A DNA stretch of 64,000 bases from Janibacter sp. A1S7 (lineage in GTDB: Bacteria; Actinomycetota; Actinomycetes; Actinomycetales; Dermatophilaceae): the NCBI RefSeq assembly GCF_037198315.1, contig NZ_CP144913.1, forward strand, positions 1,922,001 to 1,986,000, written 5' to 3'. The notes under the pieces are model-generated. The model had not been told where the DNA came from. It saw only the letters and a list, made by a program, of their open reading frames with translations, and made no database searches. Shown here piece by piece: positions 1 to 64,000 of this stretch (position 1 is the first letter of the stretch; every line of letters starts with the position of its first letter). The translations under genes and the position numbers were made by a program.

Positions 1-567
1 CATCGCCGTCCCGTCGAGCACGCCGAGTGCGGCGCCCAGCCGACTCGACATCGGTTCGTTCGAGTCACTGAGGCACCACTCATGCAGGGCGACGGTGAGC
101 GCGGCCAGCGCAGCCGCCGAGGCGACGCGGGCCTCGAACAGGCTGACACCGTCCGCCACCAGGACCTCGGCGATCTCCCCCTGGGTGACTTCGGTCGCTG
201 CGTACGTCCCGGCTCGAAGCGCCGGGTGCCCTGCAGCGATCCGGACCCGGAGCCGAACCTCCTCCTGATCTGGCAGGTCAACGTGGGTGAGCGCGACACG
301 GAGCCCCGCGCACACCCGCGCCAAGGGCTCGAGTTCGGTCGATGCGGCGGCTACAGCAGCCGCAATGGCCGGATCAAAGCCGTCCTCCAGCACGACCGCA
401 TCCTTCGTTGGGAAGTACCGGAAGAACGTCATGTGACTCACGCCGGCCACTCGCGCGATCTGCTCGACGGTCGTCGCGTCGTACCCCTGCTCGGAGAACA
501 GCCTCAGTGCCGTCGCCTGCAGCAGCGCACGTGTACGTGCCGTCCTGCTGGTACCGGTGACAGTCAT
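1..567 (-). CDS. TetR-family transcriptional regulator (C-terminus outside window)
   Basis: The minus-strand frame reads from an ATG at 567 to the window edge without a stop, giving at least 189 residues. Residues 10-60 form a typical TetR DNA-binding region: a LLQATALRLFSEQGYDATTV stretch, then a recognition-helix segment VAGVSHMTFFRYFPTKDAV. The rest is a helical ligand domain that cannot be assigned to a ligand. A palindrome at 575-591, just upstream of the start, suits self-repression. The C-terminus is missing only because the window ends. The next gene to the right (SRPBCC protein) is divergent and may share control, which is inference. Confidence 0.85.
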   Translation of the reverse strand, partial: MTVTGTSRTARTRALLQATALRLFSEQGYDATTVEQIARVAGVSHMTFFRYFPTKDAVVLEDGFDPAIAAAVAAASTELEPLARVCAGLRVALTHVDLPDQEEVRLRVRIAAGHPALRAGTYAATEVTQGEIAEVLVADGVSLFEARVASAAALAALTVALHEWCLSDSNEPMSSRLGAALGVLDGTAM

Positions 568-574
568 GCCGTTT

Positions 575-591
575 ATGTTAGTTGCTAACAT
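575..591. promoter_or_regulatory. Palindromic operator of the TetR-type regulator
   Basis: ATGTTAG-TTG-CTAACAT is a perfect 7-bp inverted repeat with a 3-nt centre, ending 7 nt upstream of the regulator's ATG. The size and position are usual for TetR self-repression. No binding data exist. Confidence 0.6.
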
Positions 592-762
592 TAGCGCAGC
601 ACAACACCCAGCAGTGACGACCTCCTGGACAACCACGACGGCCCCGCAGACGAACCACCACCGGTCACCGATCTCCTGGCGGGAGGGTGCCGGTCAGACA
701 GACGATGAGTTCGAGCGCCCTCGCTGGTCTACTGACTATCGACGGCGGACACGAGGGAGTGG

Positions 763-1212
763 ATGAGGATGGATGCAGTACACGAGACCCTGCACTTCAC
801 GCAGGAGATCGACGCACCAATCGATACGGTGTGGGCGGCCTACGCTGACGTCGACAGTCGCCGCGAATGGTCCGTGCCCGCAGGTGAAGAGATCGTCTAC
901 GATCTTGCCGACTTCACGACGGGGGGTGAAGACATCTACCGATGCGGTCCACCGGACGACCTGTCCAACCTCGGTGCGCATCGCTACCACCTGATCGACG
1001 CTCCCCACCGCCTGATCTACAGCGACGCGGTCCAACGAGACGGAGAACTGATGGCCGTGGCGCTGCTGACGTGGGAGCTCGAAGCGACCGAGGCCGGCAC
1101 CCGGATCACGGTGGTTGACCAAGTCACCTCGCTCGTGGGACAAGGCATGGTCGAGGGACACCACAATGGGCACACCAAAACGCTCGCTCAACTCGCTAAC
1201 TGGCTGAGTTGA
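763..1212 (+). CDS. SRPBCC (START-like) domain protein
   Basis: About 149 residues forming one SRPBCC/AHSA1-type ligand-binding domain. It opens with TLHFTQEIDAPIDTVWAAYAD, the usual first strand and helix, has a mid-domain LTWELEATEAGTRITVVDQV strand pair, and ends in a long C-terminal helix (MVEGHHNGHTKTLAQLANWL). ATGs at 763, 769 and 773 are possible starts. GAGGGAG at 753-759 is better spaced for 769 (9 nt) than for 763 (3 nt), so the protein may be two residues shorter. The family includes polyketide cyclase-like and Hsp90-activator-like proteins; the ligand here is unknown. It is divergent from the TetR gene and could be its target (inference). Confidence 0.75.
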   Translation: MRMDAVHETLHFTQEIDAPIDTVWAAYADVDSRREWSVPAGEEIVYDLADFTTGGEDIYRCGPPDDLSNLGAHRYHLIDAPHRLIYSDAVQRDGELMAVALLTWELEATEAGTRITVVDQVTSLVGQGMVEGHHNGHTKTLAQLANWLS

Positions 1213-1257
1213 ACCAGCCCATCCCTCAAACAACCGAGTCTTTGCTCGCCGCGTGAC

Positions 1258-1274
1258 GATCGGTGAGCGGTCAC
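1258..1274 (+). repeat. Copy of the dispersed GATCGSTSACYGG motif
   Basis: GATCGGTGAGCGGTCAC begins 46 nt after the SRPBCC stop codon. CGGTGA-gcgg-TCACCG inside it can form a small hairpin. Related copies are at 660-673 (reverse), 8285, 9047, 18793, 24302, 25142 and 38378 (reverse). Confidence 0.5.
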
Positions 1275-1314
1275 CGCTCCCCGAGCGGTGCCGCCGCCAG
1301 TGAAGAATGAGTCC

Positions 1315-1908
1315 ATGACCGCATCCCGGGTTGCAGCCGTCAGCAGAGACGAGTTTCATCGATTCAGCAAGGAGCCTGCCGAGTCGATCACTCTCGTGGC
1401 CGGACTCGGTGTGCTCGGCGACGCCCATGCCGGGACGCTGGTGCAGCATCGGTCGCGTGTGCGTCGTGACCCCAACCAGCCGAACCTGCGCCAGGTTCAT
1501 CTGCTTCACCGCGAGGTGTTCGATGAGGCCCGAGGCCTGGGCTACGAGCTGGCCCCTGGTGATCTCGGCGAGAACGTCCTCACGGAGCATCTTGACCTGC
1601 TTGGACTGCCGACCGGAGCTCTGCTCGATCTCGGCGGGCCGGTGGTGCGACTGACGGGCCTACGCAATCCCTGCGCGCAGATCAACGACTTTCGTACCGG
1701 CTTGCTCAAGGTGGTGCTGTCCCGTGCAGACGGCACGCCAACCGACGAGCCGCCCCCGTCGACCGCCTCACTGACGTCCGCGACCCCTCCGGTCATTCGC
1801 AAGGCGGGGGTCATGGCGGTGGTTGAACGAGGTGGGACCGTCTGGCCGGAGACCCCGATCACCGTGACTCTGCCTGACGCACCCCGCGTCCCCCTCGGCC
1901 CCGTCTAG
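1315..1908 (+). CDS. MOSC-domain protein
   Basis: 197 residues from ATG 1315 (MTASRVAAVSRDEFHRF). The match is to stand-alone MOSC proteins (molybdenum cofactor sulfurase C-terminal fold): a GLGVLGDAHAG segment, an HLLHREVFDEARGLGYELAPGDLGENVLTE core, and LRNPCAQINDF carrying the conserved cysteine expected to hold sulfur. Such proteins are thought to move sulfur to a metal centre or acceptor; the partner cannot be named. An in-frame ATG at 1288 would add nine unconserved residues. A short-repeat copy lies between it and the preceding gene, so co-transcription with that gene is uncertain. Confidence 0.8.
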   Translation: MTASRVAAVSRDEFHRFSKEPAESITLVAGLGVLGDAHAGTLVQHRSRVRRDPNQPNLRQVHLLHREVFDEARGLGYELAPGDLGENVLTEHLDLLGLPTGALLDLGGPVVRLTGLRNPCAQINDFRTGLLKVVLSRADGTPTDEPPPSTASLTSATPPVIRKAGVMAVVERGGTVWPETPITVTLPDAPRVPLGPV

Positions 1909-1973
1909 CAGTCCGACCACTCTTCAAGCACATCAGGGACCCCGAGGGAGGATCGCGCATCGGCACGTTCTGC

Positions 1974-2261
1974 GTGACCGTCGCCGCACGGGGATGGCGA
2001 GGTCAGGATGTGGAAGTACTGCGCGGCCTCAATGGTTGCGCCCCATCCGCATTTGCTGAATCGCTGGACTGGCACGATGACGCGATGGCAGTCTTCACCA
2101 AAATGCGAGAGTTCTTGGGTCTAGACAGCGTCCACGTTCTCAGCGGTTACCGAACCAACTCCCGAGGTCCTCGGCTCCCTGTCTGCGAGACGTGCGGAGC
2201 GGTGGTGGCCTTCGAGGGCCAACGCTCGCACACTGACTGGCACAGGGAAAGGCGTCAATAG
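1974..2261 (+). CDS. Small hypothetical protein with a C2H2-like C-terminus
   Basis: 95 residues from a GTG. I do not recognise the family. The C-terminus VCETCGAVVAFEGQRSHTDW followed by H has a C-x2-C and a pair of histidines four apart, spaced like a small zinc-binding knuckle, then a basic tail. The frame stays open upstream through IRDPEGGSRIGTFC, so the true start or a lost N-terminus may lie further left. An IS481 remnant begins 20 nt after its stop, so it may itself be a truncated gene. Confidence 0.4.
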   Translation: MTVAARGWRGQDVEVLRGLNGCAPSAFAESLDWHDDAMAVFTKMREFLGLDSVHVLSGYRTNSRGPRLPVCETCGAVVAFEGQRSHTDWHRERRQ

Positions 2262-2280
2262 CCGCTCTACTCACCTTCGC

Positions 2281-2484
2281 CGCAGGTGGAACGGCAAAAT
2301 CGAGCGCTTCCACCGAACCATGGCCGACGGGTGGGGATACGCCCGCTGCTACACCTCAGAGACCCAGCGACGCCAAGCTCTGTCAGCATGGCTCCACGAG
2401 TACAACCACCATCGTCCCCACACCGCCTGCGGGAACAAGCCGCCCATCACCCGCTTGATCAACCTGTCGGGTCAGTACATCTAG
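2281..2484 (+). pseudogene. IS481-family transposase, C-terminal remnant
   Basis: The frame reads WNGKIERFHRTMADGWGYAR, then an EYNHHRPHTACGNKPP segment, and stops at TAG 2482-2484. This is the last third of an IS481 transposase, with the NGK-x-ERF-x-RT block that carries the final catalytic Glu and the conserved YNHHRPH block. It resembles the end of the intact IS481 transposase at 22.1-23.1 kb but is clearly diverged from it. No start or N-terminal domain is present. Confidence 0.8.
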
Positions 2485-2587
2485 CAACGAGCGTCGCCCG
2501 AGCGGGTCGGGCTGCTCATAGGTGTTTCGCGGATCGCTCCACGCGCTGCTACCAGTACCGGCGCGGCGACGAAGCAGTTCGTGGGGC

Positions 2588-3691
2588 CTATGACATGGAC
2601 GGCTCCTCGAGCACTGCCAGGGACCAGCACCAGCCGGCCAGTTCGCGAGCGATCGCGACGTTGGCGATAGTGGGCCTCTTCTTGCGTTCGTTGAACCTCA
2701 CCCACCGCTCGTGCAGGCGCCGGTTGCCCGCGTCCCCGCGGGACTTCGCGGCAGCGGGGGCCAGGTCCCACCGATCACGCATGGTCTTGCCGATTCGGTA
2801 GCTGGGGCGGTGGTGCCACGCGGCCTCGACCAGCAACCGACGTACATGGGTGTTGCCGGTCTTGGTGATCGATCCCTGCACGCGCGAGCTGCCGGAGGAG
2901 TACTCGCTGGGTACGAGCCCGACGAAAGACCCGATGCTGTTACCGGTGAACCGGTGCCAGTCGCCGACCTCGACCGCCAACGCGAAACCGGTCAGGGCAC
3001 CAACCCCGCGCAGGCACCCAAGCCGGTGCACCAGGTCGGTGTACTCGCCGTCCTCGGCCATTTCCTGGATCGCCGCGTTGAGTCGATCGCGGCGTGCCTT
3101 GACCGTCAACACGGCCTCGTAATCGGAGTCGAAGGTCACTCGGGTGGCTTGGCTGGTCAGCTGCGCCAGCGCCTCGGTGCGTAGCCACACATCGTGCTTG
3201 CCCGTCCACGCCGCGCCGCCGTAGTAGACGATCCCGTGACGCAGCAACAACTTCGACAACCGGTGCCGAGCCCGCATCAGGTCACCGCGACAATCCTCAC
3301 GGGCACGGACCAAGTCCCGGGCGGCCTCCTGATCCACGCTCGGGATCGCCACCGAGGTGACCTCGTCCAGCCGCAACAGTCGAGCCAAGTGGAGCGCGTC
3401 CTTGGCGTCGGTCTTGACCCGATCACCAGAGGGCTTTTGCAGCTTGCTCGGCGCGGCGACCTCGCAGCGGACCCCCGCCTGGGTCAGTGCCCGGTACAGC
3501 CCGAATCCGGTCGGCCCGGCCTCATAGGTCACCGCCACAGGGCCCGGCAGGGCCTGCACCCAGGAGATGACGTGCTCGCGTGATGGAGTCAGCTTCGCTT
3601 GGAACAGCTCGCCCGTGACGCCATCGATCGCCGCCGCCGCGACCGATCGTGCGTGCACGTCGAGCCCAACACTCGTACGCTCGGTAAACAC
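2588..3691 (-). CDS. IS110-family transposase
   Basis: 367 residues from GTG 3691. It starts SVGLDVHARSVAAAAIDGVT, the RuvC-like DEDD N-terminal domain of IS110 transposases. It continues with DRVKTDAKDALHLARLLRL and has a C-terminal Transposase_20-type domain (LGCLRGVGALTGFALAVEVGD, then a VPSEYSSGSSRVQGSITKTG block). The upstream ATG 3781 would add 30 residues unlike the family, so GTG 3691 is preferred. The length and all blocks look intact, so the element may be active. IS110 elements have no ordinary terminal repeats and leave no clear duplication; I could not place the exact ends. Confidence 0.9.
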   Translation of the reverse strand: MFTERTSVGLDVHARSVAAAAIDGVTGELFQAKLTPSREHVISWVQALPGPVAVTYEAGPTGFGLYRALTQAGVRCEVAAPSKLQKPSGDRVKTDAKDALHLARLLRLDEVTSVAIPSVDQEAARDLVRAREDCRGDLMRARHRLSKLLLRHGIVYYGGAAWTGKHDVWLRTEALAQLTSQATRVTFDSDYEAVLTVKARRDRLNAAIQEMAEDGEYTDLVHRLGCLRGVGALTGFALAVEVGDWHRFTGNSIGSFVGLVPSEYSSGSSRVQGSITKTGNTHVRRLLVEAAWHHRPSYRIGKTMRDRWDLAPAAAKSRGDAGNRRLHERWVRFNERKKRPTIANVAIARELAGWCWSLAVLEEPSMS

Positions 3692-3835
3692 CCGGGGCCT
3701 CCCACAACTGTCGGACAGGCCGAGCAGGCAGCCCCTACTCGGTAACCCACGAACATGTGTGAGAGAGGCCCCGGCCCGCAACCACTCAGACGCCCCAAGC
3801 GGTCACTCCATACCGTCTAGCCGAGGTGTGGCGTT
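3692..3835 (-). ncRNA. Candidate IS110 bridge RNA / non-coding end
   Basis: The 144 nt upstream of the transposase contain no gene. In IS110-group elements this end encodes the structured bridge RNA that pairs with target and donor DNA. Position and size fit, but I have not folded it or matched its loops to flanking DNA. Confidence 0.3.
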
Positions 3836-3841
3836 AGGTCG

Positions 3842-4306
3842 TCAGGTAGCTGGCGGGAGGGTGACCGCCGTCCACCCTCCGATCAGTGCACTCGCGGCGG
3901 CAGCGGCCTCGAGGTCGTTGGGCGTCTGGAGTGGACGCGGCCCGCCGATGAAGATCAGGGCTCGTTCGATCTCGCCTGCGGTGTCGATCCATGCCTGATC
4001 GAGTCCATCCGGGGCCACGGCTGCCGTCGAGTCGTCGAAGATGACTCCGCGAGTTGCGGTCACCACCCAGCGGCCGTTGCGCGCCACCGATGCCTGCACA
4101 GCAGGCTTCCGGCGTCCTGGACGCCAATCGGAGACGGGGCCCGTCACATGCTCCAAGCCCACCCGTCGCGCAAACAACTCGAGCATCTCCGTTGCTCTGC
4201 CTGCAGGCGGGAACATCTGAACGGCCAACAGCGGCAGGATCTGCTTGCTGGTCCCATGAGCCATGAGCATCGGACACAGCACCGCGTCGTCAACACCTGT
4301 CGTCAC
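3842..4306 (-). CDS. Hypothetical protein, last gene of a recombinase operon
   Basis: 154 residues from GTG 4306, which overlaps the recombinase stop by 4 nt (GTGA), so it is probably translationally coupled. I do not recognise the family. The protein is soluble and mixed alpha/beta, with segments such as HVTGPVSDWRPGRRKPAVQA and RWVVTATRGVIFDDSTAAVA and an alanine-rich C-terminus. It ends a few bases from the IS110 non-coding end, so its 3' flank may have been changed by that insertion. Context suggests a role linked to the recombinase, but nothing in the sequence shows which. Confidence 0.55.
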   Translation of the reverse strand: MTTGVDDAVLCPMLMAHGTSKQILPLLAVQMFPPAGRATEMLELFARRVGLEHVTGPVSDWRPGRRKPAVQASVARNGRWVVTATRGVIFDDSTAAVAPDGLDQAWIDTAGEIERALIFIGGPRPLQTPNDLEAAAAASALIGGWTAVTLPPAT

Positions 4307-4887
4307 TGCGACATCTCCCCCTTCGCCTTGGCGCGCTGAATGGTCCGGTAGACGGTCGCGCGAGAGACCGCGTAGTCGTCGGCCAGTTGGGCCACGGTGG
4401 CGGTGCCGTCCTCGTACTCCTGGAGAAGCTTTCTCGTGCGTCGCTCGTTGAGTTTGGGCTGCTTTCCGAGCAGCCGGCCCTGAGCCTTGGCGATCGCCAG
4501 CCCTTCCATCGTGCGCTGCCGGTTCAGGTCAGCCTCGAACTCGGCAACCATCGCCAGCGCGTTGAACAGGAACTTGCCGACAGGGTCTTCCGGGTCATGC
4601 AGCGACGGACCCAGCTGGAGCGCCGCACCCTTCTCGTAGACCTGTCCGACGAGGTCACGAGCGTCGGGCACAGAACGAGCGAGGCGATCGAGCTTGGTCA
4701 CCACGAGCACATCGCCCGGGCGAAGGGCAGCGATCGCCTGCTCGAGCCCGGGCCGGTCCTTCGTGGAGCGGCCGGTGCCCTTGTCGGTGTAGATCCGTTC
4801 CTGGTCGACTCCGAGGTCGGCCAGCCCCTTCAGCTGAGCGGCAAGGTCCTGCCGCCCAGTCGAGACTCGCGCGTAGCCGATTAGCAC
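4303..4887 (-). CDS. Serine recombinase (resolvase/invertase type)
   Basis: 194 residues from GTG 4887. The N-terminal resolvase domain starts VLIGYARVSTGRQDLAAQLK, with the nucleophile serine in YARVST, then YTDKGTGRSTKDRPGLEQAI and a VVTKLDRLARSVPDA block with the conserved arginines. The C-terminus EYEDGTATVAQLADDYAVSR plus ATVYRTIQRA is the usual DNA-binding helix-turn-helix. The ATG at 5040 lies in the previous gene, whereas GTG 4887 is 4 nt after that gene's stop. Small recombinases of this kind resolve cointegrates or invert DNA; no crossover site was identified. A second, different one lies at 34.8 kb. Confidence 0.85.
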   Translation of the reverse strand: MLIGYARVSTGRQDLAAQLKGLADLGVDQERIYTDKGTGRSTKDRPGLEQAIAALRPGDVLVVTKLDRLARSVPDARDLVGQVYEKGAALQLGPSLHDPEDPVGKFLFNALAMVAEFEADLNRQRTMEGLAIAKAQGRLLGKQPKLNERRTRKLLQEYEDGTATVAQLADDYAVSRATVYRTIQRAKAKGEMSQ

Positions 4888-4891
4888 GGGT

Positions 4892-5335
4892 TCAGTTCCC
4901 TGCGGCCAAGTCGGTCGCCGACTGCGGCCACGGATAGAGACTAGGGAGGCGGTCGAAGCCTTGCGGGGTGCCGTCGTTGTCGTACCGGATCTCCGAGTGC
5001 TCGTGCGACCCGTTGGCGTGGGCGATGGCAGCGAGCACAAGCGAGATGTTGTTGCGGTCGAGTCCCGAGACGTCCTCGTTGAGGTCGACCCGCTCCCCCC
5101 CGATCAGGGACGCGGCGATGCGCGCCACGCGCTGCTCTCCTCCGGACCAAGCACCAATCCCGTCGAGAAGTTCGTCGACGTCGACGACAACCCGGTCGCC
5201 ATAGTCGTACAGCCACGGCGCGCCGGCGTAGATCCCGCGGCCCTGTCTGATCAGTAGCTCCACGCCGGCCTCGAGGGGACAGATGCCCTTCGCCCAGCCT
5301 CGGACGCCTTCGACAACTTCACTCTGAGTCTTCAT
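4892..5335 (-). CDS. Hypothetical protein, first gene of a recombinase operon
   Basis: 147 residues from ATG 5335 (MKTQSEVVEGVRGWAKGICP). AGGAG sits 11 nt upstream, which is why I prefer it to the ATG at 5458. I do not recognise the family. Visible segments include a GICPLEAGVELLIRQGRGIY block, an acidic VVVDVDELLDGIGAWSGGEQ block, and SGLDRNNISLVLAAIAHANG. The stop lies 4 nt before the recombinase start, so the two are very likely co-transcribed. Similar proteins of unknown role occur on actinobacterial mobile elements, as far as I recall. Confidence 0.6.
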   Translation of the reverse strand: MKTQSEVVEGVRGWAKGICPLEAGVELLIRQGRGIYAGAPWLYDYGDRVVVDVDELLDGIGAWSGGEQRVARIAASLIGGERVDLNEDVSGLDRNNISLVLAAIAHANGSHEHSEIRYDNDGTPQGFDRLPSLYPWPQSATDLAAGN

Positions 5336-5608
5336 CGTTGATCGAGCTCCTATTCTCAGTCGCGTCCCTGGCAGTCGCTTCCTTCGCCTTTTGACCAAAG
5401 CCATCGTCGCTTCTAGGTCTGACAGTCTCGCCAGCCGGTCGCGTTTGTCCGGGGTCATTGCGACCCTATAGCCGGGCGGGTCTAATGCGACAGCATTTCA
5501 GCGAGTTCCGTCGGTGAGCGGTCGGCCCGTCCGATGTCGCGGTTGACGATCGGCTACTGAGCGCCACCTGGCACTCCACCTCTTCGTCGTTCTCGGTACC
5601 GTCATCGC

Positions 5609-6175
5609 GTGACAGCGCAGACGTACGCGTGGGAGCGCGACGACGAGGGCCGCGGGCACAGCTTCGCCCGGGTCGAGGAGCATCCGGCCGGCTGGACGGT
5701 CCACGGCACCGAAGTGCTCGTCGGCGAGGAAACCCTCGCGTGCACCTTCCGCGTACGGCTCGACCCGGACTGGCACACGCGCGAGGTCGAGGTGGCGGCC
5801 GTTGATGCGAGTGGCGAGCGTCGCCTCGTGCTGGGCGCCTCCGACGGGCGTTGGGAGGTCGACGGCGTCTATGATCCGGGGCTCGATGGCTGCGTCGACG
5901 TCGACGTGGCGGCCACGCCACTCACCAACGCGTTCCCGATCCGGCGGCTGGCCTCCCTTCCACCCGGTGAATCGCGGACCTCACCTGTGGCCTGGGTCGA
6001 GGTCCCGTCGCTGCGGGTGCGCCGGGTTGACCAGACCTATCAGCGGCTCTCGCCCGCCGCCAACGGTGGGGCGCAGTGGGAGTACGGCGACCCCGACCAC
6101 GGCACGTTCCGGCTCACTGTCGATGAGGGTGGGGTCGTGATCGACTACGAGGGTTTCGCGCGCCGGATCGGATGA
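5609..6175 (+). CDS. Putative glycolipid-binding (DUF1089-type) protein
   Basis: 188 residues. The match is to the putative glycolipid-binding family: a short N-terminal strand region, GRWEVDGVYDPGLDGCVDVD in the middle (the W.x.x.G...GLDGC.DVD signature), then TPLTNAFPIRRLASLPPGES and a C-terminal domain ending DEGGVVIDYEGFARRIG. No signal peptide or membrane segment is seen, so it is probably cytoplasmic. The name comes from homology to a few characterised members; the true ligand is unknown. A strong hairpin at 6277-6312 may end its transcript. Confidence 0.75.
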   Translation: MTAQTYAWERDDEGRGHSFARVEEHPAGWTVHGTEVLVGEETLACTFRVRLDPDWHTREVEVAAVDASGERRLVLGASDGRWEVDGVYDPGLDGCVDVDVAATPLTNAFPIRRLASLPPGESRTSPVAWVEVPSLRVRRVDQTYQRLSPAANGGAQWEYGDPDHGTFRLTVDEGGVVIDYEGFARRIG

Positions 6176-6276
6176 TCGACGACATCGGGCGCGATCACCC
6201 CGTCCGTAAGCGGATCCCGGACTGGAACGCGCGGATGAGACCGACCATTCGCGTCTGTGGGGCGCCCACAGTACGA

Positions 6277-6312
6277 CGAGGGCGAGGCTCCCCCTGCAGA
6301 GCCCCGCCCTCG
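6277..6312. terminator. Long hairpin, possible bidirectional terminator
   Basis: CGAGGGCGAGGCTC and GAGCCCCGCCCTCG pair over 14 positions with one mismatch around an 8-nt loop. There is no strong U-tract. It lies about 100 nt after the glycolipid-binding-type gene and just beyond the end of a minus-strand transposase remnant, so it could serve either. Confidence 0.5.
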
Positions 6313-6354
6313 CGAGCCGTGCGCCTGCGCACAGTCCGTCAGTGGATGCCCTGC

Positions 6355-7003
6355 TCAGCCATCTGCCGACGTAGGAGCCGAACGCGGACCGGTCGATGAG
6401 AACAAATACCCAGCGGCAACCCCCGAGGCCTCCGCGAAAAGTCTATAGTTGTCGCGTGCAGGGCCAGTGGTGTGCGTGTCCGGGATATCGGCCACCGAGG
6501 GCTGTGCGAGGTTTCCCTGCTCGATGGCGGGATCGGCGGCAGGCGTGGTTCCGGCGTCGGCGATGGCGTCCTTGGCCTTGGCCGGGACCAGGTTACCGGT
6601 CGATCGAGGCCGCGCTCATCGACAGCAGTTCGGTCCGTACCGCGCGACTGTAGCGATCCTTCGCCTCGACGAGTTCACCGTGGCGCTCCAGGGCGTCCAC
6701 GTGGGCGCGCATCGAGACCACCGGGCACTTGCCGCTCTGCCCACCGGATGCGGCCCACACCTTCTGCAGCACCTTCCACGCGTCGTAGGAGAACTTCGGC
6801 GCCCGCGGTTTACGGACCGGCGTGGCCACCGCCCGACCGGGCCCCGGCGGCGTCTTGGCCGCCGCGACCAGCCGCCGGCGGGCGTTGTCCCGCGACCAGC
6901 CGGTCACCGAGACCACCTCATCGAGCATCACGCCCTTGTCGGTCTTGCTCGCCTTCGCGTAGGCCGTGGCGTACTTGTTGGTCACATCGGCACGCGAGGC
7001 CAT
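6355..7003 (-). pseudogene. Integrase-core transposase remnant, frameshifted
   Basis: From ATG 7003 the frame reads MASRADVTNKYATAYAKASK, then VVSVTGWSRDNARRRLVAAA and APKFSYDAWKVLQKVWAASG. This is the N-terminal HTH region of a large integrase-core transposase. It stops at TAA 6593 directly after SAASIDR. One base over, the reading continues as LVPAKAKDAIADAGTTPAAD and on to a TGA at 6355-6357, so CGGTAACCTG looks like CGGTACCTG with one extra A. The catalytic core never follows, so the copy is both frameshifted and truncated. The sequence from 6176 to 6592 otherwise holds only this tail and a hairpin. Confidence 0.7.
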
Positions 7004-7042
7004 CGACAACTCACTTCCCATGCCCCAGCAGCATCCACCGAT

Positions 7043-7099
7043 TTCGCGGGCATTTCCTTCGTGAGGCGCCGAGGGTGGTTCGCGGGCACTTTTCGTGAG
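7043..7099. repeat. Subterminal direct repeats of a dead IS
   Basis: TTCGCGGGCATTTCCTTCG... at 7043-7065 and TTCGCGGGCACTTTTCGTGAG at 7079-7099 are near-identical direct repeats upstream of the truncated transposase. They look like the binding sites at that element's 5' end. Confidence 0.45.
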
Positions 7100-7159
7100 T
7101 CTCGTCGGCCGTTGACGATGTGATCACTGCGCGATATCTTAATTCTATTCACGTAAAGT

Positions 7160-7208
7160 GATGAAGCAGGGTGAAGCGGCTTTGCAGTATTCAATGAGTC
7201 GCTTCATC
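7160..7208 (+). promoter_or_regulatory. Inverted repeat in the leader of the first secreted peptide
   Basis: GATGAAGC at 7160-7167 is the exact inverse of GCTTCATC at 7201-7208, directly before the GGAGGGG ribosome binding site of the gene at 7220. It could be an operator or a leader stem that affects translation. Confidence 0.35.
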
Positions 7209-7219
7209 GGAGGGGGATC

Positions 7220-7558
7220 ATGAGTCGCATTGGTGGCATTGTTCGGCGGGTCGGATGTGCGGCTCTTCTGGGCACAACGATGGTTCTCGGCCTGCAGTCG
7301 GCTGCTTCTGCTGGTATCGATCCCGGCACGGGGGGCTCTGGCTACACCATTTACCCGACGTCCTCGCCGTATATCTCCTATGCGGTCGTGACCAGTTGCT
7401 ACCCAACAACGGCTCTCATCGCTCAAGCAAAAGCTGTTCTCAGTGGCGTCGTGGCGTTAGGGCCCAAGTCAGTCAATAGTGTGGATGGTGAAAGCTTCGT
7501 CAGTCTGAGACGGGTAGGGACCTACAGCGGCCACTGGTACTGCATGAGAATCGCTTAA
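7220..7558 (+). CDS. Small secreted peptide, possible bacteriocin-like precursor
   Basis: 112 residues with a clear Sec signal: basic MSRIGGIVRR, a hydrophobic core, and a cleavage-like site near ASAGIDPG. The mature part is about 80 residues, rich in Ser, Tyr and Gly (TIYPTSSPYISYAVV), with a cysteine at SCYP and a second in the GHWYCMRIA tail, which could form one disulfide. GGAGGGG lies 5 nt before the ATG. I do not recognise the family. Its place at the head of a cluster ending in an ABC export system, followed by a secreted partner protein, suggests an exported effector; this is inference. Confidence 0.6.
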   Translation: MSRIGGIVRRVGCAALLGTTMVLGLQSAASAGIDPGTGGSGYTIYPTSSPYISYAVVTSCYPTTALIAQAKAVLSGVVALGPKSVNSVDGESFVSLRRVGTYSGHWYCMRIA

Positions 7559-7598
7559 ACAGGTCAACGGTGGATGAGGAACTGCAGGGAGGCTCATC

Positions 7599-8228
7599 AT
7601 GGTTCACACAATTCGCAGTGCCGCTCTGGCGGCCCTCGCGGTAGGTGCCGTTGCCGCCACTGCGGCCATGAGCCCTGGGACAGCGAGCACTTCTGCTCCG
7701 GCAGCTGACGAGTCCACGGAGACGGCCTACTCACTGGTATACAAGAAGGCGCTCAGGCGTGCTTCGGTCTCTCCAGGGGAGGACATGGCCCTGTCGTGGG
7801 CACTTGCGGACGGACGCATTGATCCCAAGGAGAATGCGCAGGCGCACCGTCGGTACGCAGATTGCATGACGGAGAGCGGTTACACCCCACGCTTCCGGGA
7901 GAGCACGGACGGCCTTTACGTGGAATTGCCCTATCTGACTGTCGGCGATCCAGCGCGCTTGGATGCCGCCGTGCGGGACTGCTCTGTCGGCACTGCCATG
8001 GTCTCGGCCCTCTACCGGATACAGTTGTTCAACCCCCGCGGTCTGAGCGACTCGCGGCTCGTTGCCGTGCAGTGCCTGGCCAAGGAGGGGCTCGTCTCGA
8101 GCACCTACTCGGCCGAGGAGTTCGAAAGGAACCTGATCGCCGACAAGTTCCCCTTCGACGCAACCGCACCGGAGGCGAACGACTGTCTGTACGGAGCCGG
8201 ATACGCGTACTTCGCCCTCGACAAGTGA
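7599..8228 (+). CDS. Secreted protein with repeated C-x(4)-G motifs
   Basis: 209 residues: a signal peptide (MVHTIRSAALAALAVGAVAA) and a largely helical mature domain. It carries four cysteines in related contexts, YADCMTESGY, VRDCSVG, VQCLAKEGLV and NDCLYGAGYA. The motif resembles the CLRDAGW and CLSEHGYE elements of the lipoprotein at 9703, so the two may be paralogues, one soluble and one lipid-anchored. It follows the small secreted peptide by 40 nt and is probably co-transcribed. It may be an immunity or docking protein for the peptide (inference). No family name can be given with confidence. Confidence 0.6.
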   Translation: MVHTIRSAALAALAVGAVAATAAMSPGTASTSAPAADESTETAYSLVYKKALRRASVSPGEDMALSWALADGRIDPKENAQAHRRYADCMTESGYTPRFRESTDGLYVELPYLTVGDPARLDAAVRDCSVGTAMVSALYRIQLFNPRGLSDSRLVAVQCLAKEGLVSSTYSAEEFERNLIADKFPFDATAPEANDCLYGAGYAYFALDK

Positions 8229-8284
8229 CGCGAGCTCCGTCGTAGGGTAGACCCATGGCAACTCTCGTGGAAGTCCACCCTGAC

Positions 8285-8301
8285 GATCGGTGACCGGTCA
8301 G
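8285..8301 (+). repeat. Copy of the dispersed GATCGSTSACYGG motif
   Basis: GATCGGTGACCGGTCAG starts 57 nt after the preceding stop codon. With the following CGATC it makes an imperfect 22-bp palindrome (GATCG.TGACC / GGTCA.CGATC). Confidence 0.5.
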
Positions 8302-8376
8302 CGATCCCCTTGGCACTCTCGCAGGTCACCTCCTGGCCCAGGCCAACTCCGCTCTTCCCAAGCGGAATACGCTGCC

Positions 8377-8416
8377 GTAAACCAATGGTTGACAAATTTG
8401 TCAACCATTGGTTTAC
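8377..8416 (+). promoter_or_regulatory. 40-bp perfect palindrome containing a promoter
   Basis: Left arm GTAAACCAATGGTTGACAAA (8377-8396) is the exact inverse of 8397-8416. The palindrome contains TTGACA at 8389-8394; after a 17-nt spacer comes TTTACT at 8412-8417, a good -35/-10 pair. The start codon of the next gene is at 8424, about 7 nt after the -10, so the transcript is predicted to be leaderless. A dimeric or tetrameric repressor bound here would block the promoter fully. Confidence 0.75.
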
Positions 8417-8423
8417 TGTCGAT

Positions 8424-8990
8424 ATGGAAGCGATCAGGGAAGCGCAGCAGGCTGTGGACCGCGCCAAGGATCAGTTGAGATCAGCCGTGCAGGAGGCCCG
8501 GAGCCAGGGGCAGACCTGGGCGGCGATCGGTCAGGCCCTGAACATGAGCCGGCAAGCCGCTTTCAAGCGATTCGGCGAAGTGACCAACCCGGTCGATGGC
8601 CGGAAAATAGAGGGAGTGCGTATGTCAATCGACCAGGTTCGACGAACAACCGAGCAGATCTTCGACCTCATCAGTGCGGGTGAGTACGACAAGCTCGAGC
8701 AGTTGATCCACCCTGAGGTCAGGAACGAGTTGCCAGCATCGCTGATCTCGGAGACCTGGGCCCGCGTCCTGACAGAGGTCGGCGTAAAGGAGTCATACGT
8801 AGACACTCACGTGGCTCTGCCCGCAGGAGAGCGAATCGAAGAAGACGACCAAATCCTAGGGACCGTTGTAGGAGTCACCACGCTGAACTGCGAAGCCGGC
8901 GAGATGATGGGCCGCGTGGCCGTCGATGACCACCAGCGGGTGGTAGGACTCTTGATCGTCACCCCCGACTACAGCCCGTTGCCATTCTGA
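8424..8990 (+). CDS. HTH regulator fused to a DUF3887-like domain
   Basis: 188 residues from ATG 8424. An N-terminal coiled region ([20 protein letters not shown]) leads into a helix-turn-helix, [20 protein letters not shown], of the sigma-region-4/AsnC-like kind seen in small actinobacterial regulators. From about residue 70 the chain resembles DUF3887: [20 protein letters not shown], then a beta-rich domain. It probably binds the 40-bp palindrome on which its promoter sits. It lies inside the secreted-peptide/export cluster but is flanked by two short-repeat copies, so it may be an independent insertion there. Confidence 0.65.
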
Positions 8991-9029
8991 GCTCACGCAG
9001 CTGAACAAGCAGCAGTCCCGTAAGCGGGA

Positions 9030-9060
9030 AACCTGTTCCGGTCACGGATCGCTCACTGGG
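9030..9060. repeat. Dispersed motif pair downstream of the HTH gene
   Basis: 9030-9050 is the exact inverse of the 21 nt GATCCGTGACCGGAACAGGTT at 18793-18813, and overlaps GATCGCTCACTGGG at 9047-9060. The block starts 40 nt after the stop codon of the HTH gene. Confidence 0.5.
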
Positions 9061-9076
9061 TCGCGGAGCGACCCGG
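9056..9076. terminator. GC-rich hairpin after the HTH gene
   Basis: GGGTCGC-gga-GCGACCC (9058-9074) is a perfect 7-bp stem, extended by two pairs outside. There is no U-tract, so it is at best a weak intrinsic terminator. Confidence 0.45.
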
Positions 9077-9368
9077 TTGCCGATCGCTCAGCACCGCACG
9101 TGCCGACACCGGATGGGGCGTTGGAGTGGGGACCTGCGTCGGTGCGGCGGGGTGCCCGCGATGAGGAATTAGGCGATTGCGCGGTTGCTGAAGGAAGGGG
9201 TTCTCTTACGAAGTCTTTACGGTTTCGACCTCCTCTTACGCGAGGAGAGGGAGTAGCGTACGTCGAACCTCAAGCAAAAATACAAGCTTGGGTATCGCTC
9301 CATACCAGTGATTGGTTGACTACCGCGTGAGGCGAATGGAGTGCTATTTCTTCGGGGAAGGAAAGATC

Positions 9369-9692
9369 ATGGGGAAAACTCGATCCGTCGCGGCACGAGT
9401 TGCCGTTGCGGCGTCTGCAGCCGCAATGTTGGTTGTCAGCACTGCGGGTAGCGCAGCTGCCTTGGGGGAGGATGACGGTACCGTGTGGTGCTCGCACAAG
9501 GTGCAGAAAACCAAGGCTTACGCGACTGGAACGGTGCATCACAATCCCGCACCTTCGGGGTCAAAGACGGTATACCACGGCGGTTGGAGCGTTAGTTACG
9601 CTTCCGCGAATGCGCTGGGTGGTGGGCACTGGGTCGTTTGGACTTCGGGTCGGTTGAACCCGACCTCGACCAGGGCGTATTGCGTGGGCTGA
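9369..9692 (+). CDS. Lactococcin 972-like secreted bacteriocin candidate
   Basis: 107 residues from ATG 9369, with GGAAGGAAAG just upstream. The signal peptide MGKTRSVAARVAVAASAAAM continues to a cleavage-like SAAALG. The mature part starts GEDDGTVWCSHKVQKTKAYA, then has HHNPAPSGSKTVYHGGW and ends RLNPTSTRAYCVG. The Trp, His/Ser and repeated Gly-Trp pattern over about 70 residues, and the export genes downstream, recall the lactococcin 972 family (cell-wall-active Sec-exported bacteriocins). Similarity is by eye and partial. Two cysteines at the ends of the mature part could form one disulfide, not typical of lactococcin 972. Confidence 0.5.
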   Translation: MGKTRSVAARVAVAASAAAMLVVSTAGSAAALGEDDGTVWCSHKVQKTKAYATGTVHHNPAPSGSKTVYHGGWSVSYASANALGGGHWVVWTSGRLNPTSTRAYCVG

Positions 9693-9702
9693 GGGAAGTC
9701 TT

Positions 9703-10233
9703 GTGAGGCTTCTGCACGCAAAGTCTTCGGGCTGCATGGCTCTACTCTTCGTGTTCTTGATGGCTGGTTGCGCTAGTCAAGAGAAGGAGGCCAATGACGC
9801 TTATCCCACTTGGCAGGGCACTCCCTTGGAGTACATGGAGGCCGTCGCCGATTGCCTGCGCGATGCAGGATGGGAAGCGAAGGTAACTCCGCGTCCTCCT
9901 AGCGTGGAATCGGACTACCCTGCCAGCCAGAGGGAGGCCTTTATCCGGGACGACCGGGCTTGCACGAAGAAGCTCGGTCGAGGACCCGTCCCTCCGCCAA
10001 TCACCCGGGAGCGTGCCGAGAGTCGGTATGAGTACCACGTGAAGATGCGTGGTTGCCTGTCCGAGCATGGCTATGAGACGAGCGAGCCCCCCAGCAAGGA
10101 GCAGTTTGTCAACACGGCTCTGAGCGGTCGGCCGCCATGGAATCCCTATATGGACGTGCCGGCCGACTTGAGGCAAGAGGAGTGGGATTCGCTGATAGCG
10201 GACTGCCCGCAGGATCTGCCGCTCGACGAGTGA
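9703..10233 (+). CDS. Lipoprotein with C-x(4)-G motifs, possible immunity protein
   Basis: 176 residues from GTG 9703, 10 nt after the bacteriocin-like gene. A type II signal peptide ends in the lipobox MAGC (SGCMALLFVFLMAGCASQEK). The mature domain has VADCLRDAGWEAKVTPRPPS, ACTKKLG and MRGCLSEHGYETSEPPSKEQ, the same C-x(4)-G theme as the secreted protein at 7599. The anchored location, tight linkage to a candidate bacteriocin and repeat of the same pairing upstream suggest an immunity or receptor role; this is inference. It ends before a long hairpin at 10250-10295. Confidence 0.65.
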   Translation: MRLLHAKSSGCMALLFVFLMAGCASQEKEANDAYPTWQGTPLEYMEAVADCLRDAGWEAKVTPRPPSVESDYPASQREAFIRDDRACTKKLGRGPVPPPITRERAESRYEYHVKMRGCLSEHGYETSEPPSKEQFVNTALSGRPPWNPYMDVPADLRQEEWDSLIADCPQDLPLDE

Positions 10234-10249
10234 GTACGGGAATGGCTAC

Positions 10250-10295
10250 GGCCTGTTCCCGGTGTGGCTTACCAAGGCTGCGCCGGGAACGGGCC
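10250..10295 (+). terminator. Hairpin between the lipoprotein and the export operon
   Basis: GGCCTGTTCCCGG (10250-10262) pairs with CCGGGAACGGGCC (10283-10295) with one mismatch and a 20-nt loop, starting 16 nt after the lipoprotein stop. With no U-tract it may attenuate rather than end transcription into the export genes. Confidence 0.5.
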
Positions 10296-10454
10296 GGGTC
10301 AGCTGTTGGTGGCAGCAGGACATGTGCGGCAACGGTTATGCAACGGATCAGTGACTCATCATCTGCGCGGCGTGGACACGTGATGGCATGTCCGCAATGT
10401 GCGGCGTCAGCCATCGTGACTGGGTCGCTTGATGACATCTGAGACGAGGACGCA

Positions 10455-11675
10455 GTGGCCGTAGGAGAGGTTTGGGCACAGTCACGGGGAAGCTCAGCGA
10501 GTTCAGTTGATCGAGAGCCCGGCGATCAGCCACAGGAGCGGCGGCGCCGTGTCGGTCTCTGGGGAGTCATCGTGGCCATTGTCCTGGTCACGGGTGTGGC
10601 GCTCGGATGGTCAGGTCGCGAGTTGCTGCTGCCTCCTGATCCGTTGCCGCAGGGCCGGGACTTCTCCGTGGTCAAGGCTGACGAGGGTGAGGTTGAGCGA
10701 TCGCTCAACCTCAATGTCTCAGCTCAGTGGTCGGGGGGGCCCGAGGTCATCAACGCCGCTGATGGCGTGCTGACCGAGCGTGCGGTGGAGGACGGTTCCA
10801 CCGTGGGCGCGGGTGATGTCCTCTACACCATGGACCTCAAGCCGGTCATCGTGGCTGAAGGCACCGTTCCCGCGTTTCGAGATTTGATCTCGGGCCATGA
10901 GGGCGCCGATGTGCAGCAGTTGCAGGCACTCCTCGTTCACGCCGGCGTGCGGGACGCCGAGCCCACCGGAACCTTCGATGACGCCACACTGGCGCAATTG
11001 AAGGAGTGGCAGCAGCAGGAAGATCTCCCATGGACCGGGACGGTGCCGCTCGGCTCCATGGTGTTCGTTCCGGAGTTGCCGCGCGCTGTCGCTTGGGGCG
11101 AGACTCCACCGGCGCCGACGGATCAGTTCGGTGGACCATCGAGCGGGGAGGGCGGCAGCGAGTCGTCGGCGACCGTCGGCTCGCGGTTGGCGCCGGGCAC
11201 GGTGGTGGCGCGATTGTTGCCGAAGCGTCCCGAGTTCACCATGACGATCCCCGCGAATCAGCTCAGCATGGTCGAGCGGGGCACGCCCGTTGCCATCCAC
11301 GCTGAGGACGTGGCCTGGCGAGCCAGAGTGGGCCGGGTCGGTGAGCCGGATCAGGAGGGCTCGGCCGTCGCCCAGGTCCTCCCTGCCAAGGGTAAGAAGA
11401 GCATCTGTGGCAAGCAGTGCCACCTCGTTCCCATCAACGGTGGATCGCTTCCGACCGAGGTGATCGCCGTGCCGCCCACCACAGGCACGGTCGTTCCCAC
11501 GGCGGCGCTGGTGGTCGGCGATGACGGATCCGCTGCCGTCGTCACCGAGGATGGTGACCAGGTAGAGGTCCAAGTGAAGGCTTCCGCAGGTGGCCAAGCC
11601 GTCGTCACCGGCATCGATGCCGGTACCCGAGTCCGCGTCCCGGGACAGTCCGACCCGGCAGCCGTGACCCCATGA
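10455..11675 (+). CDS. HlyD-like membrane-fusion protein with peptidoglycan-binding domain
   Basis: 406 residues from GTG 10455. A basic cytoplasmic tail (QPQERRRRVG) precedes one membrane helix at about 34-52 (LWGVIVAIVLVTGVALGW). Outside it are a biotinyl/lipoyl-like hairpin region (ADGVLTERAVEDGSTVGAGD), a PG_binding_1-type domain at about 140-185 (GHEGADVQQLQALLVHAGVR and TGTFDDATLAQLKEWQQ), a Gly/Ser linker, and a C-terminal beta domain. A cysteine pair, SICGKQCHLV, sits near residue 330. This layout is seen in actinobacterial MacA-like adaptors that pair with MacB-type transporters. The stop overlaps the ABC ATPase start by 4 nt. Confidence 0.8.
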   Translation: MAVGEVWAQSRGSSASSVDREPGDQPQERRRRVGLWGVIVAIVLVTGVALGWSGRELLLPPDPLPQGRDFSVVKADEGEVERSLNLNVSAQWSGGPEVINAADGVLTERAVEDGSTVGAGDVLYTMDLKPVIVAEGTVPAFRDLISGHEGADVQQLQALLVHAGVRDAEPTGTFDDATLAQLKEWQQQEDLPWTGTVPLGSMVFVPELPRAVAWGETPPAPTDQFGGPSSGEGGSESSATVGSRLAPGTVVARLLPKRPEFTMTIPANQLSMVERGTPVAIHAEDVAWRARVGRVGEPDQEGSAVAQVLPAKGKKSICGKQCHLVPINGGSLPTEVIAVPPTTGTVVPTAALVVGDDGSAAVVTEDGDQVEVQVKASAGGQAVVTGIDAGTRVRVPGQSDPAAVTP

Positions 11676-12388
11676 ACCCGTCCACCACGCCAGTGCGGAG
11701 CTATCGCAACCCGACGACCAATGGTGCACGCCTGGCCGCACATGCAGTGAGCTTCGCTTACGGCGGGGGTTCGGCGCGTGTGGCCCACGACTGGTCTGCC
11801 GAGTTCCGTGCAGGTGAGGTGAGCGCTATCACCGGTCCTTCCGGATGCGGGAAGTCCACTCGGCTCTACCTGCTGGCGCTGATGCTCGGCCTGGACGGCG
11901 GCATCGTAGAACTTGATGGACACCGCGTAGACGACCTGCCGGACGCCGAACGGGCGCGCCTGCGTGCCACGCGGTTCGGGTTCGTCTTCCAAGACGCCGC
12001 GCTGGACTCCACCCGCAGTGTGATGGACAACGTCTTGGAGGCGGCGCTCTATCGCGGTCAGGACCCGGCTGACCTTCGACCCCGCGCCGAGACTCTGCTC
12101 GCACAGATGGGCGTCGACATCCCCGTCGACCGGCGCCCGGGACAGATCTCCGGGGGCCAGGCGCAGCGCATCGCGGTCTGTCGCGCACTCGTCGGGGCCC
12201 CGGACGTCGTCTTCGCCGACGAGCCCACCGGAAATTTGGATCCGGGCAGCGCAGCAGCAGTACTTGGCATGCTGCGTGAACACGCTGACAGCGGCGCCGC
12301 GGTGGTGATCGTCACCCACGACCCGGACATCGCCTCGTGGGCCGATCAGCATCTCCCGCTCACCTCGCACCAGAGCCTCAGCGCATGA
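11672..12388 (+). CDS. ABC transporter ATPase (MacB/LolD-like)
   Basis: 238 residues with a complete nucleotide-binding domain: Walker A GPSGCGKST (about residue 54), Q-loop VFQDAALD, signature ISGGQAQRI, Walker B VVFADEPTGNLDP and H-loop VTHDPD. The ADEPTGNLD block places it in the MacB/LolD/FtsE group that drives mechanotransmission-type transporters rather than channel exporters. It overlaps the adaptor gene by 4 nt and the permease by 4 nt, so the three form one translationally coupled unit. It probably powers export or removal of the peptides encoded upstream. Confidence 0.9.
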   Translation: MNPSTTPVRSYRNPTTNGARLAAHAVSFAYGGGSARVAHDWSAEFRAGEVSAITGPSGCGKSTRLYLLALMLGLDGGIVELDGHRVDDLPDAERARLRATRFGFVFQDAALDSTRSVMDNVLEAALYRGQDPADLRPRAETLLAQMGVDIPVDRRPGQISGGQAQRIAVCRALVGAPDVVFADEPTGNLDPGSAAAVLGMLREHADSGAAVVIVTHDPDIASWADQHLPLTSHQSLSA

Positions 12389-13506
12389 CCGCGCCACTGA
12401 TGGTTCGTGCCCGCGCGTTCGCCCGCGAGGTCCTCGCCTCGGCGTTTAGCCAACGCGTCACCTCAGTCGTCACCTTCCTCCTCGTGCTCGGTGCAACTGC
12501 CACCGTGCTCGTCACCGCTGGACGCAACGCTGGCGCCCAAGCCGCCGTCCTCGCGCAGGTCGATGCGGCCGGCACCCGCTCTCTCACCGTCTACGCGCAA
12601 GGGGTGCAGCCCTCGTTCACCTCCGCCATCGTTCCGCGCCTCGCCGCCCACGACGACGTGATTGCCGAGGTGGTTGGGTTCGGTCCCGTCACGGATGTCA
12701 CGGCAGCGGCCATCCCGGTCGGCACGCCCGTGGGGATGCGCACGGCATACGGAACCTTCAGCGGGCGGCCTTTGGCCCCCGGTGAACCGGTCGCCGGTCT
12801 CACCCAAACCTGGGCGACACCGGCAGCTCTCGATACTCTCGGCATGCCGCAGGGCCGCGGAAGCGTCCGCGTCACCGACCAAGGCCGCGAACTGCTGGTG
12901 ACCGACAGGGTCACCCTGCCTGAGCACCTTGAGCCTATCGAGCCGGCCGTCATCACCCCTGGAGATCCGGCTACCAATGAACCGCTGACCTCACTCGTGG
13001 TCATCGCCGACCGGCCCGAGGATCTGCCGTTGGTCACCGACCTCGTCACCGCTGCTCTAACCGATGTGCCGCCTGACGGGCTCAAGATCGAGTCCTCCCA
13101 AGCTATGGCCGACCTACGCGCCGTCATCGGAGGCAAACTCACCGCGCAGTCCCGTTCCATCATCCTTGGCGTCCTCGCCGCCGCGGCCGCCGCCAGCCTG
13201 GTCAACGTGTGGTCCCTCGCGCTGATGCGACGGCGCGACTTCGGCCGCCGCCGAGCTCTCGGAGCCACTCGAGCCATGATCGTCGCTCTCATGACCGGCC
13301 AAGTCCTCGTCCTCGCCGCAGCCGGAGCCACCGTCGGAGCTGCAGCAGGCGCCGGCTTCCTAGCCGCCTCGGGCGACCCCATTCCAACCCCTACCTACCT
13401 CCTCGCCCTTGTGGTCGCCTTCACTACGACCACGACCCTCATCGCCGCCATCCCCGCCACCTGGGCCGCCCGCCGAGACCCACTCAGCGAACTCAGAGTG
13501 CCGTAA
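12385..13506 (+). CDS. FtsX/MacB-like permease
   Basis: 373 residues from ATG 12385 (ATGA overlap). Topology is one N-terminal helix (VTSVVTFLLVLGATATVLVT), a large extracytoplasmic domain of about 220 residues, and three C-terminal helices (RSIILGVLAAAAAASLVNVW, GQVLVLAAAGATVGAAAGAG, YLLALVVAFTTTTTLIAAIP) ending RRDPLSELRVP. The last helices carry the FtsX-type core, with MRRRDFGRRRALGATRAMIV between them. Four helices with a large outer domain is the MacB pattern. It completes an adaptor-ATPase-permease export unit. Confidence 0.85.
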   Translation: MTAPLMVRARAFAREVLASAFSQRVTSVVTFLLVLGATATVLVTAGRNAGAQAAVLAQVDAAGTRSLTVYAQGVQPSFTSAIVPRLAAHDDVIAEVVGFGPVTDVTAAAIPVGTPVGMRTAYGTFSGRPLAPGEPVAGLTQTWATPAALDTLGMPQGRGSVRVTDQGRELLVTDRVTLPEHLEPIEPAVITPGDPATNEPLTSLVVIADRPEDLPLVTDLVTAALTDVPPDGLKIESSQAMADLRAVIGGKLTAQSRSIILGVLAAAAAASLVNVWSLALMRRRDFGRRRALGATRAMIVALMTGQVLVLAAAGATVGAAAGAGFLAASGDPIPTPTYLLALVVAFTTTTTLIAAIPATWAARRDPLSELRVP

Positions 13507-13649
13507 ACAGGCTCTTCGTACCTGACCCCCACCGCAGGTATGAAGACCCCGTAAACAGGCCAAGCCCAGAGTCGCTCAGGCCCTCGCTGCTGACCCGCAG
13601 TCCAAGAAAAATCGCACCCGGGGCGATTCGGGCTCAGGGGTCGTGGGAG

Positions 13650-13770
13650 TGATGCTCTTATGGGTTGTCAAGCGGCGGTGAGCCATTGTCGGTAGCGGTG
13701 GGCGAAGGTGTCGTCGCGGCGTCGGCCGAGTTCGAGTCACCGACGCTTGACAACCCATAGGAGAGCATCA
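13650..13770. mobile_element. MITE-like element or IS deletion derivative (121 bp)
   Basis: TGATGCTCTTATGGGTTGTC with the next 5 nt (13650-13674) is the inverse of 13744-13770 except for two extra bases, giving about 25-bp terminal inverted repeats. The 70-nt interior reads on the minus strand like the last residues of a transposase (DDTFAHRYRQWLTA), so it is probably an internally deleted IS. It sits in the 355-nt gap after the permease gene, which otherwise shows nothing I can name. Confidence 0.65.
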
Positions 13771-13861
13771 GTCCCCCATCTGGCGATCCCATCCGGTGCC
13801 CCCGGTGGGTGGTGTACCTGGTCCACTCCCGTGTCGTTGGGCCGCTGCCCTGGCCCCACTC

Positions 13862-14833
13862 TCAGGTTGAATTGGCGTAGCGGTTCGCCGTCGCGGCGGC
13901 GCGGTTGTGCAGTGCGGTGCGCAACGCCTGTGGGGCCAGGGCTTCGGCGTCCGTGCTGAACTGCCACAACGCCCATTCAGCGTGCCACAGGTCCTGGTAG
14001 GTCACCTCGAGACGCAACCAGCCATCGGTGTCGACTTCTTCGGCGCGCACGGCGACGGCGGTCTTCAACAGGTCGTCCCGCCTTGTCGGGTTCACCCGCA
14101 CCGAGACCGTGATGTGTGCGTCGGACAGGAACCGAGCGCAGCGCTCTTTCCAGACCTGTTCCAAGTCCACCTGGTCTGATCGCTGCGCTGGTTCGCGGAG
14201 GTCCTCGGCGGCCAGCATGCGCGAGAGCCGGTAGGTGCGGTCCTGCCCAGACTGCGTGGCCAGCAGGTAGCGCCGATCCCGCACGGCGACCAGACCGATC
14301 GGGTCGACGATGCTCCACCGTGCCGGGTGGCCTCGAGACGCGTAATGCAGACGCAGCTTGTGTCCGGCGAGCACGGCGTCACGGACCGCGCGCATCGTTG
14401 CGTCGGGCACCTCCTCGGTGACCAGTCGGCGGGAGAGGAGATCGGTCTGCGGTTGGAACAGGAACCGCCGGGTCGCGTCGCTCGCGGTCGCCTGATGAGT
14501 ATCGGGCAGCGCGTCCACCACTTTGCGCACGGCTGAAGCGAGAGCGGAGCCGAGGCCCAACACCTGCTCCCCGCGCCCCGAACCGGCGGTCAAAAGGGCA
14601 AGGGCCTCGTCGTGGTTGAGACCGGTCAGCTCCGTGCGGAAGCCGGGCAACAACGCGAACCCGCCGTGCCGTCCACGTTCGGCGTAAACCGGGATGCCGG
14701 CTGCGGAGAGCGCTTCGATGTCGCGAAGCACGGTGCGCGTCGAGATCTCCAGCTCGCGGGCCAACGTGTCTGCGGTCAACTGTCCGCGCTGCCGTAGCAA
14801 CAAGACCAAGGAGACCAACCGGTCAGCACGCAT
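13862..14833 (-). CDS. HTH/WYL-domain transcriptional regulator
   Basis: 323 residues. The N-terminal DeoR/HTH_11-type winged helix is clear: MRADRLVSLVLLLRQRGQLT, then LARELEISTRTVLRDIEALS. A linker with GGFALLPGFRTELTGLNHDE leads to the WYL domain (LRLHYASRGHPARWSIVDPI and VAVRDRRYLLATQSGQDRTY) and a C-terminal WCX region. WYL regulators bind small ligands or nucleic acids. The gene is divergent from the RidA-family gene, with 112 nt between starts, which makes that gene its most likely target. Confidence 0.85.
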   Translation of the reverse strand: MRADRLVSLVLLLRQRGQLTADTLARELEISTRTVLRDIEALSAAGIPVYAERGRHGGFALLPGFRTELTGLNHDEALALLTAGSGRGEQVLGLGSALASAVRKVVDALPDTHQATASDATRRFLFQPQTDLLSRRLVTEEVPDATMRAVRDAVLAGHKLRLHYASRGHPARWSIVDPIGLVAVRDRRYLLATQSGQDRTYRLSRMLAAEDLREPAQRSDQVDLEQVWKERCARFLSDAHITVSVRVNPTRRDDLLKTAVAVRAEEVDTDGWLRLEVTYQDLWHAEWALWQFSTDAEALAPQALRTALHNRAAATANRYANST

Positions 14834-14945
14834 GCGGCACTCTATCCAAATACCTGACCAAGGATGTCGTGATTCGTTGTCAGGCTCGCCTTCACGACGT
14901 CGAGGTGACGGCTACCGAGGCCGGCAGACGGCGAGATTCAACGGG

Positions 14946-15362
14946 ATGATTGGAGTGGATGTGGCAATTCAACGAACGGCAGTCAACCCGGTGACCTGGT
15001 CGCTGGAGATGTGCTTTAACCAGGGCGAGATCGTCACCGGGGACACCCGGACGCTGTACTGCTCCGGACAGACCGCCATGAGCAGCGACGGCCAACCAAT
15101 GTATGAGGGCGACATCGCCGCACAGTTGACGTTGAGCCTGCAGAACTTGGAAGCAGTGCTCAGCGAGGCAGGAATGTCCCTGGGCAACCTCGTTCGACTC
15201 AACGTCTACACCACCGACGTCGACCAGCTGTTCCCCCACTACGGGGTCCTGGCATCACGTTTGGGCGCTGCCAAGGTGGCACCAACCACCACCATGCTCG
15301 AAGTGGCACGGCTCGCGATCCCCGGCCAGATGGTCGAGCTCGAAGGTACCGCCGTCGAGTAG
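14946..15362 (+). CDS. RidA-family (YjgF/UK114) protein
   Basis: 138 residues from ATG 14946; GTG 14961 is an alternative. It has the single RidA fold: TLYCSGQTAMSSDGQPMYEG, a central SLQNLEAVLSEAGMSLGNLV helix, RLNVYTTDVDQLFPHYGVLA, and APTTTMLEVARLAIPGQMVE at the end. In archetypal RidA an arginine in an R-x-x-x-x-V-x(n)-PG-Q context binds the imine substrate; here the matching position in MLEVARLAIPGQ is shifted, so it may belong to a RidA subgroup without imine deaminase activity. A long hairpin at 15374-15419 follows. Confidence 0.8.
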   Translation: MIGVDVAIQRTAVNPVTWSLEMCFNQGEIVTGDTRTLYCSGQTAMSSDGQPMYEGDIAAQLTLSLQNLEAVLSEAGMSLGNLVRLNVYTTDVDQLFPHYGVLASRLGAAKVAPTTTMLEVARLAIPGQMVELEGTAVE

Positions 15363-15373
15363 AGCGACTCGCC

Positions 15374-15419
15374 GCCCCCGCTGCTCATGCCAACTGACAT
15401 GGCACGAGCAGCAGGGGGC
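15374..15419 (+). terminator. Stem-loop terminator of the ridA-like gene
   Basis: GCCCCCGCTGCTCATGCCA pairs with TGGCACGAGCAGCAGGGGGC with few mismatches and a 7-nt loop, starting 12 nt after the stop codon. Confidence 0.6.
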
Positions 15420-15480
15420 CACGCCTCGCTGACCACAAGCCGATCGTCACGCGGCGTGACCAGTGCGGGATCCTTCGCCG

Positions 15481-15639
15481 GGCATCTTCGCCAGCGTCCC
15501 CGACCTGATCGCCAGCATCGAGGAGTACATGGAAGCCAACAACGAAGACCCCCGCCCCTACGCGTGGACCGCCACAGCCGAATCCATCCTCGCCAAAGTC
15601 GACCGCGCCCGCGCGGCCCTACCCCAACGGGTCAGCTGA
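15481..15639 (+). pseudogene. IS630-family transposase, C-terminal remnant
   Basis: The frame reads GIFASVPDLIASIEEYMEAN, then TATAESILAKVDRARAALP and TGA at 15637-15639. It matches the last 53 residues of the intact IS630 transposase at 20.1-21.2 kb at most positions. ACTGAGACGG shortly after the stop matches the right end of that element. The upstream catalytic parts are absent. Confidence 0.8.
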
Positions 15640-15711
15640 AACTGAGACGGACCCACTAGAGAGCTTGTACAGAAGCCCTGACCGCGCAGTGGTCACCACT
15701 TTCACCTGATC

Positions 15712-15966
15712 GTGCCGCCGCAACTCCTTGACCTCACGCTCCAGCTCGATGATTCGCCTCGCCTCGTCGCTGGTGACGCCGGGCCGGTGACCCTCGTCAA
15801 TCTCGGCCTGACCGACCCAATTGCGCAGCGTCTCGAGGTTGATCCCGAGTTGCTCACCGACCCGACGCAACGCGCCCGACCTAGCTGCTGGGTCACGACG
15901 CAGATCGACCGCCATCCGGATCGCCCGCTCCCGAAGCTCCGTGGGGTACCTCCTTGGTGCTGCCAT
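15712..15966 (-). pseudogene. IS3-family orfA remnant
   Basis: From ATG 15966 the frame reads MAAPRRYPTELRERAIRMAV, GALRRVGEQLGINLETLRNW and ARRIIELEREVKELRR: the HTH and leucine-zipper of an IS3-family OrfA. The family match ends at about 15712, where OrfA would continue into its C-terminus and overlap OrfB. No OrfB (integrase core) is present, so only the 5' end of the element remains. It abuts the IS630 remnant, showing one insertion into another. Confidence 0.75.
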
Positions 15967-16032
15967 GGCTCTCACTCCTTCCGTGGAATGAGAGCCTCCA
16001 TCAGACCCGGCACGCGACATACCATTGACCAA

Positions 16033-16150
16033 GCCCGTGACCTCACTTCGTGACCATGACTGCGTTGACAACAGCCATGATCACCGAGGTCACGGGCCCC
16101 TCACGTCAACGACGCGGCCCCAACCGCTGCCCGGTAAACTTCGAAGAGCC
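16033..16150. repeat. IS-end debris: inverted repeat and an ISL3-like end
   Basis: GCCCGTGACCTC (16033-16044) is the exact inverse of GAGGTCACGGGC (16086-16097), with a second weaker inverted pair inside (GTGACCATGACTG / CAGCCATGATCAC). GGTAAACTTCGAAGAGCC (16133-16150), read in reverse, begins GGCTCTTCGAAG, like an ISL3-family terminal repeat. No transposase is attached to either. Confidence 0.4.
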
Positions 16151-16221
16151 GGATTGGCAGCCACACGCTGACTACTCCGCGTTTCGGGGGCTCAATTCCA
16201 TGGTTCTATCAAACCGGACCA

Positions 16222-16434
16222 TCAGTGCTTGACCAAACGCGAGTCGGGCGCTTCCCGGCCGCGTTCGGCACGTCTCGTTCGAAGCTCTCGTAACTTCGGC
16301 TCAACAAGATACAAGTGCCCAGCCATGATGGCTGCGGCCACGCCAGAGGCGACCCAAGCATTTCCACCGGCCGCACCGGCAGCCATCGCGCCTAGCGTCC
16401 ACGACAATAGGACAGCGATACTGTTGGAAACCAT
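16222..16434 (-). CDS. Small membrane protein, possible immunity partner
   Basis: 70 residues from ATG 16434 (MVSNSIAVLLSWTLGAMAAG). AGGAAGG overlaps an in-frame ATG at 16443 and is correctly spaced (9 nt) for ATG 16434. Two membrane helices are visible (IAVLLSWTLGAMAAGAAGG and WVASGVAAAIMAGHLYLVE), then a basic tail (RELRTRRAERGR). It follows the secreted protein gene by about 20 nt on the same strand. A small two-helix membrane protein directly behind a secreted protein is a common toxin/immunity layout, but no family match supports this. Confidence 0.55.
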   Translation of the reverse strand: MVSNSIAVLLSWTLGAMAAGAAGGNAWVASGVAAAIMAGHLYLVEPKLRELRTRRAERGREAPDSRLVKH

Positions 16435-16453
16435 GCCGATCATCCTTCCTAGC

Positions 16454-17350
16454 TCAACCTAGACAATTGCTCAGCGCCACGGTGTACCACCCGGTTGAGG
16501 TACCTACGATTCGTCGTTGGTAGCACGTGGAAGAAGATGCACTTCCTCCTGAACGCCAAAGTGAGACGATGGAGCTGTACACCGCCTTCAACGTAGGAGC
16601 ACCGATGGCTGTACAAGCCAAGGCGGCAACTTTGGTAACCGCCGTTGGCAACTTCCCAAGGCCAGAACAGGTGGCCACAGCTGCAGCACCGCCAGCCCCA
16701 ATGATAGCCGTCGCGATGGCCTTAGCCTCGGCACCGGTAATGTTCAGGTACACGCCCCACCCGTAAGTCAATCGTGGGTCGGCGGCGATTGGGAACTCGG
16801 CGCCGTCGGTGTCGACATGCTGGATCAGTTCCGATCCGGAAATGCTGTACCACGTGCGGAGGCGTTCGCCGTTCGCATCGATTGCCCACGGTGCATCGAG
16901 GCGGGCCGTCTGCGTCACTTTGCCCTCGTCGGGGGAGGCTCCACTAGTCGATTGACCCTGGCTCCGCTTCAGCAATACAGATCCGTCGTCCAGGACTTGA
17001 GCATTGCCCGTGGGAAGCCCGAATGAGGCAGTCGACTCTCCATCCTCAAGCACCGCAATGAGCGCATCCCTCGTCGCGAAAGTTTCACGGTTCGCAGGTG
17101 CTGTCACCGGGAGGGAGGCCTCCAACGATATCGTTTCGCCAGTGGCCTCAAAAAGCGGCGCATCATCTTGAGACTTCCCCATTTTCGGACTTACGCTCTC
17201 CGATTCCAGCGCCCTTTCAACCACTGCTCGGTGATCGGTCGGCTCAATCTCAACAGACGCAGCAGGCTGGGGTGCCACGGCTATTGTCATTGCTCCTGCC
17301 ACCAGTACGGCAGATAGTCGGCGAGTTGTGGCGGACGCGCTGTGGAACAC
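16454..17350 (-). CDS. Secreted protein of unknown function, possible effector
   Basis: 298 residues from GTG 17350, chosen because GAGAGA precedes it and it starts the signal peptide (FHSASATTRRLSAVLVAGAM to about PAASVEIE). The mature protein has an acidic N-terminal part, a beta-rich middle (LDDGSVLLKRSQGQ, RLRTWYSISGSELIQHVDTD, FPIAADPRLTYGW) and a hydrophobic C-terminal third (AEAKAIATAIIGAGGAAAV) ending in a GTSTGWYTVALSNCLG tail with paired cysteines. The hydrophobic stretch plus Cys tail could be a membrane-active domain. The next gene encodes a small membrane protein. The family is not recognised. Confidence 0.55.
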   Translation of the reverse strand: MFHSASATTRRLSAVLVAGAMTIAVAPQPAASVEIEPTDHRAVVERALESESVSPKMGKSQDDAPLFEATGETISLEASLPVTAPANRETFATRDALIAVLEDGESTASFGLPTGNAQVLDDGSVLLKRSQGQSTSGASPDEGKVTQTARLDAPWAIDANGERLRTWYSISGSELIQHVDTDGAEFPIAADPRLTYGWGVYLNITGAEAKAIATAIIGAGGAAAVATCSGLGKLPTAVTKVAALACTAIGAPTLKAVYSSIVSLWRSGGSASSSTCYQRRIVGTSTGWYTVALSNCLG

Positions 17351-17581
17351 GATTCTCTCTCTAACTATTGTCAGGTCCGATATGGACCAGCGTGTCACGG
17401 GGAGAGCGAGTTCGCAGGACGAAAATGCCTGCCGCCCCATCGCGGTGTCTCGTCCATCGATCATGGTCGTCGGCGCGGACCATTGCTCGCCAACTCCATA
17501 GTTGGATCGCCGTCGCGGATGCGCTCGATCGGGGCGAGCGGATCAGACTGGAGCTGGCATGGTTCCCTCTGGTGTCCTTCG

Positions 17582-18004
17582 TCATGCGGTCAGCGGGGCA
17601 GCAAGGGTGCCGCCGAGCACCTCGAGGACGTCCGTCGCCTGCTTCCACTCCAGCGTCGCGACGATCGAGTTCACTGCCCGCACAGCACCGGTGACGTCGT
17701 AGCGCCCGTGCACCCACAGGCCGAAGGGCCGCTTGGACGTCGGGCCGACCTGCCCCTCGCCTGCCCCGCCGGAGTCGTCGAGCGCGCCGCCGATCTGCAG
17801 AAACGTCGAGTCGAAAAGGTGCTTGAGCGCCCCGGACATGTAGCCGAAGTTCGCCGGCGTGCCGAGCAGGTAGCCGTCGGCAGCGAGGACGGTGTCGGCG
17901 GAGGCCTCCAACGCAGGGATCACCTCCACACCCACCCTCACGATGTCGGCGTGCCGCGCGCCCTCGAGCGCCGCGTCGAGCAGCGCCCTGGTCGATCGAA
18001 TCCG
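17582..18004 (-). pseudogene. Flavodoxin-family protein, N-terminally truncated
   Basis: The frame reads RALLDAALEGARHADIVRVG, then ADGYLLGTPANFGYMSGALK, HLFDSTFLQIGGALDD and a C-terminal domain of NADPH-dependent FMN reductase/flavodoxin type. In the family about 15 residues (the first strand and FMN phosphate loop) come before the RALLDA helix, but here an in-frame TAA at 18005-18007 precedes it. A GTG at 17941 could start a shorter product lacking the FMN loop, so it is probably dead. The truncation point coincides with the edge of a region of unrelated sequence. Confidence 0.65.
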
Positions 18005-18176
18005 TTAACATATCCGGAGACCCACGAGTATGCGGGCTGTGCCAGTGACCGCACCTCGTGCGCCGCATCACCAACCTGTTGCGGCGACGCTGGCTGGTCC
18101 GTTGAAAGCTCTGGATGGCCGCAACGATGGCGTGTGGTCATAGCCGTATCAGCCCTACTCGGCGTAGAGTCGTGAC

Positions 18177-18422
18177 GTGTCGTTGAGCGAATCGGACTTC
18201 TACGAGGCAGGGCTGTCCCTGCCTCCCGACGTGCGCAAGCACGTAGCTCTGCGGTTGCTCGAATCGGTCGACCCGGACGAGGCCTTCGGCGTGGCCTCTG
18301 AGTCGTGGCTGCGCACCGAAGCCGCTGCCGCGTACGACGCACTCAAGGCCGATCCGTCCCGAGCAGTTCCGGCCGGGGATGTCCGGGCTCGCTTCGAAGA
18401 GAAGTGGGCCGCCCGTTCATGA
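18177..18422 (+). CDS. Addiction-module antitoxin (PF09720-like)
   Basis: 81 residues from GTG 18177. SLPPDVRKHVALRLLESVDP resembles the small addiction-module component family (an LP-x-x-x-R...A..LL.S core), followed by ESWLRTEAAAAYDALKADPS and a VRARFEEKWAAR tail expected to wrap the toxin. The stop overlaps the toxin start by 4 nt (ATGA), the standard coupling for these pairs. Self-repression is expected; no clear operator palindrome was seen upstream. Confidence 0.75.
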   Translation: MSLSESDFYEAGLSLPPDVRKHVALRLLESVDPDEAFGVASESWLRTEAAAAYDALKADPSRAVPAGDVRARFEEKWAARS

Positions 18423-18748
18423 CGGGACGGATCAACTTCACTCCCGAAGCCGAACGGCAACTCAACGAACTCGACGACTGGATTACCAAGGCGGCCTCCA
18501 CTGACATCGCTCAGCGATTCGTTTCAGCGGTCCTCGACCACGTCAACGGCATCCTGGTCTTCCCATTCGCCGGCCGCGCTGGCGACGACGTTCGCGCGGG
18601 CATGCGAGTGACCACGTACAAGAAGAGGACCATCGTTGCTTACGAGGTTGATGAGTCGCCTGGTGACCTCGTGGTCAACATCCTCGGCGTCTTCCACGGC
18701 GGCCAGAACTGGGAGACTGCGTTCGCTGAAGAGCAGGTCGATCCTTAA
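18419..18748 (+). CDS. parE: ParE/RelE-family toxin
   Basis: 109 residues from ATG 18419. The fold markers of ParE toxins are present: NFTPEAERQLNELDDWITKA (first strand and helix pair), FVSAVLDHVNGILVFPFAGR, then MRVTTYKKRTIVAYEVDESP and VVNILGVFHGGQNWE, the last strand with its basic or aromatic end. ParE members poison DNA gyrase, while RelE members cut mRNA; the family cannot be split by eye here. It forms a type II toxin-antitoxin pair with the overlapping upstream gene. Confidence 0.8.
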   Translation: MTGRINFTPEAERQLNELDDWITKAASTDIAQRFVSAVLDHVNGILVFPFAGRAGDDVRAGMRVTTYKKRTIVAYEVDESPGDLVVNILGVFHGGQNWETAFAEEQVDP

Positions 18749-18792
18749 GAGGGCTGATCGCACCGGGGCGCGCGGCAAATGCGTCGTAGAGG

Positions 18793-18813
18793 GATCCGTG
18801 ACCGGAACAGGTT
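18793..18813 (+). repeat. 21-nt copy of the dispersed motif
   Basis: GATCCGTGACCGGAACAGGT plus one T is an exact inverse of 9030-9050. It begins 45 nt after the toxin stop codon. Confidence 0.5.
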
Positions 18814-18903
18814 GGTTGGCTGGCCCAATTGCTCGCCGGCCTCGGCGACAATGGGAGAGTTGAACCAGCATCGACGGTAAGAGTAGAAGCCTTGGACGAA
18901 GCG

Positions 18904-18954
18904 ATGTTAGGCAGAATCGTGGCGGGGACGCTGCAGCGTGAGAGCGCAATTCTA
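18904..18954 (+). pseudogene. Lipoprotein gene, 5' fragment (split by an IS630-type unit)
   Basis: ATG 18904 opens MLGRIVAGTLQRESAIL, then reaches TA at 18953-18954, where the IS630-ended unit begins. Joining 18954 to 21253 restores an unbroken frame through ILVGLCSAVLLTVGCTAADE, a complete lipoprotein signal with the lipobox LTVGC. Confidence 0.75.
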
Positions 18955-19101
18955 GTGGTCCGTCTCAGTTTTGAGTTTCTACTGCATCGAGGGCGGTTCG
19001 TGCCCAAACGAACTTCGTGAAGGATGGACTCAACGGTCAACGAGACACCCATCGAATCTCCTGCTACCTTCCTCGGTACATGACACTCAGGGGGAGAAAC
19101 C

Positions 19102-19683
19102 ATGAACCGCACCGCTGTCTCGGCGATCGCCGTCCTTGCCGCCATCGCTGCCTCGACACCGTCCGCCGTCGCGAGCGTCGCCGACGAGAGCAAGCCCAGC
19201 GCTTCGACGAGCTCACCCGAGTCCATCTCTGACCAGGACTTCGCGGGGTCCGAGGGCGTTGGCCGGTACGTCCTCGCTGACAGTCCGAGCGAGGCCAATC
19301 GCGTCCTAGATCGACTTGACTCCGGGCAGCTATCCGCGGCCAGCGTCAGGTACGGGCCCTGCACGCTGTACCCCTCCCCAATCCGCAAGAGGAATGGCTA
19401 CGTACGGACGAAGCCGCACACCAAGTGCACGGTCTCGGTCACCAGCATTCGCCACTCCACAGACCTTCGATACAAGTCCTTCATCTGGTGGAAGCTGAAG
19501 GGCACGAAGACGGCCAGCAACCGTGGCGTCGCATCTCTGCAGCAGAAGAATGCACAGTTCAAATGCGTCAGTAGCGAGAAGTCGGGGTGGGGCAGCACCA
19601 CGGCAGGAACGATCGTTTACCGGGGAAAGACGTACTATGCGCGCGTGTACCCCGCCCGCGTCTCGCTCTCCTGCGGAGGCTGA
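19102..19683 (+). CDS. Secreted protein of unknown function (transposon passenger)
   Basis: 193 residues, with CAGGGGGAG before the ATG. The signal peptide MNRTAVSAIAVLAAIAASTP runs to about AVASVADE. After a Ser-rich linker and an acidic region (SEGVGRYVLADSPSEANRVL) comes a basic, cysteine-containing domain: RYGPCTLYPSPIRKRNGYVR, KPHTKCTVSV, QFKCVSSEKSGWGSTTAGT and SLSCGG. Four cysteines probably form two disulfides. The family is not recognised. It is followed at once by a small cytoplasmic protein gene and both ride on an IS630-ended unit. Confidence 0.6.
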   Translation: MNRTAVSAIAVLAAIAASTPSAVASVADESKPSASTSSPESISDQDFAGSEGVGRYVLADSPSEANRVLDRLDSGQLSAASVRYGPCTLYPSPIRKRNGYVRTKPHTKCTVSVTSIRHSTDLRYKSFIWWKLKGTKTASNRGVASLQQKNAQFKCVSSEKSGWGSTTAGTIVYRGKTYYARVYPARVSLSCGG

Positions 19684-19687
19684 CTCC

Positions 19688-20083
19688 GTGCGCAGCCGAA
19701 CCCGCAGCGGCACCTGTTGGGTGGTTTACTTCGACCGTCCTGACACGCAAGCAACCGCATCCTCAGGGCTGGCACCCGTGGCCGTCACGTCCAGCGAGCA
19801 GGAGGCGCTGCAACTGCTCGAGCAGTTGCTGGCCTCGGCTCCCGGGCGCTCCAACCTGGTCGAGGACTACCCCTTCTGCGCCAGTGACCGCAAGGGGAAG
19901 AGCGCGGACGATACCCGGGACACGGTGCACCTAGTGGTCACCATCGAAAGCGACGACGGTCCGACCGTCAGCGAGGTTTTCGACTCGATCGACAGCGCTA
20001 CCAAACACGCAGAGGAACTGCGACAGCATGGAGCGAACGGCGTATCTATCACCGACATGGTGATGAACGCCACCCCAACCTAA
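19688..20083 (+). CDS. Small cytoplasmic protein, partner of the secreted passenger
   Basis: 131 residues from GTG 19688, 4 nt after the stop of the secreted-protein gene, so coupled. No signal peptide. The chain has two similar halves: VVYFDRPDTQATASSGLAPV with SSEQEALQLLEQLLASAP, and HLVVTIESDDGPTVSEVFDS with DSATKHAEELRQHGANGVSI, each a strand followed by a helix, suggesting a duplicated beta-alpha unit. The family is not recognised. It could be a regulator or an immunity factor for its partner; no direct evidence. Confidence 0.5.
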   Translation: MRSRTRSGTCWVVYFDRPDTQATASSGLAPVAVTSSEQEALQLLEQLLASAPGRSNLVEDYPFCASDRKGKSADDTRDTVHLVVTIESDDGPTVSEVFDSIDSATKHAEELRQHGANGVSITDMVMNATPT

Positions 20084-20148
20084 TGGTCCGCCTCGTTCTA
20101 GTAGCGTGTCGCGCAAATAGATATCTGGTCTCCTTTTACCTTTGAGGT

Positions 20149-21240
20149 ATGACCTCTACAGCAGCTGCCATGCCGATCTCGTCCACCCAGCGAGAGGTGC
20201 TGGAAGGGGTGGCTCGATCCAGCGCTGCGGCGCACCGGGAGGTGGTGCGCGCGGGTGTGCTGCTTGATGCTGCTGCCGGGGTGGCGAACACGGTGATCGC
20301 TGATCGTCATGGGGTGACGGCGGTGACGGTGCGTGCGTGGCGGAAGGCGTTCGAGGTCGATGGTCTGGCCAACTGGGGCAAGGTCGCGCCGGGGCGGGGA
20401 CGGAAGCCGACGATCAGCGAGGAGAAGGTTGCCGAGATCCTCGAACTGACGACGAAGACGACTCCGGAGGGTATGACGCACTGGTCGTGCCGGGAGATGG
20501 CCAAGCGGGTCGGGGTCAGCAAGGACACCGTGCAGCGGATCTGGTCGGAGCTGGGGATCAAGCCGCATCGGGTCGATTCGTTCAAGGTCAGCAACGATCC
20601 GCAGTTCACCGAGAAGGTCATCGACGTCGTGGGGCTGTACCTTAATCCGCCCGAGCAGGCGGTGGTGCTGTGCATGGACGAGAAGTCCCAGATCCAAGCC
20701 TTGGACCGCACGCAGGCGAGCCTGCCGATGGTTCCCGGCCGGGCGGGAACGATGACCCATGATTACAAGCGCAACGGGACCACCACCCTCTTCGCCGCCT
20801 TGGATGTCCTCACCGGCAAGGTCATCGGTCAGTGCTTGCCCCGGCACCGGCACGAGGAGTTCCTGAAGTTCCTCAAGACCATCGACCGCGAGGTCCCCAA
20901 GGGGCTCGAAGTGCATCTGATCTTGGACAACTACTCCACCCACAAGCACGCCGCGATCAAGCACTGGTTGTCCAGCCACAAGCGGTTCCATCTGCACTTC
21001 ACGCCGACGTCCTCCTCGTGGCTGAACCAGGTCGAACGCTGGTTCCGCGACCTGACCGAGAAGAACCTGCGTCGCGGGATCTTCGGGTCCGTGCCGGACC
21101 TGATCGCCAGCATCGAGGACTACCTCGAAGTGAACAACGAGGACCCCAAGCCATACACCTGGACCGCTACCGCCGAATCGATCCTGACGAAAGTCGCCCA
21201 CGCCCGCGCCGCTCTGGACACAGTGCAAAGTCAAAACTGA
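20149..21240 (+). CDS. IS630-family transposase
   Basis: 363 residues, full length. The N-terminal paired HTH region includes GVANTVIADRHGVTAVTVRA, then GMTHWSCREMAKRVGVSKDT. The DDE catalytic domain shows VVLCMDEKSQIQALDR (first Asp), VHLILDNYSTHKH (second Asp) and WLNQVERWFRDLTEKNLRRG (Glu), the order typical of IS630/Tc1-like enzymes. No frameshift is seen, so it may be functional and may mobilise both its own element and the composite unit around it. The stop codon is inside the right terminal repeat. Confidence 0.92.
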   Translation: MTSTAAAMPISSTQREVLEGVARSSAAAHREVVRAGVLLDAAAGVANTVIADRHGVTAVTVRAWRKAFEVDGLANWGKVAPGRGRKPTISEEKVAEILELTTKTTPEGMTHWSCREMAKRVGVSKDTVQRIWSELGIKPHRVDSFKVSNDPQFTEKVIDVVGLYLNPPEQAVVLCMDEKSQIQALDRTQASLPMVPGRAGTMTHDYKRNGTTTLFAALDVLTGKVIGQCLPRHRHEEFLKFLKTIDREVPKGLEVHLILDNYSTHKHAAIKHWLSSHKRFHLHFTPTSSSWLNQVERWFRDLTEKNLRRGIFGSVPDLIASIEDYLEVNNEDPKPYTWTATAESILTKVAHARAALDTVQSQN

Positions 21241-21252
21241 GACGGACCACTA

Positions 21253-21771
21253 GTTGGCCTGTGCTCAGCTGTTCTGCTCACCGTGGGGTGCACCGCCGCG
21301 GATGAAACCACCGAGACTTCCCCCAAGGCAGCGACACCACCGACTGCGACTCCGAGTCCCGGAGCGGACGATTGCCGGGTGACTCCTCCGACAACGGAGG
21401 GGGTCCCGAGCGGAGTGCGCGAAACTCACGAGGGTCCCGTTTTCGGTCAGGGGGCACTGTGGGTGGGGGCTTGGTGGACCGACAAACCGGCACTCAAACA
21501 GGCCCGCGAGATCGGCGGCATGAAGTACCCGTCATTCACGATCCGGGAAGGGAATGTGACAGATGAGCTGGGACCGCCTCGGGTGCAGGCCGAACGGGTC
21601 GACGGCAAAGGCGAAGCCTCCGGCAGCACGGGTGGATATGCCAAAGCCGTAGATGACGCCGGCAAGACCTTCCACTGGTGGCCTACCGCGATCAGCTTCC
21701 CCAGTCCTGGCTGTTGGCAAGTCACCGAAACCGTCGGCAGGACCAGCATTACTTACGTCGTTTGGATCTGA
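21253..21771 (+). pseudogene. Lipoprotein gene, 3' fragment (split by an IS630-type unit)
   Basis: The reading continues from the 5' fragment at 18904-18954: LVGLCSAVLLTVGCTAADET, a Thr/Pro-rich linker, then a small beta domain with VFGQGALWVGAWWTDKPALK, GGYAKAVDDAGKTFHWWPTA and FPSPGCWQVTETVGRTSITY to the end. The rejoined protein would be 189 residues. A GTG at 21283 could still start a product lacking the signal peptide, which would be mislocalised. The function is unknown; small actinobacterial lipoproteins with an end domain of this kind are common. Confidence 0.75.
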
Positions 21772-21918
21772 CCGCAGGAGGCTTCGGCTGGCTGCTGGTC
21801 ATACGCGTGGCACGACGCAACCGGCGCATCGCTTCCTTCACCGCCCAGCGATCCCGCTGCAGGCAAGTGACGTCGTGGGGAGGCGTGCCTGCCTGGCGCG
21901 CCGTGTCATCGTGAGGTC

Positions 21919-22126
21919 ATGACACTTCCTGCTTCTGTCCGTGAGCTGACCGACGACGAGTGGCAGCTCGTGAAGCTGGCCCGTTCCACAATCGACGCGA
22001 ACACCGACGCGGGCCCGAACGAAGATGGCGTGCACACCATGGGAGCCGCTGTCCAAGCCGCCGACGGGCAGATGTTTGCCGGTGTGAACCTCTTCCACTT
22101 CACCGGTGGCCCGTGCGCAGAACTAG
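21919..22126 (+). pseudogene. Cytidine deaminase-like gene, 5' fragment (split by IS481)
   Basis: ATG 21919 opens MTLPASVRELTDDEWQLVKL, with GVHTMGAAVQAADGQMFAGV and GGPCAEL, the first zinc motif (C-A-E with the catalytic Glu) of cytidine deaminase-fold enzymes. The frame is broken at 22126 by an IS481 element. Joining to 23227 restores ELVVLGAARAAGARELTAIV and the rest. Confidence 0.8.
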
Positions 22127-23220
22127 ATGTACCCGGCCATCACGTTGGTGACAGTCGGCTGGTCGGGGTGTGACCGCCGAGTGCGGTGTGGCGGCGTTCA
22201 GTGTTGTAGTGCTCGAGCCAGGGCGCAAGGGCAGCGCAGCGTTGGTCGTTGCTGGTGAAGACTTCTCGGTAGGCCCATTCGGTCTGCAGGGTGCGGTTGA
22301 ACCGCTCCACCTTGCCGTTCTGCCAGGGGCAGTGGGGCCGGATGAACTTGTGTGTGGCGCCCAGTTCCTCCATCGCCTCGCGCACGTCGTGGGAGTTGCG
22401 GTAGGAGAAGTGGTTGTCGGTCATCACCCGCTCGATCGTGGTGATGCCGTGGTCGGCGAAGTACGCGGCTGCGCGCTTGATGAACCCGGCGCAGGTGCGC
22501 CCTTTCTCGTCGGGCAGGATCTCGCTGTAGGCCAGCCGGCAGTGGTCATCGACCATCGAGTGGACGTAGTCGTAGCCGATGCGAGCCCTTTTCTTCGCCG
22601 CAGTGGAACCCATTGCCCGTCCGTGGGCCTTCCACCCACCACCGTGGGGGATCTTGCCGATCTTCTTCACATCGACGTGGGTCAACTCGCCCGGACGCTC
22701 GCGTTCATAGCGCACGGCAGTGGTCTTCGACGCGCGGATGACTTCCCCGGTCAGCGGGTCGCACTCGCGCAGGTAGGGCACGCCATGGCGTCGTAGGACC
22801 CGAGAGACGGTACGGGCCGGCACGTCGAGCTCGGGACCGAGCCAGTCCTGACCACGACGTTCCTGGCGGCGGGTGGCCACGATCTGCTCTTCGATTTCGA
22901 CCGGGGTCTGGCGCGGGCAGTGGTGCGGACGCGAGGAACGCTCGTGCAGACCGGCCGGGCCTTCCTGACGGAACCGGTTGATCCACCGGTGGGCGCACTG
23001 GCGGGAAACGCCTTGGGCCTTGGCGGCGTGGGCCACAGCCCACCCCTGCTCGCAGACCCGCTCCACCAACAACTGATGACCACGCACGGTCAGTCGGGCA
23101 TTACTGTGGGACACGAGGACCTCCGGTCGGTCGGCGACTTAGACATCACCCACCGCACCCGGGGGTCCTCCCTTACGTCAACGACCCAACCGGAGTGTCA
23201 CCAACCTGTCGGCCGGGTAC
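22127..23220. mobile_element. IS481-family insertion sequence
   Basis: Both ends begin GTACCCGGCC and continue with GTTGGTGACA at the same spacing (about 31-bp imperfect terminal repeats). AACTAG occurs directly on both sides (22121-22126 and 23221-23226), a 6-bp target duplication (5 bp if the last A belongs to the element). One transposase gene fills the element. Confidence 0.9.
22140..23114 (-). CDS. IS481-family transposase
   Basis: 324 residues, complete. An N-terminal helix-turn-helix pair (VAHAAKAQGVSRQCAHRWIN and a second in EIEEQIVATRRQERRGQDW) precedes the rve integrase core: GELTHVDVKKIGKIPHGGGW (first Asp), TIERVMTDNHFSYRNSHDVR (second Asp) and CPWQNGKVERFNRTLQTEWA (Glu), then HYNTERRHTALGGHTP at the end. 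Full length and intact ends suggest a recent insertion into the cytidine deaminase-like gene. Confidence 0.92.
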   Translation of the reverse strand: MSHSNARLTVRGHQLLVERVCEQGWAVAHAAKAQGVSRQCAHRWINRFRQEGPAGLHERSSRPHHCPRQTPVEIEEQIVATRRQERRGQDWLGPELDVPARTVSRVLRRHGVPYLRECDPLTGEVIRASKTTAVRYERERPGELTHVDVKKIGKIPHGGGWKAHGRAMGSTAAKKRARIGYDYVHSMVDDHCRLAYSEILPDEKGRTCAGFIKRAAAYFADHGITTIERVMTDNHFSYRNSHDVREAMEELGATHKFIRPHCPWQNGKVERFNRTLQTEWAYREVFTSNDQRCAALAPWLEHYNTERRHTALGGHTPTSRLSPT

Positions 23221-23226
23221 AACTAG

Positions 23227-23489
23227 TGGTCCTCGGTGCCGCACGTGCTGCAGGCGCCCGGGAGCTGACAGCCATCGTGGCCGTGGGCAATCACGGTCGT
23301 GGACCGGTAGGTCCGTGTGGCCGGGACCGGCAGGTGCTGTTCGACTACCACCGGAACATCCGCGTGATCCTGCCGACCGAGCACGGAGTACGCAGCGTCC
23401 TGATCTCCGATTTGATGCCTCTCGCGGCACTGTGGACCGTCGACGGGGGTACACAGCCCTACGATCCGGGACCGTCAACCGATCAGTGA
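23227..23489 (+). pseudogene. Cytidine deaminase-like gene, 3' fragment (split by IS481)
   Basis: After the duplicated AACTAG the frame continues VVLGAARAAGARELTAIVAV, then GPVGPCGRDRQVLFDYHRNI and a C-terminal strand-helix part. PCGRDRQ is the second zinc motif; the second ligand position of the usual PCxxC is Asp here. The rejoined protein would be 156 residues, close to the usual cytidine or blasticidin deaminase length. Confidence 0.8.
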
Positions 23490-23580
23490 GACTGCTCCAT
23501 TCGTCGATGGGTGAACGTCACTCGAGGCATCGGAGCGAAAGTCGAGTGGCGGCATTTCAGAGATTGGAGAGACTGTGGGA

Positions 23581-24261
23581 ATGCTCGCCGATCTGTGGCC
23601 GACCTACGGTCTGCGCATCTGCACGCCCCGACTGTGTCTTCGACTGCCTGACCTCGAGGAAATCGGCGCGCTCGCCGAACTGGCAGGCCGAGGCGTCCGT
23701 GAGCCCGACGAACGGCCGTTCCTGACTCCGTGGACTGAAGGGAGCTCGGCGCAGCGGGCGGAGGTCGTGCTGCGTGACCATTGGGCTCGACTCGCTAGTT
23801 GGCGTGTAGACAACTGGCGGCTGGGGCTTGGGGTCTTTCTTCGTGATGATCAGCCGGTAGGGATGGTGAACCTGCGGGCTCGCGACTACCCGGTCCTGCG
23901 TGAGGTCAGCACCTCGTCTTGGCTCGGTCAAGAACATCAGGGTCACGGCATCGGCACCGAAGCTCGCACCGCCGTGCTGTCGCTGGCGTTCGATCATCTA
24001 GGTGCCACAGACGCCACCACCGAAGTCTTTCCCGACAACCATGCTTCCCAAGGCGTCTCACGCAAGCTGGGATACCAGCCCGACGGGATCTCGCGTGATG
24101 CACGCGGATCCGAAGCTCTCGTCTCCGACCGCCTGCGACTCACCAACACCCGGTGGAACGCCAATGGACACGTTCCCATCACCGTAGAAGGACTCGACAA
24201 GGCGCTGCCGATGTTCTTTGGCCGAACTCTGCAGATGGAGACTGACCAACCGCCACTCTGA
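23581..24261 (+). CDS. GNAT-family acetyltransferase
   Basis: 226 residues from ATG 23581; a GTG at 23575 adds two residues. It matches the RimJ/RimL-like GNAT group: TPRLCLRLPDLEEIGALAEL at the start, PVGMVNLRARDYPVLREVST in the strand region, then WLGQEHQGHGIGTEARTAVL, the acetyl-CoA pyrophosphate loop (Q-G-x-G-x-G/A form), and NHASQGVSRKLGYQPDGISR. The substrate is unknown. The last codons and the following 50 nt are part of a 76-nt repeat shared with 38.4 kb, so its 3' end may have been exchanged. Confidence 0.8.
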   Translation: MLADLWPTYGLRICTPRLCLRLPDLEEIGALAELAGRGVREPDERPFLTPWTEGSSAQRAEVVLRDHWARLASWRVDNWRLGLGVFLRDDQPVGMVNLRARDYPVLREVSTSSWLGQEHQGHGIGTEARTAVLSLAFDHLGATDATTEVFPDNHASQGVSRKLGYQPDGISRDARGSEALVSDRLRLTNTRWNANGHVPITVEGLDKALPMFFGRTLQMETDQPPL

Positions 24262-24309
24262 GGCGACAGGTCCCTCTGACTGCGAACGGGAACCGGAAGC
24301 GGATCGCTG
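24232..24309 (+). repeat. 76-nt repeat, copy 1
   Basis: About 66 of 76 positions match the inverse of 38379-38454 by hand count. It covers the end of the acetyltransferase gene and runs through AACGGGAACCGGAAGCGGAT into the dispersed motif GATCGCTGACCGGTGAG at 24302-24318, 41 nt after the stop codon. Confidence 0.65.
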
Positions 24310-24403
24310 ACCGGTGAGGGCGCGGCATACGGGACGAGACCGAGCCGCACCCGGAGCCATGGGATCTATTGACATTCGATAGTTGGGCATTGAAACTCAA
24401 TCC

Positions 24404-24883
24404 ATGACGAACAGGTTGCCCATCCTGACACTGCGGGCCGTGCTCGGCATCGCACTAGCTTGCTGCCTCGCCTTGCAGGTGGTGGTACTGCCATGGATGT
24501 CGGGTTGGGTGGCTCATGAGAATCCTGAAGTGGCGTACATGCGCTGGCCCATCCTCACGCTGTCGATCCTTGGTTTGGTGTGTGTCGAGGTCGTCCTGGT
24601 GTGCATCTGGTGCCTTCTGAACGCGGTCCAGACGTCCCGGATCTTCGATCCTCAGCTGTTCGGCTGGGTCGACTGGATCGTGTGGGCCCTAGCCGCCGCA
24701 GCAGGCATCTCGTTCGTGACTCTCGTGTACCTCCTGGCTGCCGCAGTGGGGCCGATCACCGTGCCGGCTTTCGCGCTGTTCGCCACCATCGTCGCCCTGG
24801 GAATGATGTCGCTCATGGTCGTCATGCGGTCCCTGCTGCATCAGGCCACGGCCCTGCGAACCGAGATGGACGCTGTCATCTGA
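24404..24883 (+). CDS. DUF2975-type membrane protein
   Basis: 159 residues from ATG 24404, four predicted membrane helices: LRAVLGIALACCLALQVVVL, WPILTLSILGLVCVEVVLVC, VWALAAAAGISFVTLVYLLA and ITVPAFALFATIVALGMMSL. The topology and the next gene, a small Cro/CI-type regulator that starts at the last base of the stop codon, are the hallmark of DUF2975/YozG-like pairs. Their role is unsettled; some suggest a membrane sensor controlling the regulator. Confidence 0.8.
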   Translation: MTNRLPILTLRAVLGIALACCLALQVVVLPWMSGWVAHENPEVAYMRWPILTLSILGLVCVEVVLVCIWCLLNAVQTSRIFDPQLFGWVDWIVWALAAAAGISFVTLVYLLAAAVGPITVPAFALFATIVALGMMSLMVVMRSLLHQATALRTEMDAVI

Positions 24884-25095
24884 TGGCCATCGTTGTGCGC
24901 ATCGACGTCGAACTCGCTCGCCGCAAGATGTCCGTCTCCGAGTTCGCCTCCCGCGTGGGCATCACGCCCGCAAATGTGGCGGTCCTAAAGAACGGACGAG
25001 CCAAAGCGGTCCGCCTGTCCACACTCGAGGCCATGTGCGCAGTCCTGGACTGCCAACCCGGCGCCCTCCTCGAATGGATACCTGACACCGATTAG
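24883..25095 (+). CDS. XRE-family HTH regulator (YozG-like)
   Basis: 70 residues, nearly all helix-turn-helix: VVRIDVELARRKMSVSEFAS, then RVGITPANVAVLKNGRAKAV and LEAMCAVLDCQPGALLEW. The short HTH_26 form and the partner membrane protein are typical. The start codon overlaps the upstream stop by one base (TGATG), so the two are co-translated. Confidence 0.85.
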   Translation: MAIVVRIDVELARRKMSVSEFASRVGITPANVAVLKNGRAKAVRLSTLEAMCAVLDCQPGALLEWIPDTD

Positions 25096-25141
25096 AGGCA
25101 CCGCCAAGAAGGCGTCAACACCAGCCAGTGGTCCGTTAATC

Positions 25142-25158
25142 GATCGGTCACTGGTTCC
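25142..25158 (+). repeat. Copy of the dispersed GATCGSTSACYGG motif
   Basis: GATCGGTCACTGGTTCC, 47 nt after the XRE-gene stop. The gap 25096-25530 otherwise holds an IS110 scrap and a minus-strand terminator. Confidence 0.5.
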
Positions 25159-25336
25159 GCGTGACGTTCAACGACCGGGACGTTCGAACATGCCTTATGC
25201 ACGCAGATCGGGTCGATCGCCCACCGGCGTCATGGGTGGCAGTGGGCTTGAGCGGAATCGAAGTCCGGGTGGTCGACGCTTCGATCGAATAGCGCGAGGG
25301 TCATGTCTCCCTTGGTGTAACGGGCCCTGGGCCCGA

Positions 25337-25429
25337 GGGTGCAGAAACCCCGCGGTGCTGGAACTGGTGAGGCGATTCGGTGGCCCCACCGGGCTACGCG
25401 CCGCCGGCAAGCGTCGATTAGCCGGTTGG
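25337..25429 (+). pseudogene. IS110-family transposase scrap
   Basis: Frame reading NPAVLELVRRFGGPTGLRAA then GKRRLAGW resembles the helical middle segment of IS110 transposases (P-A-V-L-E-L...G-P..LR.AG..R). Nothing on either side continues the gene. Confidence 0.45.
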
Positions 25430-25485
25430 AGGAGATGCTCGCTGCGACCTCGATGCCCCTCCGTACAGCCACCATAGGCCCCCCC

Positions 25486-25523
25486 AAAAAAAGCCGGGGC
25501 CGAAGAACCAGCACCCCGGGCTT
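25486..25523 (-). terminator. Rho-independent terminator of the secreted/membrane pair
   Basis: On the minus strand GCCCGGGGTGC pairs with GCCCCGGC (one bulge) and is followed by seven T. It starts 8 nt after the stop codon of the membrane protein gene. Confidence 0.75.
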
Positions 25524-25530
25524 CATTCGC

Positions 25531-25926
25531 CTACGCGAGACTCCTCCATGTGCGTCCGGCAGCCCAGACGAGTAGCACTGCGCAAGCACCCACCCACCAC
25601 AGCACTCCAAGTGCCCAAGTCCACCCGTCAAAGACATGCAGTGATTCATCCACCGCGCCTACCCGCATCAGCACCTTCGAGACTAGAGCAATGACGAGCA
25701 CCATCATAAACGGCAGTAGCGTAATAAGAAGCCACTGAGGTACCCGCACTTTTAACATCCCGAACACGAACAGAAGCCCAGTTAACCAAAAGCAGATTGC
25801 CGATACCCATGTAATGAGAGGCGGCGGCCAGGCGACTGCGACAGGTACCAACCACGGCAGGCCAAGAGCCCAAAACCACTGCGTAAATCCACCGTCAGAC
25901 CGTGACACAACTCGGCGCACTAACAT
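25531..25926 (-). CDS. Small membrane protein, possible immunity partner
   Basis: 131 residues with about four membrane helices (WFWALGLPWLVPVAVAW, WVSAICFWLTGLLFVFGML, WLLITLLPFMMVLVIALVSK and WALGVLWWVGACAVLLVW). No family is recognised. The start overlaps the end of the upstream secreted-protein gene by 32 nt, implying tight coupling. A terminator follows, so these two genes form a complete transcription unit. A secreted protein plus membrane partner on one transcript parallels the pair at 16.2-17.3 kb. Confidence 0.6.
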   Translation of the reverse strand: MLVRRVVSRSDGGFTQWFWALGLPWLVPVAVAWPPPLITWVSAICFWLTGLLFVFGMLKVRVPQWLLITLLPFMMVLVIALVSKVLMRVGAVDESLHVFDGWTWALGVLWWVGACAVLLVWAAGRTWRSLA

Positions 25927-27232
25927 CGGGGTTGAAATCCAAGGTTACGTCCGCATTGTTCACTGGCGTGTTACTTAGGTTTAGGAATCCTTGGTTCCTA
26001 AACCGGTACAAACACCCACTTGGTTTCGCGGGGTTGGACTCATCGTCCGCAGCAGCCCACAACACCTCGTGCATGGGAGCTTTGTCGTGCGACGCTTCGA
26101 CACTAACCCACCCATTTGAAGTATGGCGGTAGTCGTAATCTACACTAATTGCGGGGGCGGGAGTAGGTGCATGGGGAGGGTTTGGGTTAGGTAGATTACA
26201 CAGCGGGTTCGATGAATCCATTTTCACAATTCGGGTCGCCGCACCCAAATCCCCGAGATTTGGCGGCAGTATTTCCGAGAAGCCACTCTCCAAGGTGACA
26301 TCATTTTGAGCGTTGGCCTGGGCAGTTTGCAAAAGCTGGCCGTTCTCGTCATATGCTGTAGTTATGCCAGTCTCTTTTGACACCAAATTGTCGTAGATGG
26401 TGGGATTCACCCACGCTGACCCTCGCCAATTACTGGCGACAGCTGACCCGACCCTGAATCGTCGAGTGTCAGTTGTGTATAGGTCAGGAATGGTATCAAC
26501 AAAATCTCGGTTATCTCCACCATAGGAGTCATACCCGAGAGTCAGATATTCTGTACACGTAGGAACACCGAGCAGTTTGGCTTGGACCTTGTTCTCTTCA
26601 ATAAAGGCAGCCCAGGCGACGGCCCTCCATTGATCTGAACCCTCTGCAGTTGCAGACGCGATCGTTGAACTGGCGGATGAAGCCTCAGGAATTGTTAGCA
26701 CAAAACTCTCAATTCCGCCATCAGGATCCGATCCAGTGATCAGATATGTACCACTAGCTGCTGTGCTGTTGTCGACAAAGTAGTCTTTCGTTGTCTTTAT
26801 CTTTTGCTTGTCCGGAGTGGATATCTCCCAATCTGATATATCTCTATTAGATGCCCATTCCAAGCCCACCGAATTCTTGGTTCGCGTCCATCCGACGCGC
26901 CTCTTCCTGTCTGAGGGCGCCTTGACCGTGCGATCCACGACCAGATCCTCGGTAACGCCGCTCTTGTTCTGGACTACGTAGTGGCGCATTTCCCCCGCGG
27001 TTGAGCCAGACCGGCTAGGAAGCTCTAGCCATGCTCCACCCCCACCACCCCGCTGGGTTGCACCCGTTCGTCGAATAGAGGAATCCGGTGCAACCACTGA
27101 CAAGCCCGAGGCATCACCAACGATGTCCACATTTGAATTGCCTTTCGCGCCACTACTTGGCGGAGTGCTCCATGTTAGTAGCTGAGCACCGGCGAGTGCG
27201 AGGACGGTCGATGACCTGAGCATTTTCGACAT
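25895..27232 (-). CDS. Secreted protein with a DUF3238-like segment, AT-richer than its neighbours
   Basis: 445 residues. The signal peptide is MSKMLRSSTVLALAGAQLLT. The mature chain has a beta-rich N-terminal half (GLSVVAPDSSIRRTG, WLELPSRSGSTAGEMRHYVV), a central WAAFIEENKVQAK and a YGGDNRDFVDTIPDLYTTDT block resembling DUF3238 (phospholipase- or invasion-linked proteins of unknown function), a Pro-rich linker and a C-terminal domain ending in a short Cys-containing tail. Base composition and codon use are visibly less GC-rich than neighbours, pointing to transfer. The downstream membrane protein may provide immunity (inference). Confidence 0.6.
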   Translation of the reverse strand: MSKMLRSSTVLALAGAQLLTWSTPPSSGAKGNSNVDIVGDASGLSVVAPDSSIRRTGATQRGGGGGAWLELPSRSGSTAGEMRHYVVQNKSGVTEDLVVDRTVKAPSDRKRRVGWTRTKNSVGLEWASNRDISDWEISTPDKQKIKTTKDYFVDNSTAASGTYLITGSDPDGGIESFVLTIPEASSASSTIASATAEGSDQWRAVAWAAFIEENKVQAKLLGVPTCTEYLTLGYDSYGGDNRDFVDTIPDLYTTDTRRFRVGSAVASNWRGSAWVNPTIYDNLVSKETGITTAYDENGQLLQTAQANAQNDVTLESGFSEILPPNLGDLGAATRIVKMDSSNPLCNLPNPNPPHAPTPAPAISVDYDYRHTSNGWVSVEASHDKAPMHEVLWAAADDESNPAKPSGCLYRFRNQGFLNLSNTPVNNADVTLDFNPDVSAPSCVTV

Positions 27233-27452
27233 ATTCGGGCTCCCTAAGTGATTCTGTTCAGTTGAGAGTACTCTCTTCAGCGAGCGGTTTCCTGTCGAAA
27301 GGCGTTTACTCTCTCCGCGTGAAGTTTGCCGTGGAGCAGCCCGCGAGCCTCGACAACTGATGGCCTCGCCCTCTACGACAGCTGGCAGCAGGCTTTCCCG
27401 GGTGGATCCCCTATGGCGAGCGGTGGGAAGTGCCCCGCGCTACTGAGAGGAT

Positions 27453-27731
27453 GAGGGCTCTTCAACTTTGAGCGTGGTGCTGGGTGTTCACGCCGCGATT
27501 GGTTGGGGCGCGTAGCCAATGATGCGGCATCGGTAGTTGTCGTGGTTGCGGTAGCCCCTGCCGATCCTTTTGAAGGTCTTCGCGGTCAGGTTCGCTGCCT
27601 CGGAACGGGCGTTGTTGACGCGGGTGCGCACGAAGGTGAGCGGCTCGCGACGCCACGCGGTGAGCGTCTTGAACAGCGCGAGGGGTTCGGGCAGTCGGGT
27701 GGCGCGCATGGCCTTGGCCAGCGCGGCCCAC
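27453..27731 (-). pseudogene. ISL3-family transposase, C-terminal fragment and IS end
   Basis: The frame on this side reads RWAALAKAMRATRLPEPLAL, FVRTRVNNARSEAANLTAKT and FKRIGRGYRNHDNYRCRIIG before the stop at 27488: the end of an ISL3 transposase (ARSEAAN...GRGYRN). GGGCTCTTCAACTTTG, starting near 27454, looks like the ISL3 terminal repeat. The other part of the gene lies at 31608-32010, beyond an IS1634-type insertion. A further frameshift there makes the gene dead in any case. Confidence 0.8.
27666..27731 (+). repeat. 66-bp target duplication, left copy
   Basis: Exact copy of 31608-31673; begins GTCTTGAACAGCGCGAGGGG and ends GCGCGGCCCAC. It directly abuts the left end of the IS1634-type element and belongs to the ISL3 transposase gene. 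Confidence 0.9.
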
Positions 27732-28851
27732 CTGACTTGTGCCACCGGGGTACGTCACTGAGGCGGGAGGTCCAGGTCGTCCAAGATGGCGACCGCGTCT
27801 GGGGTGAGGGGGTCCTCGGCATGGTGTTCGTGGCCGGCGATGCGCACGCGGATCTGCTGGATCGGGCGTAGCGCCTGCACGATCTTCTTGATGCTCACCC
27901 CGGTCGCGTCTTGCAGGTAGCGAGCGATGGCCAGGGCAGCGAACACGATGGTCAGGTGCGCCTCTATCGCTTCACGTGAGTGGCTGAATATTGGCCTCGC
28001 GCGCAGGTCGGTCTTGCTCATCCGGAAGGACGCTTCGACCTGCCACAACGAGTGGTAGCTGGCGATGACCTCGCCCGCAGGCATCAGGTCGACGGGGATG
28101 TTGGTGACGTACCCCTTCAGCCCGACCAGCCTGAAGGCACGCTCCAGGGAGGCCTGGTCCAGGACACGGTCGCCGCCGGTGGTCTTGACGAACCTGGGTG
28201 TGCGGGAGGCCTTCTCACCCGCGATGACAGCCTTCGCGCGGTTCTCCTGCAACGTCAACGTCTTCCGATCCCGCACCGCTCGTTTCCTGGAGTAGGCCCA
28301 CACGCCCGCCACGACCCCAGAAACGTGGCTGGGTCCCAGACCGGCTCGGCGCGCTTGGCCGCATCGTTCTCGCCGCGGGCAGCGGCCGTGGCCCGCTTGG
28401 GGGTGATGGTGTCGATGAGCTCCCCGTCAGCGAACGCGTCCCCGTGCCAACGAAAGTGGGACGCCAGATCGCCCGGGGCCTTGACCGCGCGGGAGCCGAC
28501 GATGAACCGCAGCCCGGCCTCATCCAAAGCGGTCAGGTTGCTCGTGGACAGCATCCCGGCGTCGGCGACGACGACCATGTCACTCAGGCCGTGCCGGGCC
28601 TGGAACTGCTGGACGATCGGGATGATCGTGGCTGTTTCGGCCTTGCTGCCCTCGTAGCAGCCGATTTCCAGCGGGAAGCCGTTGCGATCGACCAGCAGAC
28701 CCACGACGACCTGCGGGTCGACCCTCCGCTCCTTCGAAAATCCGACCTTGCGCAGCTCGTCCTCATGCTCGGCCTCGAAGTACAGCGTGTTGGGTCGGTC
28801 CGGGGCGCGGTGGCGGCATTGCTGCTGCCCCGTTTCCCCGGACCGCCCGCC

Positions 28852-28885
28852 GAACCCGCCGTGCGCCTTTCAACGCAACGGGCTC
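28852..28885 (-). ncRNA. Group II intron domain V
   Basis: 34 nt starting GAGCCCGTTGCGTTGAAAGG and ending GCGGGTTC on the minus strand: the canonical length, catalytic AGC near the 5' side, a GAAA-type loop, and closing pairs GAGCC/GGGTTC. Confidence 0.9.
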
Positions 28886-28902
28886 TCCACGAGGTGATGC
28901 CG

Positions 28903-30363
28903 TCAGGCGGCCGTGGCCGGGTCGTAGGGACTGGGGATCCGATTCCCGCGGTACCGATAGCGTCGAACCCGCACTTTCGTGGGGTCGAAGACGGCCACGT
29001 CCGTAGTCGCGATGGGTTTCCAACTGCCGTCTGGGCGGCGGAGCCATCGTTTGACCTTGGACCAGTTCCAGCGGCGCTGCTCGCGCTGCCACGCGACAAA
29101 GCGTCTCCAGGTGAAGTACCGAAGGAAACTGAATCGTCGCCCGGCGATGGCGTGGCGGAAGTAGGACGTCCACCCGCGCAGCGCCGCGTTGACCTCAATG
29201 ATCACGTCCATCATGGGCCGTGGTGACCGGCGAGGGGTCAGAGCGCGGATGGTCTGTTTGATCCTCGCGAACGCTTTGTTGCTGATGAAGACCATGCAGC
29301 ACCACTTGCCGCCTCCTCTGCGTTTCCTCCACTGGATGTGGAAGCCGAGGAAGTCGATCCCTTCGCGTAGGTGCGTGACGCGGGTCTTGGCCTCGGAAAG
29401 CCGCAGCCCGATCCCGGCCAGCACCTCGGCGGCCTGTTCTTTCAGGGCCAGCGCGTCATCCTTGCTGCCGTTGGTCATGATGACGAAGTCGTCCGCGTAG
29501 CGCACGATCCGCCAGTTGCCCAACCCGTGGTAACGACGTTTGGCGCGTTCAGCCTGGCTTGACTGGTCACCACCTGGCTTCCACGGGGCCATGATCGCCT
29601 CGTCCAGCACGGACAAGGCGATGTTGGCCAACAGCGGCGAGATGATCCCGCCTTGTGGGGTTCCCTCACTGGTCGCGGCCTGCAGACCGAGCTCATCAAG
29701 AACTCCGGCCTTGAGGAACGCGCGGACCAGTGCCACGGTCTTCTTGTCCTTGATCCGTTCCCGCACCAAACCCAGCAGGGCAGTGTGGTCGATGTGGTCG
29801 AAACATCCTTCGATGTCTGCGTCCAGCACCCACCGGTACCCGCTGGTGGCGTAGTGGTGGATCTCGGCGACCGCGTCATGGGCGCGCCGCTTGGGCCGGA
29901 ACCCGTAGGAGACCGGCTGGAAGTCGGCCTCGAAGATCGGTTCCAGCACCATCCTCAACGACTGCTGCACGACCCGGTCGGTCACGGTCGGGATCCCCAA
30001 CGGGCGCGACTTGCCGCCCGGCTTGGGAAGGAGCACCCGCCGCACCGGCGAGGGCCGATACGTGCCGTCCTTCAGGCTCGCGGCGATCCCATTCAGGAAA
30101 TCCCCGATCTCACCCCGCTGGGCGATCTGACGCACGGTCACGCCGTCGACCCCCGCGGTGCGAGCCCCTTTGTTTCGTGCCACGTGCTGCCAGGCCACCC
30201 GCAGGTAGTCCGGGTGTGACACGAGGTTGAACAAGTCCCCGAACCGCTGATCGCGGTCGGTCTTGGCCCACCGGTGATACTTGATCTGCGTCCGCGCTAC
30301 CCGCTCCCTGACTTGCTCCATCAAGGCTCGAGCGTCGGAGTTCACCAACGCCTCTTGCGCCAT
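28903..30363 (-). CDS. ltrA: Group II intron reverse transcriptase/maturase
   Basis: 486 residues from ATG 30363 (MAQEALVNSDARALMEQVRE); the longer frame to 30669 is not conserved. RT blocks are in order: NKGARTAGVDGVTVRQIAQR, SRPLGIPTVTDRVVQQSLRM, SYGFRPKRRAHDAVAEIHHY, VLDADIEGCFDHIDHTALLG, TPQGGIISPLLANIALSVLD and the catalytic IVRYADDFVIMTNG. The maturase (X) domain follows (LTPRRSPRPMMDVIIEVNAA, RGWTSYFRHAI). No C-terminal HNH endonuclease with its Cys pairs is present, so it belongs to an endonuclease-minus lineage. It should help its intron splice and retrohome. Confidence 0.95.
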   Translation of the reverse strand: MAQEALVNSDARALMEQVRERVARTQIKYHRWAKTDRDQRFGDLFNLVSHPDYLRVAWQHVARNKGARTAGVDGVTVRQIAQRGEIGDFLNGIAASLKDGTYRPSPVRRVLLPKPGGKSRPLGIPTVTDRVVQQSLRMVLEPIFEADFQPVSYGFRPKRRAHDAVAEIHHYATSGYRWVLDADIEGCFDHIDHTALLGLVRERIKDKKTVALVRAFLKAGVLDELGLQAATSEGTPQGGIISPLLANIALSVLDEAIMAPWKPGGDQSSQAERAKRRYHGLGNWRIVRYADDFVIMTNGSKDDALALKEQAAEVLAGIGLRLSEAKTRVTHLREGIDFLGFHIQWRKRRGGGKWCCMVFISNKAFARIKQTIRALTPRRSPRPMMDVIIEVNAALRGWTSYFRHAIAGRRFSFLRYFTWRRFVAWQREQRRWNWSKVKRWLRRPDGSWKPIATTDVAVFDPTKVRVRRYRYRGNRIPSPYDPATAA

Positions 30364-31607
30364 CGCAGTACCTCCTATCCATCCTCGCTGCCGCCCTTCC
30401 CGATGTGTCCGGCTTTCCCGGACTCGCAGTACTACGGCGGCTCCGCCAGCCCCCGGGCCGATCGGCAGGCGACGCACCCAGCCACACCGACCCGCGCTGG
30501 CTGTACAGGCTCGGCGGGCAGGCCCCGGGGACCTTCCCGTGTTCACTTGCTGTCCGCTGACCGAAGGAGGCACCCGGCTATCTGCCTGCGGCACTCGTCG
30601 GCGACTACTCCGTAGTCCTTCACCGCCGACCCGACCCGGGACATGTAACTCGTGCCCCGGGCGGTCCACCGCCCATCACTCCGGCAGGTGGCTGGCCGCG
30701 CCCGCCCCATATCCACTGGGTTTGAGGCGGTAGTACGTCAAGACAGGTGATGACACCGGTTCCTCGCGTATACCTCTTCGGCTTGCTCGCCGCGCCCACG
30801 CCATCCAACGGTGCTGACGCGACACGGCTTTGTCGGGGCTGCTCCCGCCCTCCCGCACGTCCCTGCGATCAGGCTGCCCCCAGCTACGGACTCCCTGCTA
30901 CGGCAGGGAATCAGGCAAAGGTCTCTCACCTCCACTCGAACAACAAGCGCCTCACGGCGCACCGTCACGTCATACAGGCACAAGGACACGTCCCCACTGC
31001 TGGCGGCATGGGTAAAGCACGCGGCAGCGACCTCGTCGCGATAGCCGCGCTCCTGGGCCCGCGCCAGGGAGCGGAACATCGTGCGCAGCGACGCGTGCTC
31101 GACCCCGACCTCTCCCAGCACCCGCAGCGAGTCCGCCTTCGACGTCGGCTCGATGATCCGAGCCAGCACCAACTCCTTGAACGCCTCATCGGCGACGACG
31201 TCGAACCCGAGCCGCTCGTACACGCTCGACAGCACGTGCCACAGCAGCGCGGACCGCTTGCTGGTGATCACTCCCGACCGGCCCGACTCCTGCCCGTCCT
31301 CGTCGTCGAGGTCGAGGTCCAGCGCTTCCTGACCGGGGCGCAGCCGACGACGTGCCTCGGCCATCAGCACCGCCAACTCGGCATCCGAGCGCGCGGTGCC
31401 CACGTGCTCGATGATGTGGTTACGCCCATCGCGCCGCTCGGCGATCTGCACTTTCGTCGCACCAGAACGACCAGCCGACTTGCGAACGAACACCACGACC
31501 TCGACCCTACCGAGGAGCGGGGTACGTCACTCAGCCCAACGACCCCTCGAGAAATGGCCGAAAAGTCGACCCCGAACGCCGATCACGCATCAGGTGGCAC
31601 GAGTCAG

Positions 31608-31673
31608 GTCTTGAACAGCGCGAGGGGTTCGGGCAGTCGGGTGGCGCGCATGGCCTTGGCCAGCGCGGCCCAC
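31608..31673 (+). repeat. 66-bp target duplication, right copy
   Basis: Exact copy of 27666-27731, abutting the right end of the IS1634-type element. Confidence 0.9.
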
Positions 31674-32010
31674 TCACGCTGGAAGGTGGCCGTGTCGCGG
31701 GCAGCGAGCAGTTGGCGCACGTGTTCTTTGATGCCCCACGCGACGGCCGGGTTCGATGTCCTCCTGCAGGAGCTGGTTCAGGCGCGTGCGTTGACGTACC
31801 GATAGCCGGTCGGCGGCGCAGGTGAGCAGCTTGCGGTACCGGTAGGCGGTGTCGATGTTGCGGCCCCGCCGCTGGTGCAGCTCCCAGATCCGCCGGCGGC
31901 GGACCTTGGTGACCATCTCGTTGGCCAGGCGGATGACGTGCCAGTGATCGGCGCTGATCTTCACCTTGGGCAGAGCCGTGCGGATCCTCCAACGGTAGGT
32001 TCTTTGCACG
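31608..32010 (-). pseudogene. ISL3-family transposase, middle fragment
   Basis: Reads RTALPKVKISADHWHVIRLA, NEMVTKVRRRRIWELHQRRG and RLSVRQRTRLNQLLQEDIEP, then, one frame over, VAWGIKEHVRQLLAARDTAT and FQREWAALAKAMRATRLPEP. CCCGGCCGTC probably has one extra G, causing the frameshift. The first 66 bp (31608-31673) are the right copy of the IS1634 target duplication. The N-terminal third of the transposase and the other ISL3 end are missing beyond about 32010, where a short second ISL3-like scrap (near 32024-32043) is seen. Confidence 0.75.
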
Positions 32011-32060
32011 GGCAAGCGGCCATCTCGTTGGCGAGGCGGGCAAGCCTGCGCTGCGATGTA

Positions 32061-32579
32061 ATGAGTGGCATGTCTAGTTTTGACTTTCTCGCTACTGAGC
32101 GACTTCTCCTTCCCCCGTTGTCGGTCGAGGACACGGATGCCTTGGTGGCGGTCTACAGCGATCCGCAGGTCCCTCGGTATGTCGGGGGCGATCGACTTAC
32201 TCCAGAAGCGATCGGCCTTCAAGTGGCCGATTTCACCCACGAGTGGCAAGAACGCGGCTACGGGCAGAGCGCAGTCATTCGCCGCGAGAACGGGCGGTTT
32301 TTGGGTCGCATCGGACTGCACTTCTGGCCCAACTGGGGAGAGACCGAACTCGGTTACGTCCTCTCCCGCGAGGCCCAGGGTCAAGGACTCGCTACCGAAG
32401 GGTGTCGAGCCTGGATCGACTGGGCGAGAAGGGACCGCACCATCCGTTCGCTCATCGCCAACATTCACCCGGAGAACACGGCCTCGATTCACCTGGCCAC
32501 CAAGCTGGGCTTCACCTTCGACAGGAACGATCAGACGCCGTCCGGCGTCCCGACCCTGATATTCCGGCTCGACGTGTGA
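32061..32579 (+). CDS. GNAT-family acetyltransferase
   Basis: 172 residues from ATG 32061 (ATG 32070 is also possible). RimJ/RimL-like: LATERLLLPPLSVEDTDALV, RFLGRIGLHFWPNWGETELG, then YVLSREAQGQGLATEGCRAW with the Q-G-x-G-x-A acetyl-CoA loop, and NIHPENTASIHLATKLGFTF near the end. The substrate is unknown. It starts about 50 nt beyond the dead ISL3 fragment, so its own promoter region may come from that debris. Confidence 0.85.
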   Translation: MSGMSSFDFLATERLLLPPLSVEDTDALVAVYSDPQVPRYVGGDRLTPEAIGLQVADFTHEWQERGYGQSAVIRRENGRFLGRIGLHFWPNWGETELGYVLSREAQGQGLATEGCRAWIDWARRDRTIRSLIANIHPENTASIHLATKLGFTFDRNDQTPSGVPTLIFRLDV

Positions 32580-32747
32580 CCAGCAGGTCACAGGTGTACC
32601 ACGAGTCTATGGACCTATCGATTAGCGGGATGATCTGAGAGCTGCTCAATGGCGCGGCGACTACCCCTACGGGACAGTTACCGTAGTCGCATAGTCTGCT
32701 CAGGCAGTCTTCTGTGTAAGTTCAGTCGCGCGAAGGTGAGGGACGTC

Positions 32748-33293
32748 ATGAGACAGTCTAGACAACCGCGGGCTGACCCCAAGCCGTTGCCGCCCACAGT
32801 GTCCATTTACCAGAATCCTGACTACGTGGAAGGCATCCTCCAGCAGACGTATGGACAGCCGCTGCTGACGGAGTTCGCCAACGAGGCCCGCAGCGAGCAC
32901 GGGAATTCGCAGGACACGACCGCGGGTGGGAAGGCCAAGGTGGGCCTGGCTGCGAAATTCCCTGGCTTGTTCGCTGGTGACGCAGCCGTGGAGGCCGACT
33001 ATGAGAGACGGCTTGGAAGCCAGCAGTTGACAGGCAGCACGGCGACGTCAAGAGCTCACTACACCCAGCCGTACTACCTGCACGTCGTTCGGTCCGTGCT
33101 CGGCCAGACCGGCCTGATCCAAGATGTAAAAGGTAGAGCCGACGCAGCCAACTTGCGACCAGGTGAGTTTGTCGAGTTTTCAGCATCATTCACGCCGAGC
33201 CAGGTCGTCGCATTGCTCGACATCGTCACGCCGGACTTGGTGGAGCAGATCGTCCGAAGGAACGGGTTCACAGAGGGTATGCGCTCCTTCTAG
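32748..33293 (+). CDS. DUF6414-like protein, N-terminal part (ends at an in-frame amber)
   Basis: 181 residues from ATG 32748. VSIYQNPDYVEGILQQTYGQ followed by a Gly/Lys-rich region and AHYTQPYYLHVVRSVLGQTG resembles the start of DUF6414 proteins (an aromatic-x(5)-V-x-S/G-I/Y-L-x-Q motif, a low-complexity linker, then a helical segment). It continues to GEFVEFSASFTPSQVVALLD and stops at TAG 33291-33293. The next 190-residue gene is in the same frame 9 nt later and looks like the remainder of the family. Either this is one gene with a nonsense mutation or a coupled pair. Confidence 0.55.
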   Translation: MRQSRQPRADPKPLPPTVSIYQNPDYVEGILQQTYGQPLLTEFANEARSEHGNSQDTTAGGKAKVGLAAKFPGLFAGDAAVEADYERRLGSQQLTGSTATSRAHYTQPYYLHVVRSVLGQTGLIQDVKGRADAANLRPGEFVEFSASFTPSQVVALLDIVTPDLVEQIVRRNGFTEGMRSF

Positions 33294-33302
33294 GGCGGTA
33301 CC

Positions 33303-33875
33303 GTGGAGAAGGTGCAGGAGTTCAAACTGCGCCTCGACGGGGACATGGACACTTGGGGTGCGATAGGACGATCGGCGACGGAGGCGGTGCGAGCCGATTT
33401 CCGCAGCGCGAAGACTCGTGAGTTCTACGGGCAGATCGGGGAAGGCGACGACCTGCTCACGTTTATCACTATGTGCGATGTCGAGCACTTCGTTGTGGAA
33501 GACGAGGATCGTATCCTTGACGGCCATTTCACTGTGCTCGGGAAGGTAGCTGGACCGCTGATGCAGGATGAACCGATCCTGTCGCGGAACAAGGTACTGG
33601 AGAGGATGCGTCCCGAGGCTGTGGATGAGCTGGTGCGGGTCATGAACGAGTCCGTGCAGGAGCAGACTGAGAAGATTAGCGCGCTGACTCAGGCCGATGA
33701 TGAGGAGACGAGCGAATCGGCTGCAGCAGCCGATCGAGTGGACCTCGATGGCGACGGGGACGAGGGGCATGACGAGGACGACGGCATGGCTGCGGCCGAC
33801 CTGTTCAACTTCACTCTCGACTCACGAGTTGCGGGGGCGTCCGTGCGGGTCATACCTGTTGCCGTCTACCTTTGA
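33303..33875 (+). CDS. DUF6414-like protein, C-terminal part
   Basis: 190 residues from GTG 33303, in frame with the upstream gene and separated from it only by TAG and three sense codons. Features are FYGQIGEGDDLLTFITMCDV, then EHFVVEDEDRILDGHFTVLG and KVAGPLMQDEPILSRNKVLE, an acidic low-complexity stretch (VDLDGDGDEGHDEDDGM) and a final strand ASVRVIPVAVYL. The last two blocks fit the end of a DUF6414-type protein (cytoplasmic, unknown function). A weak AGGGCGG precedes the GTG, so reinitiation is possible. Confidence 0.5.
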   Translation: MEKVQEFKLRLDGDMDTWGAIGRSATEAVRADFRSAKTREFYGQIGEGDDLLTFITMCDVEHFVVEDEDRILDGHFTVLGKVAGPLMQDEPILSRNKVLERMRPEAVDELVRVMNESVQEQTEKISALTQADDEETSESAAAADRVDLDGDGDEGHDEDDGMAAADLFNFTLDSRVAGASVRVIPVAVYL

Positions 33876-34105
33876 TCGGAATGCACAGCTGACGGTTGTT
33901 GCGCAACCCCCCGTGCTGATTGCTGCGTGGTGAAGTCATGCTCGTCTCGGTTGAGGAACCTCTTGCGGGCGGTCAGATGGCCGGGGCCTCGCCTGGGGCA
34001 TTTCCTCAGGCGAGGCCACTCCGACGTAGCGAGGAACCGACGGATCTTGCCCGCGCACTGATCCGCCATTCCGGACGGTGGTCTACCGCCGTCCCGATTT
34101 TCGTT

Positions 34106-34120
34106 ATACGATATTCGTAT
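34106..34120 (+). promoter_or_regulatory. Palindromic operator over promoter and start codon
   Basis: ATACGA-TAT-TCGTAT is a perfect inverted repeat whose right arm contains the first two bases of the ATG at 34119. TATACGAT inside it can serve as a -10, implying a leaderless mRNA. An RHH antitoxin bound here would cover both the promoter and the start codon. Confidence 0.6.
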
Positions 34121-34352
34121 GGTGAGCGAGGAGCAGATCCAGCGTTGGGCCGACGAAGCCGAGGCCGGGTACGACATCGAAGAGTTGAAGCGTCGCGGGC
34201 GTGGACGCCCGGGGCGTGGTGCCGAGCCGATGCAGGTTGTGGCGGTGCGGCTGACGGCTGAGGAGGTCGCTGCGCTGGATGCGGTGGCCGAGCGGGAGCA
34301 CCTGTCGCGTTCCGAGGCGATCCGGCGGGCGCTGGGTAACTTCGCCGCGTGA
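34119..34352 (+). CDS. RHH (CopG-type) antitoxin
   Basis: 77 residues. The C-terminal half is a ribbon-helix-helix: MQVVAVRLTAEEVAALDAVA then EREHLSRSEAIRRALGNFAA. The N-terminal part is a charged tail (EEQIQRWADEAEAGYDIEEL) and a basic RRGRGRPGRG linker, which probably contacts the toxin and DNA. It overlaps the next gene by 4 nt (GTGA). The operator palindrome at its start suits self-repression by the toxin-antitoxin complex. Confidence 0.85.
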   Translation: MVSEEQIQRWADEAEAGYDIEELKRRGRGRPGRGAEPMQVVAVRLTAEEVAALDAVAEREHLSRSEAIRRALGNFAA

Positions 34353-34591
34353 AGGTTCATCACAGCGCGCTCAAACATGGGGTATTGAGCGAGGACGCGG
34401 TGCAGGCCGCCAACTGGTCGCAGTGGATCGAGCCGCTTGAGAATGACGACTGGCCGCATCGTGAACTGCGGCTCGGGTTCGACACGCAAGCGCGGCTGCT
34501 GGAGATCGTCGTGCTGACCTTCGACGACGGTGATGAGTTGGTGATCCACGCCATGCCAGCGCGCAAGCAGTACTGGGAGCTCCTACCGTGA
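34349..34591 (+). CDS. BrnT-like toxin
   Basis: 80 residues from GTG 34349. VHHSALKHGVLSEDAVQAAN, then RELRLGFDTQARLLEIVVLT and DELVIHAMPARKQYWELLP match the actinobacterial small-toxin group related to BrnT (a ribonuclease fold: a K-H-G-x-s-x-D-A helix, an L-x-x-G-x-D...L-E-I/V strand pair, and an H-A-M-x-A-R end). Coupling to an RHH antitoxin supports a type II toxin-antitoxin module. Activity is not shown. Confidence 0.75.
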   Translation: MKVHHSALKHGVLSEDAVQAANWSQWIEPLENDDWPHRELRLGFDTQARLLEIVVLTFDDGDELVIHAMPARKQYWELLP

Positions 34592-34751
34592 CGCCCCGCG
34601 CGCAGGCCAGGGCAGTCTGAGGAACTGACGCGAGTCGCGGAGGATCACCAGCAGCCGAACCCAGACCGGACGCCTTTAGTCGATGGGAACGTCCGCAGCG
34701 CCGGTGTCCCGGTGGGGTGTCGGATACGGGACGACCGGCGCTACGGCCGGA

Positions 34752-35366
34752 TCAACGCCTCGAAGTCGCCTTCGTGGTCTGAGCCTTGGCTGCGATCCGT
34801 TGGCGTTCGATGGCCCGGTAGACGGTGGAGCGACCCACGCTAAACAGGTCGGCGACCTCGGCGGTGCTGTACTCGCCGCTGCTCACCAAGGACACCAGGT
34901 GGGCTTCCTGCTTTCGGGTGAGCTTCGGTTGCTTTCCACGCAGCCGTCCTTTGGCCTTGGCGACCTTCATGCCCTCGACGGTGCGAAGCCTGATGAGGTC
35001 AGACTCGAACTCAGCGACCATCGCGAGAACGTTGAACAGCAGCCGCCCGACAGCATCGGTGGGGTCATAGACCGACCCGCCGAGCGAGAGGCTGATCTGC
35101 CGGGAGGTGAGCTCATCAGCGATCGCCCGGGCATCCGGTAAGGACCTGGCCAAGCGGTCGAGCTTGGTGACGACCAGGGTGTCGCCGGCCCGGCAGGCAG
35201 CGAGTGCTTCGCGCAGCCCAGGGCGCTCTCGGTTGGTGCCGGTCAGGCCGTGGTCGACGTAGATCCGCTCGGTCTGGACCCCGAGGTTGCCCAGGGCGTC
35301 ACGTTGAGCGGTGAGATCTTGTTGATCGGTGGAGCATCGGGCGTACCCGACAAGCAGTGCGCTCAT
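34752..35366 (-). CDS. Serine recombinase (resolvase/invertase type)
   Basis: 204 residues from ATG 35366, with GGAGGT 5 nt upstream. The catalytic domain reads ALLVGYARCSTDQQDLTAQR (Ser in ARCST), then YVDHGLTGTNRERPGLREAL and VVTKLDRLARSLPDARAIAD. The C-terminal helix-turn-helix is SGEYSTAEVADLFSVGRSTV. It differs clearly from the recombinase at 4.3 kb in sequence and neighbours. No inverted crossover sites were found nearby; it may be the remains of a Tn3-like unit. The 160 nt before it hold no gene I can support. Confidence 0.85.
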   Translation of the reverse strand: MSALLVGYARCSTDQQDLTAQRDALGNLGVQTERIYVDHGLTGTNRERPGLREALAACRAGDTLVVTKLDRLARSLPDARAIADELTSRQISLSLGGSVYDPTDAVGRLLFNVLAMVAEFESDLIRLRTVEGMKVAKAKGRLRGKQPKLTRKQEAHLVSLVSSGEYSTAEVADLFSVGRSTVYRAIERQRIAAKAQTTKATSRR

Positions 35367-35525
35367 GGCGCACCTCCAATGAGATGGATCAGGCCAGACC
35401 ACAGGACGCAGCCGGCTCCGACATCGGACAACGTCCGACCTCATCAGCAGGCACCTCGATCCCGTCACCCGCAACATCGCCCGCCCCCACTAACCGATCC
35501 GACGAACGAGATCCCTGAGGGGCCC

Positions 35526-35837
35526 TCAGATGTCGTCCAGTAGCGGCGCCAGCTGATTGTCAACGATGTCGCGGATCAGATCCGGGTTGACCCGAAAGTA
35601 CTCATGGACAACCACGTTGCGGAGACCGGCTATCGAGGCCCACGGCGTGTCGGGGTGTTCCTGCCTGAAGTCCTCGGGCAGGGACTTCACTGCCTCGCCG
35701 ACAACGGCCAGGTTGCGGAGCACGGCGTCGTACGCCATCGAGCCCAACTCTGCCGAATCGAGATGGTCGCGGTAGGCGATGCATCGCGAGATTGCGGCCC
35801 GAATGTCTTCCAGGCGCTGCGCCTCCGAGCGGCTCAC
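35526..35837 (-). CDS. hepT: HepT-like toxin (DUF86)
   Basis: 103 residues, all-helical HEPN protein. RLEDIRAAISRCIAYRDHLD, AYDAVLRNLAVVGEAVKSLP and WASIAGLRNVVVHEYFRVNP, with the R-x(4-6)-H motif as RNVVVHEYF. HepT proteins are RNases held in check by a nucleotidyltransferase partner that AMPylates a nearby tyrosine (the Y in HEY). The start overlaps the mntA-like gene by 4 nt, giving the standard antitoxin-first order on the minus strand. Confidence 0.9.
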   Translation of the reverse strand: MSRSEAQRLEDIRAAISRCIAYRDHLDSAELGSMAYDAVLRNLAVVGEAVKSLPEDFRQEHPDTPWASIAGLRNVVVHEYFRVNPDLIRDIVDNQLAPLLDDI

Positions 35838-36154
35838 ACTGCAACCGCGTCTGCGAGCGCAGTAGTGGAGACCTCGTCGCGCAAGAGCGTTGCCGCAACG
35901 ACATCAACTCGGACGCCAAGCAGCTCACTCAGTTCCTCGGCGAGCCCGGCCACACGCAGCAGCTCGTTACCGTCCCCTGCGGTCAGGTCGACGAGAAGAT
36001 CCAGATCGCTGTCCTCTTCGGCATCGCCGCGCGCCACCGACCCAAAGAGACGTGGGTTGGTGGCGCTGTACCGTTCCAGCACGTCAACAACGCGACTCTC
36101 ATGCTGCGTGAGGGCAGCACGGAGTCTCAGCGACGCGGCGGTCAGTTCACTCAT
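35834..36154 (-). CDS. mntA: MntA-like nucleotidyltransferase antitoxin
   Basis: 106 residues. The minimal nucleotidyltransferase signature is complete: PRLFGSVARGDAEEDSDLDL, i.e. G-S-x-A-R-G-D...S-D-x-D-L, with the two catalytic Asp. It ends VRVDVVAATLLRDEVSTTAL. In characterised HepT/MntA pairs this enzyme transfers AMP groups to HepT and neutralises it. The next 260 nt (36155-36414) hold no gene I can support. Confidence 0.9.
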   Translation of the reverse strand: MSELTAASLRLRAALTQHESRVVDVLERYSATNPRLFGSVARGDAEEDSDLDLLVDLTAGDGNELLRVAGLAEELSELLGVRVDVVAATLLRDEVSTTALADAVAV

Positions 36155-36414
36155 AGGTCAAGGGTACCGAGAGACACTTCATCCAGGTCTCTCTTGTCGA
36201 GGTACTGCCCCCTGGAGCGACGTCACCGACCTGTTCGCATGGGGATCGTCTCCCGGGACGCGCGCCCAACCGAGAACGACGGTTCTTCGGTGGGCTCTGT
36301 CGCCATTCGAGCACGGGGCCCACCGAGGAGTAGCTTGAGGCGGCGCTCGACTTGGTCTGACACGAGTCGCTGATCCGGACGCGGATCGTCCGGTAACGGT
36401 TCTACGGTGGGTCC

Positions 36415-37017
36415 ATGAGTATCGAGACGAGCGCCGACGCGACGTTCGAGGTCATTCCTCTGACTGTCGAGACCTGGCCGGCTTTCGACGCCCTCGTGCA
36501 GCGCCACAACGGGATCTTCGGCGGCTGCTGGTGCATCTGGTTCCATCCAGACGGCCCCGAGCGCGGGCAGGGGGCCGAGGCCAACCGGGAGCTGAAGAAG
36601 CAGTACGTCGAGGCCGGCGCAGCCCACGCGGCGCTCGTCATGGACGGCGACGAGGCGATCGGGTGGGCGGAGTTCGGCACGCCGACCGAGCTGCCCACCC
36701 TCCACCATCGCAAGCAGTACGACGCCGAGAAGGACCAAGATCCCGACTACCGGATCACCTGTGTCTTCGTCGACCGGAGGTACCGCCGCCGAGGCGTCAC
36801 CGAGATCGCGATCCGCGGCGCCCTCGACCTCATCGCGCAGGCCGGTGGCGGCGTGGTCGAGGCCTATCCGCACGACTTGACGCACCAGACGAAGAAGATG
36901 TCCTCGTCGTTCCTCTACAACGGCACCCGCCGGCTCTACGAACGCCTCGGCTTCAGCTACGTCCGACCCAAGGGATTGAAGAACTGCGTGATGTCGATCG
37001 AGGTGGCGAAGCGATGA
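36415..37017 (+). CDS. GNAT-family acetyltransferase
   Basis: 200 residues. It has the GGCWCIWFHPDGPERGQGAE block of a distinct GNAT subgroup with a C-W-C motif, then AALVMDGDEAIGWAEFGTPT, ITCVFVDRRYRRRGVTEIAI (acetyl-CoA loop R-R-x-G-V) and RRLYERLGFSYVRPKGLKNC at the end. The substrate is unknown; some members are annotated as N-acetyltransferases acting on small molecules. The next gene starts 42 nt later on the same strand and may be co-transcribed. Confidence 0.85.
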   Translation: MSIETSADATFEVIPLTVETWPAFDALVQRHNGIFGGCWCIWFHPDGPERGQGAEANRELKKQYVEAGAAHAALVMDGDEAIGWAEFGTPTELPTLHHRKQYDAEKDQDPDYRITCVFVDRRYRRRGVTEIAIRGALDLIAQAGGGVVEAYPHDLTHQTKKMSSSFLYNGTRRLYERLGFSYVRPKGLKNCVMSIEVAKR

Positions 37018-37058
37018 GCACACGCGCTGCAGCGGGGTCGCCGATAGGGTCCCCGAGC

Positions 37059-37766
37059 ATGGACATGCTGAAGAGTGACGAGATCGCCCAAGCCCGCCTG
37101 GCCGAGTGGCGCAAGCTGGCCCAGGGACTGCATGCCCGCTACCTGGTCGCCGATTTCGGCACCGGCGCGCGGTTCATCGCCGCGGTGGGCGAGGAGGGCG
37201 ATGCGATCGGCCACTACCCCCGGGTGTCGCTGGGCCATGGGTACGTCGACCTCAAGCTGGTCACCGCGGATGCGATCTATCGCGACGACGAGGGCAACGA
37301 GCATGTCGTCGAATGGGTGACCCAGCAGGACGTCGACCTCGCTCGGCGAATCAGCGACATCGCCGCCAATCACAATCTCGATGCCGACCCGGCCTCGGTG
37401 AGCGTCGTCGAGCTCGGCCTCGACAGCACGCAATCCGCGACCATCGCACCGGTGTGGGCTGCCCTGCTGACAGGGAACGCCGACTCCCAGGGTCACGGGT
37501 CCCCGAGCGACGAGATCCGGGACGCCACGGGACGTGTGCCGAACCTGTGGTTCGGGGACGACGACGAGGGTGGGGCCCCGGGTCAGCGGTTCCACGTCGA
37601 GGTCTATGTGGCGCCCGAGGTGGCCGAGCAACGAATTGCCGCAGCCGTCGCCGCAGGTGGGATCGTCGTCGATGACAGCGACGCACCGTCGCTCACCGTC
37701 CTCGCTGACCAAGAGGGCAACAAGGGGATATTGTGCGTCGCCCAGCCCCCTGCGAAGACGGGCTGA
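37059..37766 (+). CDS. 4a-hydroxytetrahydrobiopterin dehydratase-like / VOC fusion
   Basis: 235 residues from ATG 37059. The N-terminal half resembles pterin-4a-carbinolamine dehydratase (PhhB/DCoH): YVDLKLVTADAIYRDDEGNE and QDVDLARRISDIAANHNLDA, although the usual H-H...H catalytic triplet is not fully apparent. The C-terminal half is VOC/glyoxalase-like (PNLWFGDDDEGGAPGQRFHV, then VEVYVAPEVAEQRIAAAVAA). The same fusion occurs in other actinobacteria, where its role is unproven. The next 155 nt hold no gene. Confidence 0.7.
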   Translation: MDMLKSDEIAQARLAEWRKLAQGLHARYLVADFGTGARFIAAVGEEGDAIGHYPRVSLGHGYVDLKLVTADAIYRDDEGNEHVVEWVTQQDVDLARRISDIAANHNLDADPASVSVVELGLDSTQSATIAPVWAALLTGNADSQGHGSPSDEIRDATGRVPNLWFGDDDEGGAPGQRFHVEVYVAPEVAEQRIAAAVAAGGIVVDDSDAPSLTVLADQEGNKGILCVAQPPAKTG

Positions 37767-37921
37767 ACCACCAACCGCGGCACGCCGGGACGGAGTCCGG
37801 GGACGAGTCCAGCGCGTCGTAGACCCCATCCTGCACTGGCACGCTCCGCGAGCCGATCCTTCCACGGCACGGCAACCATGTGCAGCGCGCAGCCCCTCAA
37901 TGCTCGGGAAAGTAGGCGCGT

Positions 37922-38317
37922 TCACCCAGACGCAACCGGCGCGAGGAGCTCGACACGGTTCCCCTGTCCATCGGCCGTATGGCAGCGCTCGTTTCCGGGG
38001 AAGTTGTGCCGTTGACTCCAGTCGACGCCGAACCCTAAGTCGACCAGTCGTTCGGCGACGGCCTCGAGTTCAGTCACACTGGCGAACTGCAGAGCGGGGT
38101 GCGCTTTGAGTGCGGGATAGAACGGATCCTCTACCCCGACATGGATTTCAGCGCTCACGCTCCCGCCTTCGTCGTATGCCCGAAACCACACTCCACCTTT
38201 CGGCTTCAGGTCTTCTGGCTTCTCCACCTCGCTCAGCCCAAGGCCCTCTGCGTAGAACCGCCGCGCCGTGCCCTCCGTCCCCGGAGGGCACGCAACCTGT
38301 ACGTGGTGCAGTCTCAT
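37922..38317 (-). CDS. VOC-family (glyoxalase-like) protein
   Basis: 131 residues. Two beta-alpha-beta-beta-beta units: MRLHHVQVACPPGTEGTARR to GGVWFRAYDEGGSVSAEIHV, and HPALQFASVTELEAVAERLV to CHTADGQGNRVELLAPV. The metal-site positions are His5 in the first strand, a Glu at AEIHVG, and a final Glu in RVELLAP, the spacing of metal-binding VOC enzymes. The substrate cannot be predicted; family members include dioxygenases, resistance proteins and epimerases. Confidence 0.85.
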   Translation of the reverse strand: MRLHHVQVACPPGTEGTARRFYAEGLGLSEVEKPEDLKPKGGVWFRAYDEGGSVSAEIHVGVEDPFYPALKAHPALQFASVTELEAVAERLVDLGFGVDWSQRHNFPGNERCHTADGQGNRVELLAPVASG

Positions 38318-38377
38318 GGATTCTCCTTGCCAATCGTCGACACAAACACTCTATGCAGCATGGGCAGGTACTCCGAT

Positions 38378-38454
38378 GAGCGATCCGCTTCCGGTTCCCG
38401 TTGGCAGTCAGAGGGACGTGTCACTCCAGGGTGATTGCTGGTCAGTCTCCATCT
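38378..38454 (-). repeat. 76-nt repeat, copy 2
   Basis: Inverse orientation to 24232-24309; the two share AACGGGAACCGGAAGCGGAT and TCCCTCTGACTGC exactly. It lies in the 3' flank of the RelA/SpoT-domain gene. Confidence 0.65.
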
Positions 38455-38479
38455 TCGGCGCTCAGCCAAGCCTCGCACC

Positions 38480-39526
38480 TCAGGCGGTCTGGAGTAGGTG
38501 GTCGTCGAGGCGCGACTCCACGAACTCGGTGAACATCGAGGTATCGGCGTAGTAGTTGGGGTAGGCGGCCTGCAGTTGGCTGATCCGCGCGATATTGACG
38601 AGCACGGCGTCGAGGTCGTCGTCGTTCAGCGCCTCCAACTCGGTCAGGCGCGCCTCCGCCTTGGCCATAGTCTCGTGAACGGTGACCGTCAACGCCCCGG
38701 CCGAGCGCCGCAGTTCCAGAGTCAGAGCGTTGCGGCGATCGCTGGTCGCGTGGTTCCCAGCGATGGCTGCGTAGCCGCGGAGGCGGCCAACGATGCCCAA
38801 GCGGTTCTCCAAGTCCGCCAACTCATCGAGCAACTCAGGGACGGAGGCCGCAGCACCCGGCACCGGAGCCGTGCCCTCCTCGTGGGCCATGAGCGAACTG
38901 ACCAAGATGAAGAAGCGGATGACGTCCGCCTCGCCCTTGCTGTACTTCAACTCACTGCCGGAGAACAGGTCCATCGTCTCGACCGCGGTCGCCCAAGCGT
39001 GCTGCAACTGTGTGCGGACCTGGAGCTCGATCCGCAGGCCGTGGTACTCCTCCTTGGAGGCCCCGTACTCGTAGGCGAGGTGGACGCCTCGGTAGCCCGA
39101 ACGTTTCGGGCCGGGGTCGTCGTGGAGGTAATCATAGACCCGGGTGACACGGTTGCGGGATCGGGGCAAGTCGCGCAAGTCCTCCACGAGGCGTTCGACC
39201 TCAGGCACCGACTCGAACACGACTCGGCAGCCCCCAAGGTCATGCATGGTGGTCACGCTCATGGTCGGGATGCGGGCCAACTTGTCGAGAATGGTCGGGA
39301 GGCGCTTGAGCCGCTGCGCGACGACCGCGTTGGGGTTCACGGCCAGCGCCTTCTGCCGGACCGTCACCGTCACGGCATTCAGCGGAAAGGCGTGCGCGCT
39401 GCGGAAGTTGCTCAGGACGGCGCGGGCTTCCGCTAGTTTCTCGGGCGTGCCCTTGCCCTTTCCAACCAATTTGCTGGCGCGACCAACCGCGCTCTTGGAG
39501 TGCTCCGGGACAACGCGGGTGACCAT
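38480..39526 (-). CDS. Stand-alone RelA/SpoT nucleotidyltransferase-domain protein
   Basis: 348 residues from ATG 39526. The (p)ppGpp-synthetase fold is clear: VVAQRLKRLPTILDKLARIP, SVTTMHDLGGCRVVFESVPE, then GPKRSGYRGVHLAYEYGASK and LRIELQVRTQLQHAWATAVE. No HD hydrolase, TGS or ACT domain is present, so it is not the housekeeping Rel. About 150 C-terminal residues, partly coiled (EARLTELEALNDDDLDAVLV), are of no family I recognise. Stand-alone RelA/SpoT proteins in accessory regions include toxic alarmone synthetases and phage-defence proteins (FaRel, CapRel groups); which one this is cannot be told. Confidence 0.8.
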   Translation of the reverse strand: MVTRVVPEHSKSAVGRASKLVGKGKGTPEKLAEARAVLSNFRSAHAFPLNAVTVTVRQKALAVNPNAVVAQRLKRLPTILDKLARIPTMSVTTMHDLGGCRVVFESVPEVERLVEDLRDLPRSRNRVTRVYDYLHDDPGPKRSGYRGVHLAYEYGASKEEYHGLRIELQVRTQLQHAWATAVETMDLFSGSELKYSKGEADVIRFFILVSSLMAHEEGTAPVPGAAASVPELLDELADLENRLGIVGRLRGYAAIAGNHATSDRRNALTLELRRSAGALTVTVHETMAKAEARLTELEALNDDDLDAVLVNIARISQLQAAYPNYYADTSMFTEFVESRLDDHLLQTA

Positions 39527-40015
39527 GCACGCGACCGTAACCGACGACACCGACACTCTGCCGAGAGTTCCTTCATGTACCTGGCCAAGCTGACTTGTTC
39601 CCTGCCGCGGCGACCCGCACCCGGACGAGTTCCGCTGTTCCTCGCCGCAGTAATGAAGACCCCGAAGACAACCTGCGGGTGGCGGGTCATAGTGGGCGGT
39701 TTGCGGCGGGCTTCGCCAGGGCAGGCCAGTCCCGAATGACGAACCCCCGTCGAATTCAAGCCATACCTGATCTGAATAACGACGGCCCGCGCATGGCATC
39801 GTCCCGCAAGACCCGTCCGGTGATCTGCCCGGTGACCGGGCCCTATACGACACGAAGCAGACAGCCTCCTCCCAACTCAGTGGCGCGCGATCGCCCGTCT
39901 GGACGACCCCGGCTTGAACAAAGGTCATTGGCAAACTGACGTGATCCGAAACAAGCGGTTCGCTGTATGAACTGCGCTTCTGCAGATGTCGCTGCTTCCG
40001 GGTCTCGTCAGCTGA
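39527..40015. other. Gene-free junction between accessory and core DNA
   Basis: About 490 nt with no convincing gene, tRNA, inverted repeat or attachment site by eye. Short open frames here lack homology-like features. To the right all genes are core chromosomal ones. Confidence 0.5.
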
Positions 40016-40660
40016 CTACGGATCCGGCTGGTGGAGGGTGCCCGCGAGCGCGGGCACGAGCGGGTGCAGTGCGCGCCTCAGCCCTGCCGCACCACTGGCC
40101 GGTACGTGGTGCACCCCCCGGATACCCAGCGACTGCGCCGACTCGACGTTCGCCCGTACGTCGTCGACGAAGCCGACCCGATCGGCCGGCACGGCCAGGT
40201 CGTCGAGGATGTGCTCGAAGAAGGCGGGGTCGGGTTTCATCGCCCCGACCTCGCTGGACCAGTAGGCGCCGTCGACGATGTCGTCGTACCCGTGGACCTC
40301 TCGCATGAAACGCACCCGGTGGTCCTGCTGGTTGGTGGCGAGCAGGCAGCGCACCCCCAGGCGTCGGACCTCCTCCACGAGCCCGATGGCCTGGAGGTCC
40401 AGATCGAACTGCTCCCAGATGCCCAACAGGTCCTCGATCGTGACCGGCAGTCGGCGCGATCGGTTCTCCTGCTCCAGCAGGTCACGCAACACCGCTCGCA
40501 GGCTGCGCTCACCGCGCAGCGCCGGCAGCTCTGCCTCGAAGACCTTGCGGGCGAAGCCCGGCCCCACCGTCCGGTCCAGACGCTCGCGCCAGTCGAAGAG
40601 CCCGTGCTGGAGGACGCCGTCGCAGTCCCACAGCATCACCTCCACGGCCACGTCGGGCAT
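40016..40660 (-). CDS. HAD-family hydrolase
   Basis: 214 residues. HAD motifs: VEVMLWDCDGVLQHGLFDWR (motif I with DxDG), LATNQQDHRV (motif II region), GAMKPDPAFFEHIL (motif III Lys) and VGFVDDVRANVESAQSLGIR (motif IV). The cap is the helical C1 type of the subfamily IA phosphatases. The substrate is unknown. The start codon overlaps the aspS stop, so it is likely co-expressed with aspS. Confidence 0.85.
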   Translation of the reverse strand: MPDVAVEVMLWDCDGVLQHGLFDWRERLDRTVGPGFARKVFEAELPALRGERSLRAVLRDLLEQENRSRRLPVTIEDLLGIWEQFDLDLQAIGLVEEVRRLGVRCLLATNQQDHRVRFMREVHGYDDIVDGAYWSSEVGAMKPDPAFFEHILDDLAVPADRVGFVDDVRANVESAQSLGIRGVHHVPASGAAGLRRALHPLVPALAGTLHQPDP

Positions 40661-42492
40661 CAGCTCTGCCGGGGGTTGACCTCCGGTGCCCCCTGGGCTG
40701 CCGGGGTATCGCCCTTCGTCGTGGGCCGGGCGTCGATGCCGGCCTCCTTGCGCTGCTCCGGGGTGATCGGGGCGGGCGCGTCGGTCAGCGGATCGTAGCC
40801 GCCCCCGGACTTGGGGAAGGCGATGACGTCGCGGATGGAGTCCGCCCCCAGCAGGAGCATGACGATGCGGTCCCAGCCGAAGGCGATGCCGCCGTGCGGG
40901 GGCGCCCCGTACTTGAAGGCCTCGAGGAGGAAGCCGAACTTCTCCTGCGCCGCCTCCTCGTCCAGGCCCATGACCGAGAAGACCCGCTCCTGCACGTCCC
41001 TCTGGTGGATACGGATGGACCCGCCACCGATCTCGTTGCCGTTGCAGACGAGGTCGTAGGCGTAGGCCAGCGCGGAGCCGGGGTCGGTGTCGAAGGTGTC
41101 GAGGAACTCGGGCTTCGGGCTGGTGAAGGCGTGGTGCACCGCGGTCCAGGCGCCGGAGCCGACAGCGACGTCACCGGCGGCGACGGCCTCGCCCGTGGGC
41201 TCGAAGAGCGGGGCGTCGACGACCCAGACGAAGGACCACTCGGACTCGTCGATCAGGTCGCATCGCTGGGCGATCTCCGCTCGGGCAGCGCCCAGCAGCG
41301 CCCGCGCGGCCCGGGGCTGGTCCGCGGCGAAGAAGATGCAGTCGCCGGGGCGGGCGCCGACGTGCGCGGCGAGGCCGGCCCTCTCCTCCTCGGAGATGTT
41401 CTTGGCGACCGGTCCGCCCAGCTCGCCGTCCTCGCCGACGGTGACATAGGCCAAGCCCTTGGCGCCACGCTGCTTCGCCCACTCCTGCCAGGCGTCGAAC
41501 TGCCGGCGGGGTTGGCCGGCGCCACCGGGCATGACGACGGCGCCGACGTAGTCGGCCGTGAAGACCCGGAAAGGGGTGTCGGCGAAGAACTCGGTGCAGT
41601 CCTGCAGCTCCACGCCGAACCGCAGGTCGGGCTTGTCGCTGCCGTACCGCTCCATCGCCTCGGCGTAGGTCATCCGGGGGAAGGGAGCGCTCAGGTCGAT
41701 CCCGATGGTGCCCCAGACCGCCTTCGCGATGGACTCGCCGAGCTCGATGACGTCGTCCTGCTCGACGAAGGACATCTCGATGTCGAGCTGGGTGAACTCT
41801 GGCTGCCGGTCGGCGCGGAAGTCCTCGTCGCGGTAGCAGCGGGCGATCTGGTAGTACCGCTCCATCCCGGCGACCATGAGCAGCTGCTTGAACAGTTGTG
41901 GACTCTGCGGCAGGGCGTACCACTCACCCGGTGCGAGTCGCGCGGGGACGAGGAAGTCACGGGCACCCTCAGGGGTGGACCGGGTCAGGGTAGGGGTCTC
42001 GATCTCGACGAAGTCACGCTCGGCGAGGACGGACCGTGCGGCGGCGTTGACCTTGCTGCGCAACCGCAGACCCGCACCGGCGCCGGCCGCGCCGGGACGG
42101 CGCAGGTCGAGGTAGCGGTGCTTCAGACGCGCCTCCTCACCGACGGAGACGCGCTCGTCGATCTGGAAGGGCAGCGGGTCCGCCGTGCTGAGCACCTCGA
42201 TCGAGGTGGCGACGACGTCGACCTCACCGGTCGGCAGGTTCGGGTTGACGTCCTTGGGGTCACGCGGGGCGACCTCGCCGACGACCGTGATGACGTACTC
42301 GTTGCGCAGGTCGTGGGCCGCGCCGGTGAGGACCTCGTCGCGGGCGACGACCTGGGCCACGCCGGAGGCATCGCGCAGATCGAGGAAGGCCACGCCACCG
42401 TGATCACGTCGCCGAGCCACCCATCCGCTGAGGGTGACGGTCTGGCCGGAGTGGTCGGCGCGCAGGGCGCCGGCGTCATGGGTGCGGAGCAC
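40660..42492 (-). CDS. aspS: Aspartyl-tRNA synthetase
   Basis: 610 residues from GTG 42492, the usual length for the bacterial-type enzyme. An N-terminal OB-fold anticodon-binding domain ([20 protein letters not shown]), then class II catalytic motifs: [20 protein letters not shown] (motif 1), [20 protein letters not shown] (motif 2) and [19 protein letters not shown] (motif 3), with the bacterial GAD insertion in between. It charges tRNA-Asp (and in some bacteria tRNA-Asn; this cannot be decided by eye). The C-terminal 40 residues are a low-complexity extension. Confidence 0.97.
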
Positions 42493-42558
42493 GGGGAGTT
42501 CTTCCTTGTCCTCGTCGGGGCGCCCGGCGGTCGTCGGGCGTGGTCCATCCTACGGATG

Positions 42559-43203
42559 TCAGGAGTGGTCGCGGTTGCGCGGATGCTGCGGCCACGGACC
42601 GTCGGCCGGACGAAGGGAGGTCCAGCCGCGGTCGCGCATCCGCTGGGCCGCGAGGACGCCGATGACGAGCGTGGAGTTGTGCACGTGCCCGGCGAGCACG
42701 GCATCGACCACCTCGTCGAGGGGCACCCTGCGGTGGACGATGCGCGCCTCTTCGCCCGTGCGCGCATGCCGCTCCGCGTCGGGTACCTCGCTCAGGCCGC
42801 GCGCGAGGTAGACGCGCAGCGCTTCGTTCAATCCGCCGGGCGAGCTGAAGTAGTCCACCAGCACCGCCCAGTGCTCGGCGACGAGATCGGCCTCCTCGGC
42901 CAGCTCGCGCTGCGCCGCGAGAAGCGGGTCCTCACCGGCGATGTCGAGCAGTCCGGCAGGGATCTCCCACTCATGGGACGAGATCGGATGTCGGTACTGA
43001 CGGATGAGCAGCGCCCGGTCCTCCTCGTCGAGCGCGAGCACGGCAACGGCGCCCGGGTGGTCGATGACCTCCCGCACCAGGCGCTCCCCCTCGAGGTCGA
43101 AGGCCTCCCGGCGCACGTCCCACACGACACCGTTGAAGACGATCTCGCTGTCGACCACCGGCGAGGGGACGATCTCGTCGCGCAGGGGCGGGTGCTCGAT
43201 CAC
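42559..43203 (-). CDS. NUDIX hydrolase (ADP-ribose pyrophosphatase-like)
   Basis: 214 residues from GTG 43203, 1 nt after the pyrG stop. The Nudix box is complete: GLLDIAGEDPLLAAQRELAE followed by EADLV (G-x5-E-x7-R-E-x2-E-E). Upstream RALLIRQYRHPISSHEWEIP and the downstream GLNEALRVYLARGL are typical of ADP-ribose/nucleoside diphosphate-sugar hydrolases (NudF-like). A housecleaning enzyme; it probably shares the pyrG transcript. Confidence 0.9.
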   Translation of the reverse strand: MIEHPPLRDEIVPSPVVDSEIVFNGVVWDVRREAFDLEGERLVREVIDHPGAVAVLALDEEDRALLIRQYRHPISSHEWEIPAGLLDIAGEDPLLAAQRELAEEADLVAEHWAVLVDYFSSPGGLNEALRVYLARGLSEVPDAERHARTGEEARIVHRRVPLDEVVDAVLAGHVHNSTLVIGVLAAQRMRDRGWTSLRPADGPWPQHPRNRDHS

Positions 43204-43204
43204 C

Positions 43205-44920
<1,716 letters not shown>

Positions 44921-44999
44921 GGGCTTTCACTCTACGTCACGGGAGCGGTTCTTCGTACCTCGGGGCGCCACGAGTCGCTCGCCCACTCGTGACGTCACC

Positions 45000-46748
45000 T
45001 CAAGAGGGTCGGGAGAGCGTCCCGCGGCACTGCTCGAGCAGCTCGCGGGCGTGCGTGAGGCCGATCTCGGTGTCCCCACCGCCCATCATCCGGGAGAGCT
45101 CCCCCAGGCGGTCCTGTCCCTCGACGGCACGTACGTCGCTGGACGTGACCTGCTGGTCGTGGCTCTTGTGCACGACCAGGTGCCGGTCGGCATGGGCGGC
45201 CACCTGGGCCAGGTGGGTGACGACGATCACCTGGCTCGTGCGGGCCAGTGCGGCAAGACGGGCGCCGACGTCCAGGGCGGCACGTCCACCCACACCGGCA
45301 TCGACCTCGTCGAACACGAAGGTGGGCACCTGCGCCCGGCCGGAGCCGGCCGTGGCGACCTCGATGGCCAACATGATCCGGGAGAGCTCACCGCCGGAGG
45401 CGGCCTTGCTCACCGAGCGTGGCGGGTCCCCTCGGTTGGCGGCGACCCGGATCTCGACCGAGTCGGCGCCATCCGCAGAGACGGTGCGCTCCCCCTCCGG
45501 CCCCGGAAGCCTGACGCCCCCGTCGTCGGTACGGGCCCCGACCACGATCTCCACGCGAGCACGGTCCATCCCCAGACGGGCCAGCTCACCCTCGACGGTC
45601 TCGGCCAGGGCAGCCGCGGCCGCAGCGCGCGCCGCCGTGAGCCGATCGAGGGCCGGGCCGAGGTCGCTGGCCAGGCCGTCGACGTGGCCGCTGAGCTCCT
45701 CGATGCGCGCGTCGGCTCCCTCGAGGGTCAGCAGGCGTTGCCGGGAGCCCTCGCGGTGGGCGAGGACGGCCGTGATGTCCTCGCCGTAGCGACGGGTCAG
45801 GTCGGTCAGGGCGGCCCGGCGCTCCTGTACGACACCCAGGCGTGCCGGGTCGGCCTCGATGTCGGCCGCATAGGCGGACAGCTCACCGGCGACGTCCGCG
45901 GCGAGCACGCCGAGCTCCCCGAGCCGGCCGTGGACCTCGGCCAACCGGGGATCGTGCCCGACGATCCTGGAGAGCTCGTCACCGGCCCGGGCGATCCGCC
46001 CCACGACGTCGTCGCCGCTGAAGCTGTCCGGGTCCGACAGCAGTCGGTGGGCCCGGTCGGCTCCCACCCGCAGGTCCTCGGCGTTACCGAGGAGCTCCGC
46101 CTCCCGGGCCAACTCCGTGTCCTCACCGGCCTGGGGGTCGACGGCGTCGATCTGCTCCAGTTGGTGGGTCAGCAGCTCGACCTCCTGCAGGCGGGCGCGT
46201 TCGCCCTCGACGAGCTCCGCCAGTTCCCCCTTCGCCTCCTGCCACGTCGTGTAGAGGTGGGCCACCTGCTGCAGTGGGCCGGCCACTGCCTCGCCGCCGA
46301 AGGTGTCGAGCAGCATCCGGTGCTGCGCCGGCCGACGCAGACGCCACTGGTCCGCCTGGCCATGGACGGCCACGAGCTGCTCCGCCAGGTCGCTCAACGT
46401 CGCGATCGGAGCCCGCCGACCACCGACGTGGGCCCGGGACCGCCCGGTCGCCGAGACCGTGCGAGCGAGCAGCAGCTCGTCCTCGTCCGCGGCGGCGCCG
46501 GCCTCCGCGGCCCGGGCGCGTGCCGGGTGCAGCGGATCCAGTTCGAGGGCCGCCTCGACGACCGCTTCGTCACGGCCGGCGCGGACCAGACCGGCATCGG
46601 CACGCCCGCCGAGGACGAGCCCGAGACCGGTGACGACCATGGTCTTGCCCGCGCCGGTCTCCCCCGTGACGACGGTGAGGCCGGGATCCAGTGGCAGCGT
46701 CGCGTCCTCGATGACGCCGAGATCGCGGATGTGCAGCTCACGCAGCAT
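45000..46748 (-). CDS. recN: DNA repair protein RecN
   Basis: 582 residues, an SMC-like ATPase. MLRELHIRDLGVIEDATLPL and TVVTGETGAGKTMVVTGLGL (Walker A) at the N-terminus; long coiled arms in the middle (rich in Glu, Arg, Leu); KAASGGELSRIMLAIEVATA (signature), VPTFVFDEVDAGVGGRAALD (Walker B) and QVIVVTHLAQVAAHADRHLV at the C-terminus. It acts in double-strand break repair. It ends 79 nt before pyrG on the same strand. Confidence 0.97.
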   Translation of the reverse strand: MLRELHIRDLGVIEDATLPLDPGLTVVTGETGAGKTMVVTGLGLVLGGRADAGLVRAGRDEAVVEAALELDPLHPARARAAEAGAAADEDELLLARTVSATGRSRAHVGGRRAPIATLSDLAEQLVAVHGQADQWRLRRPAQHRMLLDTFGGEAVAGPLQQVAHLYTTWQEAKGELAELVEGERARLQEVELLTHQLEQIDAVDPQAGEDTELAREAELLGNAEDLRVGADRAHRLLSDPDSFSGDDVVGRIARAGDELSRIVGHDPRLAEVHGRLGELGVLAADVAGELSAYAADIEADPARLGVVQERRAALTDLTRRYGEDITAVLAHREGSRQRLLTLEGADARIEELSGHVDGLASDLGPALDRLTAARAAAAAALAETVEGELARLGMDRARVEIVVGARTDDGGVRLPGPEGERTVSADGADSVEIRVAANRGDPPRSVSKAASGGELSRIMLAIEVATAGSGRAQVPTFVFDEVDAGVGGRAALDVGARLAALARTSQVIVVTHLAQVAAHADRHLVVHKSHDQQVTSSDVRAVEGQDRLGELSRMMGGGDTEIGLTHARELLEQCRGTLSRPS

Positions 46749-46751
46749 GCG

Positions 46752-47669
46752 TCACGCCTCCTGCTGGCTCTGGCGTCGCCCGCGCCAGCCGTGCACGGAA
46801 AGATCGAACTTCGCGACGAGGCGATCGGTGAACGGCGAGTCACTCAATCGGGCCAGGCGTACCGGCTCGGCAGAGCGACTGACCTCGACACGGGCGCCGG
46901 GCGGCAGGTCCACCGCCCGCCGACCATCGCACCACAGGACCCCGTGCCCTTCGGTCCCGGGGACCAGATCGACGGCCAGGTCCGACGTCGGGGCCACGAC
47001 GAGCGGACGGGCGAAGAGCGCGTGCGCGCTGATCGGCACGACGAGCATGGCATCCACACCCGGCCACACGACCGGGCCGCCGGCCGAGAAGGCGTAGGCG
47101 GTGGATCCGGTCGGCGTGGCCATCACGACGCCGTCGCAGCCCCACGTCGACAGGGGCCGCCCGTCGATCTCCACGGTGAGGACGAGCACGCGTTCGCGCG
47201 AGGCCTTCTCGACCGTGGCCTCGTTCAGCGCCCAGGTGCGGGCGATCTCCTGACCGTCCAGCGTCGCCACGACGTCGAGGGCCATGCGCTCCTCGACACG
47301 GTAGGCGCGGTCGACGATGTGCTCGACGGTCGCGTCGACGTCCTCGCGCTCGGCCTCGGCGAGGAAGCCCACGTGACCGAGGTTGACCCCCAGGACCGGC
47401 ACGCCGGCACCGCGGGCGGTCTCCGCGCCACGCAGGATCGTGCCGTCGCCGCCGAGGACGACGACGAGCTCGACACGGCCCGCCGGATCATCGCCATCGT
47501 GGACCACGGAGACGGGGTGCTGACCCAGGACGCTCTCGGCGATCTCCCCGGCGGGAACCCGGACCTCGATGCCGGCCTCGGCCAGACGCTCGGCAACCCC
47601 GATGGCCACCTCGAGCGCTTCCGGGCGACCGGGGTGGGTCATCAGGAGCACTCGTCGCTGGTCGCTCAC
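46752..47669 (-). CDS. nadK: NAD kinase
   Basis: 305 residues from GTG 47669, overlapping the tlyA stop by 4 nt. Signature blocks: VELVVVLGGDGTILRGAETA (GGDGT), GVPVLGVNLGHVGFLAEAER, LNEATVEKASRERVLVLTVE (NE/D) and GVVMATPTGSTAYAFSAGGP. It makes NADP from NAD and ATP or polyphosphate. The arrangement tlyA-nadK-recN is conserved across actinobacteria. Confidence 0.97.
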   Translation of the reverse strand: MSDQRRVLLMTHPGRPEALEVAIGVAERLAEAGIEVRVPAGEIAESVLGQHPVSVVHDGDDPAGRVELVVVLGGDGTILRGAETARGAGVPVLGVNLGHVGFLAEAEREDVDATVEHIVDRAYRVEERMALDVVATLDGQEIARTWALNEATVEKASRERVLVLTVEIDGRPLSTWGCDGVVMATPTGSTAYAFSAGGPVVWPGVDAMLVVPISAHALFARPLVVAPTSDLAVDLVPGTEGHGVLWCDGRRAVDLPPGARVEVSRSAEPVRLARLSDSPFTDRLVAKFDLSVHGWRGRRQSQQEA

Positions 47670-48472
47670 GTGTCCTCCTCCTGCACCAGGTCGCTGATCC
47701 TCATCTGCTGAGCCTGCCACGTCAGACCGACGTCGGTGCGGCGGGTGAGGTGCGCGAGGTACTCATGATTTCCCTCTCCCCCGCGCACCGGGCTCGCCGT
47801 CAGACCCAGCACGGCCAGCTCGACCTCGGCTGCCCGACCCAGGACGGAGGCGATCGCCTCGGCGCGGGCCGCCGGGGACCGCACCACCCCTCGACGACCG
47901 ATGCGTTCGCGGCCGACCTCGAACTGCGGCTTGATGAGCAGCACGGCCTCGCCGTCGTCGGTGAGCAGGCCTGCGACCTCGGCCAGCACGAGGCGAAGGG
48001 AGATGAAGCTCAGGTCACCGACGGCCACCTCGACGGGCCCGCCGATGTCGGTCGGGGTCAACCCGCGGATGGTCGTGCCGCTGCGGTCGTCGACCCTCGG
48101 GTCCGCCTCGAGCTCCGGCACGAGCTGGTCGTGGCCGACGTCGAGTGCCGTCACGTGGTCCGCACCGTGTTCGAGGAGAACCTGCGTGAAGCCGCCCGTC
48201 GAGGCTCCGATGTCCAGGCACCGTCGGCCCGCGACCTCCAGGTCGAAGTCCTCGAAGGCACCCACGAGCTTGAGTGCGGCCCGCCCGACCCACCGGTCGG
48301 CGCCGACGGAGACGATCACCTCGCTCGCGGAGGTGACGCGCACGGAGGCCTTGGTGACCGTGACCCCGTCGACCAGCACCTCACCCCCTGCGATGAGCGC
48401 GCGGGCCCGGGTGCGGCTGCGGGCGAGGCCACGCTCGACGAGGGCGACGTCCAGCCGGAGGTCCGCAGCCAC
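47666..48472 (-). CDS. tlyA: TlyA-family rRNA 2'-O-methyltransferase
   Basis: 268 residues. N-terminal S4 domain (RLDVALVERGLARSRTRARA with GEVLVDGVTVTKASVRV), then an FtsJ-like SAM domain: RCLDIGASTGGFTQVLLEHG (SAM loop), VTALDVGHDQLVPELEADPR, and VAVGDLSFISLRLVLAEVAG with the catalytic Lys in LLIKPQFEVGRERIG. In mycobacteria TlyA methylates 16S C1409 and 23S C1920, which affects capreomycin sensitivity. The same role is expected here. Confidence 0.95.
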   Translation of the reverse strand: MAADLRLDVALVERGLARSRTRARALIAGGEVLVDGVTVTKASVRVTSASEVIVSVGADRWVGRAALKLVGAFEDFDLEVAGRRCLDIGASTGGFTQVLLEHGADHVTALDVGHDQLVPELEADPRVDDRSGTTIRGLTPTDIGGPVEVAVGDLSFISLRLVLAEVAGLLTDDGEAVLLIKPQFEVGRERIGRRGVVRSPAARAEAIASVLGRAAEVELAVLGLTASPVRGGEGNHEYLAHLTRRTDVGLTWQAQQMRISDLVQEEDT

Positions 48473-48673
48473 TCAGGTGCCGAGGTCGGACAGGCGCGCA
48501 GTCAGCGTCGCGTGCACCGACTCCCCGGCGGCCAGCGTGGCCGGCAGGTCCGTGGCATCGACGGCAGCGAGGTCGCGCAAGGTCGCATCGACCACGATGT
48601 CCCCGGTCTCCGGCGGTCTCGTCGGGGCCCCGGGCAGGGGTGCGTTCTCGGAGGGGTCCATGGGCTCAGGCAT
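48473..48673 (-). CDS. Small conserved-position hypothetical protein
   Basis: 66 residues from ATG 48673 (ATG 48661 also possible). A proline-rich head (PSENAPLPGAPTRPPETG) precedes a short helical segment, IVVDATLRDLAAVDATDLPA. The family is not recognised by name, but a small gene at this place between tlyA and upstream genes is common in the order. It overlaps the preceding gene by 8 nt and ends 0-1 nt before tlyA. Confidence 0.6.
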   Translation of the reverse strand: MPEPMDPSENAPLPGAPTRPPETGDIVVDATLRDLAAVDATDLPATLAAGESVHATLTARLSDLGT

Positions 48674-49349
48674 CCGGGACGACGACGATGCCGGGTGACT
48701 CGGGACGTGCGGTGGCCTTCTTCACAGAGCTCTTGCTCGTGGCGGCCTTCGTCGCGGCCGTCTTCCTCCCAGCGCTCTTCTTCCTGGCGCTCTTCTTCCC
48801 AGCGCTCTTCGCCGGGGCCGCCTTCGTCGACGCCGTCGTTGCGGACGTCTTCTTCGCAGTCGACGTCCTGGCCGTCGTCGCTGCCGGGGTCTTCCTCGCA
48901 GCGCTCTTCTTCGTGGCGCTCTTCTTCGTGGCGCTCTTCTTCGTGGCGCTCTTCTTCGTGGCGCTCTTCTTCGTGGCGCTCTTCTTCGTGGCGCCCTTCT
49001 TCGTGCCGGTCGTCGTCGCCGGAGCCGTCTGCGTGGAGGACGTCTTCTTCCCTGCTGCTGCCGTCACTGGCTGCTTCGCGGCCGGAGCCGTCTTCTTCGC
49101 AGCCGTGGGCGTGTCAGCGCCGGACGCGGGCTCCTTGCGGGCCCGCAGGGTGGCACTCAGCACGTCGAGGTCCGCCTGCTCCTCCTCGGGCCACACGGGC
49201 TCGCGGTCATCGCCCGTCGACCCACGCTCGCGCGGAACGGCGGAGGCCACGAGCAGGGTGTCCACGAGGCGGACGACGTCCAAGGTCCGGTCCAGGGTCG
49301 TCTCGGCCATCTTCAGTCCAAGATGGATCGTTCGGCGTACGGGGTCCAC
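48666..49349 (-). CDS. Lys/Ala/Thr-rich low-complexity protein with ATKKS repeats
   Basis: 227 residues. A short folded N-terminus (MAETTLDRTLDVVRLVDTLL) is followed by a tail of histone H1-like composition with repeated ATKKS units (six exact 15-bp DNA repeats at 48901-48990 and one degenerate) and KKSARKKSAGRKTAATKAAT. Similar tails occur in actinobacterial HupB-like and other nucleoid-associated proteins, but the head is not the HU fold. DNA or polyphosphate binding is plausible. The repeat number is likely variable between strains. Confidence 0.7.
   Translation of the reverse strand: MDPVRRTIHLGLKMAETTLDRTLDVVRLVDTLLVASAVPRERGSTGDDREPVWPEEEQADLDVLSATLRARKEPASGADTPTAAKKTAPAAKQPVTAAAGKKTSSTQTAPATTTGTKKGATKKSATKKSATKKSATKKSATKKSATKKSAARKTPAATTARTSTAKKTSATTASTKAAPAKSAGKKSARKKSAGRKTAATKAATSKSSVKKATARPESPGIVVVPDA
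48901..48990. repeat. 15-bp tandem repeat (six exact copies)
   Basis: GCGCTCTTCTTCGTG repeated six times without change, with a seventh copy (GCGCCCTTCTTCGTG) at 48991-49005. Each unit encodes one ATKKS pentapeptide on the minus strand, so copy changes keep the frame. Confidence 0.95.
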
Positions 49350-49379
49350 GTCACTCCTCGTGTCGACTACCGGTCCACG

Positions 49380-50357
49380 CTACCTGTTGCCCATCAGCGA
49401 GCGAGCGTCCTGCGAGGTGATCCGTCCCGCGTCGACGGCGGCCCACAGAGCGTCCAGACCGGCCCGGACCGCGTTGATCCCGCGGCCCCGGACGTCGAGA
49501 TCGTCCCCGCACCTGGCCCGGGCGTCCCCCCGGTGGTACCAGTCACCGTCCCTGACCCTCTCGGGGTAGTGCTCCACCAGATCACGCAGATCCGCCAACA
49601 GATACACCGGCCGGCTCTCCGGGGGTGCGCCGGCGGCATCCATCGGTCCGTGGACACCGGTGAGGACGAGCGCCCCGGGCATTCCGGCTGCAGCACCTCC
49701 CGCGATGTCGGTCTCGAGGCGGTCGCCGAGCGCCAGCATCCGGGTCGCCCGCACACCGACGAGGTCGGCGGCCATGGCGTACATCGTCGGCCCCGGCTTC
49801 CCGATGACCACGGGGTCGACCTCGACGGCTCCTCGAACGGCAGCCACGAGCGACCCGTTTCCGGGCAGGACGCCTCGCTCCGTCGGGAGGGTCAGGTCCG
49901 CATTCGTCGCGAACCATCGGGCGCCGGACCGGATCGCCACAGCTGCGGCTCCCAGGTCCGCAGCCGTGACCTGCGGTCCGTACCCCTGCACGACGGCCGA
50001 GACCTCCCCTTCGTCCTGCGGTGATCGGGGCTCGAGACCGACCGAGCGAAGGGAGGCGGCCACCCCCGGCCCCCCGATGGCCATGACCGCGGCCCCGGGG
50101 TGCACCAGGTTCGCGACCTCACGGGCAGCGGCCAGGGATGAGGTGAGGACACGCTCAGCACTGGTGTGGACACCGTGACCTCCCACCATCGCGGCGACCT
50201 CCGCCGGCGTTCGTGAGGCGTTGTTCGTCGCGAAGACGACCGGCGGCTCCAGGGAGTTCAACACCTCGACGGCGTGTCCGACCGCTGACGCCCCGGAGAC
50301 GACGACGCCGTCCACGTCGCAGATGAGGGCATCGAAGCGGTCGACGAGTCGGGTCAC
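49380..50357 (-). CDS. HAD-IIA family hydrolase (NagD/phosphoglycolate phosphatase-like)
   Basis: 325 residues. Motif I is DALICDVDGVVVSGASAVGH, motif II VVFATNNASRTPAEVAAMVG, and the C-terminal GKPGPTMYAMAADLVGV with MLALGDRLETDIAGGAAAGM supplies motifs III and IV. The large C2B cap between them identifies the HAD-IIA class. Substrates in the class include phosphoglycolate, UMP/GMP and p-nitrophenyl phosphate analogues. The gene overlaps the TPR gene by 4 nt, a conserved pairing in actinobacteria. Confidence 0.92.
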   Translation of the reverse strand: MTRLVDRFDALICDVDGVVVSGASAVGHAVEVLNSLEPPVVFATNNASRTPAEVAAMVGGHGVHTSAERVLTSSLAAAREVANLVHPGAAVMAIGGPGVAASLRSVGLEPRSPQDEGEVSAVVQGYGPQVTAADLGAAAVAIRSGARWFATNADLTLPTERGVLPGNGSLVAAVRGAVEVDPVVIGKPGPTMYAMAADLVGVRATRMLALGDRLETDIAGGAAAGMPGALVLTGVHGPMDAAGAPPESRPVYLLADLRDLVEHYPERVRDGDWYHRGDARARCGDDLDVRGRGINAVRAGLDALWAAVDAGRITSQDARSLMGNR

Positions 50358-51286
50358 TCCTGGGGCTCCTGCGCGTCGATCTCGTCGATGCGCTCAACCG
50401 CGTCGGTCTCGCCGTCCTGGTCGGCCACTGCGGCCCGGCTGAACCACTCGCGTGCCTCGTCGGTGCGGCCCACCTCGAGAAGTGCATCGGCATAGGCGTA
50501 CCAGACCCGTGCGGCCCACGGCCTGTCCCTGACCTTGTCGACCTGGCCCTGCAGCGCGAGGACCGCAGCCTGCGGCTGGCCCATGTCGCGGCGGATACCG
50601 GAACCGACGATGAGCAGCTCGACCTGCTCCTCCTGGCCCAGGGACCGTGCTTCCGGCGACCCGAGCAGCTCCAGCGCTCGCTCCGCGCGCCCCAGGCCCC
50701 GCTCGCAGTCGACCATGAGCGGCAACAGGTGCGAGGACCCACTCAGACGGCGGACCGTGCGGAACTCGGTGAGTGCGCGGGCGTAGTCCCCCATGCGGTA
50801 GGCGACGAAGCCCAGGGCCTCACGCGCCGCAGGAACACGCCCAGCCCGACGCGTAGCGGTCTCGGCGTGGGCCAGGGCGCCGTCCATGTCCTCCGCCTCG
50901 AGGAGAAGGGCCACCATCACCAGGTGCTGGGCGACGCCGTCGGCGTTCTCCTTGCTCAGGGTCCGCAGCTGCTGGCGCACCCCCCGGTCCAGCTCCGCTC
51001 CCGTGACCTCGGGCGAGATCGCCGGCTCGGGCTTGCGACCCTCCTTGGGGACCAGACGCGACCCACCCCGGTCCTCCTCGCCCCTGCCGCCACCGGCCCG
51101 CTCGGGACGGGTTGATCGGGCGTCCCGCTCGTCCCGAGCCGCACCACCTCGCCGGTCGTCACGCCGACTCGCGGAACCGTCACGTCCCCCATGGCGGCCT
51201 CCGGACCGACCGCCCTGGGGGCGATCCCGTCCGCGTCCGCCACCGTCAGCTCGTCCACGCTGCGGTCCGCTGCGCTTCTCGTCCAC
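50354..51286 (-). CDS. TPR-repeat protein with Arg/Gly-rich N-terminus
   Basis: 310 residues. The first 90 residues are basic and Arg/Gly-rich (RADGGGRGRDRPQGGRSGGR), an RGG-like RNA-binding tail. From about residue 110, helical repeats of TPR type follow: DGALAHAETATRRAGRVPAA, YRMGDYARALTEFRTVRRLS and VWYAYADALLEVGRTDEARE. It could be a scaffold or RNA-linked protein. It lies between the rRNA operon and the HAD-IIA gene, in the same direction. Confidence 0.8.
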   Translation of the reverse strand: MDEKRSGPQRGRADGGGRGRDRPQGGRSGGRHGGRDGSASRRDDRRGGAARDERDARSTRPERAGGGRGEEDRGGSRLVPKEGRKPEPAISPEVTGAELDRGVRQQLRTLSKENADGVAQHLVMVALLLEAEDMDGALAHAETATRRAGRVPAAREALGFVAYRMGDYARALTEFRTVRRLSGSSHLLPLMVDCERGLGRAERALELLGSPEARSLGQEEQVELLIVGSGIRRDMGQPQAAVLALQGQVDKVRDRPWAARVWYAYADALLEVGRTDEAREWFSRAAVADQDGETDAVERIDEIDAQEPQE

Positions 51287-51418
51287 TGTTCAACCCTCTC
51301 TCTGCCACGGGGTGGCCCTCATGCTCCACACTTGCCTGCCGCGCCGGCTGATGCAACAACGCGTCGGCCCGCGGGCTCTTCTCGCGTGCCGTGTTGTTTC
51401 CGGTCGTGTGGACGTACG

Positions 51419-51449
51419 AAAGCCCCCGACGGGTGGTCGGGGGCTTTCG
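51419..51449 (-). terminator. rRNA operon terminator
   Basis: GAAAGCCCCCGAC and GTCGGGGGCTTTC form a 13-bp perfect stem with a 5-nt loop just beyond the 5S gene. The stem is also positioned to stop read-through. Confidence 0.9.
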
Positions 51450-51459
51450 TGGAATGGTT

Positions 51460-51577
51460 GTCCGGCTGCGTCCTACTCTCCCACACCGTCTCCAGTGCAG
51501 TACCATCGGCGCTGAAAGGCTTAGCTTCCGGGTTCGGAATGGGACCGGGCGTTTCCCTTTCGCTATGACAGCCGTAA
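51460..51577 (-). rRNA. rrf: 5S ribosomal RNA
   Basis: The minus strand reads GTTACGGCTGTCATAGCGAA to GGGAGAGTAGGACGCAGCCG, the usual 5S sequence, about 118 nt. Ends are approximate to a few nt. The 157-nt spacer to 23S has no tRNA. Confidence 0.95.
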
Positions 51578-51734
51578 CTCTATGGAAATACGATTGCAGT
51601 CTCTCCCGTGGCCCCCTGGGTGAAGGGGGGTGGAAGACACGGTGGCTGACCGTATCTCGGGAACTGCACAGTGGACGCGTAGCACTACTTCTTTTACACA
51701 ACCCCACCACCAAGTGGCGGGGTTGTGTGTGTAT

Positions 51735-56798
<5,064 letters not shown>

Positions 56799-57025
56799 AT
56801 GATAAAAACCCCCAACCCCACAAAAAATGCAGAACCAGGAGCCAATCAATAACCCAACAAAGGGCCTAAAATCCCAGCTGAGCAAGAACAACTAGCAAAA
56901 AACTGCTAATCATCTCAATCAACCAAAGAAAATGCTCCCCGACCAACCATCACCAGCCACACACAGTGACCAACAACAATCAGCCAAGAAACGAGGTATT
57001 GGCATCGATCATTTGACACGCTGTT

Positions 57026-57035
57026 GAGTTCTCAA
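57026..57035 (-). promoter_or_regulatory. rRNA antitermination boxA-like element
   Basis: The minus strand reads TCTTGAGAACTCAACAGCGT across this site, the conserved leader block upstream of actinobacterial 16S genes where the Nus complex assembles. Confidence 0.6.
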
Positions 57036-57098
57036 GATTCACACGCACACCCCACACAACCCACCAACCAGGCGAACCGCACAAGGGGCAACTTCTCC

Positions 57099-57126
57099 AT
57101 CTTACTACTTGCCGTCACAGAGTCAA
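57099..57126 (-). promoter_or_regulatory. rRNA operon promoter, proximal
   Basis: Minus strand TTGACT (57126-57121), 16-nt spacer, TAAGAT (57104-57099). About 300 nt upstream of 16S, with the boxA-like element in between. Confidence 0.6.
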
Positions 57127-57186
57127 ACTCGCTGTCCTCAACTGGATGCACTGAGAACAACCACTGTGCCTCTGGGGCGACTTCCC

Positions 57187-57216
57187 ACCTTAGCAGCGTG
57201 GCTGCCTCGGATCCAA
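57187..57216 (-). promoter_or_regulatory. rRNA operon promoter, distal (weaker match)
   Basis: Minus strand TTGGAT (57216-57211), 18-nt spacer, TAAGGT (57192-57187). Tandem promoters are common for rRNA operons. The rest of 56799-57419 has no gene. Confidence 0.45.
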
Positions 57217-57419
57217 CTCGGTTGTTCCGTTCACCCGGGGGTGCTCGGTCCGATCTGAAGGGAGTCAACTCGATGGGACCGGCCTGCTTGGTGTGACCCT
57301 GCCAAGGGCCACCGCGTGGTGTCCGTTCCTCCCTCTCGGGCTGACAGAAAGAACTCTAGAACACGGGTGCGTGGCACGCCAAATCGGGTGCCGGACAAGC
57401 GCTTTCGCGCTGCACCGGT

Positions 57420-58679
57420 TCAGGCCAGGCGTGCTGCGGCAAGGTTCTTGCGACCGCGCCGCAGGACGGCCACCCGGTTGTGCAGGTAATCCCCCGCGGC
57501 CAGCACGTAGCCCTCATCCCCCACCCTGTCACCGTTGATCGAGACCGCTCCGTCTCCGATGGCCCGGCGCGCGGCCTTCTTCGAGTCCACCAGACCCGTG
57601 GCGACGAGGGCATCGAGCAGTCCGGTGCCCGCCGGCACGTCGGCGCCGGGCAGCTCCCCGGTGGCGTCGACGAGGGTCTGCTCCTCGAGCGCCGTGATGT
57701 CGCCCTTGCCGAAGAGCGCCTCCGACGCCGCCTGGACCGATGCCGTGGCCTGCGCCCCGTGGACGAGCGTGGTCACCTCCGTCGCCAGGGTTCGCTGGGC
57801 CGTACGGCGATGCGGCTCGACCGCCACCTGGCGAGCGAGCTCGTCGAGCTCGCTCCGGGTCAGGTCGGTGAAGATCCTCAGGAGGTGGACCACCGAGTCG
57901 TCCTCGATGTTGAGCCAGTACTGGTAGAAGGAGTACGGGCTGGTCATGGACGGGTCCAGCCACACGGCATTGCCCTCGGACTTGCCGAACTTTCGTCCCT
58001 GCGAGTCGGTGATCAGCGGGGTGGTCAGGGCGTGGGCGGTCCCACCGTCGACGCGGTGGATCAACTCGCTGCCCGCCGTGATGTTGCCCCACTGGTCCTG
58101 GGCCCCCGTCTGGAGGGTGCAGCCGTACTCGCGGTACAGGTGCAGGTAGTCGAGGGCCTGGAGGATCTGGTAGCTGAACTCCGTGTAGCTGATCCCCTGC
58201 TCGGACTCCAGCCGCGCGGCCACGGCATCCTTCTTGATCATCTGGTTGACCCGGAAGTACTTGCCGTAGTCGCGCAGGAAGTCCAGCGCGGAGATGGGCT
58301 CGGTCCAGTCGAGGTTGTTGACGAACGTGGGGGGAGTCCCCCCGTCGACCGAGAGGATCTGGCGCACCTGGGCGGCGATTCGCTCGACATCCGTGGCCGT
58401 CTCGTGCTTCTCCTTCAGCCGTCGCTCACTCGTGGGCCGTGGATCGCCGATGAGGCCGGTCGAGCCGCCCACGAGGCCGATGATCCGGTGTCCCGCCCGT
58501 TGCAGGTGTCGCAGCAGGATCAGCTGCACGAGATTGCCGAAGTGGAGCGACGGAGCGGTGGGATCGAACCCGCAATACACCGTGATCGGTCCGTCGGCGA
58601 GGGCCTGGCGCAAGGCGGTCTCGTCAGTGGTCTGGGCAACCAGCCCGCGCCACTGCAGCTCGTCGAGGATGTCGGTCAC
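57420..58679 (-). CDS. tyrS: Tyrosyl-tRNA synthetase
   Basis: 419 residues from GTG 58679. Class I catalytic core: ITVYCGFDPTAPSLHFGNLV (HIGH-like HFGN), QLILLRHLQRAGHRIIGLVG, a Tyr-binding ALDYLHLYREYGCTLQTGAQ and DQWGN block, and DSQGRKFGKSEGNAVWLDPS (KMSKS-like KFGKS). The C-terminal S4 RNA-binding domain is at about 355-419 (KKAARRAIGDGAVSINGDRV). Bacterial TyrRS of normal length. A stem-loop sits 29 nt upstream of the start. Confidence 0.97.
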   Translation of the reverse strand: MTDILDELQWRGLVAQTTDETALRQALADGPITVYCGFDPTAPSLHFGNLVQLILLRHLQRAGHRIIGLVGGSTGLIGDPRPTSERRLKEKHETATDVERIAAQVRQILSVDGGTPPTFVNNLDWTEPISALDFLRDYGKYFRVNQMIKKDAVAARLESEQGISYTEFSYQILQALDYLHLYREYGCTLQTGAQDQWGNITAGSELIHRVDGGTAHALTTPLITDSQGRKFGKSEGNAVWLDPSMTSPYSFYQYWLNIEDDSVVHLLRIFTDLTRSELDELARQVAVEPHRRTAQRTLATEVTTLVHGAQATASVQAASEALFGKGDITALEEQTLVDATGELPGADVPAGTGLLDALVATGLVDSKKAARRAIGDGAVSINGDRVGDEGYVLAAGDYLHNRVAVLRRGRKNLAAARLA

Positions 58680-58707
58680 GATCGTCTCGGTCCTTCCGGG
58701 TGTGAGT

Positions 58708-58730
58708 CGGACGCCCCCGATGGGCGTCCG
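58708..58730 (-). promoter_or_regulatory. Stem-loop in the tyrS leader
   Basis: CGGACGCCC / GGGCGTCCG, a perfect 9-bp stem with a 5-nt loop, 29 nt before the start codon. It lacks a U-tract and T-box features; it could be a leader hairpin affecting translation. Confidence 0.4.
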
Positions 58731-58821
58731 GGCACAGCCTGCCATGCCTTCGTCCCCCGCCGTGGAGACGTCCCGGTCCGCCATGTGGAACACCCGGTGA
58801 CATTCCCCAGCGAAAAGGGGG

Positions 58822-58840
58822 TAAGGTGTGCCTTGCCTCA
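58822..58840 (+). promoter_or_regulatory. DtxR/IdeR-like iron box
   Basis: TAAGGTGTGCCTTGCCTCA agrees with TWAGGTTAGSCTAACCTWA at about 14 of 19 positions, 20 nt upstream of bfd. IdeR activates or derepresses ferritin genes in actinobacteria under high iron, which fits bfd-bfr. Confidence 0.6.
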
Positions 58841-58859
58841 CCGTTGAAGGGAGATCCGC

Positions 58860-59081
58860 GTGATCGTGTGCAACTGCGCCGTCGTCGGCGACAAGCAGAT
58901 CGCTGATGCCGCAGCGGCCGGCGCGACGACCCTCTCCCGGGTGTGCGCCAGCACCGGGGCGGGGCGCGATTGCGGTGCCTGCGTCTTCTCCGTGCGCCGA
59001 ATTCTCTGCGACACTGTGGGGAACGAGAGTCCGCAGGACTCCTTCCCCACCGTCGCGGAGGTCGAACGTGCAGCCAGCTGA
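58860..59081 (+). CDS. bfd: Bacterioferritin-associated ferredoxin
   Basis: 73 residues from GTG 58860, with GAAGGGAGA upstream. The BFD-like [2Fe-2S] domain is complete: MIVCNCAVVGDKQIADAAAA (C-x-C) and GAGRDCGACVFSVRRIL (C-x2-C). In other bacteria Bfd passes electrons to bacterioferritin heme to release stored iron. It overlaps bfr by 14 nt, giving a two-gene iron-storage/release operon behind an iron box. Confidence 0.93.
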   Translation: MIVCNCAVVGDKQIADAAAAGATTLSRVCASTGAGRDCGACVFSVRRILCDTVGNESPQDSFPTVAEVERAAS

Positions 59082-59556
59082 TCCGAAGGTCATCACCCTC
59101 CTGAACGAGGCGCTCACCATCGAGCTGACCGTCGTCAACGGATACTTCCTCAACGCCCGCATGCTCGACAACTGGGGCATGCCCCGCCTCGGGAAGGTCT
59201 TCTACGACCTCTCGATCGGCGAGATGAAGGACGCCGACGAGCTCATCGAGCGCATCCTGATGTTCGACGGGCACCCCAACGTGCAGAAGCTGAACAACAT
59301 CCAGGTCGGCGAGAACGCCGTCGAGATGCTCGAGTTGGCCTTGGCCAGCGAGTTGCACGCGATCAAGACCTTCAACGCCGCAGCCCACGAGTGTCACGGA
59401 TTCGGGGACCACGCCACCGCCAACGTCTTCGAGGGCATGGCCCGCGACGAGGAGGCCCACGCGGACTGGTTCGAGGCCCAGCTCGACGCATGCAGTCGCG
59501 TCGGTATGGAGAACTACCTCGCCCAGCAGGTCGACGTCTCGGTCAACCCCGCCTGA
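59068..59556 (+). CDS. bfr: Bacterioferritin with altered metal-site residues
   Basis: 162 residues from GTG 59068. Four-helix ferritin-like fold: KVITLLNEALTIELTVVNGY, FLNARMLDNWGMPRLGKVF, YDLSIGEMKDADELIERILM and GMARDEEAHADWFEAQLD. Aligned to E. coli Bfr, ferroxidase Glu18, Glu51, Glu94 and Glu127/His130 positions and heme-ligand Met52 are kept, but His54 is Asp (GEMKDAD), and the inner-surface residues His46 and Asp50 also differ. It therefore stores iron as family knowledge predicts, but oxidation chemistry may differ. bfr and mpg converge with 1 nt between stops. Confidence 0.9.
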   Translation: MQPADPKVITLLNEALTIELTVVNGYFLNARMLDNWGMPRLGKVFYDLSIGEMKDADELIERILMFDGHPNVQKLNNIQVGENAVEMLELALASELHAIKTFNAAAHECHGFGDHATANVFEGMARDEEAHADWFEAQLDACSRVGMENYLAQQVDVSVNPA

Positions 59557-59557
59557 G

Positions 59558-62185
<2,628 letters not shown>

Positions 62186-62189
<4 letters not shown>

Positions 62190-63124
62190 GACGAGGCGGT
62201 CAGGAGGAAGGTCAGCAGGGCCTTCTGGGCGTGCAGGCGGTTCTCGGCCTCGTCCCAGACGACCGACTGGTCGCCATCGATGACCTCGGCCTCGATCTCC
62301 AGGCCGCGGTAGGCGGGCAGGCAGTGCAGGACGATCGCGTCGCCGGCGGCGTGCCCGAGCAGCTCCCGGGTCACGGCGAAGGGAGCGAACGGCGAGGTCT
62401 CGCCGGTGCGGTCGCCCTTCTCCCCCTCCTTGCCCATCGACACCCACGTGTCGGTCGCGACCACGTCGGCGCCGGTGACCGCCCCCACCGGGTCGTCGGT
62501 GATCCGGACGGAACCGCCCTGCCCCGCGGCGATCGTCCGGGCCCGGGCGAGGATCTCGCCGTCCGGCTGGTGGGAGCCGGGGGTCCCGATGCGCACGTGC
62601 ATCCCGGCCGTGGCACACGCGAGCAGGTACGAGTGGGCCATGTTGTTCGCCCCGTCACCGACGTAGGCGAGCGTGCGTCCCGTGGTGCCGCCCTTGTGCT
62701 CACGGATCGTCAGCAGATCGGCGAGCAGCTGGCAGGGGTGGTACTCGTCGGTGAGCGCGTTGACGACCGGGACGTCGACGTGGGCAGCGAGCTCCTCGAG
62801 GCGGTCCTGACCGTGGGTACGCCACACGATGGCGCTCACCTGGCGACCGACGACCCTGGCGACGTCGGCGACGGACTCACGCGTCCCGATCTGGGCCAGG
62901 GCGCCGTCGACGGACACCGGGTGGCCCCCCAGCTCGGCCACACCCGCGGCGAAGGAGAGCTGGGTGCGCAACGTCGGCTTGTCGAAGATCAACGCGACGG
63001 CCTGAGGGCCGGCCAGGGGCTGCCGGGCGTGGCGCTCTGCCTTGAGTCGTTGCGCCAGGTCGAGCACACCGGACTGCTCGTGCGGGGTGAGGTCGTCGTC
63101 GGCGAGCAGGTGTCGGGTGGTCAT
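62186..63124 (-). CDS. argF: Ornithine carbamoyltransferase
   Basis: 312 residues from ATG 63124. The carbamoyl phosphate motif normally written STRTR is TLRTQ here ([20 protein letters not shown]), a variant I believe is shared by some actinobacterial enzymes. Other blocks are normal: [39 protein letters not shown] (HPCQ), [20 protein letters not shown] and the ornithine-site [15 protein letters not shown] and LHCLPAYRG. It makes citrulline. It overlaps argD and argR by 4 nt each. Confidence 0.96.
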
Positions 63125-64000
63125 GGCGTCTCCGGGGTCGGCTCGGCTGCCTCGTCGAGGATCGCCGGGAGGGCGTCGACGAAGGTGGCGAGCTGGTCGG
63201 TGGTGATGATCAGGGGCGGCGCCAGACGCAGCGTGTCGGGCGCGACGGGATTGACGATGAAGCCGCGGGAGCGACACGTGGCAGCGACGGCCGGGGCGAT
63301 CGGCTCGGCCAGCCGGATCGCGCGCAGCAGGCCGGCTCCGCGCACGTCCGTGACCAGTGGGTGCCCGAGGGAGGTGACCCGCTCGGCGAGGAACTCCCCC
63401 GCCTGCACGGCGTGGTCGATCAGCCCCTCCGACTCGATCGTCGCGATGACGGCCAGGGCGGCACTGCAGGCCAGGGGGTTGCCGCCGAAGGTCGATCCGT
63501 GCTGGCCGGCGGTGAGCAGCCCGGTGACCTCGGGCCCGAAGGTGACCAGCCCCCCGATCGGCACCCCGCCCCCCAGCCCCTTGGCCACGGTCATCGCATC
63601 CGGGACGACACCCTCGAGCTGGTGGGCGAACCATGCTCCGGTGCGACCGACCCCGGTCTGGATCTCGTCGAGGACGAGCAGGGCTCCGGCCTCGCGGGTG
63701 ATCTCGCGGGCTTCGGCCAGGTAGCCGGTCGGGGTCGGGACCACGCCCGCCTCGCCCTGGATCGGCTCGAGCAGCACCATCGCGGTCTCCGGTCCGACGG
63801 CGGCGCGCAACGCGTCGAGGTCTCCCGCAGGCACGTGCGTGACCCCGGGCAGGAGCGGCTCGAAGGGGGCACGGTAGGCCTCCTTGTGGGTCAGGCTCAC
63901 CGCCCCCGTGGTGCGCCCGTGGAAGGCACCGGCCGCGGCGACGATGCCGGTGCGGCCCGTACGCCGGGAGAGCTTGATGGCCGTCTCGACCGCCTCGGAG
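63121..64000 (-). CDS. argD: Acetylornithine aminotransferase (5' end outside window)
   Basis: About 293 residues of the C-terminal part; the frame is open to the window edge, so the start is beyond 64000. Class III aminotransferase: EAVETAIKLSRRTGRTGIVA at the edge, then AGAFHGRTTGAVSL, LEPIQGEAGVVPTPTGYLAE, LLVLDEIQTGVGRTGAWFAH and AMTVAKGLGGGVPIGGLVTF (PLP lysine in AKGLGGG), GSTFGGNPLACSAALAVIAT. It makes N-acetylornithine in arginine synthesis and may double as DapC. Confidence 0.96.
   Translation of the reverse strand, partial: SEAVETAIKLSRRTGRTGIVAAAGAFHGRTTGAVSLTHKEAYRAPFEPLLPGVTHVPAGDLDALRAAVGPETAMVLLEPIQGEAGVVPTPTGYLAEAREITREAGALLVLDEIQTGVGRTGAWFAHQLEGVVPDAMTVAKGLGGGVPIGGLVTFGPEVTGLLTAGQHGSTFGGNPLACSAALAVIATIESEGLIDHAVQAGEFLAERVTSLGHPLVTDVRGAGLLRAIRLAEPIAPAVAATCRSRGFIVNPVAPDTLRLAPPLIITTDQLATFVDALPAILDEAAEPTPETP

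Follow-up and report, generated by a model that had tools for sequence, protein, structure and literature searches.

Two small secreted peptides, each followed by a larger partner protein, lie ahead of one MacAB-like transporter in Janibacter sp. A1S7, and this arrangement raises the question of what the peptides do and how the partners and the transporter serve them. The first-pass annotation took both pairs to feed the one transporter, as a two-peptide antimicrobial or signalling system. In this study, we examined the island and its relatives in other genomes.

Island layout and gene products

All positions refer to the window, that is, the whole stretch of 64,000 nucleotides that was analysed. 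The genes are as follows.

7220..7558, + strand: peptide 1, 112 aa ORF with a GGAGGGG ribosome-binding site
7599..8228, + strand: partner 1, 209 aa ORF, predicted secreted, class-2 partner family
8424-8990: HTH/DUF3887-like gene between the two pairs
9369..9692, + strand: peptide 2, 107 aa precursor ORF
9703..10233, + strand: partner 2, 176 aa predicted lipoprotein, class-1 partner family
10455..11675, + strand: predicted MacA-like membrane-anchored adaptor with a peptidoglycan-binding domain (class 1), 406 aa
11672..12388, + strand: ABC ATPase, FtsE/MacB/LolD/L_ocin_972_ABC-like, 238 aa
12385..13506, + strand: FtsX/MacB-type permease, 373 aa counted from ATG 12385

A 4-nt ATGA overlap is present at both transporter junctions (adaptor/ATPase and ATPase/permease). 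The longest ORF for the permease begins at a GTG at 12337 and that for peptide 2 at a TTG at 9312; the start of peptide 2 was placed at ATG 9369 because this fits the signal peptide. The ORF coordinates, gene order, signal peptides, C-x4-G motifs and 4-nt overlaps of the first-pass annotation were all confirmed, with a borderline signal for the ORF at 7220. The HTH gene that separates the two pairs is a repeated cassette of its own, unrelated to them. Mobile genes flank the island on both sides, and neither the pairs nor the adaptor found a match in 15 congeners; the island is therefore accessory.

Signal peptides were scored with a crude in-house heuristic (scan cut-offs 1.3-1.7), which gave 1.62 for peptide 1, 2.05 for peptide 2, 2.19 for partner 1 and 2.53 for partner 2. 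By this measure both peptides carry a Sec-type leader, borderline in peptide 1 because its score falls within the cut-offs. The signal peptide of peptide 2 ends in AAA and leaves a mature form of about 76 aa with one Cys near each end (GTVWC..., ...AYCVG). The mature form of peptide 1 is about 81 aa, with a hydrophobic stretch and two Cys, one of them 5 residues before the C-terminus. Peptide 1 is an outlier: it is unlike peptide 2, has no relative among 245 fetched loci and failed the upstream-peptide filter used for the peptide/partner counts given below. Neither peptide matched a Pfam or NCBIfam family up to E 1, and judged by sequence both are outside every known bacteriocin family. The few named ones among 30 peptide relatives, including one from Micrococcus luteus, are annotated 'hypothetical protein'. 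The structural model of peptide 2 itself was poor (pLDDT 47.5); that of a relative, P0021, which is 22% identical to peptide 2, was predicted as an all-beta sandwich with a mean pLDDT of 84, and its best Foldseek match, at E 0.045, was not significant. This prediction on one member gives the peptide family its putative fold.

Each partner contains three C-x4-G motifs, and the class-1, class-2 and comparison (sister-transporter) partners are homologous (hhalign 96-99%). A lipobox (LMAGC, Cys 23) is present in partner 2 and absent from partner 1. Of the earlier description of the partners as secreted or lipid-anchored, the anchor stands for the product of 9703, and for that of 7599 the signal score points to secretion.

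The adaptor matched PG_binding_1 (34.5 bits, cut-off 23) and, under the curated cut-off, RND_mfp (TIGR01730; 30.6 bits, E 1.6e-7); it also has weak matches to HlyD_3 and Biotin_lipoyl_2 and an N-terminal transmembrane segment. These features suggest a membrane-anchored MacA/HlyD-like protein of a Gram-positive MacAB/YknXYZ-like system. The ATPase matched ABC_tran (91.1 bits, cut-off 25), and its NCBIfam scores, all under the cut-offs, were 153 bits for FtsE, 151 for MacB, 149 for LolD and 144 for TIGR03608, which is consistent with an FtsE/LolD/MacB type. The permease matched PF02687 FtsX (38.2 bits, cut-off 25.5) and has four transmembrane segments predicted by a hydropathy script; PF12704 MacB_PCD was found in this genome only at another locus.

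Recurrence and linkage in other genomes

The layout recurs in other genomes and is hence not a product of chance. When the best four candidates per genome were scored in 396 genomes of the order, a class-1 adaptor above 200 bits was found at 42 places in 34 genomes, and the next best score was 146.6. Because of this restricted distribution, and because 15 congeners gave nothing beyond short ATPase stretches, the class-1 transporter, as far as such matches tell, is not housekeeping, one of two doubts that the first-pass annotation had raised against its own proposal. The other, that relatives of the peptides or partners normally occur without the transporter, was not borne out either: an adaptor was also present in 17 of 20 regions, which had been chosen for strong partner-1 relatives.

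Of the 58 class-1 partners, 26 have a small secreted ORF immediately ahead of them; among comparison partners this holds for 1 of 27 (Fisher P 1e-4), and among control ORFs for 8 of 194 (P 7e-13). Upstream of the remaining 32 class-1 partners a peptide was looked for and none was seen. For class-2 partners the count was 12/51 against 8/160 (P 3e-4). A pair was detected at 24 class-1 loci, of which 22 have one pair and two have two pairs; genome G146, with two pairs before one transporter, is an independent case. In a sample of 21 loci picked for having both genes, peptide similarity tracked partner similarity beyond the adaptor, with a weak effect (partial r 0.28; 5/2000 permutations), and the partial correlation of peptide with adaptor similarity beyond the partner was -0.015. 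Mean identities in these same loci were 26% for the peptide, 29% for the partner and 37% for the adaptor.

Pair 2 goes with the adjoining transporter. Relatives of partner 1 occur in 64 of the 396 genomes and belong to a sister lineage, usually with its own adaptor, ABC protein and permease; no transporter of that lineage was found in this genome, and pair 1 may be an orphan. The proposal that both pairs feed one transporter thus finds no support.

Comparison with known systems

In genome G332, a member of PF09683, lactococcin 972 (35.9 bits, cut-off 22), takes the place of the peptide in this layout and is followed by a lipoprotein, an adaptor, an ABC protein and a 4-TM ORF. Lactococcin 972 clusters are described as often containing a seven-transmembrane DUF1430 protein and an ABC protein (PMC12345188). 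The island resembles them in having a Sec-secreted peptide beside an ABC system, as well as through the G332 slot, but its own peptides are without a family match. As members of lactococcin 972 (PF09683/TIGR01653) they were rejected, having neither a curated match nor remote profile similarity: hhalign probabilities for peptide 2 and its family were only 0.3% and 0.14%, while the positive control, Lcn972 profile A7, recovered PDB 2lgn (1.9e-10) and 9hkj (8e-7). None of the 32 members of peptide set A6 matched PF09683 up to E 1. As to the fold of PDB 2lgn, the P0021 model offers an all-beta sandwich with no significant match. The ATPase was likewise rejected as the TIGR03608 type of lactococcin 972 systems (144.3 bits, cut-off 254.85). 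DUF1430 had no match among the cluster proteins scanned, the permease being FtsX-type instead, and three PF09683 loci of a phylum survey had no class-1 adaptor.

LanI proteins are lipoproteins. Together with the LanFEG transporter they protect the producer (PMC4828448), a combination of surface protein and ABC transporter to which partner 2, with its lipobox and putative immunity role, may correspond. A LanI/LanFEG system was nevertheless rejected, as no lantibiotic family matched and the permease is FtsX/MacB-type with an adaptor.

According to a MacB review, YknXYZ (YknWXYZ) protects Bacillus from SDP (sporulation delaying peptide), which is Sec-dependent and has one disulfide, and the YknXYZ adaptor binds peptidoglycan (PMC5985334). 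The island shares a MacA-like peptidoglycan-binding adaptor, an ABC ATPase and a MacB-like permease with this description, but differs in its recognisable PG_binding_1 domain, its cysteine-rich lipoprotein partner and its different, larger peptide family. AS-48EFGH of Enterococcus is an adaptor plus MacB-like transporter, as in the island, and serves in bacteriocin immunity; AS-48, however, is a cyclic bacteriocin with export genes of its own, and the account of it in the review mentions no cysteine-rich lipoprotein (PMC5985334). Propionicin T1 is actinobacterial, with a 96 aa precursor carrying a signal peptide and an ABC gene downstream for which an immunity role was proposed; it is likened here by description, which includes no lipoprotein partner or peptidoglycan-binding adaptor (PMC5756557).

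Proposed function of the island

We consider the best reading to be that of Sec-secreted, bacteriocin-like beta-sandwich peptides, with lipoproteins that confer immunity and a MacAB/YknXYZ-like pump that protects the producer, and it is moderately probable in our view. It draws on the genes, domains and heuristic signal peptides, on the recurrent linkage of peptide, partner and transporter, on the predicted fold of one family member and on the bacteriocin in the G332 slot; toxicity, immunity, disulfide, target and division of labour are inferred. Peptide 2 would be exported by Sec, and a single disulfide between its terminal Cys would probably close it into a compact beta-sandwich. Once outside, it would attack related bacteria, with the envelope or cell wall as the most probable site of action. 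On the producer membrane, the lipoprotein partner 2 would be a peptide-specific immunity or capture protein that passes the peptide to the MacAB/YknXYZ-like unit with its peptidoglycan-anchored adaptor, where the ATPase and FtsX-type permease would drive it off the membrane by ATP-powered movement. Pair 1 would be a second peptide/immunity cassette of the sister lineage, either sharing the transporter or left as an orphan without its own.

The tight gene linkage would also suit an export or release module of the kind put forward in the first-pass annotation, in which the MacAB-like unit moves Sec-secreted peptides outward from the membrane/wall space with the lipoprotein as chaperone and not as immunity protein, and Gram-negative MacB-type pumps are described as exporting a periplasmic protein toxin (PMC5985334). 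Protection is the likelier role, since each peptide already has a signal peptide of its own; moreover, there is no outer membrane to cross. Tandem partner arrays of up to four in a row also occur and look like immunity repertoires, and one of them (L255), with no adaptor match within the 14 kb fetched, suits immunity better than export. We regard an export module as unlikely.

Homologous lipoproteins adjoin 25 of the 27 comparison transporters, whereas a strict-rule peptide is present in only two. Since the partner accompanies the transporter also where a peptide is lacking, it is not only the companion of a peptide, as had been supposed, and may be a general pump subunit. Such common peptide-less units of lipoprotein and adaptor would fit a module for detoxification or envelope stress, directed against foreign envelope-active compounds, with the small protein serving not as a toxin but as a decoy, a ligand for a sensor or an accessory protein of the wall; response-regulator-like genes, recognised by eye, adjoin two comparison loci (L031, L032) and one class-2 locus (L043). 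However, the peptides are confined to units of class 1 or class 2 and more divergent than the adaptor, and a bona fide bacteriocin family fills the G332 slot, so that we give this explanation the same low standing as export.

Of the antimicrobial or signalling role first suggested, the antimicrobial part is favoured by PF09683 in the G332 slot and the double pair of G146. A scheme in which the lipoprotein senses the peptides and the transporter belongs to the sensor would account for small secreted proteins paired with surface lipoproteins, and the MacB-like BceB is described as working in both sensing and detoxification (PMC5985334). Signalling is nonetheless very improbable, as the cluster proteins scanned include no kinase or response regulator, the HTH gene belongs to its separate cassette, and strong divergence of folded mature domains is, in our judgement, unusual for pheromones.

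Class IIb two-peptide bacteriocins have double-glycine leaders, an ABC exporter with a C39 peptidase and one shared immunity protein. Although the island holds two secreted peptides, their synergistic action as such a bacteriocin is hardly credible and was rejected, given the Sec-type leaders, ATPase Pfam matches without C39, two unlike peptides, an own partner of different lineage (with a putative immunity role) for each, and the single pair in 22 of 24 loci.

More tentatively, the protective reading extends to a large class of Sec-secreted bacteriocins in actinobacteria, for the most part undescribed. These would be beta-sandwich peptides with a disulfide link, and their interchangeable peptide/lipoprotein cassettes would all sit on a MacAB-like immunity pump of one type, anchored to peptidoglycan. 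The slot could be exchanged between new families and lactococcin 972, and tandem build-up, as in the island and G146, would let one pump serve several peptides. Should the bacteriocin reading be true, small secreted proteins whose few named relatives bear the label 'hypothetical protein', present at no fewer than 24 of the class-1 loci examined, would be a source of unmodified disulfide-stabilised bacteriocins, and the lipoprotein and pump would give high-GC Gram-positives a general means of defence against envelope-acting peptides. It would also provide a testable role for MacA adaptors that bind peptidoglycan in cells lacking an outer membrane, a question described as open in the MacB review (PMC5985334).

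Gene layout and mobile neighbours

The gene order and overlaps described in the first-pass annotation were exact in an ORF check of the window. The window spans 1922001-1986000 of the source genome (3.36 Mb, one contig), and its features in this part, in window coordinates, are as follows.

2591-3751, IS110 transposase
4306-4887, resolvase
6561-7117, stretch with three copies in the surveyed genome G005
7220-7558, peptide 1
7599-8228, partner 1, secreted, with three C-x4-G motifs and no lipobox
8424-8990, HTH/DUF3887-like gene between the two pairs (family matches below cut-off)
9369-9692, peptide 2
9703-10233, partner 2, a lipoprotein, also with C-x4-G motifs
10455-11675, MacA-like adaptor with a peptidoglycan-binding domain
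11672-12388, ABC ATPase
12385-13506, FtsX/MacB-type permease
15622-16071, HTH_Tnp_1 transposase

Peptide and partner are separated by 40 nt in pair 1 and by 10 nt in pair 2. After pair 2 come the genes for the adaptor, ATPase, and permease, each overlapping the next by ATGA. When window positions 1-20000 were searched against 15 congeners (best 18 candidates per genome scored), the pairs and the adaptor had no match, and matches within 7.1-13.8 kb comprised short ATPase stretches, a 50-bp stretch after partner 1 (G010), and a stretch at 13634-13736 (G013). A gene for a Glycolipid_bind (PF06475) protein (5609-6172) lies amid the upstream mobile elements. Directly past the permease, 13645-13775 contains a 27-bp inverted repeat (93%) flanking 55 nt, and congener G013 has similar sequence at four sites; this is possibly a small mobile element.

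The HTH/DUF3887-like gene is the one gene of a 756-bp cassette (8302-9057) with ends CGATCC/GGATCG, and is preceded by a perfect 40-bp palindrome (8377-8416). The same contig carries another copy of the cassette at approximately 401430-402198; it is 98.8% identical, and its palindrome is one base longer. No match to the cassette was found in the 15 congeners, and its protein had no homologue among 245 other loci. The cassette looks like a separate mobile unit sitting between the two pairs, perhaps a small one with a self-regulated gene.

Peptide families and class-1 transporters

Among 23 aligned precursors of the peptide-2 family, two cysteines are invariant, one late Trp is nearly invariant, and the mature part mostly begins with G-T-x2-C or a near variant. 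Searching a database of 5.8 billion proteins with the family profile gave 30 proteins at E 0.01, two already known from another search; none of the 30 has a Pfam domain, and the five named ones are each a "hypothetical protein". In profile comparisons the family did not match lactococcin 972. The AlphaFold2 model of peptide 2 was poor (47.5), and that of its relative P0021, run with the same family, scored 84 (94-98 across most of the mature part), being all beta with seven strands and without a significant match among solved structures. Because the two cysteines sit in its first and last strands, they are predicted to form a disulfide. No relative of peptide 1 was found among the 245 loci; it has a hydrophobic stretch in its mature part and matches the layout, not the peptide-2 family.

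Profile A2, built from ten adaptors, scored above 200 bits at 42 places, spread over 34 of the order's 396 genomes (next best, 146.6). Across the phylum it reached at least 290 bits at 10 places, which fall in 5 of 396 genomes (next, 162.6). In each search the best 4 candidates per genome were scored. The profile separates the order's class-1 adaptors, the lineage of the window adaptor, cleanly from the rest. We compared 45 class-1 loci (including L023, L028, and L029) with 27 lower-scoring adaptors, 25 from the order search plus L031 and L032. A peptide under a strict rule (signal peptide and exactly two cysteines, one near either end) occurred at 27/45 class-1 loci versus 2/27 comparison loci, and a C-x4-G partner occurred at 35/45 versus 25/27. 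With five class-1 loci added (50), a small secreted ORF lay directly upstream of 26 of 58 profile-recognised class-1 partners (24 of 50 loci) and 1 of 27 comparison partners, against 8/194 and 4/200 control long ORFs. These frequencies indicate that the partner goes with the transporter generally and the peptide with class 1. Not every pair precedes its transporter on the same strand: in L023, L030, L165, L167, and L246-L248 the pair is encoded on the other strand or behind the transporter. In L023 (positions 5800-9901; from Clavibacter plasmid pCL-A6099, typed mobilizable), a peptide and lipoprotein pair (9036-9901) is downstream of the ABC/FtsX unit; this pair and the adaptor gene are absent from the PLSDB gene table, itself incomplete.

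Across 21 class-1 loci (2000 permutations), peptide similarity tracked partner similarity after adaptor similarity was removed (partial r 0.284; 5/2000 permutations), partner similarity tracked adaptor similarity (0.296), and peptide similarity did not track adaptor similarity once the partner was removed (-0.015). This single weak statistic from few loci fits a chain from peptide through partner to transporter.

Class-2 partners and sister loci

Partner 1 belongs to another subfamily than partner 2, with relatives in 64/396 order genomes, often in tandem; class-1, class-2, and comparison partners are mutually homologous (hhalign 96-99%). Of 20 regions chosen from those 64 genomes for strong partner-1 matches, 17 have an adaptor, and none was found within the DNA fetched for L255, L257, and L268. 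A small secreted ORF precedes 12 of 51 class-2 partners (28 loci), compared with 8/160 controls. In L255 (G340, 4322-7634), L256, L257, and L258, as many as four divergent partner genes stand one after another, L255 having all four; these arrays could be immunity repertoires.

In G332 (L269/L277), the order is lactococcin 972 peptide, partner, adaptor, ATPase, and 4-TM ORF; the peptide scores 35.9 bits with PF09683 (cut-off 22) and 28.1 bits with TIGR01653, under its cut-off of 32.1. The independent cluster of G146 (L227/L276; 3.7-8.8 kb of L276) repeats the window's order, with two successive peptide and partner pairs, adaptor, ATPase, and 4-TM ORF, showing that one unit can stand behind two pairs. 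Pair 1 of the window may thus share the transporter next to pair 2, or it may have had its own: the lineage of partner 1 points to a class-2 transporter that may have been lost.

Probable mode of action

We consider bacteriocin plus immunity the probable function: the peptides would leave through Sec, and the MacAB-like unit would protect the producer from them. Export of the peptides by the transporter, the role implied by the first-pass annotation, is improbable alongside a Sec route, and detoxification without a toxin seems just as unlikely. PMC5985334 describes Gram-positive MacAB-like units that shield producers from peptides of the Sec-secreted type: YknXYZ, whose adaptor binds peptidoglycan, guards against SDP (Sec-dependent, one disulfide), and AS-48EFGH against AS-48. 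Lactococcin 972 clusters likewise couple a Sec peptide to an ABC system with a presumed immunity function (PMC11796350, PMC12345188). We found no description of the whole layout in the open-licence literature, an absence that is weak evidence; a Brevibacterium operon reported in PMC5719810, which encodes an ABC ATPase and two transmembrane proteins along with a lactococcin-972-like product, may be of the same kind.

For bacteriocin plus immunity, the partner would contribute a surface lipoprotein beside the transporter. LanI is a surface lipoprotein alongside LanFEG, and the partner would parallel it in protecting the producer.
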